A stretch of 64,000 nucleotides of DNA. It comes from Isoetes taiwanensis. Taxonomy: Eukaryota; Streptophyta; Lycopodiopsida; Isoetales; Isoetaceae. The notes under the pieces were generated by a model that was not told where the DNA came from, made no database searches, and saw nothing but the letters and a program-made list of their open reading frames with translations. Positions within the stretch are counted from its first letter, which is position 1. Each line of letters starts with the position of its first letter. Shown piece after piece: positions 1-64,000 of this stretch. The translations under genes were made by a program, and so were the position numbers. The stretch is taken from positions 2,974,751 through 3,038,750 of the forward strand of contig JAJEKV010000030.1 of NCBI GenBank assembly GCA_021234155.1. Direction: 5' to 3'.

Positions 1-1407
1 TGGGAAGGCGCCACCTGCCCCAATCGATTGGCCAAGCATGGGGGTTTCCAAGTTAGGCTGTCAACCTGATCCCAATCCCTGTGTTGACTCCCCCAATTCG
101 GCCAAAGAAGGAGCAGGAGCTGAGCGCCATCATACCCCGTCGAGCAAGTCGAACCTCGTGAAGCAAAAGGCTGAATCCTCAAAGTCCCAAGAGATGGAAG
201 CGCCCCATGGTAACGAGTCCAGCCAGAACTCAGGTGGGTGGCTAGGATAGCCGTGAATTCTAGATAACGCCCTATTGGGCCTTGGTTGTGTTCAGATCTC
301 TCTGTTCTCTTTGTGTTCAATCATAGAAACTAACCCTTGATTGTTAAAGAAAGTTCTCTTTTATTCGATTCTGTTCTTACTCAAAAGGATGGATTGTTAG
401 TTCTTTGTTTAATCTTACTCAAATGAGGGGGATTACGGGGGGTAGAGACCTCTGAACCGTGTATTGTAGTATGCTCCTAGATAGCCTCAGAGAGTCCCAT
501 TAGTTGCGGCAGTGCACAAGAGCCCACCGGGTCCTAGATGCTATGGTCCGCTTAGCACGAGACAAGGAACACAAGGTGAAGTGGGGGTGGGGTCTTGCAC
601 GAACATACAAGGCTCCTGAGAGACTCCTACAAAGGAGCTAGGCCCGATGGCCGGTCCACGAGGGGGCGGTATGGGTCCGACACTCCCCGGTGTAGAGGTG
701 TGACCCGTGATGGGGCACCTTGCACTTTGAGTAGATTTAGGGTGAGTAAGTCTGCACGGATGCGGGGTCGCTGATGCGGCGATTCTCTAGCTCACCCATG
801 GAACCACCGTGGATTCGGAAGGGGACGCCCCCCGCCTTCCTCATCTGGACCGGTGTGTCATGAACCCGAGTAGGCTCAGAGGGTGATACCCCTGAGCTTG
901 CATCTCCCTGGAAGGCTATAGCGAAAGCCATAGCATGAATTGACCCATCCGCAAAGTGTGCAATGGGAGGGGCGGATGGAGTGGACAACCCTAGCCGATG
1001 TTCTATGCCACCTAACGCCATGCCAAGACTTCGGTCTGCCGATCTCTTGAGGCCCGGTTCGCCAACGATCCTCATTGAGTCCGAAAGCCGGTAGAACCCG
1101 GGTTTGGGCGTTTTCTTAGGTTTAGATACATATTCTATGCATGGTATTTGATGGATGCCCACCCTTCGTGGTGGTTATTTATGTATATTTGTGCCGTGGT
1201 GCTAACCCTTGTATTCATGCTTCCGCGACGTAGGAGTCCCATTGAAGGCGTGGGCGAATGACCCCTTCAGAAACCTTCTTTCGGGCATCATTTCATAGAT
1301 GACCAAACAGACGGAGGGCCCCGCCATGGTGGGATGATCGCCATGGGAGGGAAAGTCCTCGCATGTATACCTACGAGGGTCGGTCGATATATTCCGGGAG
1401 CGCCACA
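1..1407 (+). repeat. 5' LTR of the chromovirus (partial)
   Basis: Matches 18692-20114 along its whole length and ends in CACA at 1404-1407, directly before the primer-binding site. The first 224 bp (U3 with TATA box) are left of the window. Differences from the 3' copy are mostly short indels at CAG/CTG or CG sites, for example GAACCGTG here against GAACAGGTG there. LTR divergence is therefore a poor clock in this assembly. Short ORFs inside it are not supported as genes. Confidence 0.9.
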
Positions 1408-1424
1408 AGGTATCGAGCCATGAT
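1408..1424 (+). other. Primer-binding site, tRNA-iMet type
   Basis: Immediately after the LTR end the sequence reads AGGTATCGAGCCATG. The usual plant initiator-Met site is TGGTATCAGAGC. The match is clear apart from the first base and a missing A in CAG (CAG read as CG). The same lesion is seen at the primer site of the array element at 33-64 kb. Confidence 0.75.
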
Positions 1425-2174
1425 TTCGCTGCTCGAATTCATAGCACCGCCAAACACTAACTCGTAGTACCCACGGTAGTTAGGAGGAGGCTAAGTCAAT
1501 GTGTCGTTAGTTCTCTTTGATGTTTGGCTTGATGTTAGGTTAAGTTGAGAAATTGTAGCTTTGAAGTGGAGGGCCCAAGATTGGAGGCCTAACAGGTGTC
1601 AGTGGGTAGCTCAAATGACGAAGAGGGTGGTTCCATTGGATCTAAGGCATCGAATTACCTTAGAACAGTCCAACTCTAGGCTTAAAATGGTCAAGGGCAG
1701 GCCCAAAACAAACTTCGGTACCGCCTTTTTTGTCGCTTTGTAGTCAAGGTAGAAGAGCCAGAAATGCTGTCGGCGCCCGACCCGTCAGACCCGAGTCAAC
1801 GCGGGCCCGCCAGGTCAACTCGGGCGCCGCTTGCTTTTCGACGACTCCCAGTCGAGGCTTTAAGCACGATAATGCAACCGGGCGCCGACCAGATGTTGCG
1901 CGTATTTCCGCCGTATAATTTTTTTAATAATAAAATTTCGAAGTTAATAAGAAAAAAATTTTGAAATTTTAAAAGTTAACTGACCGTTTAACAAACCATT
2001 TCTTGTCATTTGCTTTTGCTTCCGCGCCTCCAACCGCCTGAACCGCCATCTGCCATCGCCATCAAACCTGACCTTGTTCTTCCGCCCTTGTGCCTTGCGA
2101 ATCCTAGCGCCCCCTTCGCCATCTCCTTCGCCGCCAGCGCCTCACTATCTGCCTTCTTCCACCGTAACGCTGCT
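1425..2174 (+). other. Leader of the retrotransposon, no gene seen
   Basis: Untranslated leader between the primer site and the first extra ORF. It includes an A/T-rich block at about 1915-1980 and then a C-rich block running into the ATG at 2175. The C-rich block stays open in the ORF A frame from about 2010 without an ATG, so I place the start at 2175. I see no other coding signal. Confidence 0.6.
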
Positions 2175-3407
2175 ATGGCCATCACCAAGAGCGCCCCGGA
2201 TCCATCTACCTTGAGCATCGTGGAGATCTACGCCATGATTGCCAAGCACATGGCTACCGACCCAGCTTTCATTGACATATTGCTGGATGAGCTGGTGAAC
2301 AGGTTTGAGAACAACGATAGGATTCCATATCCTATCTATCACTTCTCAGAGCCATTCTTGATCCGGCTGAACCTTCGCCAGCTCTCCTACACTATTGTTG
2401 AGCAACCTGACATGGTTATGATGCTCATCAAATTCTATCCTCCCGAGCAAGAGGGCCATACGGAGGAGGAAGATATTAGGGCAGAGGCTGACCGTGTCAG
2501 GGGTTTGGCCAGGGAAGATGATCACCGGGAGATTGAGCGGGCAGATACGGCAGCCAGGGGAAAGGAGTACAGGTACCTCGGGGACGGCTTTGCCGTCATT
2601 GATGGCAGGGCCATTGAGATTCCCCCATACCGCTGGCATGAGGGTTCCAACAGTTTTGTATGGGGAGAAATCCCCGATATCAGTATAGAATATCTGACCA
2701 CTATTCAGATAGATATGGGTCTGCGGCCACAACGGTACCAAGCTGAACTTAATCGCCATGCCGCAGCCCAGCTTTTTGCTCAGATCCAAGAAGATCTGAG
2801 GAGAGCCCGGGAAGAACGGGAGAAGCTTGAGCAGGATGAGCGGGACCGGCAAGACCAGCGGGACCACCAAGAGGGAGGTGCATCTGGGAGTGGGTCGGGC
2901 CCAAAACCGACGCATCAGACTGTTAAGCACCGGAGGAAGGGTCTAGCCCATAAGACCGGCAGCCAGTACAAAGAGAAACTAAGGACTGTCGGGGCTTTTG
3001 GGAAGAAGACAAGCTCCGACCGGAGGCAAAGAACGGTGGACAACTCCCCGACCGTTCTTGTAAGACGGTGCCAAGACCAACGGGCCACCAGAAGCCCGGG
3101 CACGGCCGAAGCCTCACCGGCATCGCCAGGCAGACCGGGCCTTGCATGAAATCCGCAAGTTCCGTGGTCTACCGAAGCTTCGATCGGGAAGCTACCCTTC
3201 CGGGAGGCCGGGTAATGAGATCGCGCACAGCTTCAAGACCGATCTCCGCTTTCCGCACCTTTTGCCATTTTGGCGCCCAAGAGGTCTGAAGCCTACTTGG
3301 TGGCACTTTTTGGTGACGCCAATCTTTGCGCTATCCACGCCAAGAGGGTCACCATAATGCCTAAGGATCTAGCCCTCGCCCGCAGGATACGGGGGGAGCA
3401 TCCTTAG
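2175..3407 (+). pseudogene. ORF A: unknown N-terminal domain fused to a histone H3 fold
   Basis: First of three ORFs between the primer site and gag. From ATG 2175 the frame is open to 3149. Codons 1-195 form an unrecognised domain. Codons 196-237 are highly charged and likely helical (repeated E/R/Q). A GASGSGSG linker follows, then a basic tail. From 3109 a histone H3 core is plain: KPHRHRQADRALHEIRKF (frame 1), GKLPFREA at about 3187-3210 (frame 2), [12 protein letters not shown] (frame 1), then [18 protein letters not shown] and [20 protein letters not shown], ending in TAG at 3405-3407 (frame 0). Canonical H3 has PHRYRPGTVALREIRK, KLPF, EIAQDFKTDLRF and [15 protein letters not shown] in the same order and spacing. 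The shifts compensate each other, and two lie at CCG or homopolymer sites. Loop 1 is H3-like rather than CENH3-like. The tail lacks the ARKS motifs. Function is unknown; if translated as one chain it would be about 410 aa. Confidence 0.85.
3109..3407 (+). other. Histone H3 fold domain within ORF A
   Basis: About 99 codons collinear with the alphaN-alpha1-loop1-alpha2-alpha3 core of histone H3. Residues kept include the alphaN REIRK-like block (HEIRKF), KLPF, FKTDLRF of loop 1, AYLVALF of alpha2, the Cys-Ala-Ile-His-Ala-Lys-Arg block and RRIRGE at the C terminus. The segment between FKTDLRF and SEAYLV has the expected length if one base is extra near 3271. Compared with plant H3, alpha2 is the most changed part. 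It is an H3 homologue by sequence; whether it enters nucleosomes cannot be told from here. Confidence 0.9.
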
Positions 3408-3605
3408 CTTACTTGCGGGAGTCCGCATTTGTAAATATTTTCTTGTGATATTTAATAGAGAAACTTTTATTTTGAATTAAAAGTTTAATGGTTTTATGTT
3501 AAAAATAAAATAAAATGCTGATGTCAGCCTCAATAAAAGGGTTTAAAAGGGGACTTTAAAAGTTATTTCAAACGTTTCTTCTCCTCTCTCCTCCCTTCTA
3601 GCGCC
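3408..3605 (+). other. AT-rich spacer between ORF A and ORF B
   Basis: About 200 bp of A/T-rich DNA with no open frame, followed by a pyrimidine run (about 3570-3600) just before the ATG at 3606. Similar spacers follow ORF B (5003-5196) and ORF C (5686-5927), giving the cassette an ORF-spacer-ORF-spacer layout. No splice or terminator signal can be asserted. Confidence 0.5.
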
Positions 3606-5002
3606 ATGGTCGCCGGCCTTCTTGCCACCGGTACCATGATGGAGAGAAATGGGATTCGCAAGTCCCTTTTCGACGACTGCCGCAGCCTTTGCTATGCCAA
3701 CGATAGACCTCCTTGCCAATATGCGCAGCAAGATCCTGATTACGGGATTCCTTGACTTCTACATGGAGGAAATGCTTCCTCTGTATTCCTCTTGGGGGAT
3801 CCTCCCCACCAGTATTTGGCGCGGAGGTAGTCCCACAGATGTTAGGGCGGGACACACACGCTTATGACGCCTTGAAGGGGAAGTCTGATGGGGTAAGCAC
3901 TTGCCGGTGGTCCAACATCGTGGGCCAGCAATATCTGGAAGTTACTTTAAGCCCTAGCCATCCTCATGGACCAATACGTTGAGGATGAAACCTTGCCTCA
4001 GAGAAGGGCAAGTCAGCCAGAGTCTTTCGAGGAGGGGATGATGAGCACATAGGTATGGGCTTACTTTTGCCCGTTGAGGCGAAATAGCTGGAGGAGTTAC
4101 CATCACGGCCGTGAACAAGCTATAGGCTTGTCGATTAGACGGCCTCCCAGTTATCTATCACCAAGGGCAAGAATACCTTCTCTTGGATGATATTATCTGG
4201 ACGTATCACATGGTGGCCGGATTTCGACGCAAGCGCAAAGACCATATACTCTACGAGCTTGCGGAGTATTGTATGGATGATTTTATCGACTTCACTTCTA
4301 CCGAGCTTCCTCCAGAGGTGCACCAGCTGCTTCAGTTCCGCCAGGAGACCATAGAGCCGGCCGAGACTTTACTACGTCTTCGGGACTTTGTGATGCAGGA
4401 GCCGGCTTCGCAGCCTTCACCCGATGCTTTCACGGCTATGGGACCTCACGTCCCAAACATCAATATGGTTGAGGTTCCCTCTGACTCAGATGATGAGGGA
4501 GAGGATTTATATCATAATCCTGCGCATAAGGAGGAGCAACAGGAGCTTAAAGAGGAAGAAGTCCCCATGGACTTGGATAAGGAAGTGGCTACATCCGAGA
4601 CCCCGCAAGGGAAGGTGCTGGGTAACCACCTCACCCGTTTCTTTTTGTCAGCCTTCCGACACGGGCAGGTCCTTTTCATAGCCCGAGATCTAGGGCCAGA
4701 GGCTGAAACTTCTTGGTGGGCCCTCCGCGTTCCTCTACACCGGCCGGCCACAAGAAAGTTCCCTATCGTGACGCTTACTTATGTACTGCATTTACGGGAT
4801 CTCGCCTCGACGCCTTGGGTCGATATTGCACCTTGATGGGCATGAAGCTCCTCACGCCGCCCCATTGGCCGTTGCCTATCCACCGGGAGGTTGCATCCGC
4901 ATGCGGCTGCCACGGTAGACCCCGGGGGTAGCGCTTATCGCGACAATCGAGCCTCCACCACCTCCTAGGACCACGGATGAAGAGGCAGGACCTAGCTCCT
5001 AG
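3606..5002 (+). pseudogene. ORF B of the 5' cassette, unknown protein, several frame breaks
   Basis: A coding-like stretch starting at ATG 3606 (MVAGLLATGTMMERNG) and moving among frames. Segments that read as protein include MPTIDLLANM and FLDFYMEEML (about 3697-3780), FGAEVVPQMLGRDTHAYDAL (about 3817-3876), LPVIYHQGQEYLLLDDIIWT (about 4143-4202), a long open part to 4836 with an acidic Ser/Asp/Glu stretch (MVEVPSDSDDEGEDLY), and DEEAGPSS before TAG at about 5000. No family is recognised. The EYLLL-acidic combination resembles the plus-strand fragment at 20940-21160. It could be an old captured host gene or a lineage-specific retroelement protein. Confidence 0.5.
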
Positions 5003-5196
5003 ACTAAATATGCTACGCAATTTTTCTTATGTACATATATATGCGTGTCAATATGAGATTTTGGATCGGCAAATGTTTTAGCCATATTGAAAAAACGGTG
5101 TACCTTACTTACTTGTTAAATACAATACCGTCTTGATAAGTATAAATGAATTGTTCTTTTTGTGCATTAAAGTTTAGAATATAGTGGAATTACAAA

Positions 5197-5685
5197 ATGT
5201 TCTCTATTCATTCCAACTATGTTGCAGAGGAGACTATTTGGGAATATGAGGAGAGGATTACCGATATGGTTAGGAGGGACGACCCCGGACCACCAGACCA
5301 GGACTATGGCCAGAGATATGGTGAATACCCAGAGTGGGATGAAGGCTATGAGATCGAACCACTGCCACCAGGGGAACCCTATGATCCTGACAAAGGACTG
5401 GAGATAGTTAACATCCTCAGGGACCGAGCTTTCAAGGATCTGAAGATGACCTTGTGCCGTACCTGGGACTATTGGAACATGAGCAGGCACGAAGCTTTCG
5501 AGGACGCCAACGACCACCTTTGGCAACTCTTCTATGCTATGCGAAGGCTTTTCAATCTTCTCGTTATCAGCCCAACGTGGGAATACCAACCAGTGATTGT
5601 CCAAGCCTGGGCACGCTATAAACTCGTTCGAGCTGTACGGGAGAGTACCCGCTACGCCATCCTATACCCCTTCGCGAACCCCTAG
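5197..5685 (+). CDS. ORF C of the 5' cassette, unknown 162-aa protein
   Basis: Intact frame from ATG 5197 to TAG 5683. The N-terminal third is acidic and rich in Asp, Glu, Pro and Tyr (for example DEGYEIEPLPPGEPYDPDKG). The C-terminal half is Trp/Arg-rich and predicted helical (TLCRTWDYWNMSRHEAFEDA, then WQLFYAMRRLFNLLV). No motif I recognise. It sits 240 bp upstream of gag and is bounded by AT-rich spacers. Its intact frame next to broken neighbours is notable. Confidence 0.5.
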   Translation: MFSIHSNYVAEETIWEYEERITDMVRRDDPGPPDQDYGQRYGEYPEWDEGYEIEPLPPGEPYDPDKGLEIVNILRDRAFKDLKMTLCRTWDYWNMSRHEAFEDANDHLWQLFYAMRRLFNLLVISPTWEYQPVIVQAWARYKLVRAVRESTRYAILYPFANP

Positions 5686-5927
5686 GCTTGGTCTCTTCCG
5701 TTATGTTTTCTTTGTTGCTGTTACGCTGTGTGCGAGTAGAACTTTAAAAGCTTCCACTGTATCATACCTACTTTTGTACCAACCCATGTAACAATCAACT
5801 TGTCATTGTACTCAACTTGGAAAAAAATAAAATATTATTTTCTGTTTGTATACTTTTTTTTGTCTCTATCAGCAAATGTATCTTAAAGGAATTGTACATT
5901 ACTGTAAATCTGCTTATATATTTATGA

Positions 5928-7073
5928 ATGCTCGCTATAGACGGTGTACGTAACGCCGCTTGGCAAACACCCTCCAACGCCAGTAGGCTGACACCTGAAC
6001 AAGAATTGATGTTAATGAAAAGGCAACTCGGCGAATTACAGGCCTATGTATTGCACACCAATCCACCGCAACAAACCCAGGAGGACGGACCAGAATTACC
6101 TCCGCGACCAATGAGTCCACCTGCACAACAGCCATCTCCCCCTAGCACTAGCCCTGTACCTGTACTAAGGAGGCCTCATGCTAAGCGTCACCGAAGTTCC
6201 TCTAAGGATAGCGCCACTTCCACACACTCAACCACTTCGGTGTCTTCTGGGTCATCGCTATCAGTCAGTGACCATGCAAAGCGTAAGGATAAGGAATACC
6301 GTAAAACCGTTGATACAGCCATAACTAGTATATGGAAGAACAGGAAGCTAGCTCAGTTTGATGGGAAATCCAGAGGCGGCTTCAATGCAGAATCCTGGTT
6401 GGACGAGATGAAGGAGTTTGGAAAATCCTATGGAATGACAGAGAAGGACACAGGAAAGGTTGCTACCACCAACCTTACCGGAGCTGCCCGTATTTGGTGG
6501 AAGGGTTATGCCAGAGCTAAGCACCTGGACAGGAGCAGGTGCAAGTTCAAAAAGTTCGCTAAGGCTTCTAAATCGCATTATGTGCCCCGTGCGCACAAAT
6601 GCCAACAGATCCAGACCTTTTACAGGTTAGAACAGAAGGGCATGTCCGTTCAGGCCTACACTGATGAATTCATGCGATTGAGGTTGTATGTACCAGGAAT
6701 GAATGAAAAGAGGGCAGTAGAGGGCTACATTGAAGGGTTGGCCCCATCCATTAAACGCATGGTTAAGGCCATAGACCCAAAATCAGTAGCAGAAGCGGAA
6801 GCTAAGGCGTTAAGCCTCGAGGAGGACACGCCAAGGAACCAGTATCCGCGACCTGCTCCTTATTCGCAGCCACGGCCGTCCACACCTTACAAACCCCGTT
6901 CGCCAAGTCCGGGGCCTTCTCAGCAGAACTCTTACAGCCGCCAGGAGAAGAAAGTCACCTTTAGCACGCCAGATAAGCAGAACAATGCCGGTAAGGAAGT
7001 TCGGAACCTCTTACAGTCCATTCCTAAAGAGGCGGAACAGCCTCACCGAGATAAGGCATGCTACAGTGTATGA
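5928..7073 (+). CDS. gag: Gag polyprotein of the chromovirus
   Basis: Open frame of 381 codons from ATG 5928. A Pro/Ser-rich N-terminal third (residues about 45-120) is followed by a Ty3/gypsy capsid region (about 140-250). Family hallmarks visible are AESWLDEMKEF, ARIWWKGYA, FYRLEQKGMSVQAYTDEFMR and VEGYIEGLAPSIKRMV. A basic, Pro-rich tail follows. The frame closes with TGA right after CYSV, at the place where a CCHC zinc knuckle usually sits; the downstream bases can be read as His and Cys codons in another frame, so the knuckle seems broken by a stop and a shift. Structural role: particle assembly and RNA packaging. Confidence 0.9.
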   Translation: MLAIDGVRNAAWQTPSNASRLTPEQELMLMKRQLGELQAYVLHTNPPQQTQEDGPELPPRPMSPPAQQPSPPSTSPVPVLRRPHAKRHRSSSKDSATSTHSTTSVSSGSSLSVSDHAKRKDKEYRKTVDTAITSIWKNRKLAQFDGKSRGGFNAESWLDEMKEFGKSYGMTEKDTGKVATTNLTGAARIWWKGYARAKHLDRSRCKFKKFAKASKSHYVPRAHKCQQIQTFYRLEQKGMSVQAYTDEFMRLRLYVPGMNEKRAVEGYIEGLAPSIKRMVKAIDPKSVAEAEAKALSLEEDTPRNQYPRPAPYSQPRPSTPYKPRSPSPGPSQQNSYSRQEKKVTFSTPDKQNNAGKEVRNLLQSIPKEAEQPHRDKACYSV

Positions 7074-7199
7074 GGCCCGGACACTTCATGCACTGTTCTT
7101 TTACGCCACGCCAGACGCCTAACTTGCCATGGCCGAATCTTTGATTGGGAAGATCCGAGTCCAATCACCCCGCCGAGGACGAGGCTCCCGAGTACATTC

Positions 7200-7680
7200 A
7201 CGGGTAAGTCTCATATTCTTGCCACTATAGAAACCGGCAACGCTGAAAGTCAGCCCCTCATTATCTCTACAATAGGCCAAGTAGACAAGAAGCCTTTCAT
7301 AATTTTGATGGATACGGGTAGTAATGCATAATTTTGCTTCCCCTAGAATGGCCCGTATTACAAACTGAAACATTGAGATCCCGACCTAAGCCGATTCACG
7401 CTTAGCCGCTGGTAAGATCGACACACTCATGGCCACCGCATTAACCTTAAAAATGCGTTCTTGCGGCACCGGTTGCCTTGGGTGCCGAAGTTAATGGACA
7501 TTGGCAAATATGATCTTATTGTTGGTATGGAGTTTTGGCATCTGCGAAGGCCAACATAGATCGGCGAGAAACGAGGTTACCTTCAACGCCGCTAATGGAG
7601 CACGCGTGACAATAAAAGGTGATCCATTCCACTCGCTATCCAAATCTATGTCAATCAAGCAGCTTAGGAAAAAGCTATAA
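7200..7680 (+). pseudogene. pol: Aspartic protease segment of pol, frame-broken
   Basis: The active-site triad is seen as ILMDTGSNA at 7302-7328 with the Asp codon at 7311, preceded by a hydrophobic strand (KKPFII). Further on, in another frame, KYDLIVGMEFW (about 7506-7538) matches the flap-to-C-terminal strand typical of retroviral-type proteases. The two parts lie in different frames, with stops between (TAA after SNA) and TAA at 7678-7680 before the RT frame. The role would be polyprotein cleavage; as written it is not translatable in one piece. Confidence 0.75.
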
Positions 7681-10600
7681 TGCCAGGATGAACTCCTTTG
7701 CCTCATTACATTTGCCTCCATTGAGTCTGACACTAAGCAGAAGCAAGTAATAGACACCTTGCCACCAGACATTGCCACCCTTTTTCGAGAGTTTAGCGAT
7801 CTTTTTCCAGATGAGATCCAGAAGCTTCCTCCTTTCAGAGGGGTAGAATGTGAAATAGCTCTAGAACCAGGCACTAAGCCTACCAGCAAGGCCCCGTACC
7901 GAATGAGTCCTCCAGAGTTAGCAGAGCTTAAGAAACAACTACACGAGCTGCTAAACTTGGGGTTTATTCGGCCTAGTGTTTCACCATTTGGCGCTCCTAT
8001 TCTTTTTGTCAAGAAGAAAGATGGCTCCTTAAGGATGTGTATTGATTATAGGCAACTCAATAAGCATACCATCAAGAATCGCTATGCTTTGCCTAGGGCA
8101 GATGATCTTATGGACTAGTTACAAGGGGCCAAATATTTCTCAAAGATTGATTTGCGCTCCGGGTACCATCAAATAAGGATAAAGGAGGAGGACATTCATA
8201 AGTCTGCTTTTCGCACCAGATATGGGCATTATGAGTTCACCGTCATGCCTTTCGGATTAACCAATGCCCCTGCAACGTTTATGCGCTTGATGAATGACAT
8301 CTTCCGCCAATACTTGGATGACTTTGTTGTTATTTTCTTTGACGACATTCTCATCTATAGTAAAACCTTGCAGCAACATGAACAACATCTTCTATTGGCT
8401 TTGCAAAAGCTAAGGCGTCATCAGCTCTTCGCCAAGTTCTCTAAATGCAAGTTTGCCACTCCCAAGGTCGACTATTTGGGGCATATTATTTCAGCAGAGG
8501 GAATTGCTACTGATCCAGCCAAGATTGAAGCAGTACAGGATTGGCCTATTCCAGGTAATGTTTCAGAAGTCAGGAGCTTCTTGGGACTCGCGAGATATTA
8601 CCAGAAATTTGTTAAGGATTTTGCAACAATTGCCGCACCTCTTACTAATCTCACAAAGCATGAGAAAGTGAAGGATTGGATGGAACATTGGAAAGCAAAA
8701 GTCCAAGTCGGCTTTCAGAAGCTCAAGGATGCTTTAACATCTGCACCGGTCCTCACTTTGCCCGATCCTGAAAAGGATAAATCGGTGGCCACTGATGCTA
8801 GTAAGATAGCTACCGGTGGGGTGCTAATGCAGGAGGGGAGAGTTGTTGCCTACGATTCAAAGAAGATGAATGATGCAGAACAGCGATACCCTACCCATGA
8901 TCAGGAGCTGCTGGCAGTTGTCCGCGCTCTCCGTATTTGGAGACACTATCTTCTTGGTAGAAGATTTTAGCTAGATACGGATCATCAGAGTCTCCGTTAT
9001 CTATCCACCCAGACAAATCTCAATCTCCGTCAGAGAAGATGGATGGAATTCCTCGAGGAATACGACTTCGAGATTGTATACAAGCCAGGGAAGCACAATG
9101 TGGTTGCGGATGCTTTATCACGTCATCCTTTGATAACCCGAACCCATTGTAACGCCATTTCCACACTCACCAGCGAGTTTGGGAAACAGATAGAACAGAC
9201 CCTGACCACAGATCCTGAATTTTGTAATGTTTGGGAAAGTTTGGGTAAAGAAGCCCGTACAGATAAAGAATGGGAAGCTTTTCGTCCATATAAGAAAGAG
9301 GGCAACTTATTATATCACAAGGATAAGTTGTGTGTTCCGGAGACTTCGGGGGTGCGCAAGCTAATTCTCCATGACACACACAACAGCCCTATAGCGGGAC
9401 ATGCGGGTTTCATGAAAACTTATTTTAAGATCCGCTCCAGCTATTTTTGGCCTTCGATGAAGAAGGATATTGCTAGGTACATCAAGCAGTGTCAGGTGTG
9501 TCAACAAACCAAGGCTGAGCAATTAAGAACTCCAGGAGAGTTGCAACCTTTGGATGTGCCCAACGCCAAGTGGGAAGTCATAACCATGGATTTTATTGTG
9601 GGCCTTCCACGCACTCTCCGTGGATATGATGCATTAATGGTAGTGGTCGACAAATTGTCAAAGATGGCTCACTTCCTGCCATGTCGCACCACGGACACCG
9701 CCTTCGACACCGCCTTGCTCTTTGCAAAAGAAATTTTCAGGTTGCACGGGATGCCGAGAGTGATTGTATCAGACAGGGATCCTAAGTTTGTAAGTGCATT
9801 CTGGAAGGACTTCTTCGCCACCATCCAGACCAAGCTTGCCATGAGTACAGCTTACCATCCTCGCATCGGATGGTCGTATTTAACGCGTGTCAATCGTATT
9901 ATCGAAGATATGCTACGAAGCTATGTATGGAGTAAACAGTCACAATGGGCGGATTATATTTATCTGGTAGAGTTCGCCTATAACAGTACAAAGCAGGAGT
10001 CTTCCAAGATGTCTCCCTTCATGATAAATTATGGCTATCAATGTCTTACTCCAGACACATGGCATAACCCTGTTTCTAAAGTGGAGGTCTCTCAACAACT
10101 CCTTTTAGAAATGCAGGCCTTGGTGGAGGAAGTTCGTGGTTACTTATTGGCGGCACGCAGTCGTCAGAAGAGTCTAGCGGATAAGCACCGAACCCCACGA
10201 GTCTTCCAGGTGGGCGAATCAGTTTGGCTTAAGATCAAAGTAAAACAAGCCAAGCTTAAAATTGGTAACTGTAAGAAGTTGGCACCCAGATGGGCTGGGC
10301 CGTTCAAGATTACTGAACGCGTGGGAGAACAAGCATATCGCTTAGACTTGCCGCCCCGCTTGAAGATCCACAAGGTCTTTCACGTGAGTCTTCTGAAACA
10401 ACACACCCCTGATCCAGAGGAGGTTTTGGATACCCCAACCCTCCTAGAAATGACTGAAGAGCAGCTGGAAATAGTGCCCGAAGCTCTTCTTGATCGAGCT
10501 TACAAACAGACCAGAAGGACTCAAATGTTGCAATACTTGGTCAAGTGGAAGCACTTACCAGTTGAAGATGCTACCTGGGTGATGAAGATAGACCTTGAGA

Positions 10601-10830
10601 AGCACTATCCGGACTTCATGCGGGAATCTCAGGGCCGCACCATCAACGATGCTATCAACTCCGCTCTCGGCGGTAAGCTTGAAGGCTTGATTTGCCGAGA
10701 ATCATGTTCTAGAGGGGTAGATGCATCGTATCTTATAATAATAACCGATGATGAGATCACCTTGGTGTTCTCTAGGACGTGGTGTATTGTTGATGTTGGC
10801 ATGACCGCGCATTGCTTGAAAAGCATCTAG
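7681..10830 (+). pseudogene. pol: Pol: reverse transcriptase, RNase H, integrase and chromodomain
   Basis: One frame runs from 7681 to 10830 with only two in-frame TAG stops (8116-8118 and 8968-8970). [48 protein letters not shown], and the catalytic box as FFDD (8335-8346), where Tyr is usual in the first position. RNase H: ATDAS at about 8788, DQELLAV, and DTDHQSL just after the second TAG, keeping the D-E-D residues. Integrase: HHCC zinc finger (HDTHNSPIAGH to CQVCQQTK), DDE residues at about 9589 (TMDFIVG), 9772 (VSDRDPKF) and 9904 (RIIEDML). The stretch between HP and RVNR is corrupted at codons where Gln is usual. A GPFKI box follows at about 10300. The chromodomain is described separately. 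The two TAGs could be deaminated codons. Confidence 0.92.
10468..10620 (+). other. Chromodomain at the integrase C terminus
   Basis: After the integrase C-terminal domain and FHVSLLKQH, the protein continues with VPEALLDRAYKQTRR, then MLQYLVKWKHLPVEDATWV and a helix (DLEKHYPDFM). The YLVKWK...ATW pattern is the chromodomain core with its aromatic residues. In chromoviruses this module is known to direct integration toward particular chromatin marks. Here it occurs in the same element as an H3-like protein. Confidence 0.88.
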
Positions 10831-10970
10831 TAAATAGACTGCGTTCATTTCGGCTATACGGGGAACTGAACCATTCCTTATGCCGCAATGAATTGCAAGC
10901 CATAGACATGATAGGTCCCCTTCTAGATACATTTTCTTTTATTTATAGGGGGTGGTCCCTTCAACCACAA

Positions 10971-11123
10971 TGCCACGGTTCTATTGCGACAGCAATAGAA
11001 CCGACATTCCTTGGATGGGGACGTCCCTTTGTCACTCCTCCTATTTATTCAGCCTCTCTTCATTGTTCTGTCATCGGCGTTCTCTTGAGCTAGTTTTCTC
11101 CTTCTTCTCTATCCTATCAGTTT
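10971..11123 (+). repeat. Dispersed promoter-like head, copy 1
   Basis: Begins TGCCACGG and contains a perfect 11-bp hairpin (GGTTCTATTGC/GCAATAGAACC, 10977-11002, loop GACA). A conserved GACATTCCTTGGATGGGG stretch follows, then a TATA-like CCTATTTATTC and a long C/T leader. The same module recurs at 17118-17271 and, diverged, on the minus strand from 24673. The order hairpin, TATA, pyrimidine leader suggests a small LTR or Pol II promoter. Confidence 0.6.
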
Positions 11124-14100
11124 TCTCATCTCCTCCTAGTTTCATCATCTCTAGTTTCATCCATCGCTCTTCTAGCTTTGTGTTAGAGACTTATCCGTGC
11201 CTAGGTTATACACGCACGCTTCTGCCCTGCATCCAAAACTTTGTCTTTTTCAACTTATGTTTAGATCCGGGCCGGTGTTTTTCTCGGAGAGATTTACCTC
11301 CAAATACTTCTTTGGCGGGATGGCATTTTTCCAATCGACTTGCATCCGACAGCTTTCCGGTATGAGATCGTATTTTTACTCACTAATTGATTGTTTTATG
11401 CTTAGTTTTTCTTTGTGTTTCCTTCTGGACGGAGCTATTCTTTGCTTTCGATGCTTGGTCGCCTTTAGGTTCGCATTGTGTTTTGGGCCTCCGATTCAGG
11501 ATTGCTAGCATGATTCATCAAGATCGGTTAGTTTCTCTGTTTACTGATTGTTGATGGTTTTATCCGGTGCTTCTGTATTCCTATTTATTGTGGTTTTCCC
11601 TATTTGTTGTTGGTTATCTCCTGTCTGATATGCCGCAGCCGATTCGTCTGCCAATAAGAATTGAAGTTTGAGTTCCCTTATTCTGTTGTTTCTTCGGGAG
11701 TTGTTCCACGACCCAGACGGGCCGTTTCTTTTGCCCTATTCCCATATGTTTGTTCCAGTTTTGCTTGCTCGAATCTGTTCTCCAGTTGCCTTGCTTTGTC
11801 CAGATTCATGCCCAACCGGGGCTTTTTCCTTTAACCGTGAACTGTTGTCTTGTATGGGTCGCTTTTTCTGGTCCTCTGTCCTTTACGATTCACCAATAGT
11901 GATAGCTTAAGCTCCCCTGACGGGCTGGGTTTCTTCAGCTGCATAGACGTCATCATCCTCTGCCTCTGAACATCTAGTTTCTGGCTCTGTTTCCTGTTGC
12001 TTTAACCCGGATTCTTGCTTGAAATCGTAGCCTCCCGTCTTCCTGATTTGATCCTGGCGCCTTCTTGCTTAACCTGTAGATTCTTCTGTCTTGTTAAATG
12101 TCTTGTTAAAGCAGGCTGCGCTTCTATAAGATTCTACATTTGTTTTTACGGCTTGCAGCTTCCGTTTTTGTGTTTTCATGGTTTATGATGGTTTATGATG
12201 TAAATCAGATTGGCATCCTCAAATGTTATCAGGGAATCGGTGGCCACCGCCTTTGCACACTTCATAGTTTTGGCATGCCATCTTAGGTTGGGCGTAGCCA
12301 GTCATAACCTCTTCCATTATAATATGCTTTATGCTTTATGTTATTTAATTTTTTACTAAAATGTCTGAGTGACGTTTTGTTGGTGGCCGTTTGTTATCTA
12401 ATGTGTTTGTTTTGTTTGTGCGAAAGCAGGATTTCAACATTTTCCTTTTTCTTCTTCAAGCAATTTTTTGATTTATCAAGTTCATTTTGTGTCTCCACGG
12501 GGGCACTTATTTGGCCTCCCCCTTGCGCCACTCTCCATATTCTCCCTTTCTTTTCTATAGGTCGGGCTTTGGAATAGATTTTCCCATTGGAACGTATGGG
12601 TGGAGGTTTTAGTTCTTTTGGAAACGTAGGGATGGAGGTCATTTCAGGTACATATCGGACGATTTTATAGTTATGGCTATTTGGTTGTTTCAAGTATTCT
12701 TTAGTACGTTAAAGGTCGTTTCAATTTCACGAAACCTTTGTAACGGGATTTTTTCTCCTTTTGTTTGCATCGCTTTGAGTGTTTTACGGTTCTTTATATT
12801 TTCACCATCTGGCAAAGATAGTTTCCACATTCGCCTTTCATAGAAACATAATGATGTCACATTTGTACTTTTTGCGGTTGATCGAGCTTTTTCTACCAGT
12901 TGGTTGGTTGGACTCCTCTTTGTCTTCTTCTTGGAGGTTCTTGCCATGTTTTGGTGCTACTATTTGGCATGGTTGTTTCTCATTCCATCCTAGCTTTGCT
13001 GGTCCTCTCCCATATTTACATGCAGTTTGTTTGTAGATTCGATTTGCTATACTTTTGATGCTGACATTTGGCATGATATTTTTAACACCTCTAACATAAC
13101 TATTAGAGGTCTTGCCCCATAGACGACTGTTTATCTTTTCCTAATTTTTCGTATTTCATGGTGTGATTCCACTTGTTGATTTCTTTGGAAGTATTGAAGA
13201 GCCTAGTGCTTTTGCAATTTCCCTATGATATACAGGTGTATGTGAGCTATGAATTTCTATTTATATTGTTATTTGACTTGGCCACTCATGGTACATCTTG
13301 ATGATTAGTCCTGCTACGTAGTCATGGTGGGTTGGTATTCATGGTGAGTGGTTGTCCACATTCGGTCACCCATACTTGCCAGATGTTGTTCCATTTTTTG
13401 ACATTCTTCATAGTTTCATTTAATGCATGTTGGTTTGTTCTTGGATATTACATCCATGTTTCTCTAGTTCGTATTTTCGGTTGGCTATGAGTACTTTCCA
13501 TTGTCCAAGTTCCATTGTTCTGGTTCAAGATTGTTTTTTATTGTTTTATTCCTTGTTTTTTGATATGTTATGTAGCGATGTTTCCTAGTTCCCTTAATGG
13601 CCTAGATGTTTGACCATGTTACCTGCTCCAGGATTTATGCTCTCATGTTCTTCCTCCATCAACCACTCCTTTGCTCCATTAACTCACCATTGTATGTTCG
13701 TTGGCCACTTTGTCTGATCATTATCTTAGTGAGAATCCAGCGAGCGTATCTTATCTCAACCAAGATTATGATTCTCGTTTTTCTCATTATCTGATTGTCT
13801 TTTGCCATTTTGTCAGTTAGCTTTTCTGAGAATTGAACCCACCGCTACATCTGGTCTCGTTTTTGTTCCCATCTTTGTCGTGGATATTGATAATTTTCTC
13901 GTTTTTACATGTTGGTTGATTCTGCATTGACGTTCTTGTTGTGTTCACTTTGCAGACATTTTTTGATGATGCGTATTTGGCCCATGGTTCATTTTATCGT
14001 CGCATATATTTCTCATTCTCCAGCATGAAATGATGCATTTTGGATTTTGGTTTGGCTAAACGGTTGCATTATTTGGTAATCTTAGCCTTTTGGTTGCCAT

Positions 14101-15081
14101 CTAAGTTGCATGGGTTTGCAAAATCATTGTTTTAGCTTTGTTGCTCGCTACTTGGACTATTTGGGCTATTATGCATCGTGGATTATATCTTTGCTCTGCT
14201 AGCTAATTTCAGTTCTCTGATATTTTCTTTAGCTATTTTCCAACTATCTTGGCTCATCTCCTTCTGGTTATCTTATTTTTGCACTCACACATCAAGGTTC
14301 TTTAGCTCTAGTTAGCCCCTTTAGGCCTTTGCCACATTAATCCTTTAACTTTGTTCCTCTCTATCTTCTGGATCTTTTGTACTTCATATGCCCCATTCCC
14401 TTCCTTTTGTTCTTGATTTAGCCCATTGCTTCTTCTCGTCCATTATATATTATATTAGCCCTTCACTTCGTGTGGATTCTTTCTTCTAACATGTTTATTG
14501 TAGTTGCCCCTTCAAGCATGTGTTATCAAATATTCCATATGGGTCATATTTAATACTCGGTTTTACTCGCCTGGTTTGTGTATTTGCACCCTTGGCCCTT
14601 TTTCCCCCAATTTGCTGTGGTCTTGTCTTCTCCCGTTCTTGCTTCGGTTGTAGCTCGATTTTAGTTTCTAGTTATTTCATAAGCTTTTTAGCATCTAGCT
14701 ATTTTTTGGTAAGTAGGTTCTTTCTCCCATTTTTTCTTCAGTTCTTACTCTCTAGTTACTTTGTTTTTTCATGAATTTTTCTGTATCTATCTAGTTTTTA
14801 GTTAGCTCTATACTTCATGAGTTCCATCTCTTGTTGAGCTTTTTTATCCAGGACTGTTCTCATCCACTACTCTCCTTTTTTAGGCATCTTTAGTCATGCT
14901 TGATATCCTTTAGGGGTGCTTTGTGACCAGCTTTGAGATTAATTCTTTGTTGGGGGGGTGCATTGGTTGCCGTTGTACGTAGTTAGATGATTGTTTTTGT
15001 TTGGCGATACGATTGTATTGTCTCCATCTTTGTTCATCCTTCTTCGATAAGTTGGATATACTTCATATTCAGTTGCTTCTA

Positions 15082-15258
15082 TTGGCCTTGGTGCTCTCGT
15101 TTAATATGCATTATTTGGCGTTTTATAAAGTTATGGCTATGATTAAATCTAGCATATATTTTGCTATCCTTACAAGTTAGGTTCGGTTGTACGTTTGGCC
15201 TTGGTGCTCTCGTTTAATATGCATTATTTGGTGGTTTTTTATAAAGTTATAGCTATGG
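15082..15258 (+). repeat. Direct duplication of about 62 bp
   Basis: The stretch starting TTGGCCTTGGTGCTCTCG at 15082 and running into TATAAAGTTATGGCTATG is repeated at about 15194-15258 with a few changes. It is a local tandem duplication inside the T-rich region. Confidence 0.75.
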
Positions 15259-15696
15259 TTCGTCTAGCACCATGACACTCCGTCCACGCTACTCAAACCA
15301 TTATTCGCTTAACCCGTTTATTATCTTTGATCATGGTGTCCATTTTATCTCTCTTTGTCTTGCGTTGTGTCGTTTCTTAGTATTGCCATCAATATGTATT
15401 GCTTAGTTGCTCCCTCTTTCTTGATTATCCTATGTTATGCTTGCTCCCTTACTCGTGTATTCCTTATTGCCCTTTGTACCGCTGGCTCTCTCTTTCATGA
15501 CACCTTTCGTTCTGTTCGCCTAAAATTGCTCTTGTTGTCTGGCTTTCCCCATGGTTCTTTGGGCTTATTGCTCCCTTTCTCCTTTCTAGCTACGTCAGTT
15601 CAGCCTTATCATAACCTTTGTTGACGTGGTACTCTTTAATCCATCAATTCTCTTCTTTCGTTACTATTGTTGCTGTTGTTACTGCTGTTGTGGTTT

Positions 15697-15759
<63 letters not shown>

Positions 15760-15784
15760 TATTGTTGTTGTTGTTGTTGTTGTT

Positions 15785-15829
<45 letters not shown>

Positions 15830-15830
15830 T
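15697..15830 (+). repeat. (GTT)n microsatellite
   Basis: About 44 GTT units, broken twice by TTTT (near 15758 and 15782). The poly-Val, poly-Leu and poly-Cys reading frames (and poly-Gln, poly-Asn and poly-Thr on the other strand) are products of the repeat, not genes. Confidence 0.97.
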
Positions 15831-17078
15831 GTCACATTCATGGATTTGTTTGTTTTTGTCTCAACACTCTCTTTCTCATCTTTTGCTGCACTTAGTCCGG
15901 TTTATCACAGTTGTCCTTTTTGCTTTAGGTTCTGTTTCTTTTCTTGATATTATCATTCCAGTTATTATGTATTCCCTGGACATGTTTTTGCTATTCTAAT
16001 CCATCCATTTGTCATTGCTTCATTATCTAAATGTGCCTTTTTCCCTCCTTTGCTCATCTCTTTTCCATATTTTCCTTTTTTCCCAGTACTTGGTGCCTTT
16101 TTCTCCATTTGTTCCAGTCTATCAGTCGATTTGTTTGTTTCTAGGTGTTTTATATTGGGTCACTTGGGTCAGTTGGGTGTTTGTTTCTATGTCTTTCGCA
16201 TTGATCCTTTGTTGTCTCTATTTGTGGATTTCTCCACTTGTTCCATGTGTCCCATCAGCTTCATTTGTGCATTCTATTTTGTTGCAGTGACCTCTGTAGA
16301 CTCGTTCCTCCCTTTCTTTATTCCACATTTTCAATCGCTTTTATTAGATTCTACATGCTTCATTATGGGTTTGGTGCGCTCCATTTACTATACACTCCTC
16401 ATTATCTCGGTAGCTCCATTTTGATATCATTTCTCTATTTTCTTTGTGTTTGCATTGTTTCCTTAATTTATTTTCTTCAGCTTATTGTTTCGTTTAACTC
16501 TAGTGACTTTATTACTATATTAGTCACATTGGTTCCTTCTTTGGTTTCTCTGTCCTCTTGCTCTTTTCCTATTGCTAGTTAGGATAGTTTGCTTTGATAG
16601 TATCTTTGTTAGTGTAGTATTTATTGGACATTAGTCATTTGAGATCGTTACTTTCATGATGATTTCATGTTCGTGGCTCTGTCCGCTGTTGTCCCATAAG
16701 TTCCTTCCCTCATCTCTTACTGCATTTTTCCATTGTCTTCTTCATTCTTATGTTCCCCCTTCCATATCTCATAGCATTCCTCCATCGTGTTCTCCTTCAT
16801 TTTTATTTATCCCATTGTTTGCATTCCGGCATTACTTGCTTTTTCTGCTTCCTCATTATTCCTTTGTCTCTGTCTTCTCTTTATCCCCTTTTTCCTCCAT
16901 TTTTTCTTAGTTTCCTCTTCCTTCGTGTTTACTCTGATTGCCGTCAGCTTTATCTATGCATTCTTTTCCAGTGACCTTGTAGACTCGTTTCTCCCTTTCT
17001 TTATACTATATTTCTCTTTAGCTTCTCGTCCTTTCAGTTTCCATGCTGCGTAGTTTTTTGAGTTTGTTCCTCTTCTAT

Positions 17079-17117
17079 CGGCCAGTATATGCCTATCATA
17101 GGACCCATCCTAGGAAT
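17079..17117 (+). repeat. 39-bp direct repeat, left copy
   Basis: Begins CGGCCAGTATATGCCTATCA and is identical to 18055-18093. The two copies bracket a 937-bp segment that starts exactly with promoter-like head copy 2. Confidence 0.9.
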
Positions 17118-17271
17118 GCCCGCGGTTCTATTAAGCGACAATAGAACCGACATTCCTTGGATGGGGGCGCCCCTTTGTCACTCCTCCTATTTATTCAAAT
17201 TCTCTTCATTGTTACGTCGCCATGCGTTCTCTTGAGCTAGTTTTTCTCCTTCTTCTCTATCCTATCGGTTT
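17118..17271 (+). repeat. Dispersed promoter-like head, copy 2
   Basis: Same module as 10971-11123: hairpin with GGTTCTATT and AATAGAACC arms, the GACATTCCTTGGATGGGG block, CCTATTTATTC and a pyrimidine leader. Homology stops near 17271, and the sequences that follow the two heads are unrelated. Confidence 0.65.
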
Positions 17272-17450
17272 CCCTCACCCTCCCTCCCTTGGCGGTTTTT
17301 CATTTGATCATGTTCAAGTATTTCTTTTTTTCTATGTCCTTTAAATTTGCATTCTTTATTTCCTCCGGCTTTGTTGCCTTTTGAGGCATACTTATTGGTT
17401 TACTCTTTCTCGGCATGGCACTAGTATTTTTATTTATTTATTCATTTATG

Positions 17451-17700
17451 CTTTCTCTTGGTGTGGCTTTGTAGCCTCAGGTCAATATTTATTATTCATG
17501 TTTTCTCTCGGTGGCTGCTTGTTGCCTCAGGGGTCATATTTATTGTTTTTCTCGGCGGGCGCCAGAGCCTCCCCGGTGACGGCACTAATCGGTTGTTTTT
17601 TTCCGCGATGGTCATTCCGCGGGGCCGGTTCCGATTTGTCGGTTGTTGTTTCTTTCTTTCGGCGGGCCACGAGCCTCCGAGTCTTCTTGCCTATGGCATC
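17451..17700 (+). repeat. Degenerate tandem repeats of about 50 bp
   Basis: The pattern TTTCTCTYGG followed by a GCCTCAGG-like or GAGCCTCC-like core and a T-rich end appears about four times in a row. The repeats are loose and lie inside the 937-bp insert. Confidence 0.45.
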
Positions 17701-18054
17701 TAACTCATTGACGGATTATTTTTCTTTCAGCCTTGATTCTGCAGGATTGTTTAAGGCTTTGTGGTTATCATGGTGCGTGGGGTCGTGCTTCAACTGTTTG
17801 CTTGGGTTTCCTCAAAAACCTAAGAAGGCGTGGTTCTTCTTCCCGATGAGGCAGTCACCGGGTCTTCTCATCTTTGCATCGACCAAGTGGCGGATTAAAC
17901 CATTTTTTATGTTGTATTCTTCAGTTTTGATCATGCTCTCGATGATTGTCTAGTTTCGGAGCATTTAAAGTTCATATTTTCAAGTTTATCTATCCCTAGT
18001 GAGGGATCCATTTGTACTCAATGTTTTACAAAGCTCAATGAGAACACCACTTCA

Positions 18055-18093
18055 CGGCCAGTATATGCCTATCATAGGACCCATCCTAGGAAT
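18055..18093 (+). repeat. 39-bp direct repeat, right copy
   Basis: Identical to 17079-17117. It marks the right edge of the 937-bp segment. Confidence 0.9.
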
Positions 18094-18454
18094 CTAATCA
18101 TATTATTGACCTACGGGTATATTGACGTGTGCAGGCCAGTGAACAGATCGTCACCTGCCTTGTATAGAGGGTTGCTGATGACCCAACTTTTCCCGTATTG
18201 ATTTTGTCTACATGTGTGACTTTTGTTGTCTATGATGTTTTAAATCGGACTTTGGTCCTAAACTCTCTCATGATAAGTTTCTATAAGGCACTTTGATGCT
18301 TCAACCTTGATACTTTCAACTTCAATGTATTACTGTCTGAAATGTTATAATTTCAACGTATTCGTATTATATTTTTACCTTCATTTTCTAATTGAGTTCT
18401 TTAAGTATATGTTTCCGATTAACTAACCCCAATGCTGAGGACAGCATTATTTTT

Positions 18455-18467
18455 AAGGAGGGGAGAA
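18455..18467 (+). other. Polypurine tract of the chromovirus
   Basis: AAGGAGGGGAGAA lies immediately before the TGTGACG start of the 3' LTR. This is the expected plus-strand priming site for Ty3/gypsy elements and fixes the LTR border. Confidence 0.9.
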
Positions 18468-20114
18468 TGTGACGTTCCGCGTATTTATACGGTCCACGTC
18501 ACGTATTTATATGGGACACGTACAAATACACGCACGTCACCCTCTATAAATGTACGCCACCATGGGGGTATTGGAATAGGGGGGTTACTCTAAAAAGGAT
18601 TAAATTAGCTATGCTAATTTAACACATTAAATATAATAACCTATAACTTAGGAAATTAAGACTAAATAGAATTAATTAGGCTAATTACTATTTGGGAAGG
18701 TGCCACCTGCCCCAATCGATTGGCCAAGCATGGGGGTTTCCAAGTTAGGCTGTCAACCTGATCCCAATCCCTGTGTTGACTCCCTCAATTCGGCCAAAGA
18801 AGGAGCAGGAGCTGAGCGCCATCATACCTGTCAGAGCAAGTCGAACCTGTGAAGCAAAAGGCTGAATCCTCAAAGTCCCAAGAGATGGAAGCACCCCATG
18901 GTAACGAGTCCAGCCAGAACTCAGGTGGGTGGCTAGGATAGCCGTGAATTCTAGATAACGCCCCTATTGGGCCTTGGTTGTGTTCGTATCTCTGTTCTCT
19001 TTGTGTTCAATCATAGAAACTAACCCTTGATTGTTAAAGAAAGTTCTCTTTTTATTCGATTCTGGTTCTTACTCTGAAAGGATGGATTGTTAGTTCTTTG
19101 TTTAATCTTACTCTGAAATGAGGGGGGGATTACGGGGTAGAGACCTCTGAACAGGTGTATTGTAGTATGCTCCTAGATAGCTACTGTAGAGTCCCATTAG
19201 TTGCGACAGGCACAAGAGCCCACCGGGTCCTAGATGCTATGGTCTGGCTTAGCACCGCACAAAGGAACACAAAGGGTGAAGTGGGGGTGGGGTCTTGCAC
19301 CTAACATACAAGGCTCACGAGACTCCTACAAAGGTGAGCTAGGCCCGATGGCCCGTCCGCGTGGGGCGGGTATGGGTCCGACACTCCCCAGGTGTAGAGG
19401 TGTGACCCGCATGGGGCACCTTTGCACTTTGAGTAGATTTAGGGTGAGTAAGTTCGGGTGCGGATGCGGGGGTCGCTGATGCGCACGTATTCTCTAGCTC
19501 ACCCATGGAACCACCGTGATTACGGAAGGGGGCGCCTCCCAGGCACCTGCCTCATCGGACCAGGCGTCATGAACCTGGAGTAGGCTCAGAGGGTGATACC
19601 CTGAGCTTGCGTCTCCGGAAGGCTATAGCGAAGCCATAGCATGAATTGACCCATCTGCAAAGTGTGCACAGGAGGGGCGGATGGAGTGGACAACCCTAGC
19701 CGATGTTCTATGCCGATAGACGCCATGCCAAGACTTCGGTCTGCTGATCTCTTGAGGCCCAGTAGTCAATATCCTCATTGGAGTCCGTAGGGGTAGAACA
19801 CCGGGTTTGGGCGTTTTCTTAGGTTTAGATGCATATTCTATGCAGATGGTATTTGGATGGATGCGCCACCCTTCGTGGTGGTTATTTATGTATATTTGTG
19901 CTGTGTGCTAACCCTTGTATTCATGCTTCCGCGACGTAGGAGTCCCATTGAAGGCGTGGGCCGAATGACCCCTTCGTGTCCTTCTTTCGGGCATCATTTC
20001 ATAGATGACCCGAAACAGACGGAGGGCCCTGCTCATGGTGGGATGATCGCCATGGGAGGGGAAAGTCCCCGTATGTATACGGCCGAGGGTCGTATATATT
20101 CTGGGAGCGTCACA
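18468..20114 (+). repeat. 3' LTR of the chromovirus (complete, 1647 bp)
   Basis: Starts TGTGACG after the polypurine tract and ends CACA at 20111-20114, matching the 5' copy end at 1407. The first 224 bp are the U3 promoter, with paired ACGT boxes and a TATA box at 18544. No gene is supported inside it. Confidence 0.93.
18480..18551 (+). promoter_or_regulatory. LTR promoter: paired ACGT modules and TATA box
   Basis: Two 20-bp modules, CGTATTTATACGGTCCACGT (18480-18499) and CGTATTTATATGGGACACGT (18502-18521), lie 22 bp apart. They are followed by more ACGT cores and CTCTATAAATG at about 18542-18552. ACGT cores are typical binding sites of plant bZIP and bHLH factors. The TATA box would start the retrotransposon transcript. 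Confidence 0.6.
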
Positions 20115-20176
20115 ACTATGGTCAAAATTTTATGGCTGAATACAAGAAGAAGAAAGACGCCCCAGAAAAAAGGCCG
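20115..20176 (+). pseudogene. C-terminal end of an interrupted reading frame
   Basis: Directly after the 3' LTR a frame reads YGQNFMAEYKKKKDAPEKRP and then TGA. The Lys-rich, stop-terminated tail looks like the end of a protein whose upstream part lies left of the window, split by the retrotransposon insertion. It is short, so this is a suggestion only. Confidence 0.3.
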
Positions 20177-20510
20177 TGAAGTGCCTTTGTGTTTTTTTCA
20201 TATGTATAATATTCTTTAATGTAATGGCTTTCCTTATAAGCTTCATCTCTTAGTCCATTTCTTTCTTAGAAGCCTAGGTTCGCACTTTGTATTTTTCTTT
20301 TTTTTAAGGTTATACGTGCGCAGTAAGCATTGTGCTTTTTTTTGTACATACTAGTTTTCGCGTCGTGTGATCCAACCCTAAAATGTACGGACAAATCTCC
20401 CCACAACGGCTATGTCCCCTTTCATAATCAACAACGGCTACTTGAGTTCAGAAGTGACAGCACCTTACCGCTCCTAAATATCTCCTTGCATTCGTCGTCT
20501 GCTTCGCCAT
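20177..20510 (+). other. AT-rich intergenic stretch, no gene seen
   Basis: T-rich DNA with several poly-T runs, then a less biased part leading to the ATG near 20511. Nothing codes convincingly. Confidence 0.5.
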
Positions 20511-21170
20511 GAATTGTTATGTGAAGTTCCTGAAATGGTATGCATCTGCCCCACATGACAACAAGGAAGTTGCGCCGACTGCGATTTATCCGTTCTATTG
20601 TAAGGAGTTGGACATCATGGGAAACAGTGGCGAGCTTGGATGATATCTTGAGGTTGCTTTAGCTTTCAGCCGGGCCGCTTGGGCTCATCGGACGTCCTTT
20701 GCAGATGTTCCTGGGTCCTGGATTCCAAAACCAGCTCTAGAAGAAGCGGCTTCCCATTTGCAAGCAACGAAGACGTTTTTCAAGAATGCTACGCAGCGGG
20801 CTCCTCCTTGTACTTAAGAAGGTAACTTATATCTCTTTGCCATTTGCATTCGCTAGTTATTGCATTCTGCTCGGCCAAACCGAAGATACACTGGAAACAA
20901 CGAAATCTTTAAGCCAAGGGGGGTTAGTTATGTGTGATGATGCTGACTATGACGTAGAAATGGAGATAGATCTACAAGAAGAAGAGCAAGAATGTAGGAG
21001 TTTTGGCATCGACGCACTGGCCTTGGGTGAACCAGAGGAGGAAGATGATTCTGAAGGTGATGAGGATGAGGATGAAAAGAAGTTGTCTGACATAATGCCA
21101 ATTTTAGTGGAAGGCAAAGAATACTTATTGCTAAGTGATATATTGAGGAACCCGTCTTTGTTACGAATGT
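20511..21170 (+). pseudogene. Plus-strand gene fragment with acidic domain, unknown family
   Basis: Starts at ATG 20511 (MNCYVKFLKWYASAPHDNKE, ending GNSGELG), shifts frame at about 20640 to YLEVALAFSRAAWAHRTSFA, then reaches TAA at about 20815. The overlapping frame from 20786 carries an acidic block (EEEDDSEGDEDEDEKKLSD) and ILVEGKEYLLLSDILRN at about 21105-21158, after which coding character is lost. The EYLLL plus acidic composition is shared with ORF B of the chromovirus (LPVIYHQGQEYLLLDDI), although the order differs. It may be a remnant of a related element or host gene. It meets the minus-strand gene tail to tail near 21160. Confidence 0.45.
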
Positions 21171-22496
21171 GTGTACATGTTCAACTCTATGAATTCCTTC
21201 CTCTCTTCTCTTCTTGTCTGAAATGTTCCACACGAATCTGCAGCTCAAAAATATCATCTTGTCGATGATTCTCACAAAGCCGTGCAAAATGCAGATATGA
21301 ACCCTCTCTAATGGAATGGGAAAAATGCCATGGAACTTAGGATTTTTTTCTCCTCTATTAGGAGCATTTGCTTGATTAAGGGACAAGGTTGAAACAGTCT
21401 TCCTGGTACTTGACTTCCTTGCATGATTGCAGTACAGACAACTTTTGCATGTTTCTTGTCCTCCACTTATATTGTATATTACTTTCTCAGTTTTTAAATC
21501 AGACGCCAAGTGAAAAATTACTTTGTAAGATCCATAGTGATCTACTTGCAATTTTTCCCCTCCCTCGAATCTAGATATTAGACTCGGGATGTCAGTTTGA
21601 TTGAACACCCATTTCAATACTTTGTGGGTTTCTTTCTGAACTTTAAAGAGACTTAACCACCAGGTGTCATCTTCAGATTGACATGAGAACCATTTTTCGG
21701 CACGCTTCTTCTCCTCGTCCATCACCTCTACATCTTTTTTATTATTCTTGTTGCTCTTTGATTTAGCATGTGCAATTGCATTCTCAATTGCTCTATTCAT
21801 GATGACAACAGATACCCTCTCATACTTCTCAAACTTGGTCAGTTCCATTTCATCCAATTTTATGCAAACTTCAATCTCACCATTAGTTTCTGCAACTGTT
21901 AAGTCATAATATTTGACAAGGAATTGTAAGAGACTAACCAGACTAGCCCAAAGATTATTGCGTTCATTCATTCCAACTATATCACAAGAATCCTTGCTCT
22001 TCTTATCTTTTATGGCTATGGCAGGACTAGCACATTCAACGTGGTGCATCTCTCATAATATGGCATACACCATCTTTGTCCTAGTAACCCTTGTATTCTC
22101 AACAATTTGTGGACGTGGAGCGAATACCTTTTTTGTGCCCATTCTTTTCAACGCTTCGTGGAATGGCTTGAATAAAGAACAGTAACCAAGCCTACTGATG
22201 CCTAGATCGTCACAAACAGTCTGTACATCTGTCGCTTCTAGCTTCTTGTAGATCTCTCCTAGTACCATTTCCAATACCATCTTCTTGAGAGAAGAGTTGT
22301 AGGGCTGACAAATCATGTCCACTATCTCCATGTTTGTCGCTAGATTCTTCATCACGTAACCAAGATTGCTTCTAGTTTTCCCAGATCTTGATTGGCCTTT
22401 GCTAGTGTTGTAAACGGACCTTGTGGCCGTCACCCTGCGTCTGAATGCACCTGATCCAAACTGGTCGAAAGTGCTTCTTCCTTTCTCGCAAGCCAA
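21150..22496 (-). pseudogene. Minus-strand gene of unknown family, main part
   Basis: One minus-strand frame from 22496 to about 21150, broken by a single in-frame TGA (22053-22055). The N-terminal part has an Arg/Ser-rich stretch and then helical sequence (YVMKNLATNMEIVDMI, TVCDDLGISRLGYCSLFKPF). After the stop come MHHVECASP, a Lys-rich helix, a Cys cluster (GGQETCKSCLYCN) and IPIPLERVHICILHGFVRII. The Cys cluster and the HxxxLHGF-like segment suggest metal binding or a transposase-like core, but I cannot name the family. The frame continues to 20928, but that end is opposite the acidic plus-strand ORF and is probably a shadow. It could be a domesticated or transposon-borne gene. Confidence 0.5.
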
Positions 22497-22737
22497 GGGG
22501 TGTCTTCTTCAAATTCTTTAACTTACATTGAAGCCCAAAGTTTGCTCTTTCGAGCTCTTGGATCTTTTCTTGCAGCTGCCCTATCACCAATTTGGACTTG
22601 TCCACTTCGTATATCAAAAAGGTTTCCCTCCCGAAGCCGTCATTCCTTTCCTTCATTATAGTGGAGTAATGAAGCGAGAGAAAAAAGAGCTGCTGGTTTA
22701 AGTTATAACTCTCTTGTGACAATCGGAAGCAGCTCAT
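22402..22737 (-). CDS. Coiled-coil segment of the minus-strand gene
   Basis: A 111-codon minus frame with a clear heptad-like helix: VDKSKLVIGQLQEKIQELER, then ANFGLQCKLKNLKK. Its start ATG overlaps the stop of the upstream ORF as ATGA (22734-22737). Its end overlaps the start of the next frame near 22496, which continues EKGRSTFDQFGSG. It is most simply a middle part of the same gene separated by shifts or introns. Confidence 0.45.
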   Translation of the reverse strand: MSCFRLSQESYNLNQQLFFLSLHYSTIMKERNDGFGRETFLIYEVDKSKLVIGQLQEKIQELERANFGLQCKLKNLKKTPLGLRERKKHFRPVWIRCIQTQGDGHKVRLQH

Positions 22738-23168
22738 CTTAAGGAACTATATTCGATTCCGAATGCCTCGTCCTCTCTCAATCTCTCACAATATCCCAGG
22801 AGGCCAGAGTTACCGTCACCACAAAATCGGACTAAACTTGAAACGTCCCGAAATGACAGTTTCTTGCCACTCAACGGATCCAATGGATATAAACTGCCAT
22901 ACGCCCAGATGTAGATACTTTTTGAGCCTGCAAGACGCAACACGTCGAGGTCTAAGTTCTTATTTTTTAGACCTCGTTTTTTGCGATTGAAGACTGGAGC
23001 ATATTCGTGAGTCAGTTGGATCCTTATCCACACATCATTTGGAGCTTCCATACTGCATGGATCGCACGGTGCGAAATTAAGGTGTACAATTTGTATGCCC
23101 CAGCCCAATTCGCTTCGTGTGAGCCGAATGTCTGTACTAGCCTTGTTTTTGAAATTTGCAACGTGCAT
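22734..23168 (-). CDS. N-terminal segment of the minus-strand gene, unknown
   Basis: A 144-codon frame starting at ATG 23168 (MHVANFKNKASTDIRLTRSE) and ending at the ATGA overlap. It contains NDVWIRIQLTHEYAPVFN and YIWAYGSLYPLDPLSGKK. No domain is recognised. It lies upstream of the coiled-coil segment in the same direction, which supports a single decayed or multi-exon gene of roughly 650-700 codons. Confidence 0.45.
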   Translation of the reverse strand: MHVANFKNKASTDIRLTRSELGWGIQIVHLNFAPCDPCSMEAPNDVWIRIQLTHEYAPVFNRKKRGLKNKNLDLDVLRLAGSKSIYIWAYGSLYPLDPLSGKKLSFRDVSSLVRFCGDGNSGLLGYCERLREDEAFGIEYSSLR

Positions 23169-23215
23169 ATGGAAATTGAAAAGTCCATTCTCCTACAATC
23201 CATGCTTTTATACAT

Positions 23216-23750
23216 TAAGCAAATTCAAATTTCGAATTGTAGGGGGCGGGAAGCCTGTATTGGGATGAAGTAAAGATCCCGGTTTACGAACTTTTAAGGC
23301 GCAGTCGCAGCGCCTCGAAATGAAAGTCTGATACAAAGCTTCAACCTACACATTCAAATTTTGAAATGTAGAAGGCGGGAAGCTTGTATGGGCATGGCCT
23401 CTAAATGAAAATAGCGCAAGACAAGAATCGATGACGCGCGCGCTTGGTATCTGACAAACCAAGAGACACCGTCATGTGTTGCCGGTATGCTATAATGCAA
23501 GTGGCTTTTTAGAAGCGCCACGTGTTGCATCAATCTGTCTAACAACCAACAGAATTAAATATATATGGCGCCATGAATATGTGATCCCCCTTATTCTGGG
23601 AGAATATTCCAAGTAAATCTGTAATTATGAGAGTTTGGTATCCTAGGTGGCATGGTGAAAAAGGAGCGGAAGTATGACGTGGAATGGCTGATAGGAGGCT
23701 GTTTTGACACCCCAAATCCGTCCTAATGGATACCATAAAATAAACGAAAA
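23216..23750. other. Upstream region of the minus-strand gene, with a direct repeat
   Basis: No gene. ATTCAAATTTCGAATTGTAG plus GGGCGGGAAGC (from 23224) recurs diverged from about 23352. CACGTG boxes occur near 23521 and 23758 and could belong to a promoter reading leftward. This is consistent with a 5' flank but not proven. Confidence 0.4.
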
Positions 23751-23927
23751 CAATGCCCACGTGGAGGGCACAAACAAAAATCGAATTCGAAATTGAAAAC
23801 AATGCAAGATGCAAGAACGTACTTTGTAAAAATAAGAGTGTACCTAAAAGAAAATCCAAAAGAGATCAACAAGGTAAAAATGGACCTAGCATAATGCAAG
23901 AACGAAACAATATCACCGGTCGCACGA

Positions 23928-24673
23928 ACAAGGAAGTTAGAAGCATCACTTGTAAGAATTCCATAAACAGAAAGCAAATATTCAAAACAGCCAAAACCAA
24001 GATGAAAATTAGAGATCACTGGAAAGAGATGAGACAAGCTTTTCAAGGGGGCCAAAGTCACAAAAAACTGCCATTGGATGCAAGAATTATGGCGAAAAGA
24101 AAATCGCAGTAAACCCAACTCTACCAGCGAGCTGTTGCTCCCCGAACACCATGAAAACCAGAGATATTGGAAAGAAAATAGAACGAGCTTCTAACAAGCC
24201 AAGACCCACTAAAAACTGCCATTGGATGCAGCCAGTTATGGCAAAAAGGATATTGGCAGCCAAAACTGTACCCCCATCAAGAAGAGGTCGAATCTGTCAG
24301 GCGTTGACGCTCCCTCAAAGCAACTAAAGTATCATGAAAATCATATATTATTGGATAGAGCATTTGATAAGCTTTCCAATGAACCCCAAAACACCCAAAT
24401 TGACATCAGAATTAAGGGCTATGAGCAAAAAGAGTGCGACTAAAACACAGAGCCATCAAGAGGGCTTAGGGAGAGATGATGAGGAATAAACTGAGAGGAA
24501 GGAAAGAAGAAAAAACCTAGAAGGAAACTTGTGGAGTCAAAGGAGCAAAATAAAAATGAGTAAGGGCGATAATTGAAAATTAAGAAAAGAGGCAACATAA
24601 ATAAGAGATGCGAGGAAGGGCGTCCCCATTCAAAGAATGTTGGTTCGATTGTTATGGCAATAGAATCGTGGCA
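23928..24673 (-). repeat. Dispersed repeat, copy A (with head module, minus strand)
   Basis: Read leftward from 24673 it begins TGCCACGATTCTATTGCC, a diverged form of the heads at 10971 and 17118, with the TATTTATG and pyrimidine leader that follow. The part at 23928-24556 recurs at 25718-26127 plus 26563-26737. It carries an internal duplication of about 148 bp (two versions of ACTGCCATTGGATGCA, at about 24068 and 24216). No protein is supported. It is probably a short or non-autonomous LTR-type element. Confidence 0.6.
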
Positions 24674-24689
24674 TTCTTTTGCCATGGCA

Positions 24690-25680
24690 TCATACTTGCC
24701 ACCACTTTTGTCATTTTGCTAGCTCACCATTCTATTTTGCCACCACATTACTCCATTTCCGTTTTTGCAAAAGAGTAAAAAATTGCAAGGGACATAGATG
24801 CTATAATGGTGAGGTTGTGCTCTCGCCATTGGCACCCAATCCAACCTAGAACTTTTCCTATTTACTAAGCCAATTCTCTCCCCAATTTCCCGACCAATTT
24901 CCTCTTTAGCATGGATAAAAGGACTGTTGCCCTTTGAAGTGTGCAGAGTTATCAGAAAATGAAATATTATTAGCCATTATTTACCCATGCATCTTTTTGA
25001 CCAAACATGTGGGATAATTCACCTTCAATAGAATGTTTTGGGTTGAGACCAAGAAATTAATGATAGAGATTTTGGCCCCTTTTTCAGCTCGAATCATGCT
25101 CGAAAAGAATATATCCAAAAACAACATTACAACAACTACCCTCTGGATTGAAGCAAAGTCTTGCATTGGAACTTGGAAGATTGAGACTATAAACAAAGAA
25201 TGTGGAGAAATTGGAAACTCGAAGTAGCAATTTAACACCTTTTATAATTGATTCTAGCTTGTTTATCTAGCTATAATCTCTTTTAATCTCTAATTCATTG
25301 TATTTTCAGTGAAATTCTTCAAGAACAATGGGAATTTGTCTTGTCGCTCTTTTGATCAGTACCTCAATAATTAGTTCCGACCTGTGTTACCTTCTATCTT
25401 GAATGTTAATGATTGTGATGCTTGTATGCCTCAAACAATCCATAATACTTTGAAAATTCCATTTGTTACAGTCTATATTTAAAAATCCTATTTCGTTCAA
25501 ACACAATTTAAAATCAAAATTTTATTGGTTGTCATGTCTCCTTTGCAAAAGTTTTAGAAAGTTCAAAATATTGATCATTGTTCTATCTTAAAAAATTCAT
25601 CTCATCTTATCTTATCTATCTCTGACTGCATAATGACTTTTTCTTACCCAACTTTGATCCAATTTTTGCCTATCAAATCT
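24690..25680. other. AT-rich stretch, no gene seen
   Basis: No coding frame or RNA gene is convincing. Short ORFs here are in AT-rich sequence without recognisable motifs. Confidence 0.5.
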
Positions 25681-25681
25681 A

Positions 25682-25717
25682 CTAAACGAGGTGCACCCTG
25701 GACTACCACAGTCGTCG
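25682..25717 (+). repeat. 36-bp inverted repeat, left arm
   Basis: Begins CTAAACGAGGTGCACCCTGG and ends GTCGTCG. It is a perfect reverse complement of 26527-26562 and abuts repeat copy B directly. Confidence 0.9.
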
Positions 25718-26261
25718 AACAAGGGAGTTAGAAGCATCCCTTGTAAGAATTCCATAAACAGAAAGCAAATATTCAAAACAGCCAAAACCAGGATGAAAAT
25801 TAGAGATCACTGGAAAGAGATAGACAAGCTTTTCAAGGGGGCCAAAGTCACCAAAAATTGCCATTGGATGCAAGAGTTATGGCGAAAAGAAAATCGCAGT
25901 AAACCTCCTAACTTCACCAGCGAGCTGTTGCTCGCCGAACACCATGAAAACCAGAGATCATTGGAAAGAAAATAGAAAGAGCTTCTAACAAGCCAAGACC
26001 CACTAAAAACTGCCATTGGATGCAGCCAGTTATGGCAAAAAGGATATAGGCAGCCAAAACTGTACCCCCATCAAGAAGAGGCCGAATCTGTCAGGTGTTG
26101 ACGCTCCCTCAAAGCGACTAAAGCATTATGAATATGTAGCAAAATAACAGGGGGTTCCAGGGGGATTTGATATAGATATAATTCTTGAAACCATAGACCA
26201 TATCCCTAAAACAATTCAATGGGTTATTATAAAAAAAAAAACATAGATTTAACATAAAAAA

Positions 26262-26345
26262 TAGTCACATTAGCTCACTGGTTAGATTGGTTAAAGTAGT
26301 CTTATTAGGACATTGAGTTATTTTGGTAGAGGTTCGAATCCCCGT
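26262..26345 (+). mobile_element. tRNA-derived SINE head or tRNA relic
   Basis: TAGCTCACTGGTTAGA (26271-26286) fits the Pol III A box and GGTTCGAATCC (26331-26341) the B box, at tRNA-like spacing. The cloverleaf arms are not intact, so it is a relic or SINE head rather than a working tRNA. Confidence 0.7.
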
Positions 26346-26526
26346 ATTTCATATTCTAAAAGCTTAAGCGAAACCGTATAGAGGCTCGATATACCATCAA
26401 AACCTTAGGCAAACTCGTATTCGACATCTTAAAATCATAGGCGTCCCCAATCATAATTGAGCATAATCGAAACGAGAGGTATCCAGAGGCTCCAACATAC
26501 AGTCTGGGCCGTCGGATTGACAGATC

Positions 26527-26562
26527 CGACGACTGTGGTAGTCCAGGGTGCACCTCGTTTAG
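26527..26562 (-). repeat. 36-bp inverted repeat, right arm
   Basis: Begins CGACGACTGTGGTAGTCCAG and is an exact inverse of 25682-25717. Confidence 0.9.
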
Positions 26563-26809
26563 ACCCCAAAACACCCAAATTGACATAAGAATTAAGGGCT
26601 ATGAGCAAAAAGAGTGCGACTAAAACCACAGAGCCATCAAGAGGGCTTAGGGAGAGAGGATGAGGAAGAAACTGAGAGGAAGGAAAGAAGGAAAAACTTA
26701 GAAGGAAACTTGTGGAGTCAAAGGAGCAAAATAAAACAAGGTGCTGCGCACAAAGGGTTGCCATCCGGTGCCTCGAGGGTATATTTGCATATTCTTTAAT
26801 GCATAGTGC

Positions 26810-27570
26810 TCCAAACTAGAAATAAATTTAATAAGGTCTTGCACAATTTTATAGCCTTCCAAGTCTAACCTTAACACATTTGAAAGGGATGCTTAGTAAT
26901 TGCCTATGTTTGTTCTTTACTTTTATTTAAAGAATTAGACGTATTATTTGCGAGAGATGTTGAGTGATGTCTTCATTTTAGTTTGTTTTTTTTCTTTCTT
27001 TCTTGAGGGAGAGTGGTGGTTGGATTTGATGTGTTTGTTTAGGTGTCTAGGATTATTTGTACATGGGTTTTGAGTCCTTTTTCTTAATCTTTTGTGCATC
27101 TGATAAGAAATTAGAAGTAAAGAATAATGCCTTTAGTTTACTTGAAGACCATGGTTTAACATGGTGCGAGTTGTGTATGAAGTCCAATGAAAAAAATCTG
27201 ATAAAGCATGATGGCTTCTAAAGAAAACATTTTTTTTTAAATGTTGCCTTTAAGGTACGCAAATAGAGCAGACAGGGTTCTAGAGTGCAATTTATGCCAT
27301 CCAAATTTGTCTCACAAAAACAACTCAATTTAGCCTTCACCTTAATAAAAGAGGAAGTATTATTAGGAGTTGCTTGTGCTTTGAAGGCAGCGGTTTGATT
27401 TAATCTTATCTCCTGCGACCTGTCAACAGGACTAGAATCATCAAAATTTATTTGCATAATTTAGATGCTTCTTCAATATTTGGAATGATTTTCCAGCTTT
27501 ATAATTTCTGCTGCATTATTGCTTCTATATGCAAACAAATTTTATACTTATCTCTATGGCATGTCTTCTA
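26810..27570. other. Intergenic or intronic stretch, no gene seen
   Basis: AT-rich. Its end (poly-pyrimidine, then TCTTCTAG at 27571) resembles the 3' end of an intron that leads into the exon-like segment. Confidence 0.4.
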
Positions 27571-28230
27571 GTACAAGTTTGTTTAACCAGCTGCTCACCA
27601 AATGTAAACAAGGGATATTGTGCTTGTCCAGATTATTCCAGTCAAGTGGAAGTAGTTGGTGATCCTTTCCAGGCAAACACAAAGATGCAGCATCCAAAAG
27701 TTGGCTTCCGTGTTCGAGTTCCAAATTTGATGGCTCCACCAGGTTTGTGATCTCAAGTCATGGCGTTACAGTCAGATTTGGAGGCACACATTGACGGGAA
27801 ACAACATTTACAAGTGATTAACTAGCAGCTCCGTGAGAGGTCTGGCATTTTCTACAAAACCTTTTGTGTACCATACTTCAGGAGTGTGACATCCTAATAA
27901 GAAGTGGCAGTCTCATTGGATGCATACTGATTCAGATTGGAGGTTTACACGAAACAGAATCATGAAAGTATAGATAGGGCAGAAACATAACTCAACACTC
28001 TGCATGAAGACATGGAGCAGACACTTGAACTTCAACGGAGACTTGCTCAAAGGTAGTGCTTTACATCCATCTTTCCAAGATGACTGGCATTATGATGGTC
28101 ACATTTTCCAATTGAAAAATTTCGGACATTTGTTCATATGTTATTGAAAATGGAAACTTGAGAAACAACTACAAAACCTCTCAATGGAGGCAGAGAAGAT
28201 GAGGCACAAGGCAGAAGGGTATGGTACCCA
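27571..28230 (+). pseudogene. Exon-like fragments of a decayed host gene
   Basis: An open segment after TCTTCTAG (acceptor-like) reads YCACPDYSSQVEVVGDPFQA and continues GFRVRVPNLMAPPG to CAGGTTTGT (donor-like, about 27745). Beyond it, pieces such as LQSDLEAHIDGKQHLQVIN, LHEDMEQTLELQRRLAQR (before GG/TAGT at about 28053) and KLEKQLQNLSMEAEKMRHKA (about 28155-28215) suggest a long coiled coil, split by stops at TAG and TGA. No family is recognised. It looks like an old gene fragment with exon-intron remains. Confidence 0.4.
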
Positions 28231-28595
28231 ATTATCAGGATTGATAACTAAGGCGATTCTTCATTTATTCACAACATTGTTTGCCACAATGCCACAATTA
28301 CACTGAGTGCACTGACATGTATCTAAATATCCATAGCAAAAAGATGACAATAGATCTGACTGAAGAAGAAAAGGTTGATAAACCACGATGACAAGGCAGA
28401 TTGGCAGCTTTTCTCCTGGTTCATAATCTTCAATACATGTTGCGCATGTTTCAGATGTCTTAATAGTAAATTTCTAAATAGCAGTTATGTAGCGTCCCCA
28501 TCAGCATGTTACATGTGACATCCTGATCTGCAAAAAACAGTAAAGGTCCAATTCAAGAACTATACATTCATGTGAAGCCATCAAAGAAATTTCGA

Positions 28596-28623
28596 TTTTT
28601 TTTTTTTTTTTTTTTTTTTTTTT
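28596..28623 (-). other. Poly(A) tail of the LINE (poly-T on plus strand)
   Basis: 28 consecutive T on the plus strand, marking the 3' end of the minus-strand LINE. The bases left of it (TCAAAGAAATTTCGA) are the target side. The other target copy would lie beyond the array. Confidence 0.9.
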
Positions 28624-28629
28624 GAAGAA

Positions 28630-31400
28630 CTGTGTCATCAATATATTAAAAGAATGGTAATATTACAAAGCAAGTGAGGAGGAAGGAGAACTGCCCCAAA
28701 GAGACAGTGATACCTCGACACTCCACAACAAACTCACAGAAAAACTGCAACTCTACTGCTGCACAAATCGACCATCACCATCCACAGCACCCAAGAAGTC
28801 CCGCCAAATGGCAAATTTCTGCTCTACTACTCCCGGGAACCAGAAAGCTTTGAAATAATTTGTACCTGAGTCGAGGAATCAGAGAGGCTGCAGGCTGCTG
28901 AATCCCCTGAAAGATCCACAACCATCGCCGCTTCCAAATCAGCCACACCAACCAAGCCAACATGAAGCAGCAACTGCTGGCTAGTCAATCTCACCTGAAA
29001 CAGAGCCCTAACCCAATCCCAGGCAGCCTGCAAGTGAGGGCATAAAATCAGACAATGCTCCACAGTCTCACAATGAAGGCCACAACAAGGGTAGAGAGGG
29101 CTCACACCCGGCCTAAACCAACTCACAAGGGCATTCACCCTGATACAGCAGTGCACCACCTGCCACAGAAGCACCCTAACCTTCGGTGGGGGAAGTGAGC
29201 TCCATGTCCACGTCCAAACCGAGCGCCATCGAGAACCCGGAAGCTACAGAGACCACTTGCCTGAAGGGGCAGTGTGTCATGAATAGCCAGCACCCGGTAA
29301 GAAGATCGCACAAAGCAAGAAGACACAACATCCGGATGAACCTTCCAAACCTGCACCACCACATCATCCTGAGGGACTATAGGTATGTGTAGTGAAATAG
29401 TCCCCGCCACGTGTTCCCGTGATAGCCCTGTCCACACGCCCCTTAGGGCTAAAAGCGAGCTCGAAGAACTCCCACGGCTAGCTGACCTCCCCAACACCAA
29501 TCCTCCAAGGTGAGCACAAAGAGCTCGCCTCCAACGGGCTCAAGGCCCGAGAGCATGCATGCTGGCAGCCAAGGGCAAGCGCAGGGGTAGAGGAACCCAC
29601 AAGAAAGGAGAAGAGTGGTGATAAACCGAGGCATAATCTAGCCGGAAGAGGACACGCATTATGATCCCAAGCCCGCAACACTCCTGTGAGAAAAGGGATG
29701 CATGTGGGAAAGGCCAAAGACCATACAACAAAGGTTTAGGGCAACTCTACATGCACAGGGCTTCCCAAATGCCACACAATGGCGAAGAGATCGCAACAAC
29801 AAATACCCCACCGGAGAGAAGATGCTCCATCCTGCAGAATGCTCCAAACAAACTTGGAGACCAACACCTTACTATGCAGCGCCAAATCCAGAATGGCCAA
29901 GCCCCCATCCTCCCGGGAGCGGAGACACTTCCACCAAGCCACTTTAACAACTGCCCCTTCATCATCTCCGCCCCACACAAAATTTCGAACAATCTTATCA
30001 AAAGCCTGTATCTTACCCTCAGGAGCTAGCATCGCATATGCTGTATACACATGAGTGCTAGAAAGTACTGACTTGGCAATAGTGATCCGACCTGCCACGG
30101 ACAACTTGCTACCCTTCCACCAATTGAGGTGTTTCTGCAACCCCTGCAAAATCTCATCCCACACCCTCCCCATGGAAACATCCCCTCCAAAGGGAATACC
30201 CAATAGCTTAGTACATATATTACCTGGAAGCACCTTCCAAGGGAATAGAGCCAAACAAGGGGGAGGCGGAGTCAGCTGGGCCCATCCCAATTCAGAAGAA
30301 TGCCTGAGGCCAAGGAGAAAGTATCCAACAAACCCTTCACATTCCGCAAATTCCTCTCTTCTGCCACCAAGAAGAGGAAAGTGTCATCGACAACCGGTTA
30401 ATAATCTGCTAGCTACCATCCCGTGATCCGAAGCCCATCCACCACTCCCTCCTCCACTGCAGCCAAAACAAGCGAGACAAAGGCTCCGCCACAATCGTAA
30501 ACAAAACGGGCGCCAAAGGGCACCCTTGACGCACCCTACGCCTAAGGAGAAAAAGCGGAGGGTTCACCCCGCACACCACCGTGAGTCCGTGGCCGACCTA
30601 TGCGGCTTCATGATCGCTCTCTCAAAGCGTGGACCACGGCCCAATGCTAACATCATGGCAGACAAAGAACTCCCAACGGACACTATCGTAAGCTTTAGCA
30701 AAGTCAAGCTTAAAGATAGGCAATGCGTTGACCTGTTGTTCTTCCGCCCAATAAAGGCCCTCATAAGCCGCGGCAACATTAGTCAAAATGTTCCTCCTGT
30801 GGACAAACCCGCATCGCACCTTACTAATGGAAGAAGTCAACACTGGCTTCAACTTCTCTACCAGGGCTTTCGCAATAATCTTATACACAGAGAACAACAA
30901 GGAGATAGGCCTCCAATCATTAATAGTAGAAGGCTGCTTGATCTTAGGGATCAAGGAAATGCATGCGGTATTCAAGATCCTATCCATTTGAGAAGACTAC
31001 AGCAACTCAAGATACACCTGGTACACTGACTCACCAGCCCACTCCCAATAAGTCTGAAAGAACTCCACAAGGATGCCATCAAGCCCAGGACATTTATCCT
31101 TGGCCATGCACATACATGCCGCCGCTAAATCCTCTCTAGAGAGCTCCTACTCCAAGCTCTCACGCTGGTGAGGCAGAATAGATGGCTTAACAGCCCCCAA
31201 AACAAGCTCCTGCATCTCCTGCTCATAGGGAAGAGTGCGATGTGCGAAAAACCCTGAGAAATGGGCATGCACATACCTCTGCAAATCAGCGGGATCCTCC
31301 AAAGTCCGACCATCCGACAAAGCAAGGGACGCCATAGATGCTGCATATCGCCGCTGCCTAGCCGCTTTCGAGGAAAAGAACACCGACGAACTTGTGTCCC
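28630..31400 (-). pseudogene. LINE ORF2: reverse transcriptase and C-terminal zinc-knuckle region
   Basis: Minus strand. Just upstream of RT is KCPGLDGILVEFFQTYW (about 31110-31050). Then ISLIPKIKQPSTINDWRPIS, VYKIIAKALVEKLKP, RCGFVHRRNI and FKLDFAKAYDSVRW (30987-30660) give RT motifs 1 to A. The catalytic DD box at about 30385 reads VVDDTFLFL, where an aromatic-Ala pair is usual before DD. Next come KLLGIPFGG, WWKGSKLSVAGRITIAKSVL and VAWWKCLRSREDGGLAILD (30235-29860). The end has the zinc-binding zf-RVT pattern YPCCGLHCETVEHCLILCPH (about 29090-29030). The frames are interrupted several times. The RT would copy the LINE RNA at a nicked target. Confidence 0.85.
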
Positions 31401-31405
31401 CTCCT

Positions 31406-32473
31406 TCAACCGGTGGGGCCGCCTTCACACGCGCGTGCCTCCCGCACTTTAACCTGCTCCAGAGCAACAATACGCTGCAACACTGCATTCTCCCTAATGC
31501 CATCAGAAGGGTTGCATTGCCGAATCCTCTCCAGCTCTTGATAGAGACCATGCAACTCCTCCGCCGCCTCTGCCACCGCACGCCTACCAAAGACCTTGCA
31601 AAACGCTTCACCACGCCAACCAGCGGTCACCATACCGGACATACCCTTGAGGAGATGAAAAGGTATCAAGCCACAACTCGGCGCACCGGACCCGAAAATC
31701 GCATCGCCTAGAAGGGTGTTCAAAGCGGAACACCGCCCTAGAGGGCCGAGAGGGCAACCGCACCGACCGGACAAAACCCGAGGGTAATGATCAGAAATGG
31801 AGGTAGACAAAATGTTACTCCGGCGCAAAGAGGGTACACCATCCAGTGCGCATGGGGAAGCATAACACCGGTCATGCCTAGCATACGCCCGGCCTGCACC
31901 AATCTGCCTATTACAATAGGTGAAAGACAAGACCCCAGGGACCTCAACCAAGGCCAAATCCTGCAGCAAACGAGACCATTGATCCCTCTCAAACCCATGC
32001 ACAACTTGGGTTCCAGAACCAGAGCGATCCTCTACTCGCTCTACCATATTGAAGTCCCCTAACAACAACCAAGCGACCTGTAACCCACCAAGGGCTCGCA
32101 ACTTATTCCGAACTGTGGCCCACAAAGCACCCCGCTGAGAAGGCTGATTAGGGGCATAAACATTAACAATCCCCCACTATTGCCCTCCCTCTAACCACTT
32201 AATTATTGCCCATCGACCAAACCCGTCTGCTGCAGAGTACGTGACCTGCACATCCATCCTCCAAGCAATAAGAGTACCCCTACTAGTCCGCCCAGAAGAA
32301 GAAGCAATAGAGGCAAACTGCCTACCAACCATATTCATGAGCCTAGACATATCACCCCTGTGACACTTATGCTCCTGAATACAAACAAGCCGAAGTGCCA
32401 AAGAAACACGGGCCCTCTTACTACTAGAGGACCGCACCCCCCGCACATTCCAACTAAGGATCGACCTATTCAT
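31406..32473 (-). pseudogene. LINE ORF2: apurinic/apyrimidinic-type endonuclease
   Basis: Starts at ATG 32473 (MNRSILSWNVRGV). SWNVRGV and LVCIQEHK are the first two endonuclease motifs. After a stop near 32177 and a shift, LLLGDFNMVE (about 32065) and STSISDHYP (about 31805) give the GDFN and SDH catalytic motifs. The later part (to 31406) is the linker to RT. The endonuclease nicks target DNA for target-primed reverse transcription. Confidence 0.85.
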
Positions 32474-33045
32474 CCCGGAGGAGAAGTGTCCAGCCCCACA
32501 TGCCTACCCACCAGGCCATCAGCCCACTCCATAGAGTCATCATCTAGAGCCAGAGGATTAATCACAACAATGTGACCCACAGCCGCTCTACGTGAGATTC
32601 CACTTCCAACACGTGTTAGAAGTCCCCCAGGAACCTCCATAGAGGCATGGGCCACACTAGTCTCTACCTCCAACTGGGCTGCTCCAACCACCTCATGCTC
32701 AGCACATACCGCTACCGGGACATCCCCACCAGGATCACCAGCCCCTCCCACAGTCCTGTCCTCAGACCTAGCCACAACCAAATCATCTGAGCCCTCCCCT
32801 GAGCCACCACGTCCCCTAGCCCCGCCATCCAATGGGCGGCCAGCAGCAAGCCTGCCCCGGCCTCGTCCCACACCACCTCTCCCAACCACACCACCTCGTC
32901 CAACTCCAGTCACTGCACCACGGAGTCCTATGTCTGTTGCCTCAGGAACAGAGGAATCCCGGGCCCCTGCATAAGCATCCGCAACCCCTATCACATCACA
33001 AGCACCAGCAAGATCATCAACATAGTCAGATGGTAGCACAATAGA
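32470..33045 (-). pseudogene. LINE ORF1, C-terminal part, truncated by insertion
   Basis: Minus-strand frame open from the array border to TGA at 32470-32472. It is rich in Gly, Arg, Asp and Val (GVGRGGVVGRGGVGRGRGR). This composition suits an RNA-binding ORF1 tail, but no zinc knuckle is visible in the part left. Its stop overlaps the ORF2 start as ATGA (32470-32473). The N-terminal part should lie on the far side of the array. Confidence 0.65.
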
Positions 33046-35899
33046 TGTGACGAGCCTGCCGAGTTGACCCTCTAGGCAACTCGGGATCTTGTCAATACTA
33101 CGCTAATTCTAGGTTGGTATGACAAACAATTGAATATGGTGAAGAATTGAATCTTCCTCTTGCACAGCTAAATTGCACACTCAAAACTCAATGAGCAAAT
33201 ACTTGATATCTCAATATAATCAAATAACATTAACATCCAAAGAATCCATATTCTCAATGGTTACAGCATCCATGTTAGCAACTCAATCCTAGAAGCTTCT
33301 TGCCCATCCATGAGCCACAACAGCGCTGGTGCCATCGCCTTGCTCTTTCACTGCACATGCACTCACTGGGGTTAGTCCTCGTGACTAAGTGGGGATCCCT
33401 GGCTGCCTCTGCATGCATGGAAATACTTTGGAATCTTGGATAGCAAACATAACAATTCAAAGACACAAGAACCTATGGTGCAACGCTAGACTATGACAAT
33501 AAAGAAAACATCATGAACATCAAGAGCAAAGAACATAACCGTATCAAACCATCATAAACAAACTCCTGGACAATGGGTAGCTCAGCCGACCTACATACAG
33601 GCCCCTATTAGCGACATGTTGCCCAGCCAGCTTACATTCCAAGCCCCGGTGGTGGGGTAAACCTCAGATGTGCATACCCTCTCAGCCCACGTCGGCGCAC
33701 CGGGAGGACCTCTTACCATGGGGTTTCACAAGAGTTGATCCGGCGTAGCAATCCCTCGCCCGGAGAACTAACGCCCGTGTCCGCGAGCACAAGAACCAGA
33801 GAATCACGGATGAACATGAGCATGCCGGAGCAACCTAGGCCACCAACCTAGAAGCCCGACCCCTGAGGTTCCAATAGACATAATCAAATACCAAGACAAC
33901 AGTAGAGCAATGCAAAGACCATGACATGTGAAGTTCATTACAATATTTATTAAACATGTGCCTAGATCATACTCTTAGCCCTTGTCGAGGTTGCCCATAC
34001 AACCTAACCATGCCGAAGTAGCTAACTCATTGGTGAAGATCATGATCACAATACAAACATGTGGAGGAAGTTACAAGCCTGACTGTCATGGATGTAGCTT
34101 CAATACCTATATAATTCTTGATCAAAGGAAAGATACTAACATCTTCTATAATGCAAAACTTACCTCGAAACCATCTTCCCATGAGGAATACAACGTTCCA
34201 TAACGTTTATACTTTGAATCCATTAGCTATGATGCTCTTGATAAAATACAATGCAACAACTTGAAAACTTACGATTCAAGACTTTCGGACTAGATGTACT
34301 TCATGCTATAGTCACATTCAGAAACCCCCAAGCTTCACATGGCTCTCCTTGTACCAATGTGGACCCGTCTCAATCTCAATAATCCTTGATGTCAGATGAC
34401 CGCTTATTCCTATTTCAAGATCCACATGCGAACTTGATCTTTGAAATCCTTGATGCTTAGGGTCGTTGGCGCTCTACATCTCATGCTAGACTACTTTTCA
34501 GCATTAGCCCCATCTCCATGAGCTAAGAAAGATACTTTATCCCAAACCTTAGAATTTTACCATAGTTAGACAATTATCAAACAATGCATATTCTTACTAT
34601 TATGATTATTCTCCCTTTCGGCTCTTCATGCTCCCGATCTCCTCATTTTGCTAAGCTCGAATGCAACCCAATTCCATCTATGAGGACTTAGCTTCATACT
34701 AGGACATGCAAATAAATTGAGAAAGGCAGCAAATACAAGACCAACAAAATAAAGCACAAAACCAAAATGACAAAAACATAACATGAACACAAAATGGCGT
34801 TGGAGAGCTCGGTGCCGACCAGATCAATCTAATTCTGCCTTTTTTAAAGTTTCCATGTTGAATCGGTTGCTCTTCATGTAATATTCAGCCATTCTTGACT
34901 TAAAATCAGCCTTACGAGGGATGTTTCCAATCATTGATTTTCTTCTCTAGCCTTATGAGTCTCCAACAAATTCATAATCTATCATATTTGCATGCAAAAA
35001 TCATGTGCGGAGACTAATCATGGCAGCTCATAGCACACCTCAATTGATCAAAAGCAAAACCCCACCTGATAATTTCTTTCCACATAGACCTCTGGACCCC
35101 TTGTAATTGATTGCGCCTCCAAAGATCGTCTTCTAGCTCCAAGAAGCAAACTGCAGAAGAATAGGCATAGTGCAGTCAATTCTGACTCAGCATCACTATT
35201 TCTGTCATAACTTTTGCATACGGATGAGTTTTGGCTTGATCAGACCCATTCCGGAAAGCTTACTTAAAGACCTTTCCAACAAAAGAAAAATCACCTGAAA
35301 AGGATCTCGGGTTGCCGAGATATGATGCTTCAAATTTCGGGCTCCAAAACTGCCCAGAATTGCTCCCTACCTTCATGCTCTGCAACAATCCTTTCTCCAA
35401 AGAGATAAAACCCTAATATCATGCTGCATATATGCCATTAATATGTATATATACATATATAAATAGGTATATTGACCCATTAGGTGGCGGGACCGTTCAC
35501 GATCTCCCTTCTAAAAATTAACCCATGTCCTCATGGGTCGTGATAGATTTACTGAAGCATTTCTTGATTCAAATCTCAGATCAAGCATAGCTCAACTCAA
35601 CTCAAAACTTCAGCTCATGTAGCAACTTACTCTACCACGATCATATTCCAATCTTACCAGCACCATCTTACAATTGCTATCATCTTCTTGAACATGCCAC
35701 AAAGAAAGACCTTACCTTCAACATCGTCAAAATTTGCTTGCCTTGGCATCTTCAACCACCTCTAGATATTGCTTATCCCTCTAAGGATACCATCTCTTGA
35801 TGTCTCTGACAAAAGAAAGATCATTAGCATCACAATGCCACAACCAAAGCAAAAGCCAACTCCCAAAGATCCAACATTGCTCACTCGGGATACCAAGCG
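33046..35899 (-). mobile_element. Array unit 1 (LTR 33046-35500, internal 35501-35899)
   Basis: Left-most unit. Its LTR end TGTGACGAG (plus-strand view) joins LINE ORF1 directly; the 5 bases outside are ATAGA, the candidate target duplication. The polypurine tract is at 35501-35512. The primer site at about 35884-35898 has extra bases (CTCACTCGGGATACCAA), one of the CAG-type variable sites. It carries the marker AACGTTCCATAACG. Confidence 0.85.
35501..35540 (-). other. Polypurine tract and palindrome of an array unit (unit 1 as example)
   Basis: On the minus strand ACCCATGAGGACATGGGT (a 7-bp stem with a 4-base loop) is followed by TTAATTTTTAGAAGGGAGA and then the LTR start. This is the typical end of a Ty3/gypsy internal region. 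The same arrangement is seen in each unit, for example at 38394-38435 and 44090-44130. Confidence 0.75.
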
Positions 35900-38786
35900 T
35901 AGCTTTAGCCCGAGTTGACCCTCTAGGCAACTTCGGGATCTTGTCAATACTACGCTAATTCTAGGTTGGTATGACAAACAATTGAATATGGTGAAGAATT
36001 GAATCTTCCTCTTGCCCCGCCACTAAATTGCACACTTAAAACTCAATGAGCAAATACTTGATATCTCAATATAATCAAATAACATTAACATCCAAAGAAT
36101 CCATATTCTCAATGGTTCAAATGCACATCCATGTTAGCAACTCAATCCTAGAAGCTTCTTGCCCATCCATGAGCCTTCAAATACAACCTAACCATGCCAT
36201 CGCCTTGCTCTTTCACTTGCACATGCACTCACTTGTGGGGTTAGTCCTCGTGACTAAGTGGGGATCCACGGCTGCCTCTGCATGCATGGAAATACTCTGG
36301 AATCTTGGATAGCAAACATAACAATTCAAAGACACAAGAACCTATGGTTTGAACGCTAGACTATGACAATAAAATGAAAACATCATGAACATCAAGAGCA
36401 AAGAACATAACCGAAAGTATCAAACCATCATAAACAAACTCCGGGACAATGGGTAGCTCAAGCCAGCCTACATCTGAGGCCCACATTAGCGGCATGTTGC
36501 CCAGCCGACACATTCCAAGCCCATGGCGGTGGTGGGGTAAACCTCATATCGCGCATACCCTCTCGGCCCGTCGGCACCGGAGGACCTCTTACCATGGGGT
36601 TTCTGAGTTGGACAATTATCGTAGCAATCCACTATTATGCCCGGGAGAACTAATGCCCGGTGTCCGCGAGCACAAGAACCCAATTCGAGAGAATCCTTCG
36701 GATGAACATGAGCATCTTGGAACAACCTAGGCCCAAAACCTACCTAGAGCCGGGAGGTTCCAATGAACATAATCAAATACCAAGACAACGGTAGAGAGCA
36801 ATGCAAAGACCATGACATGTGAAGTTCATTACAATATTTATTAAACATGTGCCTAGATCATACTCTTAGCCCTTGTCGGGGTTGCCCATACAACCCCACC
36901 TAACCATGCCGGTAGCTAACTCATTGGTGAAGATCATGATCACAATACAAACATGTGGAGGAAGTTACAAAGCGGCCAACTGTCATGGATGTAGCTTCAA
37001 TACCTATATCGTTCTTGATCAAGGAAAGATACTAACATCTTCTATAATGCAAAACTTACCTCGAAACCATCTTCCCATGAGGAATACAACGTTCCATAAC
37101 GTTTATACTTTGAATCCATTAGCTATGATGCTCTTGATAAAATACAATGCAACAACTTGAAAACTTACGATTCGCTTTTCGGACTAGATGTACTTCATGC
37201 TATAGTCACATTGAAACCCCCAAGCTTCACATGGCTCTCCTTGTACCAATGTGGACCCTAATCTCAATCTCAATAATCCTTGATGTCGGGATGACCGCTT
37301 ATTCCTATTTCAAGACCCACATGCGAACTTGATCTTTGAAATCCTTGATCTTGGGGGTTAGTTGGCGCTCTACATCCATTAGCTAGACTACTTTTCAGCA
37401 TTAGCCCCATCTCCATGAGCTAAGAAAGATACTTTATCCCAAACCTTAGAATTTTACCATAGTTAGACAATTATCAAACAATGCATATTCTTACTATTAT
37501 GATTATTACAAAATTTCGACTCTTCATGCTCAAGATCTCCTCTGGGTTTGGCTCGAATGCAACAATTCCATCTATGAGGACTTAGCTTCATACTAGGACA
37601 TGCAAATAAATTGAGAAAGGCAGCAAATACAAGACCAACAAAATAAAGCACAAAACCAAAATGACAAAAACATAACATGAACACAAAATGGCGTTGGAGA
37701 GCTATATAGCCGACCCGGATCAATCTAATTCTGCCTTTTTTAAAGTTTCCATGTTGAATCGGTGCTCTTCATGTAATATTCAGCCATTCTTGACTTAAAA
37801 TCAGCCTTACGGGGATGTTTCCAATCATTGATTTTCTTCTCTAGCCTTATGAGTCTCCAACAAATTCATAATCTATCATATTTGCATGCAAAAATCGTCA
37901 TGTGCCAGACTAATCATGGCAGCTCATAGCACACCTCAATTGATCAAAAGCAAAACCCCACCTGATAATTTCTTTCCACATAGACCTCTGGACCCCTTGT
38001 AATTGATTGCGCCTCAAAGATCGTCTTCTAGCTCCAAGAAGCAAGCTGGGAAGAATAGGCATAGTGCAGTCAATTCTGACTCAGCATCACTATTTCTGTA
38101 ATAACTTTTGCATACGGATGAGTTTTGGCTTGATCAGACCCATTCCGGAAAGCTTACTTAAAGACCTTTCCAACAAAAGAAAAATCACCTGAAAAGGATC
38201 TCGGGTTGCCGAGATATGATGCTTCAAATTTCGGGCTCCAAAACTGCCCAGAATTGCTCCCTACCTTCATGCTCTGCAACAATCCTTTCTCCAAAGAGAT
38301 AAAACCCTAATATCATGCTGCATATATGCCATTAATATGTATATATACATATATAAATAGGTATATTGACCCATTAGGTGGCCAGGACCGTTCTGATCTC
38401 CCCTTCTAAAATTAACCCATGTCCTCATGGGTTAGGTGATAAATTCTTGAAGCATTTCTTGATTCAAATCTCAGATCAAGCATAGCTCAACTCAACTCAA
38501 AACTTCAGCTCATGTAGCAACTTACTCTACCACGATCATATTCCAATCTTACCAGCACCATCTTACAATTGCTATCATCTTACTGAACATGCCACAAGAA
38601 AGACCTTACCTTCAACATCGTCAAAATTTGCTTGCCTTGGCATCTTCAACCACCTCTAGATATTGCTTATCCCTCTAAGGATACCATCTCTTGATGTCTC
38701 TCTGAAAGAAAAGATCATTAGCATCACAATGCCACAACCAAAAGCGAGCCAACTCCCAAAAGATCCAACATTGCTCGATACCAAGC
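35900..38786 (-). mobile_element. Array unit 2 (LTR 35900-38393, internal 38394-38786)
   Basis: Longest unit (2887 bp). The extra length is in several short insertions at variable sites, for example near 36120 and 36180. The LTR terminus at 35900 is altered (TAGCTTTAGCCCGAG). It shares AACGTTCCATAACG with units 1 and 3. Confidence 0.8.
38769..38786 (-). other. Primer-binding site of an array unit (unit 2 as example)
   Basis: Minus strand GCTTGGTATCGAGCAATG directly after the LTR end CACA. It differs from TGGTATCAGAGC by the loss of one A in CAG. Units 4 and 8 show TATCGTGAGC at the same place, so the base count at this CAG is unstable between copies. Confidence 0.75.
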
Positions 38787-41639
38787 TGTGGCCCGCACTG
38801 CCGGAGTTGACCCTCTAGGCAACTCGGGATCTTGTCAATACTACGCTAATTCTAGGTTGGTAAGACAAACAATTGAATATGGTGAAGAATTGAATCTTCC
38901 TCTTGCCGCCCATTAAATTGCACACTCAAAACTCAATGAGCAAATACTTGATATCTCAATATAATCAAATAACATTAACATCCAAAGAATCCATATTCTC
39001 AATGGTTACAGCATCCATGTTAGCAACTCAATCCTAGAAGCTTCTTGCCCATCCATGAGCCACAACAGCGCTGGTGCCATCGCCTTGCTCTTTCACTTTG
39101 CACATGCACTCCCTTTGGGGTTAGTCCTCGTGACTAAGTGGGGATCCACGCCTGCCTGCATGCATGGAAATACTCACGGAATCTTGGATAGCAAACATAA
39201 CAATTCAAAGACACAAGAACCTATGGTGCAACGCTAGACTATGACAATAAAGAAAACATCATGAACATCAAGAGCAAAGAACATAACGAGTATCAAACCA
39301 TCATAAACAAACTCGGGACAATGGGTAGCTCGGCCCGACCTACATCTGAGGGCCACATTAGCGACATGTTGCCCGGCCGACTTACATTCCAAGCCCTGTA
39401 GCAGGTGGTGGGGTAAACCTCGTATGCGCATACCCTCTCAGCCCACGTCTGGCACTGGAGGACCTCTTACCATGGGGTTTCACAAGAGTTGGTGGCGTAG
39501 CAATCCCTGCCGAGGAGAACTAGCGCCCGGTGTCCGCGAGCACAAGAACCCTGAGAATCCGCAGGATGAACATGAGCATCTTGGGAGCAACCTAGGCCCA
39601 CCAGAACCTAGAAGCCCGACCCCGGAGGTTCCAATAGACATAATCAAATACCAAGACAACAGTAGAGCAATGCAAAGACCATGACATGTGAAGTTCATTA
39701 CAATATTTATTAAACATGTGCCTAGATCATACTCTTAGCCCTTGTCGAGGTTGCCCATACAACCTAACCATGCCGAAGTAGCTAACTCATTGGTGAAGAT
39801 CATGATCACAATACAAACATGTGGAGGAAGTTACAAGCCTGACTGTCATGGATGTAGCTTCAATACCTATATCGTTCTTGATCAAGGAAAGATACTAACA
39901 TCTTCTATAATGCAAAACTTACCTCGAAACCATCTTCCCATGAGGAATACAACGTTCCATAACGTTTATACTTTGAATCCATTAGCTATGATGCTCTTGA
40001 TAAAATACAATGCAACAACTTGAAAACTTACAGTTACGCACTCAGACTAGATGTACTTCATGCTATAGTCACATTCAAAACCCCCAAGCTTCACATGGCT
40101 CTCCTTGTACCAATGTGGACCCGTCTCAATCTCAATAATCCTTTATGTCGGATGACCGCTTATTCCTATTTCAAGATCCACATGCGAACTTGATCTTTGA
40201 AATCCTTGATGCGGGGTCGTTGGCTCTACATCATGCTAGACTACTTTTCAGCATTAGCCCCATCTCCATGAGCTAAGAAAGATACTTTATCCCAAACCTT
40301 AGAATTTTACCATAGTTAGACAATTATCAAACAATGCATATTCTTACTATTATGATTATTACGCTTTCGGACTCTTCATGCTCCGGATCTCCTCATTTTA
40401 AAGCTCGAATGCAACCCAATTCCATCTATGAGGACTTAGCTTCATACTAGGACATGCAAATAAATTGAGAAAGGCAGCAAATACAAGACCAACAAAATAA
40501 AGCACAAAACCAAAATGACAAAAACATAACATGAACACAAAATGGCGTTGGAGGCTTCGGTGCCGACCCGGATCAATCTAATTCTGCCTTTTTTTTAAGT
40601 TTCCATGTTGAATCGGTGCTCTTCATGTAATATTCAGCCATTCTTGACTTAAAATCAGCCTTACAGGGGATGTTTCCAATCATTGATTTTCTTCTCTAGC
40701 CTTATGAGTCTCCAACAAATTCATAATCTATCATATTTGCATGCAAAAATCATATGCCAAACTAATCATGGCAGCTCATAGCACACCTCAATTGATCAAA
40801 AGCAAAACCCCACCTGATAATTTCTTTCCACATAGACCTCTGGACCCCTTGTAATTGATTAGCCTCCAAAGATCGTCTTCTAGCTCCAAGAAGCAAGCTG
40901 CGGAAGAATAGGCATAGTGCAGTCAATTCTGACTCAACATCACTATTTCTGTCATAACTTTTGCATACGGATGAGTTTTGGCTTGATCAGACCCATTCCG
41001 GAAAGCTTACTTAAAGACCTTTCCAACAAAAAGAAAAATCACCTGAAAAAAGATCTCGGGTTGCCGAGATATGATGCTTCAAATTTCGGGCTCCAAAACT
41101 GCCCAGAATTGCTCCCTACCTTCATGCTCTGCAACAATCCTTTCTCCAAAGAGATAAAACCTAATATCATGCTGCATATATGCCATTAATATGTATATAT
41201 ACATATATAAATAGGTATATATTGACCCATTAGGTGGCCAGGACCGTTCTGATCTCCCCTTCTAAAAATTAACCCATGTCCTCATGGGTGGTGATAGATT
41301 CTTGAAGCATTTCTTGATTCAAATCTCAGGATCAAGCATAGCTCAACTCAACTCAAAACTTCAGCTCATGTAGCAACTTACTCTACCACGATCATATTCC
41401 AATCTTACCAGCACCATCTTACAATTGCTATCATCTTACTGAACATGCCACAAGAAAGACCTTACCTTCAACATCGTCAAAATTTGCTTGCCTTGGCATC
41501 TTCAACCACCTCTAGATATTGCTTATCCCTCTAAGGATACCATCTCTTGATGTCTCTGAAAAGAAAGATCATTAGCATCACAATGCCACAACCAAGCGAG
41601 CCAACTCCCAAAGATCCAACATTGCTCACGATACCAAGC
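38787..41639 (-). mobile_element. Array unit 3 (LTR 38787-41249, internal 41250-41639)
   Basis: Same order as the others. It carries AACGTTCCATAACG (units 1-3 type) and GACTCAACATCAC, a marker otherwise seen in unit 8. Confidence 0.8.
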
Positions 41640-44483
41640 GTGGCGAGGCCTGCGGAGTTGACCCTCTAGGCAACTTCGGGATCTTGTCAATACTACGCTA
41701 ATTCTAGGTTGGTAAGACAAACAATTGAATATGGTGAAGAATTGAATCTTCCTCTTGCCGCAAAATTGCACACTCAAAACTCAATGAGCAAATACTTGAT
41801 ATCTCAATATAATCAAATAACATTAACATCCAAAGAATCCATATTCTCAATGGTTACAGCATCCATGTTAGCAACTCAATCCTAGAAGCTTCTTGCCCAT
41901 CCATGAGCCACAACAGCGCTGGTGCCATCGCCTTGCTCTTTCACTGCACATGCACTCCTTTGGGGTTAGTCCTCGTGACTAAGTGGGGATCCCTGGCTGC
42001 CTCTGCATGCATGGAAATACTCTGGAATCTTGGATAGCAAACATAACAATTCAAAGACACAAGAACCTATGGTGCAACGCTAGACTATGACAATAAAGAA
42101 AACATCATGAACATCAAGAGCAAAGAACATAACGAGTATCAAACCATCATAAACAAACTCGGGACAATGGGTAGCTCGGCCGACCTACATCACGAGGCCA
42201 CATTGGCGGCATGTTGCCCGGCCGACTTACATTCCAAGCCACAGCGGTGGTGGGGTAAACCTGTTATTATCGCATACCCTCTCGACCCCGTCGTCGGCAG
42301 GGAGGACCTCTTACCATGGGGTTTCACAAGAGTTGACCCGGCGTAGCAATCCACTGCCGGGAGAACTAGCGCCGGTGTCCGCGAGCACAAGAACCCGCGA
42401 GAGAATCCGCGGATGAACATGAGCATGCGGAACAACCTAGGCCACCCGAACCTAGAAGCCCGACCCGGAGGTTCCAATAGACATAATCAAATACCAAGAC
42501 AACGGTAGAGCAATGCAAAGACCATGACATGTGAAGTTCATTACAATATTTATTAAACATGTGCCTAGATCATACTCTTAGCCCTTGTCGGGGTTGCCCA
42601 TACAACCTAACCATGCGAGTAGCTAACTCATTGGTGAAGATCATGATCACAATACAAACATGTGGAGGAAGTTACAAGCATTTGTCATGGATGTAGCTTC
42701 AATACCTATATCGTTCTGATCAAGGAAAGATACTAACATCTTCTATAATGCAAAACTTACCTCGAAACCATCTTCCCATGAGGAATACAGCGTTCCATAG
42801 CGTTTATACTTTGAATCCATTAGCTATGATGCTCTTGATAAAATACAATGCAACAACTTGAAAACTTACGATTCACCTTTTCGGACTAGATGTACTTCAT
42901 GCTATAGTCACATTCAGAAACCCCCAAGCTTCACATGGCTCTCCTTGTACCAATGTGGACCCGTCTCAATCTCAATAATCCTTGATGTCGGATGACCGCT
43001 TATTCCTATTTCAAGATCCACATCACGAACTTGATCTTTGAAATCCTTGATCTTAGAGGGGGTGGTTGGCGCTCTACATCGTGCTAGACTACTTTTCAGC
43101 ATTAGCCCCATCTCCATGAGCTAAGAAAGATACTTTATCCCAAACCTTAGAATTTTACCATAGTTAGACAATTATCAAACAATGCATATTCTTACTATTA
43201 TGATTATTACCTTTCGGCTCTTCATGCTCCGATCTCCTCATTTGCTAAGCTTCGAATGCAACCCAATTCCATCTATGAGGACTTAGCTTCATACTAGGAC
43301 ATGCAAATAAATTGAGAAAGGCAGCAAATACAAGACCAACAAAATAAAGCACAAAACCAAAATGACAAAAACATAACATGAACACAAAATGGCGTTGGAG
43401 GCTTCGGTGCCGACCAGATCAATCTAATTACGCCTTTTTTAAAGTTTCCATGTTGAATCGGTGCTCTTCATGTAATATTCAGCCATTCTTGACTTAAAAT
43501 CAGCCTTACAGGGGATGTTTCCAATCATTGATTTTCTTCTCTAGCCTTATGAGTCTCCAACAAATTCATAATCTATCATATTTGCATGCAAAAATCATGT
43601 GCAAACTAATCATGGCAGCTCATAGCACACCTCAATTGATCAAAAGCAAAACCCCACCTGATAATTTCTTTCCACATAGACCTCTGGACCCCTTGTAATT
43701 GATTGCGCCTCCAAAGATCGTCTTCTAGCTCCAAGAAGCAAGCTGCGAAGAATAGGCATAGTGCAGTCAATTCTGACTCAGCATCACTATTTCTGTCATA
43801 ACTTTTGCATACGGATGAGTTTTGGCTTGATCAGACCCATTCCGGAAAGCTTACTTAAAGACCTTTCCAACAAAAGAAAAATCACCTGAAAAGGATCTCG
43901 GGTTGCCGAGATATGATGCTTCAAATTTCGGGCTCCAAAACTGCCCAGAATTGCTCCCTACCTTCATGCTCTGCAACAATCCTTTCTCCAAAGAGATAAA
44001 ACCCTAATATCATGCTGCATATATGCCATTAATATGTATATATACATATATAAATAGGTATATTGACCCATTAGGTGGCGGGACCGTTCTGATCTCCCCT
44101 TCTAAAAATTAACCCATGTCCTCATGGGTGCGTGATAAATTCTTGAAGCATTTCTTGATTCAAATCTCAGGATCAAGCATAGCTCAACTCAACTCAAAAC
44201 TTCAGCTCATGTAGCAACTTACTCTACCACGATCATATTCCAATCTTACCAGCACCATCTTACAATTGCTATCATCTTACTGAACATGCCACAAGAAAGA
44301 CCTTACCTTCAACATCGTCAAAATTTGCTTGCCTTGGCATCTTCAACCACCTCTAGATATTGCTTATCCCTCTAAGGATACCATCTCTTGATGTCTCTGA
44401 AAAGAAAGATCATTAGCATCACAATGCCACAACCAAGCGAGCCAACTCCCAAAGATCCAACATTGCTCGATACCAAAAACCGC
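41640..44483 (-). mobile_element. Array unit 4 (LTR 41640-44089, internal 44090-44483)
   Basis: First unit with the AGCGTTCCATAGCG marker, which continues through unit 8. It retains GGGTAAACCT (units 1-6 type). Confidence 0.8.
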
Positions 44484-47362
44484 TGTGGCGAGCCTGCCGA
44501 GGTTGACCCTCCTAGCACTACTTCGGGGATCTTGTCAATACTACCAAGTCTAATTCTAGGTTGGTATGACAAACAATTGAATATGGTGAAGAATTGGTGA
44601 ATCTTCCTCTTGCCGCGACTAAATTGCACACTCAAAACTCAATGAGCAAATACTTGATATCTCAATATAATCAAATAACATTAACATCCAAAGAATCCAT
44701 ATTCTCAATGGTTCTGACATCCATGTTAGCAACTCAATCCTAGAAGCTTCTTGCCCATCCATGAGCCCTACAACTTGGCTGGTGCCATCGCCTTGCTCTT
44801 TCCTTTGCACATGCACTCAGGGGTTAGTCCTGCATTGACTAAGTGGGGATCCACACGGCTGCCTCTGCATGCATGGAAATACTGCGGAATCTTGGATAGC
44901 AAACATAACAATTCAAAGACACAAGAACCTATGGTTACAGCAGCTAGACTATGACAATAAAGAAAACATCATGAACATCAAGAGCAAAGAACATAACCCG
45001 GTATCAAACCATCATAAACAAACTCGGGACAATGGGTAGCTCAGCCAGCCTACATCTGAGGGCCACGATTGGCGACATGTTGCCCGGCCGACTTACATTC
45101 CAAGCCACATAGCGGTGGTGGGGTAAACCTCGTTATCGCGCGCATACCCTCTCATTACGTCGGCCTTTGGAGGACCTCTTACCATGGGGTTTCACAAGAG
45201 TTGGCCCGGCGTAGCAATCCCTGCCGGAGAACTAGCGCCCGGTGTCCGCGAGCACAAGAACCCGCGAGAGAATCCGCGGATGAACATGAGCATCTTGGGG
45301 AACAACCTAGGCCCCGCGAACCTAGAAGCCCGACCCGGAGGTTCAATAGACATAATCAAATACCAAGACAACGGTAGAGCAATGCAAAGACCATGACATG
45401 TGAAGTTCATTACAATATTTATTAAACATGTGCCTAGATCATACTCTTAGCCCTTGTCGAGGGTTGCCCATACAACCTAACCATGCGAAAGTAGCTAACT
45501 CATTGGTGAAGATCATGATCACAATACAAACATGTGGAGGAAGTTACAAGCATTGTCATGGATGTAGCTTCAATACCTATATCGTTCTTGATCAAGGAAA
45601 GATACTAACATCTTCTATAATGCAAAACTTACCTCGAAACCATCTTCCCATGAGGAATACAGCGTTCCATAGCGTTTATACTTTGAATCCATTAGCTATG
45701 ATGCTCTTGATAAAATACAATGCAACAACTTGAAAACTTACGATTCGCTTTCGGACTAGATGTACTTCATGCTATAGTCACATTCGAAAACCCCAAGCTT
45801 CACATGGCTCTCCTTGTACCAATGTGGACCCGTCTCAATCTCAATAATCCTTGATGTCGGATGACCAGCTTATTCCTATTTCAAGATCCACATGCGAACT
45901 TGATCTTTGAAATCCTTGATCTTGGGGGTGCGTTGGCTCTCTACATCGTGCTAGACTACTTTTCAGCATTAGCCCCATCTCCATGAGCTAAGAAAGATAC
46001 TTTATCCCAAACCTTAGAATTTTACCATAGTTAGACAATTATCAAACAATGCATATTCTTACTATTATGATTATTACGCTTTCGGCTCTTCATGCTCCGA
46101 TCTCCTCTGGCTGCTAAGCTTCGAATGCAACCCAATTCCATCTATGAGGACTTAGCTTCATACTAGGACATGCAAATAAATTGAGAAAGGCAGCAAATAC
46201 AAGACCAACAAAATAAAGCACAAAACCAAAATGACAAAAACATAACATGAACACAAAATGGCGTTGGAGAGCTTCGGTGCCGACCAGGATCAATCTAATT
46301 ACGCCTTTTTTTAAAGTTTCCATGTTGAATCGGTGCTCTTCATGTAATATTCAGCCATTCTTGACTTAAAATCAGCCTTACGGGGGATGTTTCCAATCAT
46401 TGATTTTCTTCTCTAGCCTTATGAGTCTCCAACAAATTCATAATCTATCATATTTGCATGCAAAAATCATGTGCTGCAGACTAATCATGGCAGCTCATAG
46501 CACACCTCAATTGATCAAAAGCAAAAAACCCCACCTGATAATTTCTTTCCACATAGACCTCTGGACCCCTTGTAATTGATTAGCCTCCAAAGATGCGTCT
46601 TCTAGCTCCAAGAAGCAAAGCTACTGAAGAATAGGCATAGTGCAGTCAATTCTGACTCAGCATCACTATTTCTGTCATAACTTTTGCATACGGATGAGTT
46701 TTGGCTTGATCAGACCCATTCCGGAAAGCTTACTTAAAGACCTTTCCAACAAAGAAAAATCACCTGAAAAGGATCTCGGGTTGCCGAGATATGATGCTTC
46801 AAATTTCGGGCTCCAAAACTGCCCAGAATTGCTCCCTACCTTCATGCTCTGCAACAATCCTTTCTCCAAAGAGATAAAACCCTAATATCATGCTGCATAT
46901 ATGCCATTAATATGTATATATACATATATAAATAGGTATATTGACCCATTAGGTGGCGGGACCGTTCTGATCTCCCCTTCTAAAAATTAACCCATGTCCT
47001 CATGGGTGCGTGATAATTCTTGAAGCATTTCTTGATTCAAATCTCAGATCAAGCATAGCTCAACTCAACTCAAAACTTCAGCTCATGTAGCAACTTACTC
47101 TACCACGATCATATTCCAATCTTACCAGCACCATCTTACAATTGCTATCATCTTACTGAACATGCCACAAGAAAGACCTTACCTTCAACATCGTCAAAAT
47201 TTGCTTGCCTTGGCATCTTCAACCACCTCTAGATATTGCTTATCCCTCTAAGGATACCATCTCTTGATGTCTCTGAAAGAAAGATCATTAGCATCACAAT
47301 GCCACAACCAAGCGAGAGGGCGACCAACTCCCAAAGATCAACATTGCTCGATACCAAGCTTC
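44484..47362 (-). mobile_element. Array unit 5 (LTR 44484-46968, internal 46969-47362)
   Basis: LTR terminus TGTGGCGAGCCTGCCGAGG is well preserved. The nearby stretch CCTCCTAGCACTACTTCGGGG has several small insertions compared with other units. Confidence 0.8.
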
Positions 47363-50193
47363 GTGACGAGGCTGTAGGGAGTTGACCCTCTAGGCAACTT
47401 CGGGATCTTGTCAATACTAAGCTAATTCTAGGTTGGTATGACAAACAATTGAATATGGTGAAGAATTGAATCTTCCTCTTGCCGCGACTAAATTGCACAC
47501 TCAAAACTCAATGAGCAAATACTTGATATCTCAATATAATCAAATAACATTAACATCCAAAGAATCCATATTCTCAATGGTTCACGGCATCCATGTTAGC
47601 AACTCAATCCTAGAAGCTTCTTGCCCATCCATGAGCCACAACGGCCCGGTGCCATCGCCTTGCTCTTTCAACGCACATGCACTCAGGGGGTTAGTCCTGC
47701 GTGACTAAGTGGGGATCCACGGCTGCCTCTGCATGCATGGAAATACTCTGGAATCTTGGATAGCAAACATAACAATTCAAAGACACAAGAACCTATGGTT
47801 ACAGCGTAGACTATGACAATAAAGAAAACATCATGAACATCAAGGCAAAGAACATAACCCGGTATCAAACCATCATAAACAAACTCGGGACAATGGGTAG
47901 CTCGGCCGACCTACATCTGAGGCCACGATTAGCGACATGTTGCCCGGCCGGCTTACATTCAAGCCACAGTAGCGGTGGTGGGGTAAACCTCGTATCGCCC
48001 TCTCAGCCCGCGTCGGCCTTTGGAGGACCTCTTACCATGGGGTTTCACAAGAGTTGGCCCCGCGTAGCAATCCACGCGGGAGAACTAGCGCCCGGTGTCC
48101 GCGAGCACAAGAACCCGAGAGAATCCGCAGGATGAACATGAGCATGCGGACAACCTAGGCCACCGAACCTAGAAGCCCGACCAGGAGGTTCCAATAGACA
48201 TAATCAAATACCAAGACAACAGTAGAGCAATGCAAAGACCATGACATGTGAAGTTCATTACAATATTTATTAAACATGTGCCTAGATCATACTCTTAGCC
48301 CTTGTCGAGGTTGCCCATACAACCTAACCATGCCGAGTAGCTAACTCATTGGTGAAGATCATGATCACAATACAAACATGTGGAGGAAGTTACAAGCATT
48401 TGTCATGGATGTAGCTTCAATACCTATATCGTTCTTGATCAAGGAAAGATACTAACATCTTCTATAATGCAAAACTTACCTCGAAACCATCTTCCCATGA
48501 GGGAATACAGCGTTCCATAGCGTTTATACTTTGAATCCATTAGCTATGATGCTCTTGATAAAATACAATGCAACAACTTGAAAACTTACAGTTACGCACT
48601 CAGACTAGATGTACTTCATGCTATAGTCACATTCAGAAACCCCCAAGCTTCACATGGCTCTCCTTGTACCAATGTGGACCCGTCTCAATCTCAATAATCC
48701 TTGATGTCGGATGGCCAGCTTATTCCTATTTCAAGATCCACATGCGAACTTGATCTTTGAAATCCTTGATGCCGGGGGTGGTTGGCTCTACATCTGTGCT
48801 AGACTACTTTTCAGCATTAGCCCCATCTCCATGAGCTAAGAAAGATACTTTATCCCAAACCTTAGAATTTTACCATAGTTAGACAATTATCAAACAATGC
48901 ATATTCTTACTATTATGATTATTACGCTTTCGACTCTTCATGCTCCGATCTCCTCTGTTGCTAAGCTTCGAATGCAACAATTCCATCTATGAGGACTTAG
49001 CTTCATACTAGGACATGCAAATAAATTGAGAAAGGCAGCAAATACAAGACCAACAAAATAAAGCACAAAACCAAAATGACAAAAACATAACATGAACACA
49101 AAATGGCGTTGGAGGCTTCGGTCTTGGGCCAGATCAATCTAATTCTGCCTTTTTTTTTAGTTTCCATGTTGAATCGGTTGCTCTTCATGTAATATTCAGC
49201 CATTCTTGACTTAAAATCAGCCTTACGGGGATGTTTCCAATCATTGATTTTCTTCTCTAGCCTTATGAGTCTCCAACAAATTCATAATCTATCATATTTG
49301 CATGCAAAAATCATGTCTTGAACTAATCATGGCAGCTCATAGCACACCTCAATTGATCAAAAGCAAAACCCCACCTGATAATTTCTTTCCACATAGACCT
49401 CTGGACCCCTTGTAATTGATTAGCCTCAAAGATGCGTCTTCTAGCTCCAAAAACAAAGCTGCTTGGAAGAATAGGCATAGTGCAGTCAATTCTGACTCAG
49501 CATCACTATTTCTGTCATAACTTTTGCATACGGATGAGTTTTGGCTTGATCAGACCCATTCCGGAAAGCTTACTTAAAGACCTTTCCAACAAAGAAAAAT
49601 CACCTGAAAAGGATCTCGGGTTGCCGAGATATGATGCTTCAAATTTCGGGCTCCAAAACTGCCCAGAATTGCTCCCTACCTTCATGCTGCGCAACAATCC
49701 TTTCTCCAAAGAGATAAAACCCTAATATCATGCTGCATATATGCCATTAATATGTATATATACATATATAAATAGGTATATTGACCCATTAGGTGGCGGG
49801 ACCGTTCTGTCTCCCCTTCTAAAATTAACCCATGTCCTCATGGGTGCGTGATAGATTCTTGAAGCATTTCTTGATTCAAATCTCCGGATCAAGCATAGCT
49901 CAACTCAACTCAAAACTTCAGCTCATGTAGCAACTTACTCTACCACGATCATATTCCAATCTTACCAGCACCATCTTACAATTGCTATCATCTTCTTGAA
50001 CATGCCACAAGAAAGACCTTACCTTCAACATCGTCAAAATTTGCTTGCCTTGGCATCTTCAACCACCTCTAGATATTGCTTATCCCTCTAAGGATACCAT
50101 CTCTTGATGTCTCCCAAAGAAAGATCATTAGCATCACAATGCCACAACCAAGCGAGCCAACTCCCAAAGATCCAACATTGCTCGATACCAAGC
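47363..50193 (-). mobile_element. Array unit 6 (LTR 47363-49807, internal 49808-50193)
   Basis: Standard layout. Last unit with GGGTAAACCT. First unit with GATGGCCAGCTTATTCC in place of GATGACCGCTTATTCC. Confidence 0.8.
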
Positions 50194-53064
50194 TTTGCAA
50201 ATTACCCAGCATATAGGCACCCATGGGTTGACCCTCTATACCAAGGCAACTTCGGGATCTTGTCAATCAATACTCTACGCTAATTCTAGGTTGGTATGAC
50301 AAACAATTGAATATGGTGAAGAATTGAATCTTCCTCTTGCCTGACTAAAATTGCACACTCAAAACTCAATGAGCAAATACTTGATATCTCAATATAATCA
50401 AATAACATTAACATCCAAAGAATCCATATTCTCAATGGTTCACGACATCCATGTTAGCAACTCAATCCTAGAAGCTTCTTGCCCATCCATGAGCCTAACG
50501 GCCCGGCTGGTGCCATCGCCTTGCTCTTTCAACTTTGCACATGCACTCAGCTTTGGGGTTAGTCCTGCATTGACTAAGTGGGGATCCTGGCTGCCTCTGC
50601 ATGCATGGAAATACTCACGGAATCTTGGATAGCAAACATAACAATTCAAAGACACAAGAACCTATGGTTACAGCAGCTAGACTATGACAATAAAGAAAAC
50701 ATCATGAACATCAAGAGCAAAGAACATAACGGTATCAAACCATCATAAACAAACTCGGGGACAATGGGTAGCTCAGCCGACCTACATCTGAGGGCCACGA
50801 TTGGCGACATGTTGCCCGGCCGACTTACATTCAAGCCACATGCGGGTGGTGGGGTGAACCTGCGTATCGCATACCCTCTCGACCCGTCGTCGGCGGAGGA
50901 CCTCTTACCATGGGGTTTCACAAGGGTTGGCCCGGCGTAGCAATCCTGCCCGGAGAACTAGCGCCCGGTGTCCGCGAGCACAAGAACCCTGAGAGAATCC
51001 GCGGATGAACATGAGCATGCGGGAGCAACCTAGGCCACCGAACCTAGAAGCCCGGACCCAGGAGGTTCCAATAGACATAATCAAATACCAAGACAACGGT
51101 AGAGCAATGCAAAGACCATGACATGTGAAGTTCATTACAATATTTATTAAACATGTGCCTAGATCATACTCTTAGCCCTTGTGGGGTTGCCCATACAACC
51201 TAACCATGCGAGTAGCTAACTCATTGGTGAAGATCATGATCACAATACAAACATGTGGAGGAAGTTACAAGCACATTTGTCATGGATGTAGCTTCAATAC
51301 CTATATCGTTCTTGATCAAGGAAAGATACTAACATCTTCTATAATGCAAAACTTACCTCGAAACCATCTTCCCATGAGAATACAGCGTTCCATAGCGTTT
51401 ATACTTTGAATCCATTAGCTATGATGCTCTTGATAAAATACAATGCAACAACTTGAAAACTTACGATTCTCCTTTTCGGACTAGATGTACTTCATGCTAT
51501 AGTCACATTCGAAACCCCAAGCTTCACATGGCTCTCCTTGTACCAATGTGGACCCGTCTCAATCTCAATAATCCTTGATGTCGGATGACCGCTTATTCCT
51601 ATTTCAAGATCCACATCTGCGAACTTGATCTTTGAAATCCTTGATGCCGGGTGGATTGGCTCTACATCGTGCTGACTACTTTTCAGCATTAGCCCCATCT
51701 CCATGAGCTAAGAAAGATACTTTATCCCAAACCTTAGAATTTTACCATAGTTAGACAATTATCAAACAATGCATATTCTTACTATTATGATTATTACGCT
51801 TTCGGCTCTTCATGCTCCGATCTCCTCTGGCGCTAAGCTCGAATGCAACCCAATTCCATCTATGAGGACTTAGCTTCATACTAGGACATGCAAATAAATT
51901 GAGAAAGGCAGCAAATACAAGACCAACAAAATAAAGCACAAAACCAAAATGACAAAAACATAACATGAACACAAAATGGCGTTGGAGGCTTCGGTGCCGA
52001 CCCGGATCAATCTAATTCTGCCTTTTTAAAGTTTCCATGTTGAATCGGTTATCTTCATGTAATATTCAGCCATTCTTGACTTAAAATCAGCCTTACAGGG
52101 ATGTTTCCAATCATTGATTTTCTTCTCTAGCCTTATGAGTCTCCAACAAATTCATAATCTATCATATTTGCATGCAAAAATCGTAATGCTTGAGACTAAT
52201 CATGGCAGCTCATAGCACACCTCAATTGATCAAAAGCAAAACCCACCTGATAATTTCTTTCCACATAGACCTCTGGACCCCTTGTAATTGATTAGCCTCC
52301 AAAGATGGTCTTCTAGCTCCAAAAGCAAGCTGCGGAAGAATAGGCATAGTGCAGTCAATTCTGACTCAGCATCACTATTTCTGTCATAACTTTTGCATAC
52401 GGATGAGTTTTGGCTTGATCAGACCCATTCCGGAAAGCTTACTTAAAGACCTTTCCAACAAAGAAAAATCACCTGAAAAGGATCTCGGGTTGCCGAGATA
52501 TGATGCTTCAAATTTCGGGCTCCAAAACTGCCCAGAATTGCTCCCCTACCTTCATGCTCTGCAACAATCCTTTCTCCAAAGAGATAAAACCCTAATATCA
52601 TGCTGCATATATGCCATTAATATGTATATACATATATAAAATAGGTATATTGACCCATTAGGTGGCGGGGACCGTTCTGATCTCCCCTTCTAAAATTAAC
52701 CCATGTCCTCATGGGTGCGTGATAATTCTTGAAGCATTTCTTGATTCAAATCTCCGATCAAGCATAGCTCAACTCAACTCAAAACTTCAGCTCATGTAGC
52801 AACTTACTCTACCACGATCATATTCCAATCTTACCAGCACCATCTTACAATTGCTATCATCTTCTTGAACATGCCACAAGAAAGACCTTACCTTCAACAT
52901 GGTCAAAATTTGCTTGCCTTGGCATCTTCAACCACCTCTAGATATTGCTTATCCCTCTAAGGATACCATCTCTTGATGTCTCTGAAAGAAAGATCATTAG
53001 CATCACAATGCCACAACCAAGCGAGCCAACTCCCAAAGATCCAACATTGCTCACGATACCAAGC
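50194..53064 (-). mobile_element. Array unit 7 (LTR 50194-52678, internal 52679-53064)
   Basis: The LTR terminus (50194-50250) differs from all others: about 20 extra bases (TTTGCAAATTACCCAGCATA and so on) and ACCCTCTATACCAAGGCAAC. First unit with GGGTGAACCT. Confidence 0.8.
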
Positions 53065-55917
53065 GTGGCCGAGCTGTAGGGGTTGACCCTCTAGGCAACT
53101 TCGGGATCTTGTCAATACTAAGCTAATTCTAGGTTGGTATGACAAACAATTGAATATGGTGAAGAATTGAATCTTCCTCTTGCACAGCTAAATTGCACAC
53201 TCAAAACTCAATGAGCAAATACTTGATATCTCAATATAATCAAATAACATTAACATCCAAAGAATCCATATTCTCAATGGTTCACGACATCCATGTTAGC
53301 AACTCAATCCTAGAAGCTTCTTGCCCATCCATGAGCCTAGCGGTGGCTGGTGCCATCGCCTTGCTCTTTCCTTGCACATGCACTCCAGGGGGTTAGTCCT
53401 GCATTGACTAAGTGGGGATCCACGGCTGCCTCTGCATGCATGGAAATACTGCGGAATCTTGGATAGCAAACATAACAATTCAAAGACACAAGAACCTATG
53501 GTTACAGCTAGACTATGACAATAAAGAAAACATCATGAACATCAAGAGCAAAGAACATAACGGTATCAAACCATCATAAACAAACTTCGGGACAATGGGT
53601 AGCTCAGCCGACCTACATCTGAGGGCCTGATTAGCGGCATGTTGCCCGACCCGACTTACATTCCAAGCCACAGTAGCGGTGGTGGGGTGAACCTCATTAT
53701 CGCATACCCTCTCGACCCGCGTCGGCAGCGGAGGACCTCTTACCATGGGGTTTCACAAGAGTTGGTGGCGTAGCAATCCACCGGGAGAACTAGCGCCCGG
53801 TGTCCGCGAGCACAAGAACCCGCGAGAGAATCCGCAGGATGAACATGAGCATGCGAGGACAACCTAGGCCACCGAACCTAGAAGCCGACCCAGGAGGTTC
53901 CAATAGACATAATCAAATACCAAGACAACGGTAGAGCAATGCAAAGACCATGACATGTGAAGTTCATTACAATATTTATTAAACATGTGCCTAGATCATA
54001 CTCTTAGCCCTTGTCGAGGTTGCCCATACAACCTAACCATGCGAAGTAGCTAACTCATTGGTGAAGATCATGATCACAATACAAACATGTGGAGGAAGTT
54101 ACAAACTGTTGTCATGGATGTAGCTTCAATACCTATATCGTTCTTGATCAAGGAAAGATACTAACATCTTCTATAATGCAAAACTTACCTCGAAACCATC
54201 TTCCCATGAGGAATACAGCGTTCCATAGCGTTTATACTTTGAATCCATTAGCTATGATGCTCTTGATAAAATACAATGCAACAACTTGAAAACTTACGAT
54301 TCACGCTTTTCGGACTAGATGTACTTCATGCTATAGTCACATTCGAAACCCCAAGCTTCACATGGCTCTCCTTGTACCAATGTGGACCCGTCTCAATCTC
54401 AATAATCCTTGATGTCGGATGGCCAGCTTATTCCTATTTCAAAGATCCACATGCGAACTTGATCTTTGAAATCCTTGATCTTGGGGGTCGTTGGCGGCTC
54501 TACATCGTGCTAGACTACTTTTCAGCATTAGCCCCATCTCCATGAGCTAAGAAAGATACTTTATCCCAAACCTTAGAATTTTTACCATAGTTAGACAATT
54601 ATCAAACAATGCATATTCTTACTATTATGATTATTACGCTTTCGACTCTTCATGCTCAGATCTCCTCTGGCATTTGCTAAGCTTCGAGATGCAACCAATT
54701 CCATCTATGAGGACTTAGCTTCATACTAGGACATGCAAATAAATTGAGAAAGGCAGCAAATACAAGACCAACAAAATAAAGCACAAAACCAAAATGACAA
54801 AAACATAACATGAACACAAAATGGCGTTGGAGAGCTTCGGTCTTGAGCCGGATCAATCTAATTACGCCTTTTTTTAAAGTTTCCATGTTGAATCGGTTGC
54901 TCTTCATGTAATATTCAGCCATTCTTGACTTAAAATCAGCCTTACAGGGGATGTTTCCAATCATTGATTTTCTTCTCTAGCCTTATGAGTCTCCAACAAA
55001 TTCATAATCTATCATATTTGCATGCAAAAATCGTAATGCGAGACTAATCATGGCAGCTCATAGCACACCTCAATTGATCAAAAGCAAAACCCCACCTGAT
55101 AATTTCTTTCCACATAGACCTCTGGACCCCTTGTGGTTGATTAAGCCTCCAAAGATGCGTCTTCTAGCTCCAAGAAACAAGCTGAGAAGAATAGGCATAG
55201 TGCAGTCAATTCTGACTCAACATCACTATTTCTGTCATAACTTTTGCATACGGATGAGTTTTGGCAGTCAGACCCATTCCGGAAAGCTTACTTAAAGACC
55301 TTTCCAACAAAAGAAAAATCACCTGAAAAGGATCTCGGGGTTGCCGAGATATGATGCTTCAAATTTCGGGCTCCAAAACTGCCCAGAATTGCTCCCTACC
55401 TTCATGCTCTTACAACAATCCTTTCTCCAAAGAGATAAAACCCTAATATCATGCTGCATATATGCCATTAATATGTATATACATATATAAATAGGTATAT
55501 TGACCCATTAGGTGGCGGGGGACCGTTCTGGTCTCCCCTTCTAAAATTAACCCATGTCCTCATGGGTGCGTGATAGAATTCTTGAAGCATTTCTTGATTC
55601 AAATCTCGGATCAAGCATAGCTCAACTCAACTCAAAACTTCAGCTCATGTAGCAACTTACTCTACCCACGATCATATTCCAATCTTACCAGCACCATCTT
55701 ACAATTGCTATCATCTTCTTGAACATGCCACAAGAAAGACCTTACCTTCAACATCGTCAAAATTTGCTTGCCTTGGCATCTTCAACCACCTCTAGATATT
55801 GCTTATCCCTCTAAGGATACCATCTCTTGATGTCTCTGAAAGAAAGATCATTAGCATCACAATGCCACAACCAAGCGAGCCAACTCCCAAAAGATCCAAC
55901 ATTGCTCATTACCAAGC
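53065..55917 (-). mobile_element. Array unit 8 (LTR 53065-55529, internal 55530-55917)
   Basis: Standard layout with both GGGTGAACCT and GATGGCCAGCTT. Shares GACTCAACATCAC with unit 3. Confidence 0.8.
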
Positions 55918-58723
55918 TGTGGCCGAGCATGCCCTTAACCAGGAGTTGACCCTCTAGGCAACTTCGGGATCTTGTCAATACAATACTCACGCTAATTCTA
56001 GGTTGGTATGACAAACAATTGAATATGGTGAAAAATTGAATCTTCCTCTTGCATTTAAATTGCACTCAAAACTCAATGAGCAAATACTTGATATCTCAAT
56101 ATAATCAAATAACATTAACATCCAAAGAATCCATATTCTCAATGGTTCTGACATCCATGTTAGCAACTCAATCCTAGAAGCTTCTTGCCCATCCATGAGC
56201 CACAAGCTGGTGCCATCGCCTTGCTCTTTCAGCGCACATGCACTCAGGGGTTAGTCCTGCGTGACTAAGTGGGGATCCTGGCTGCCTCTGCATGCATGGA
56301 AATACTCTGGAATCTTGGATAGCAAACATAACAATTCAAAGACACAAGAACCTATGGTGCAGCTAGACTATGACAATAAAGAAAACATCATGAACATCAA
56401 GAGCAAAGAACATAACCAATATCAAACCATCATAAACAAACTCGGGACAATGGGTGGCTCGGCCGACCTACATCTGAGGCCACATTAGCGGCATGTTGCC
56501 CGGCCGACACATTCCAAGCCACAGTAGCGGTGGTGGGGTGAACCTCGTATCGCATACCCTCTCGACCCGTCGGCGGAGGACCTCTTACCATGGGGTTTCA
56601 CAAGAGTTGGCCCGGCGTAGCAATCCCTGCCGGGAGAACTAGCGCCCGGTGTCCGCGAGCACAAGAACCTGAGAGAATCCGCGGATGAACATGAGCATGC
56701 AGGACAACCTAGGCCACAGAACCTAGAAGCGGAGCCAGGAGGTTCAATAGACATAATCAAATACCAAGACAACGGTAGAACAATGCAAAGACCATGACAT
56801 GTGAAGTTCATTACAATATTTATTAAACATGTGCCTAGATCATACTCTTAGCCCTTGTGAGGGTTGCCCATACAACCTAACCATCCCGAGTAGCTAACTC
56901 ATTGGTGAAGATCATGATCACAATACAAACATGTGGGAGGAAGTTACAAGCATTTTGTCATGGATGTAGCTTCAATACCTATATCGTTCTTGATCAAGGA
57001 AAGATACTAACATCTTCTATAATGCAAAACTTACCTCGAAACCATCTTCCCATGAGGAATACAACGTTCCATAGCGTTTATACTTTGAATCCATTAGCTA
57101 TGATGCTCTTGATAAAATACAATGCAACAACTTGAAAACTTACGGTTCGCCTTTCGGACTAGATGTACTTCATGCTATAGTCACATTGAAAACCCCCAAA
57201 GCTTCACATGGCTCTCCTTGTACCAATGTGGACCCGTCTCAATCTCAATAATCCTTGATGTCGGAGATGGCCAGCTTATTCCTATTTCAAGATCCACATG
57301 CGAACTTGATCTTTGAAATCCTTGATCTTGGGGGTGGTTGGCTCTACATGCGTGCTAGACTACTTTTCCGCATTAGCCCCATCTCCATGAGCTAAGAAGA
57401 AGATACTTTATCCCAAACCTTAGGGAATTTTACCATGGTTAGACAATTATCAAACAATGCATATTCTTACTATTATGATTATTACCTTTCGACTCTTCAT
57501 GCTCCAGATCTCCTCTTGCTAAGCTCGAGATCAACCAATTCCATCTATGAGGGACTTAGCTTCATACTAGGACATGCAAATAAATTGAGAAAGGCAACAA
57601 ATACAAGACCAACAAAATAAAAGCACAAAACCAAAATGACAAAAACATAACATGAACACAAAATGGCGTTGGAGGAGCTCGGTCTTGGAGCCAGATCAAT
57701 CTAATTACGCCTTTTTAAAGTTTCCATGTTAGATGATTTATGTCTTCATGTAATGTCAGCCATTCTTGACTTAAAATCAATACTTCGGGGATGTTTCTGA
57801 TCATTGATTTCTTCTGTATATAGGATATATAAATTCTTAATCTATCATATTTGCATGCAAAATCATATAGAGATATCGCTGGCAGCTCACTTACCTCATT
57901 GATCAAAAGCAAAACCCACCTGATAGCGGCCCTACTTTTCCACATAGACTACTGGACCCTTAACAGTGGTGACCTTCCAGGGTATCTTCTAGCTCCAAGA
58001 AACCAAGCTGAGGAAGAATAAGGTAGTCTGATCTTCGTGACTCCAGCATCCTTCCTTCTGTCATGGCACTTTTTGCATACGGATGGTTTTGGCAGTCAGA
58101 CCCACATTTCAGACTTACCAAGAGAGACCTTTCCAACAAAATACTTATAGAAAGGGATCTGGGGTTGCGGATATGATGCTTCGGGCTCCAAAACTGCAAT
58201 TGCTCTACCTTCATGCTCACCTCTTAGCAATCCCTTTCAAGAGATAAAACTTAATATATTCCTGTATATGCCATTTAATATGTATATGCATATATAATAG
58301 GTATGGAGGCCCATTGGGTGGCAGGGACGTTACGGTCTCCCTTCTAAAATTAACCCATGTCCTCATGGGTGGTGATAGGCCCCTAACTGAAGCATTTTCT
58401 TGATTCAAATCTCGAGATCAAGCATAAGCTCAACTCAACTCTCAAAACTTCAGCTCGTAGCAGCAACTTACTCTACCGATCATATTCAATCTTACCCGGC
58501 ACCATGTACAATTGCTATCATCTTCTTGAACATGCCACAGAAGACCTTACCTTCCAACATCGTCAAAATTTGCTTGCCTTGGCATCTTCAACCACCTCTA
58601 GATGTGCTTATCCCTCTGGATACCATCTCTTGATGTCTACGAAAGAAAGATCATTAGCATCAAATGCCACAACCAATGACCCAACTCCCAAAGATCAGCA
58701 TACGATACCAAGCTGTGGCGAAC
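55918..58723 (-). mobile_element. Array unit 9 (LTR 55918-58332, internal 58333-58723)
   Basis: Normal up to about 57.7 kb. From there to the unit end it is heavily altered by scattered indels and substitutions (for example around 57720-58250), while flanking landmarks stay in order. Confidence 0.75.
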
Positions 58724-61521
58724 TGCTTAGAGTTGACCCTCTAGGCAACTTCGGGGATCTTGTCTCACGCTAATTCTAGGTTGGTATGACAAACAATTGA
58801 GAATATGGTGAAGAATTGGATGCTTCTTCTTGCCACAGCTAAATTGCACACTCAAAACTCAATGAGCAATGCTTGATATCTGTATAATCCATTAACATTA
58901 ACATCCAAGTCCATATTCTCAATGGTTCTGACATCCATGTTAGCAACTCAATCCTAGAAGCTTCCCCGCCCATCCATGAGCCTAGCGGCTGGTGCCATCG
59001 CCTTGCTCTTTCACTTGCACATGCACTCCTTGCGGGGTTAGTCCTACCGTGACTAAGTGGGATCCACAGGCTGCATGCATGGAAATACTCACGGAATCTT
59101 GGATAGCAAACAACAATTCAAAGACACAAGAACCTATGGTGCAGCAGCTAGACGCTATGACAATAAAAAAGCATCATGAACATCAAGAGCAAAGAACATA
59201 ACCGAGGTATCAAGCCATCATAAACAAACTTCGGGACAATGGTGAAAGCCAGCGGCCTACATCTGAGGGCCACGATTAGCGGCATGTTGCCCGGCCGACA
59301 CATTCCAAGCCACGTAGCCGGTGGTGGGGTGAACCTCGTGTCGCACCCTCTCGGCCCGTGCGGCAGCGGAGGACCTCTTGCCATGGGGTTTCACAAGGAT
59401 TATTGACGGTAGCAATCCACGCGGAGAACTATTCCGGTGTCCGCGAGCACAAGAACCAGGAGTCCTGAGGATAAGCATGAGCATCTTGAGACAGCCTAGA
59501 CCCTTAGAACCTAGAAGCGGAGCCAGGGAGGTTCCAATAGACATAATCAAATACCAAGACAACGGTAGAGCAATGCAAAGACCGCTGACATGTGAAGTTC
59601 ATTACGTATTTATTAAACATGTGCCTAGATCATACTCAGCCCTTGTAGGGTTGCCCATACAACCCTAACCATGCGAGTATTTAACTCATTGGTGAGAAGA
59701 TCATGATCCTGATACAAACATGTGGAGGAAGTTCACGAGCACATTTGTCATTGATGTGGCTTCAATACCTATATCGTTCTTGATCAAGGAAAGATACTAA
59801 CATCTTCTATAATGCAAAACTTACCTCGAAACCATCTTCCCGCCAGGAATATTAGCGTTCCATAACGTTTATACTTTGAATCCATTAGCTATGATGCTCT
59901 TGATAAAATACAATGCAACAACGAAAACTACGATTCACCTTTCGGACTAGATGGCCACTTCATGCTATAGTCACATTGAAACCCCAAGCTTCACATGGCT
60001 CTCCTTGTACCAATGTGGACCGTCTCAATCTCAATAATCCTTGATGTCGGATGGCCAGCTTATTCCTATTTCAAGATCCACATGCGAGAACTTGATGTGA
60101 AATCCTTGATCTTGGGGGGTGGATTGGCTCTACATCATTAACTGGAGCTACTTTTCGGCATTAGCCCCATCTCCATGAATACCAGAAAGATGCTTTTATC
60201 CCCACAGGCGCTAGAATTTTACCATAGTTAGACAATTATCAAACAATGCATATTCTTACTATTATGATTATTACGCTCGGCTCTTCATGCTCCGTCTCTC
60301 CTCTGGCATTTCCGAATAACCCAATTCCATCGAGGGACTTGAAAAGCTTCATGCTAGGACATGCAAAATAAATTGAGAAAAGGCTGACAAATACAAGACC
60401 AACAACAAAATAAAACTAAAACCAAAATGACAAAAACATAACATGAACACAAAATGGCGTTGGAGGAAGCTACCGGTCAGAGCCGAGATCAATCTAATTA
60501 CGCCTTTTTTAAAAGTTTCCATGTTGAATCCGGTTGCTCATGTAATATTCAGCCATTCTTGACTTAAAAATCAGCCTTGGGGATGTTTCCAATCATTGAT
60601 TTTCTTCTCTAGCCTTATGAGTCTCAACAAATTCGCGTCATCATGTTGCATGCAAAATCGTAATGCTGACTAATCATGGCAGCTCATAGCACACCTCCAA
60701 TTGATCAAGAAGCTAAACCCCACCTGATAATTTCTTTCCACATAGACCTGCAGACCCTTGTGGTGATTAGCCTCCAAAGATCGTCTTCTGGCTCCAAGAA
60801 ACAAGCTGAGAAAAGAATAGGCATAGTCGCAGTCGAATTAAGACAAATATATTCTGTCATAACTTTTTGCATACGGATGAGTTTTGGCCCCAGTCGGGCG
60901 ATGGGAAAGCTTTGCCAAAGACCTTTCCAACAAAGAAAAATCACCTGAAAACGATCTCGGGTCGGGGAGATATGATGCTTCAAATTTCGGGCTCCAAAAC
61001 TGCCCAAATTGCTCTACCTTCATGCTCTGCCGTCTTTCCGAGATAAAACCCTAATATCATGCTGCATATATACTCCATTAATAATGTATATATACATATA
61101 TAAATAGGTATATTGACCCATTAGGTGGCGGGACCCGTTCACGGTCTCCTTCTAAAATTAACCCATGTCCTCATGGAATTGCGTCTCTTGAAGCATTTCT
61201 TGATTCAAATCTGGATCAAAGCATAGCTCAACTCAACTCAAAACTTCAGCTCATGTAGCAACTTACTCTACCGATCATATTCCAATCTTACGGCACCATC
61301 TTACAATTGCTATCATCTTCTTGAACATGCCACAAGACCTTGCCTTCAACATCTGCGTCAAAATTTGCTTGCCTTGGCATCTTCAACCACCTCAGATATT
61401 GCTTATCCCTCTAAGGATGCCATCTCTTGGTGTCCTGCGAGAAAGAAAGATCATTAGCATCACAATGCCACAACCAAGCAGGTAACTCCCAAAGATCCAT
61501 TTGCTCTACGATGCCAAGCCC
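58724..61521 (-). mobile_element. Array unit 10 (LTR 58724-61140, internal 61141-61521)
   Basis: Many small indels spread over the whole unit, unlike units 1-8 where differences sit at fixed sites. All landmarks (LTR end, primer site, palindrome, polypurine tract) are still found, although the palindrome arm is damaged (CATGGAATTGCG). Confidence 0.75.
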
Positions 61522-64000
61522 GTGGCAGGCGCGGGGTTGACCCTCTAGGCATCGGGATCTTGTCAATGCTCTGCTAATTCTAGGTTGGTATGACAAACAA
61601 TTGAATATGGTGAAGAATTGAATCTTCTTTGCGCGCACACTGACTAAATTGCACACTCCAAAACTCAATGAGCAAATGCGGTATCTCAATATAATCAAAT
61701 ACTTATTAACATCCGAGTCACTTATTCTCAATGAGTTCCACGGCATCCATGTTAACAACTCAAATCCTGAAGCTTCTTGCCCATCCATGAGCCTGCCAGT
61801 ATTTGGTACATCGCCTTGCTCTTTCAGCGCACTCAGGTTGAAGTCCTCATTGACTGAGTGGGGATCCACGGCTGCCTCTTGCATGCGCCGGCTTTCGGAA
61901 TCTTGGATAGCAAACATAACAATTCAAAGACCGCAAGAACCTATGGTGCAGCTAGACTATGACAATAAAAGAAACATCATGAACATCGAAACAAAGAACA
62001 TAACAGTATCAAACCATCGCCGGCAAACTCGGGACAATGGGTAGCTCAGCGGCCTACATCACAGGCCACATTAGCGACATGTTGCCAGTGACTTACATTC
62101 CAAGCCACATGCCGGTGGTGGGGGTGAACCTCATTATCGTATACCCTCTTTCGATACGTCGGCCTTTGGAGGACCTCTTATGGGTTTCACAAAAGGATTG
62201 GCCGGCGTGGCAATCCACTGCCCGGGGAGAACTAAGCCCGTTAATGGAGGCCACAGAACCACAGAATCCTGAGATAAACATGAGCATCGCAGGAACAACC
62301 CTGGGCCACATAGAACACAGAAGCAGGCCAGGAGGTTCCAATAGACATAATCAAATACCAGCAGTGAAGCGATACAAGAGACCATGACATGTGTAGAGTT
62401 CATTACAATATTTATTAAACATGTGCCTAGATCATACTCTTGTACTTGTGAGGTTGCCCATACAACCTAACCATGCGAGTAGCTAACTCATTGGTGAAGA
62501 TCATGATCCTGATACAAACATGTGGAGGAAGTTTGACATCGTGATGCTTCAATACTATGTCGTTCTTGATCAAGGAAGATCTTAACATCTTCTATAATGC
62601 AAAACTTACCTCGAAACCATCTTCCATGAGGAATACAAGCGTTCCATGCGTTTATACTTTGAATCCATTAGCTATGATGCTCTTGATAAGAGAAATACAA
62701 TGCAACAGCGAAAACTTACGATTCTTTTCCGGACTAGATGGCTGGCGCTATAGGTCACATTGAAACCCCACGGCTTCCCTTGAAACCTGCTTATGCCAAT
62801 GTGGATAGTCTCAATCTCAATAGTATGATGTCGGATGGCCCAGCTTATTCTATTTCCAAGATCCACATCGAACTTGATCAGGAAATCCTTGATCTTGAGA
62901 GAAGTTAGTTGGCGCTCTACATCTGATGCTAGACTACTTTTAGGCATTAGCCCCATCTCCATGAGCTAAGAAAAGATACTTTATCCCAAACCTTAGGAAT
63001 TTTACCATAGTTGGGCAATTATCCAAACAATGCATATTCTTACTATTATGATTATTACGCTCGGCTCTTCATGCTCGGGAATCTCCTCTGGCTACGCTAG
63101 CTTCGAATGCAACCAATTCCATCAGGGACTTAGCTTCATACTAGGACATGCAAAATAAATTGAAAAGCGGCAAATACAAGACCAACAAAATAAAGCACAA
63201 AACCAAAATGACAAAAACATAACATGAGCACAGGTAAGTTAGGCACCGGTCTTGAGCCAGGATCGATCTAATTACGCCTTTTTTAAGTTTCCATGTTGAA
63301 TGAGGATTGCTCTTCATGTAATATTCAGCCATTCTTGACTTAAAATCAGCCTTACGAGGGGGATGTTTCCAATCATTGATTTTCTTCTCTAGCCTTATGA
63401 GTCTCCAATAAATTCTAATCTATCATATTTGCATGCAAAAATCGTAATAGAGACTAATCATGGCAGCTCATAGCACACCTCAATTGATCAAAAGCAAACC
63501 CCACCTGATAATTTCTTTCCACATAGACCTCTGGACCCCTTGTAATTGATTTAACACTCCAAAGATGGATCTTCTGGCTCCAAAGCAAAGCTACTTGAAG
63601 AATAGGCATAGTCGCAGTCAATTCGACTCAGCATCACTTCTTTTATCATAGCATACGGATGAGTTTGGCTTGATCGGACCCATTCCGGAAAGCTTGCCAA
63701 AGACCTTTCCAACAAGAAAATCACCTGAAAAGATCTCGGGTCGCCGAGATATGATGCTTCAAATTTTCGAGGTCCAAAACTGCCCAGAATTGCTCCCTAT
63801 TCATGCTGCAACGATCCTTTCTCCAAAGAGATAAAACCCTAATATCATGCTGCATATATGCCATTATTATGTATATACATATAAATAGGTATATTGACCC
63901 ATTAGATTAGCGGGACCGTTCTGATCTCTCCTTCCTAAAAAATTAACCCATGTCCTCATGGAGTGCGTGATAATTCTTGAAGCATTTCTTGATTCAAATT
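61522..64000 (-). mobile_element. Array unit 11, cut by the window end (LTR 61522-63921)
   Basis: LTR complete but noisy, and the internal part is cut after 79 bp. It keeps CAGTATCAAACC at a site where other units show CCG, CGG or CGAG, which helps to identify the original CAG. Confidence 0.75.

Follow-up and report, generated by a model that had tools for sequence, protein, structure and literature searches.

The stretch of DNA analysed here, called the window in the following, comprises 64,000 nucleotides of Isoetes taiwanensis. It opens within a Ty3/gypsy chromovirus of ~20.3 kb, whose first extra open reading frame, ORF1, ends in a histone H3 fold. The features of this element are collected in Table 1.

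Table 1. Features of the chromovirus in the window, in window coordinates
Feature	Position	Strand	Basis or remark
5' LTR	1..1407	+	start upstream of the window (L062 position 226, genome C1035:2974526); aligned to 3' LTR
primer-binding-site-like AGGTATCGAGCCATGAT	1408..1424	+	directly after LTR end
ORF1 N-terminal domain, 187 residues, family-private	2175..2735	+	at least 123 scored genome matches to ORF1
ORF1 charged helix / coiled coil, 46 residues	2736..2873	+	structure prediction
ORF1 GS linker and basic tail replacing canonical H3 tail	2874..3108	+	
ORF1 histone H3 fold (H3 residues 37-135) and stop	3109..3407	+	frame-switched in the window copy
ORF2 remnant (~467 aa in unbroken copies), no known domain	4210..4836	+	
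ORF3, 162 aa, no known domain	5197..5685	+	
gag	5928..7073	+	Ty3_capsid E 7.9e-15, Retrotrans_gag E 4.9e-14
pol, reverse transcriptase / RNase H part	8245..8970	+	RVT_1 E 2.6e-19, RT_RNaseH_2 E 7.2e-30
pol, integrase and C-terminal chromodomain	9043..10830	+	Integrase_H2C2 E 1.7e-20, rve E 9.9e-8, Chromo E 6e-8
polypurine tract AGGAGGGGAGAA	18456..18467	+	directly 5' of 3' LTR
3' LTR	18468..20114	+	
target-site duplication ACTAT	20115..20119	+	same five bases close the left flank

The LTR ends (TGTGACG..CGYCACA / CGTCACA) are of the TG..CA type, the duplication ACTAT is found on both sides and a polypurine tract is present, which agrees with the statement of the first-pass annotation that the gene lies between two LTRs. 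The sequence AGGTATCGAGCCATGAT resembles, as we take it, a primer-binding site of the tRNA-iMet type. Alignment of the LTR pair over 1621 bases, which take in a few bases past the LTR ends, gave 1481 identical positions, 70 transitions and 70 transversions (K2P 0.092). In Pfam searches of the frames on either side of 7074-8244, where the protease would lie, the domains followed the order gag, reverse transcriptase, RNase H and integrase, as in Ty3/gypsy elements, and the Chromo domain was located at the C terminus of the integrase (residues 478-526 of 595). A hAT-type transposon with a captured H3, recognisable by TIRs and a hAT transposase, was ruled out, as the element has LTRs, reverse transcriptase and integrase. 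Among the best 120 of 2400 Pol relatives identities were 36-49%, and the named ones include proteins of Tanacetum coccineum, the fern Adiantum nelumboides, Paspalum and entries with PITA identifiers, presumably Pinus taeda. Because the named relatives listed are plant proteins, a plant-like host is indirectly indicated.

Between ORF1 and gag lie two further conserved reading frames, ORF2 (~467 aa) and ORF3 (~162 aa), to which no Pfam family could be assigned (0 of 4 proteins, and likewise none for the window pieces); the Rfam scan of the window gave 0 matches. Downstream of pol, ~7.6 kb precede the 3' LTR. They contain a direct repeat (10969-11136 and 17115-17283, 86% identical), and the longest ATG-started frames listed for them run to 131 and 151 codons.

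The place of insertion is an H3-like gene as well. The element is inserted, with its 5-bp duplication, in the C-terminal extension of a CENH3-like gene (C1035:2973764-2974525 and window 20120-20179). In the left flank (L062/L063) one open frame of 254 codons runs from MARTKQTAR, with a long divergent non-H3 tail and no intron in the stretch read. Its H3 fold has a loop 1 four residues longer and is 53-57% identical to element and host H3s, and its last 75 residues match Pfam Histone with E 9.4e-21. Once one copy of the target-site duplication is removed, the frame runs on for 19 codons to a stop at window 20120-20179. To our eyes these features recall CENH3. That an element with an H3 sits in the gene of an H3 variant could reflect chance or targeting. 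As for the rest of the window, a decayed non-LTR retrotransposon on the minus strand (28827-33102) was recognised by eye from endonuclease-like and reverse-transcriptase-like frames. Positions 33046-64000 hold a tandem array of ~11 copies of a ~2.85-kb unit, 84-91% alike, that continues past the window end; it is possibly a satellite, and no gene was recognised in it.

In the window copy, ORF1 is open from 2175 to 3149 (324 codons), with its stop at 3147-3149 just past the basic tail. The three-frame translation of 2880-3420 showed that the H3 part (3109-3404) alternates between two frames: frame B (3064-3354) contains KPHRHRQADRALHEIRKF plus another H3 piece, and frame A holds the remaining pieces at 3150-3212 (GKLPFREA) and 3219-3407. 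The translation of 3064-3354 matched PDB H3 with E 6.2e-7 and had no Pfam match, as was also the case for the 21-residue piece 3150-3212, while that of 3219-3404 matched both PDB H3 (E 6.8e-18) and Pfam Histone (E 2.2e-14). The window copy is therefore a decayed, broken member of its family. The first-pass annotation had described about 99 ORF1 codons collinear with H3; the H3 match is secure for both long pieces, but they do not form one frame in this copy. A C-terminal histone hit in an HMM search was obtained here for the piece 3219-3404, and again for unbroken copies.

These unbroken copies were found elsewhere in the genome (1,658,258,908 bases). A search with the 324-residue ORF1 gave at least 123 scored matches, all at 70% identity or more, from 5178 first-look candidates; they are spread over many contigs with no special target seen. 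The 30 best-matching loci, the window copy among them (L001), were fetched. Eighteen of them are unbroken from the start codon through N-domain, coiled coil, basic tail and full H3 fold and encode proteins of 409 or 413 aa, and in the other 12, window copy included, the tail or the H3 part is interrupted. All three unbroken proteins tested matched Pfam Histone (E 4.9e-41, 2e-40 and 1.3e-40). With the H3 part present and unbroken in 18 of the 30 best loci, absence of the H3 part from other copies, which had been named as the finding that would speak against the fusion, was not borne out.

The surroundings of 10 of these 18 copies were inspected in ten 10-kb stretches. ORF2 or ORF3 frames lie downstream of ORF1 in all ten, and pol-like frames, judged by eye, in eight (the exceptions being L033 and L036). 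The downstream frames show varying decay: gag-pol of one stretch is a single 1586-codon frame, yet ORF2 is shortened there, and every frame is open at the usual length in none of the ten. In all three copies tested, a 5' LTR precedes ORF1 by the expected distance; it is 82-86% identical to the 3' LTR of the window and in one case comprises the last kilobase only. In none of these three copies did the place predicted for the 3' LTR contain one, so that LTR dating is limited to the window copy. As a whole, the genome copies bear out an H3 fold joined to a domain without known relative that moves with a chromovirus, and this earlier interpretation is supported.

The unbroken copies, in the following subfamily A, show that ORF1 is a protein of 409-413 residues made up of a private N-domain, a coiled coil, a basic tail and a complete H3 fold. 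In the case of the N-domain, no relatives could be detected. A search of 5.8 billion proteins with ORF1 gave none at E<=10 among 2504 word-sharing candidates. In a whole-protein profile search (5488 matches of 7929 candidates scored) none was found among the best 120 matches inspected, whose best BLASTP stretch covered at most 41% of the query, fitting the H3 end. No Pfam family exceeded the cut-off for the N-domain, and among the viral contigs searched for relatives none was confirmed. A helix is predicted at residues 187-234. The single-sequence structure of N-domain and helix was not usable (mean pLDDT 44.7); within the helix, pLDDT is above 50 only at ~205-235 and ~90 or more at 211-230.

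In front of the fold, the canonical ARTKQTARKS..ARKS tail is not present and is replaced by other basic sequence and the N-domain. The ARKS sites are those of H3 K9 and K27. None of 24 proteins (the window, 18 unbroken copies and 5 of other groups) has ARKS before the fold, and RK[S/T] occurs there in three of them, as ARKT in L015, VRKS in L057 and PRKS in L060. The last 80 tail residues contain 14-23 K/R, and the linker and tail motifs YK..L, KK.S..RR and G.K..P are common to subfamilies A and B and partly to C (see below). A basic tail without ARKS had been noted from the window alone; the lack of ARKS holds in all 24 proteins, but instead of being simply missing, the H3 tail has been remodelled into another basic stretch.

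To place the H3 part, a canonical H3 query was run, which gave 9022 first-look candidates, of which 150 were scored. They consist of 15 host H3 genes (12 of them read), whose full-length identity is 96-98%, and 135 other matches at 71-86%. Open frames of at least 400 aa contain 51 of the 150 matches, 49 of these without a stop inside the match. Among the eight loci fetched from this set, two further subfamilies could be distinguished, B (L058, L059 and L061) and C (L060), each with the order N-domain, coil, tail and H3; the start codon lies within the fetched stretch only for L061. L058, L060 and L061 match Pfam Histone with E 1.8e-43 to 3.3e-42. Subfamilies A, B and C are 31-36% identical to each other before the H3 part and 81-87% within it, the B and C loci having been ranked by H3 similarity, which favours high H3 identity.

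The element H3 comprises 99 residues collinear with host H3 without indel (residues 37-135, the alpha-N helix included) at 84-88% identity. In the alignment, lysines 56, 79, 115 and 122 are retained (residue numbering as we assume it), and so are the stretches LCAIHAKR and KDxxLARRIRG, which we take to be the H3-H3' and H4 contact stretches. All three subfamilies differ from host H3 at residues 86, 87, 89, 105, 107, 124 and 135, and V89I, T107A and I124L are identical across three compared sequences, one each of A, B and C. At the chaperone site, the host S-A-V-L is changed to F-A-I-L in A and B and to H-A-I-L in C. According to the available part of PMC9145170, residues 87 and 89 belong to the alpha-2 site deciding between replication-coupled and replication-independent assembly.

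In a maximum-likelihood tree of 71 distinct H3 folds, built on 99 columns with 118 of 120 database rows usable and having many open forks and an unsettled bootstrap, the 14 distinct element H3s group together (support 98/93) beside host H3, and host H3 is placed within the plant H3s at modest support (94/72). The simplest reading of these sequences would be a single H3 capture from a plant-like host. Two other identities were considered and ruled out. CENH3 proteins have a lengthened loop 1 and a strongly diverged fold; in ORF1, loop 1 has the length of host H3 in A, B and C and identity to host H3 is 84-88%. A giant-virus histone of doublet or multiplet type does not agree with the single Histone stretch present in all six proteins searched, nor with the plant H3 neighbours in the tree.

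Selection on the fusion protein was estimated by the Nei-Gojobori method, pooled over pairs, with a codon bootstrap. For the 18 unbroken copies, a sample of loci selected by similarity to the window ORF1, which has no in-frame H3, the pooled dN/dS was 0.056 for H3 (bootstrap 0.018-0.116; dN 0.0127, dS 0.2262) and 0.077 for the N-domain (0.050-0.099); the sample consists of unbroken frames only, with 12 of 30 broken loci excluded. Averaged over the 153 pairs, which are non-independent, dN/dS rises from 0.053 (H3) through 0.072 (N-domain) and 0.090 (coil) to 0.235 (tail). Of 100 H3 codons, 11 vary in residue, 35 vary silently only and 54 are invariant. The pooled values for ORF2 and ORF3 were 0.100 (0.071-0.134; 4 copies) and 0.083 (0.052-0.123; 6 copies). 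Thus the comparison among copies that had been suggested from the sequence points to purifying selection: the H3 fusion is kept by it, and the fusion is common to at least three deep subfamilies. As a separate observation, dS of H3 (0.23) is about half that of the N-domain (0.41) in the same 18 copies, and gene conversion or codon constraint are possible reasons.

Hosts silence transposons by marking the histone H3 tail. We propose that ORF1 may be an H3 mimic which joins host H4 on chromatin with a non-H3 N-terminus and benefits the element by counteracting silencing, a reading to which we give an even chance. In detail, the H3 fold would pair with host H4 and be deposited on chromatin, as the conservation of residues suggests. 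The modifiable H3 tail would thereby be swapped for an ARKS-less tail plus ~230 residues of N-domain and coiled coil, and chromatin on element DNA containing the ORF1 protein would acquire fewer H3K9me and H3K27me marks, with the benefit arising most likely in trans. The changes at residues 87 and 89, where H3.1/H3.3 chaperone recognition takes place, suggest an altered deposition route. The 14-23 K/R of the tail and the RK[S/T] motifs in 3 of 24 proteins weaken the idea of a purely mark-free tail. Moreover, an element whose integrase carries a mark-reading chromodomain could lose its targeting if marks were blocked, which fits better with a role of ORF1 as a tether. In such a role, the H3 fold would dock on H4 or histone chaperones at replicating chromatin, and N-domain and coil would bind Gag or the integration complex and bring the cDNA to its place of integration. 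We consider this unlikely, and nonetheless it is the main rival of the anti-silencing reading, since constraint on the N-domain is roughly equal to that on the H3 fold; dN/dS of 0.077 against 0.056 implies that a non-histone partner is probably needed. A private N-domain would suit an element-specific partner, e.g. the element's own Gag or ORF2/ORF3, and the partly confident helix after the N-domain points the same way. However, the chromodomain of the integrase already serves targeting, the partner is putative, and the many contigs with ORF1 matches do not reveal a special target.

The same fold could also act without being stably built into nucleosomes, namely as a decoy that soaks up H4 or chaperones of the ASF1, CAF-1 or HIRA type and so interferes with the assembly of host nucleosomes, either on newly made cDNA or during S phase. 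This is improbable in our view: the seven residues differing from host H3 in all three subfamilies would agree with it, 87 and 89 lying in the assembly site (PMC9145170, as far as its text was available), but the rest of the fold, with 84-88% of its residues as in host H3, is retained as well, and a protein acting purely as a chaperone decoy would have less need of it. Two further explanations, both very remote, deny the element any use of the gene or any ownership of it. That the H3 piece is a hitch-hiking host fragment, useless to the element, might be argued from the 12 of 30 best loci broken in the tail or H3 part, and host gene fragments are documented in plant elements (PMC7264820, in the part available). 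Nevertheless, H3 dN/dS of 0.056 and the presence of the same fusion in three subfamilies that are 31-36% identical before H3 contradict this, and the passenger fragment is rejected by the selection test. Alternatively, ORF1 could be a domesticated host H3 variant amplified by chance beside elements, as its 84-88% identity to host H3 might suggest. This was rejected on the pol-like frames downstream in eight of ten stretches and ORF2 or ORF3 in all ten, on the 5' LTRs upstream at the expected distance in three of three copies (partial in one), and on the 15 canonical host H3 genes, which are separate from the element copies.

Returning to the H3 mimic, its most far-reaching form would be a ‘parasitic histone’: a fusion H3 built into host nucleosomes, in which an element-encoded domain replaces the tail and writes the element's own silencing-resistant or self-tagging chromatin state, selected across at least three deep subfamilies of a single plant-type genome. 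We regard this as tentative, at somewhat less than an even chance. If true, an element H3 with a private domain in place of the tail would answer host silencing directly on the nucleosome itself, and whether a mobile element can edit its own chromatin could then be tested with a single protein. Few known proteins are as conserved as H3, and an element H3 that evolves under selection with changes in its tail, its chaperone site and a few other residues offers a natural experiment, in which the parts of H3 that serve assembly can be told from those that serve marking.

Comparison with the literature qualifies the novelty of the element. The first-pass annotation knew of no plant LTR retrotransposon with a histone, and none encoding one was found among the matches listed in the open-licence PMC literature; a transposon-borne H3 is however already known from a fungal hAT element (PMC3538342, in the part available). 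Two reviews that deal with extra ORFs and with giant transposons do not contain the word ‘histone’ (PMC7264820; PMC6431247). In the available part of PMC6317226, on extra ORFs of plant LTR elements, no histone-bearing one is described, and the whole text has the word ‘histone’ once. In other respects the element agrees with the plant chromoviruses of that source, which have Gag-Pol with a chromodomain and in which extra ORFs at the 5' side on the forward strand form a recognised class, eORF-5'F. An orchid Ty3/gypsy element with an AlkB-like m6A demethylase ORF is likewise a large plant gypsy element that captured and retained a host-type domain as an extra ORF (PMC9289625, seen in part); that domain is an enzyme acting on RNA, whereas the Isoetes chromovirus encodes a structural chromatin protein.

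Core histones encoded by parasites, with an extended N-terminus, are also found in viruses: the sections available describe, for example, H4 of bracoviruses (CpBV-H4/CvBV-H4) as well as long-tailed single viral H3s (PMC9145170; PMC5423620). These belong to DNA viruses or polydnaviruses without reverse transcription, and their extension is a tail and not a 187-residue domain with a coiled coil. CpBV-H4 joins host nucleosomes and alters host gene expression via its tail (PMC5423620, in part), so it is possible for a parasite histone to act through its extension within host nucleosomes.

The nearest precedent found is the H3-like gene H3L of a hAT DNA transposon in Pyrenophora tritici-repentis, for which we rely on the available part of PMC3538342. 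There too, an H3-like gene is borne by an element and amplified with it. The N-terminal tail of its product is changed, it matches neither a canonical H3 nor a CENH3, and an ORF of unknown function lies alongside. Unlike the present element, the carrier is a fungal DNA transposon with TIRs and without LTR, gag or pol, and no fusion to a large domain is described for H3L in that part of the text. In the case of H3L, 26 very similar copies are reported and its authors consider drift possible, whereas the Isoetes element has three deep subfamilies and measured purifying selection.
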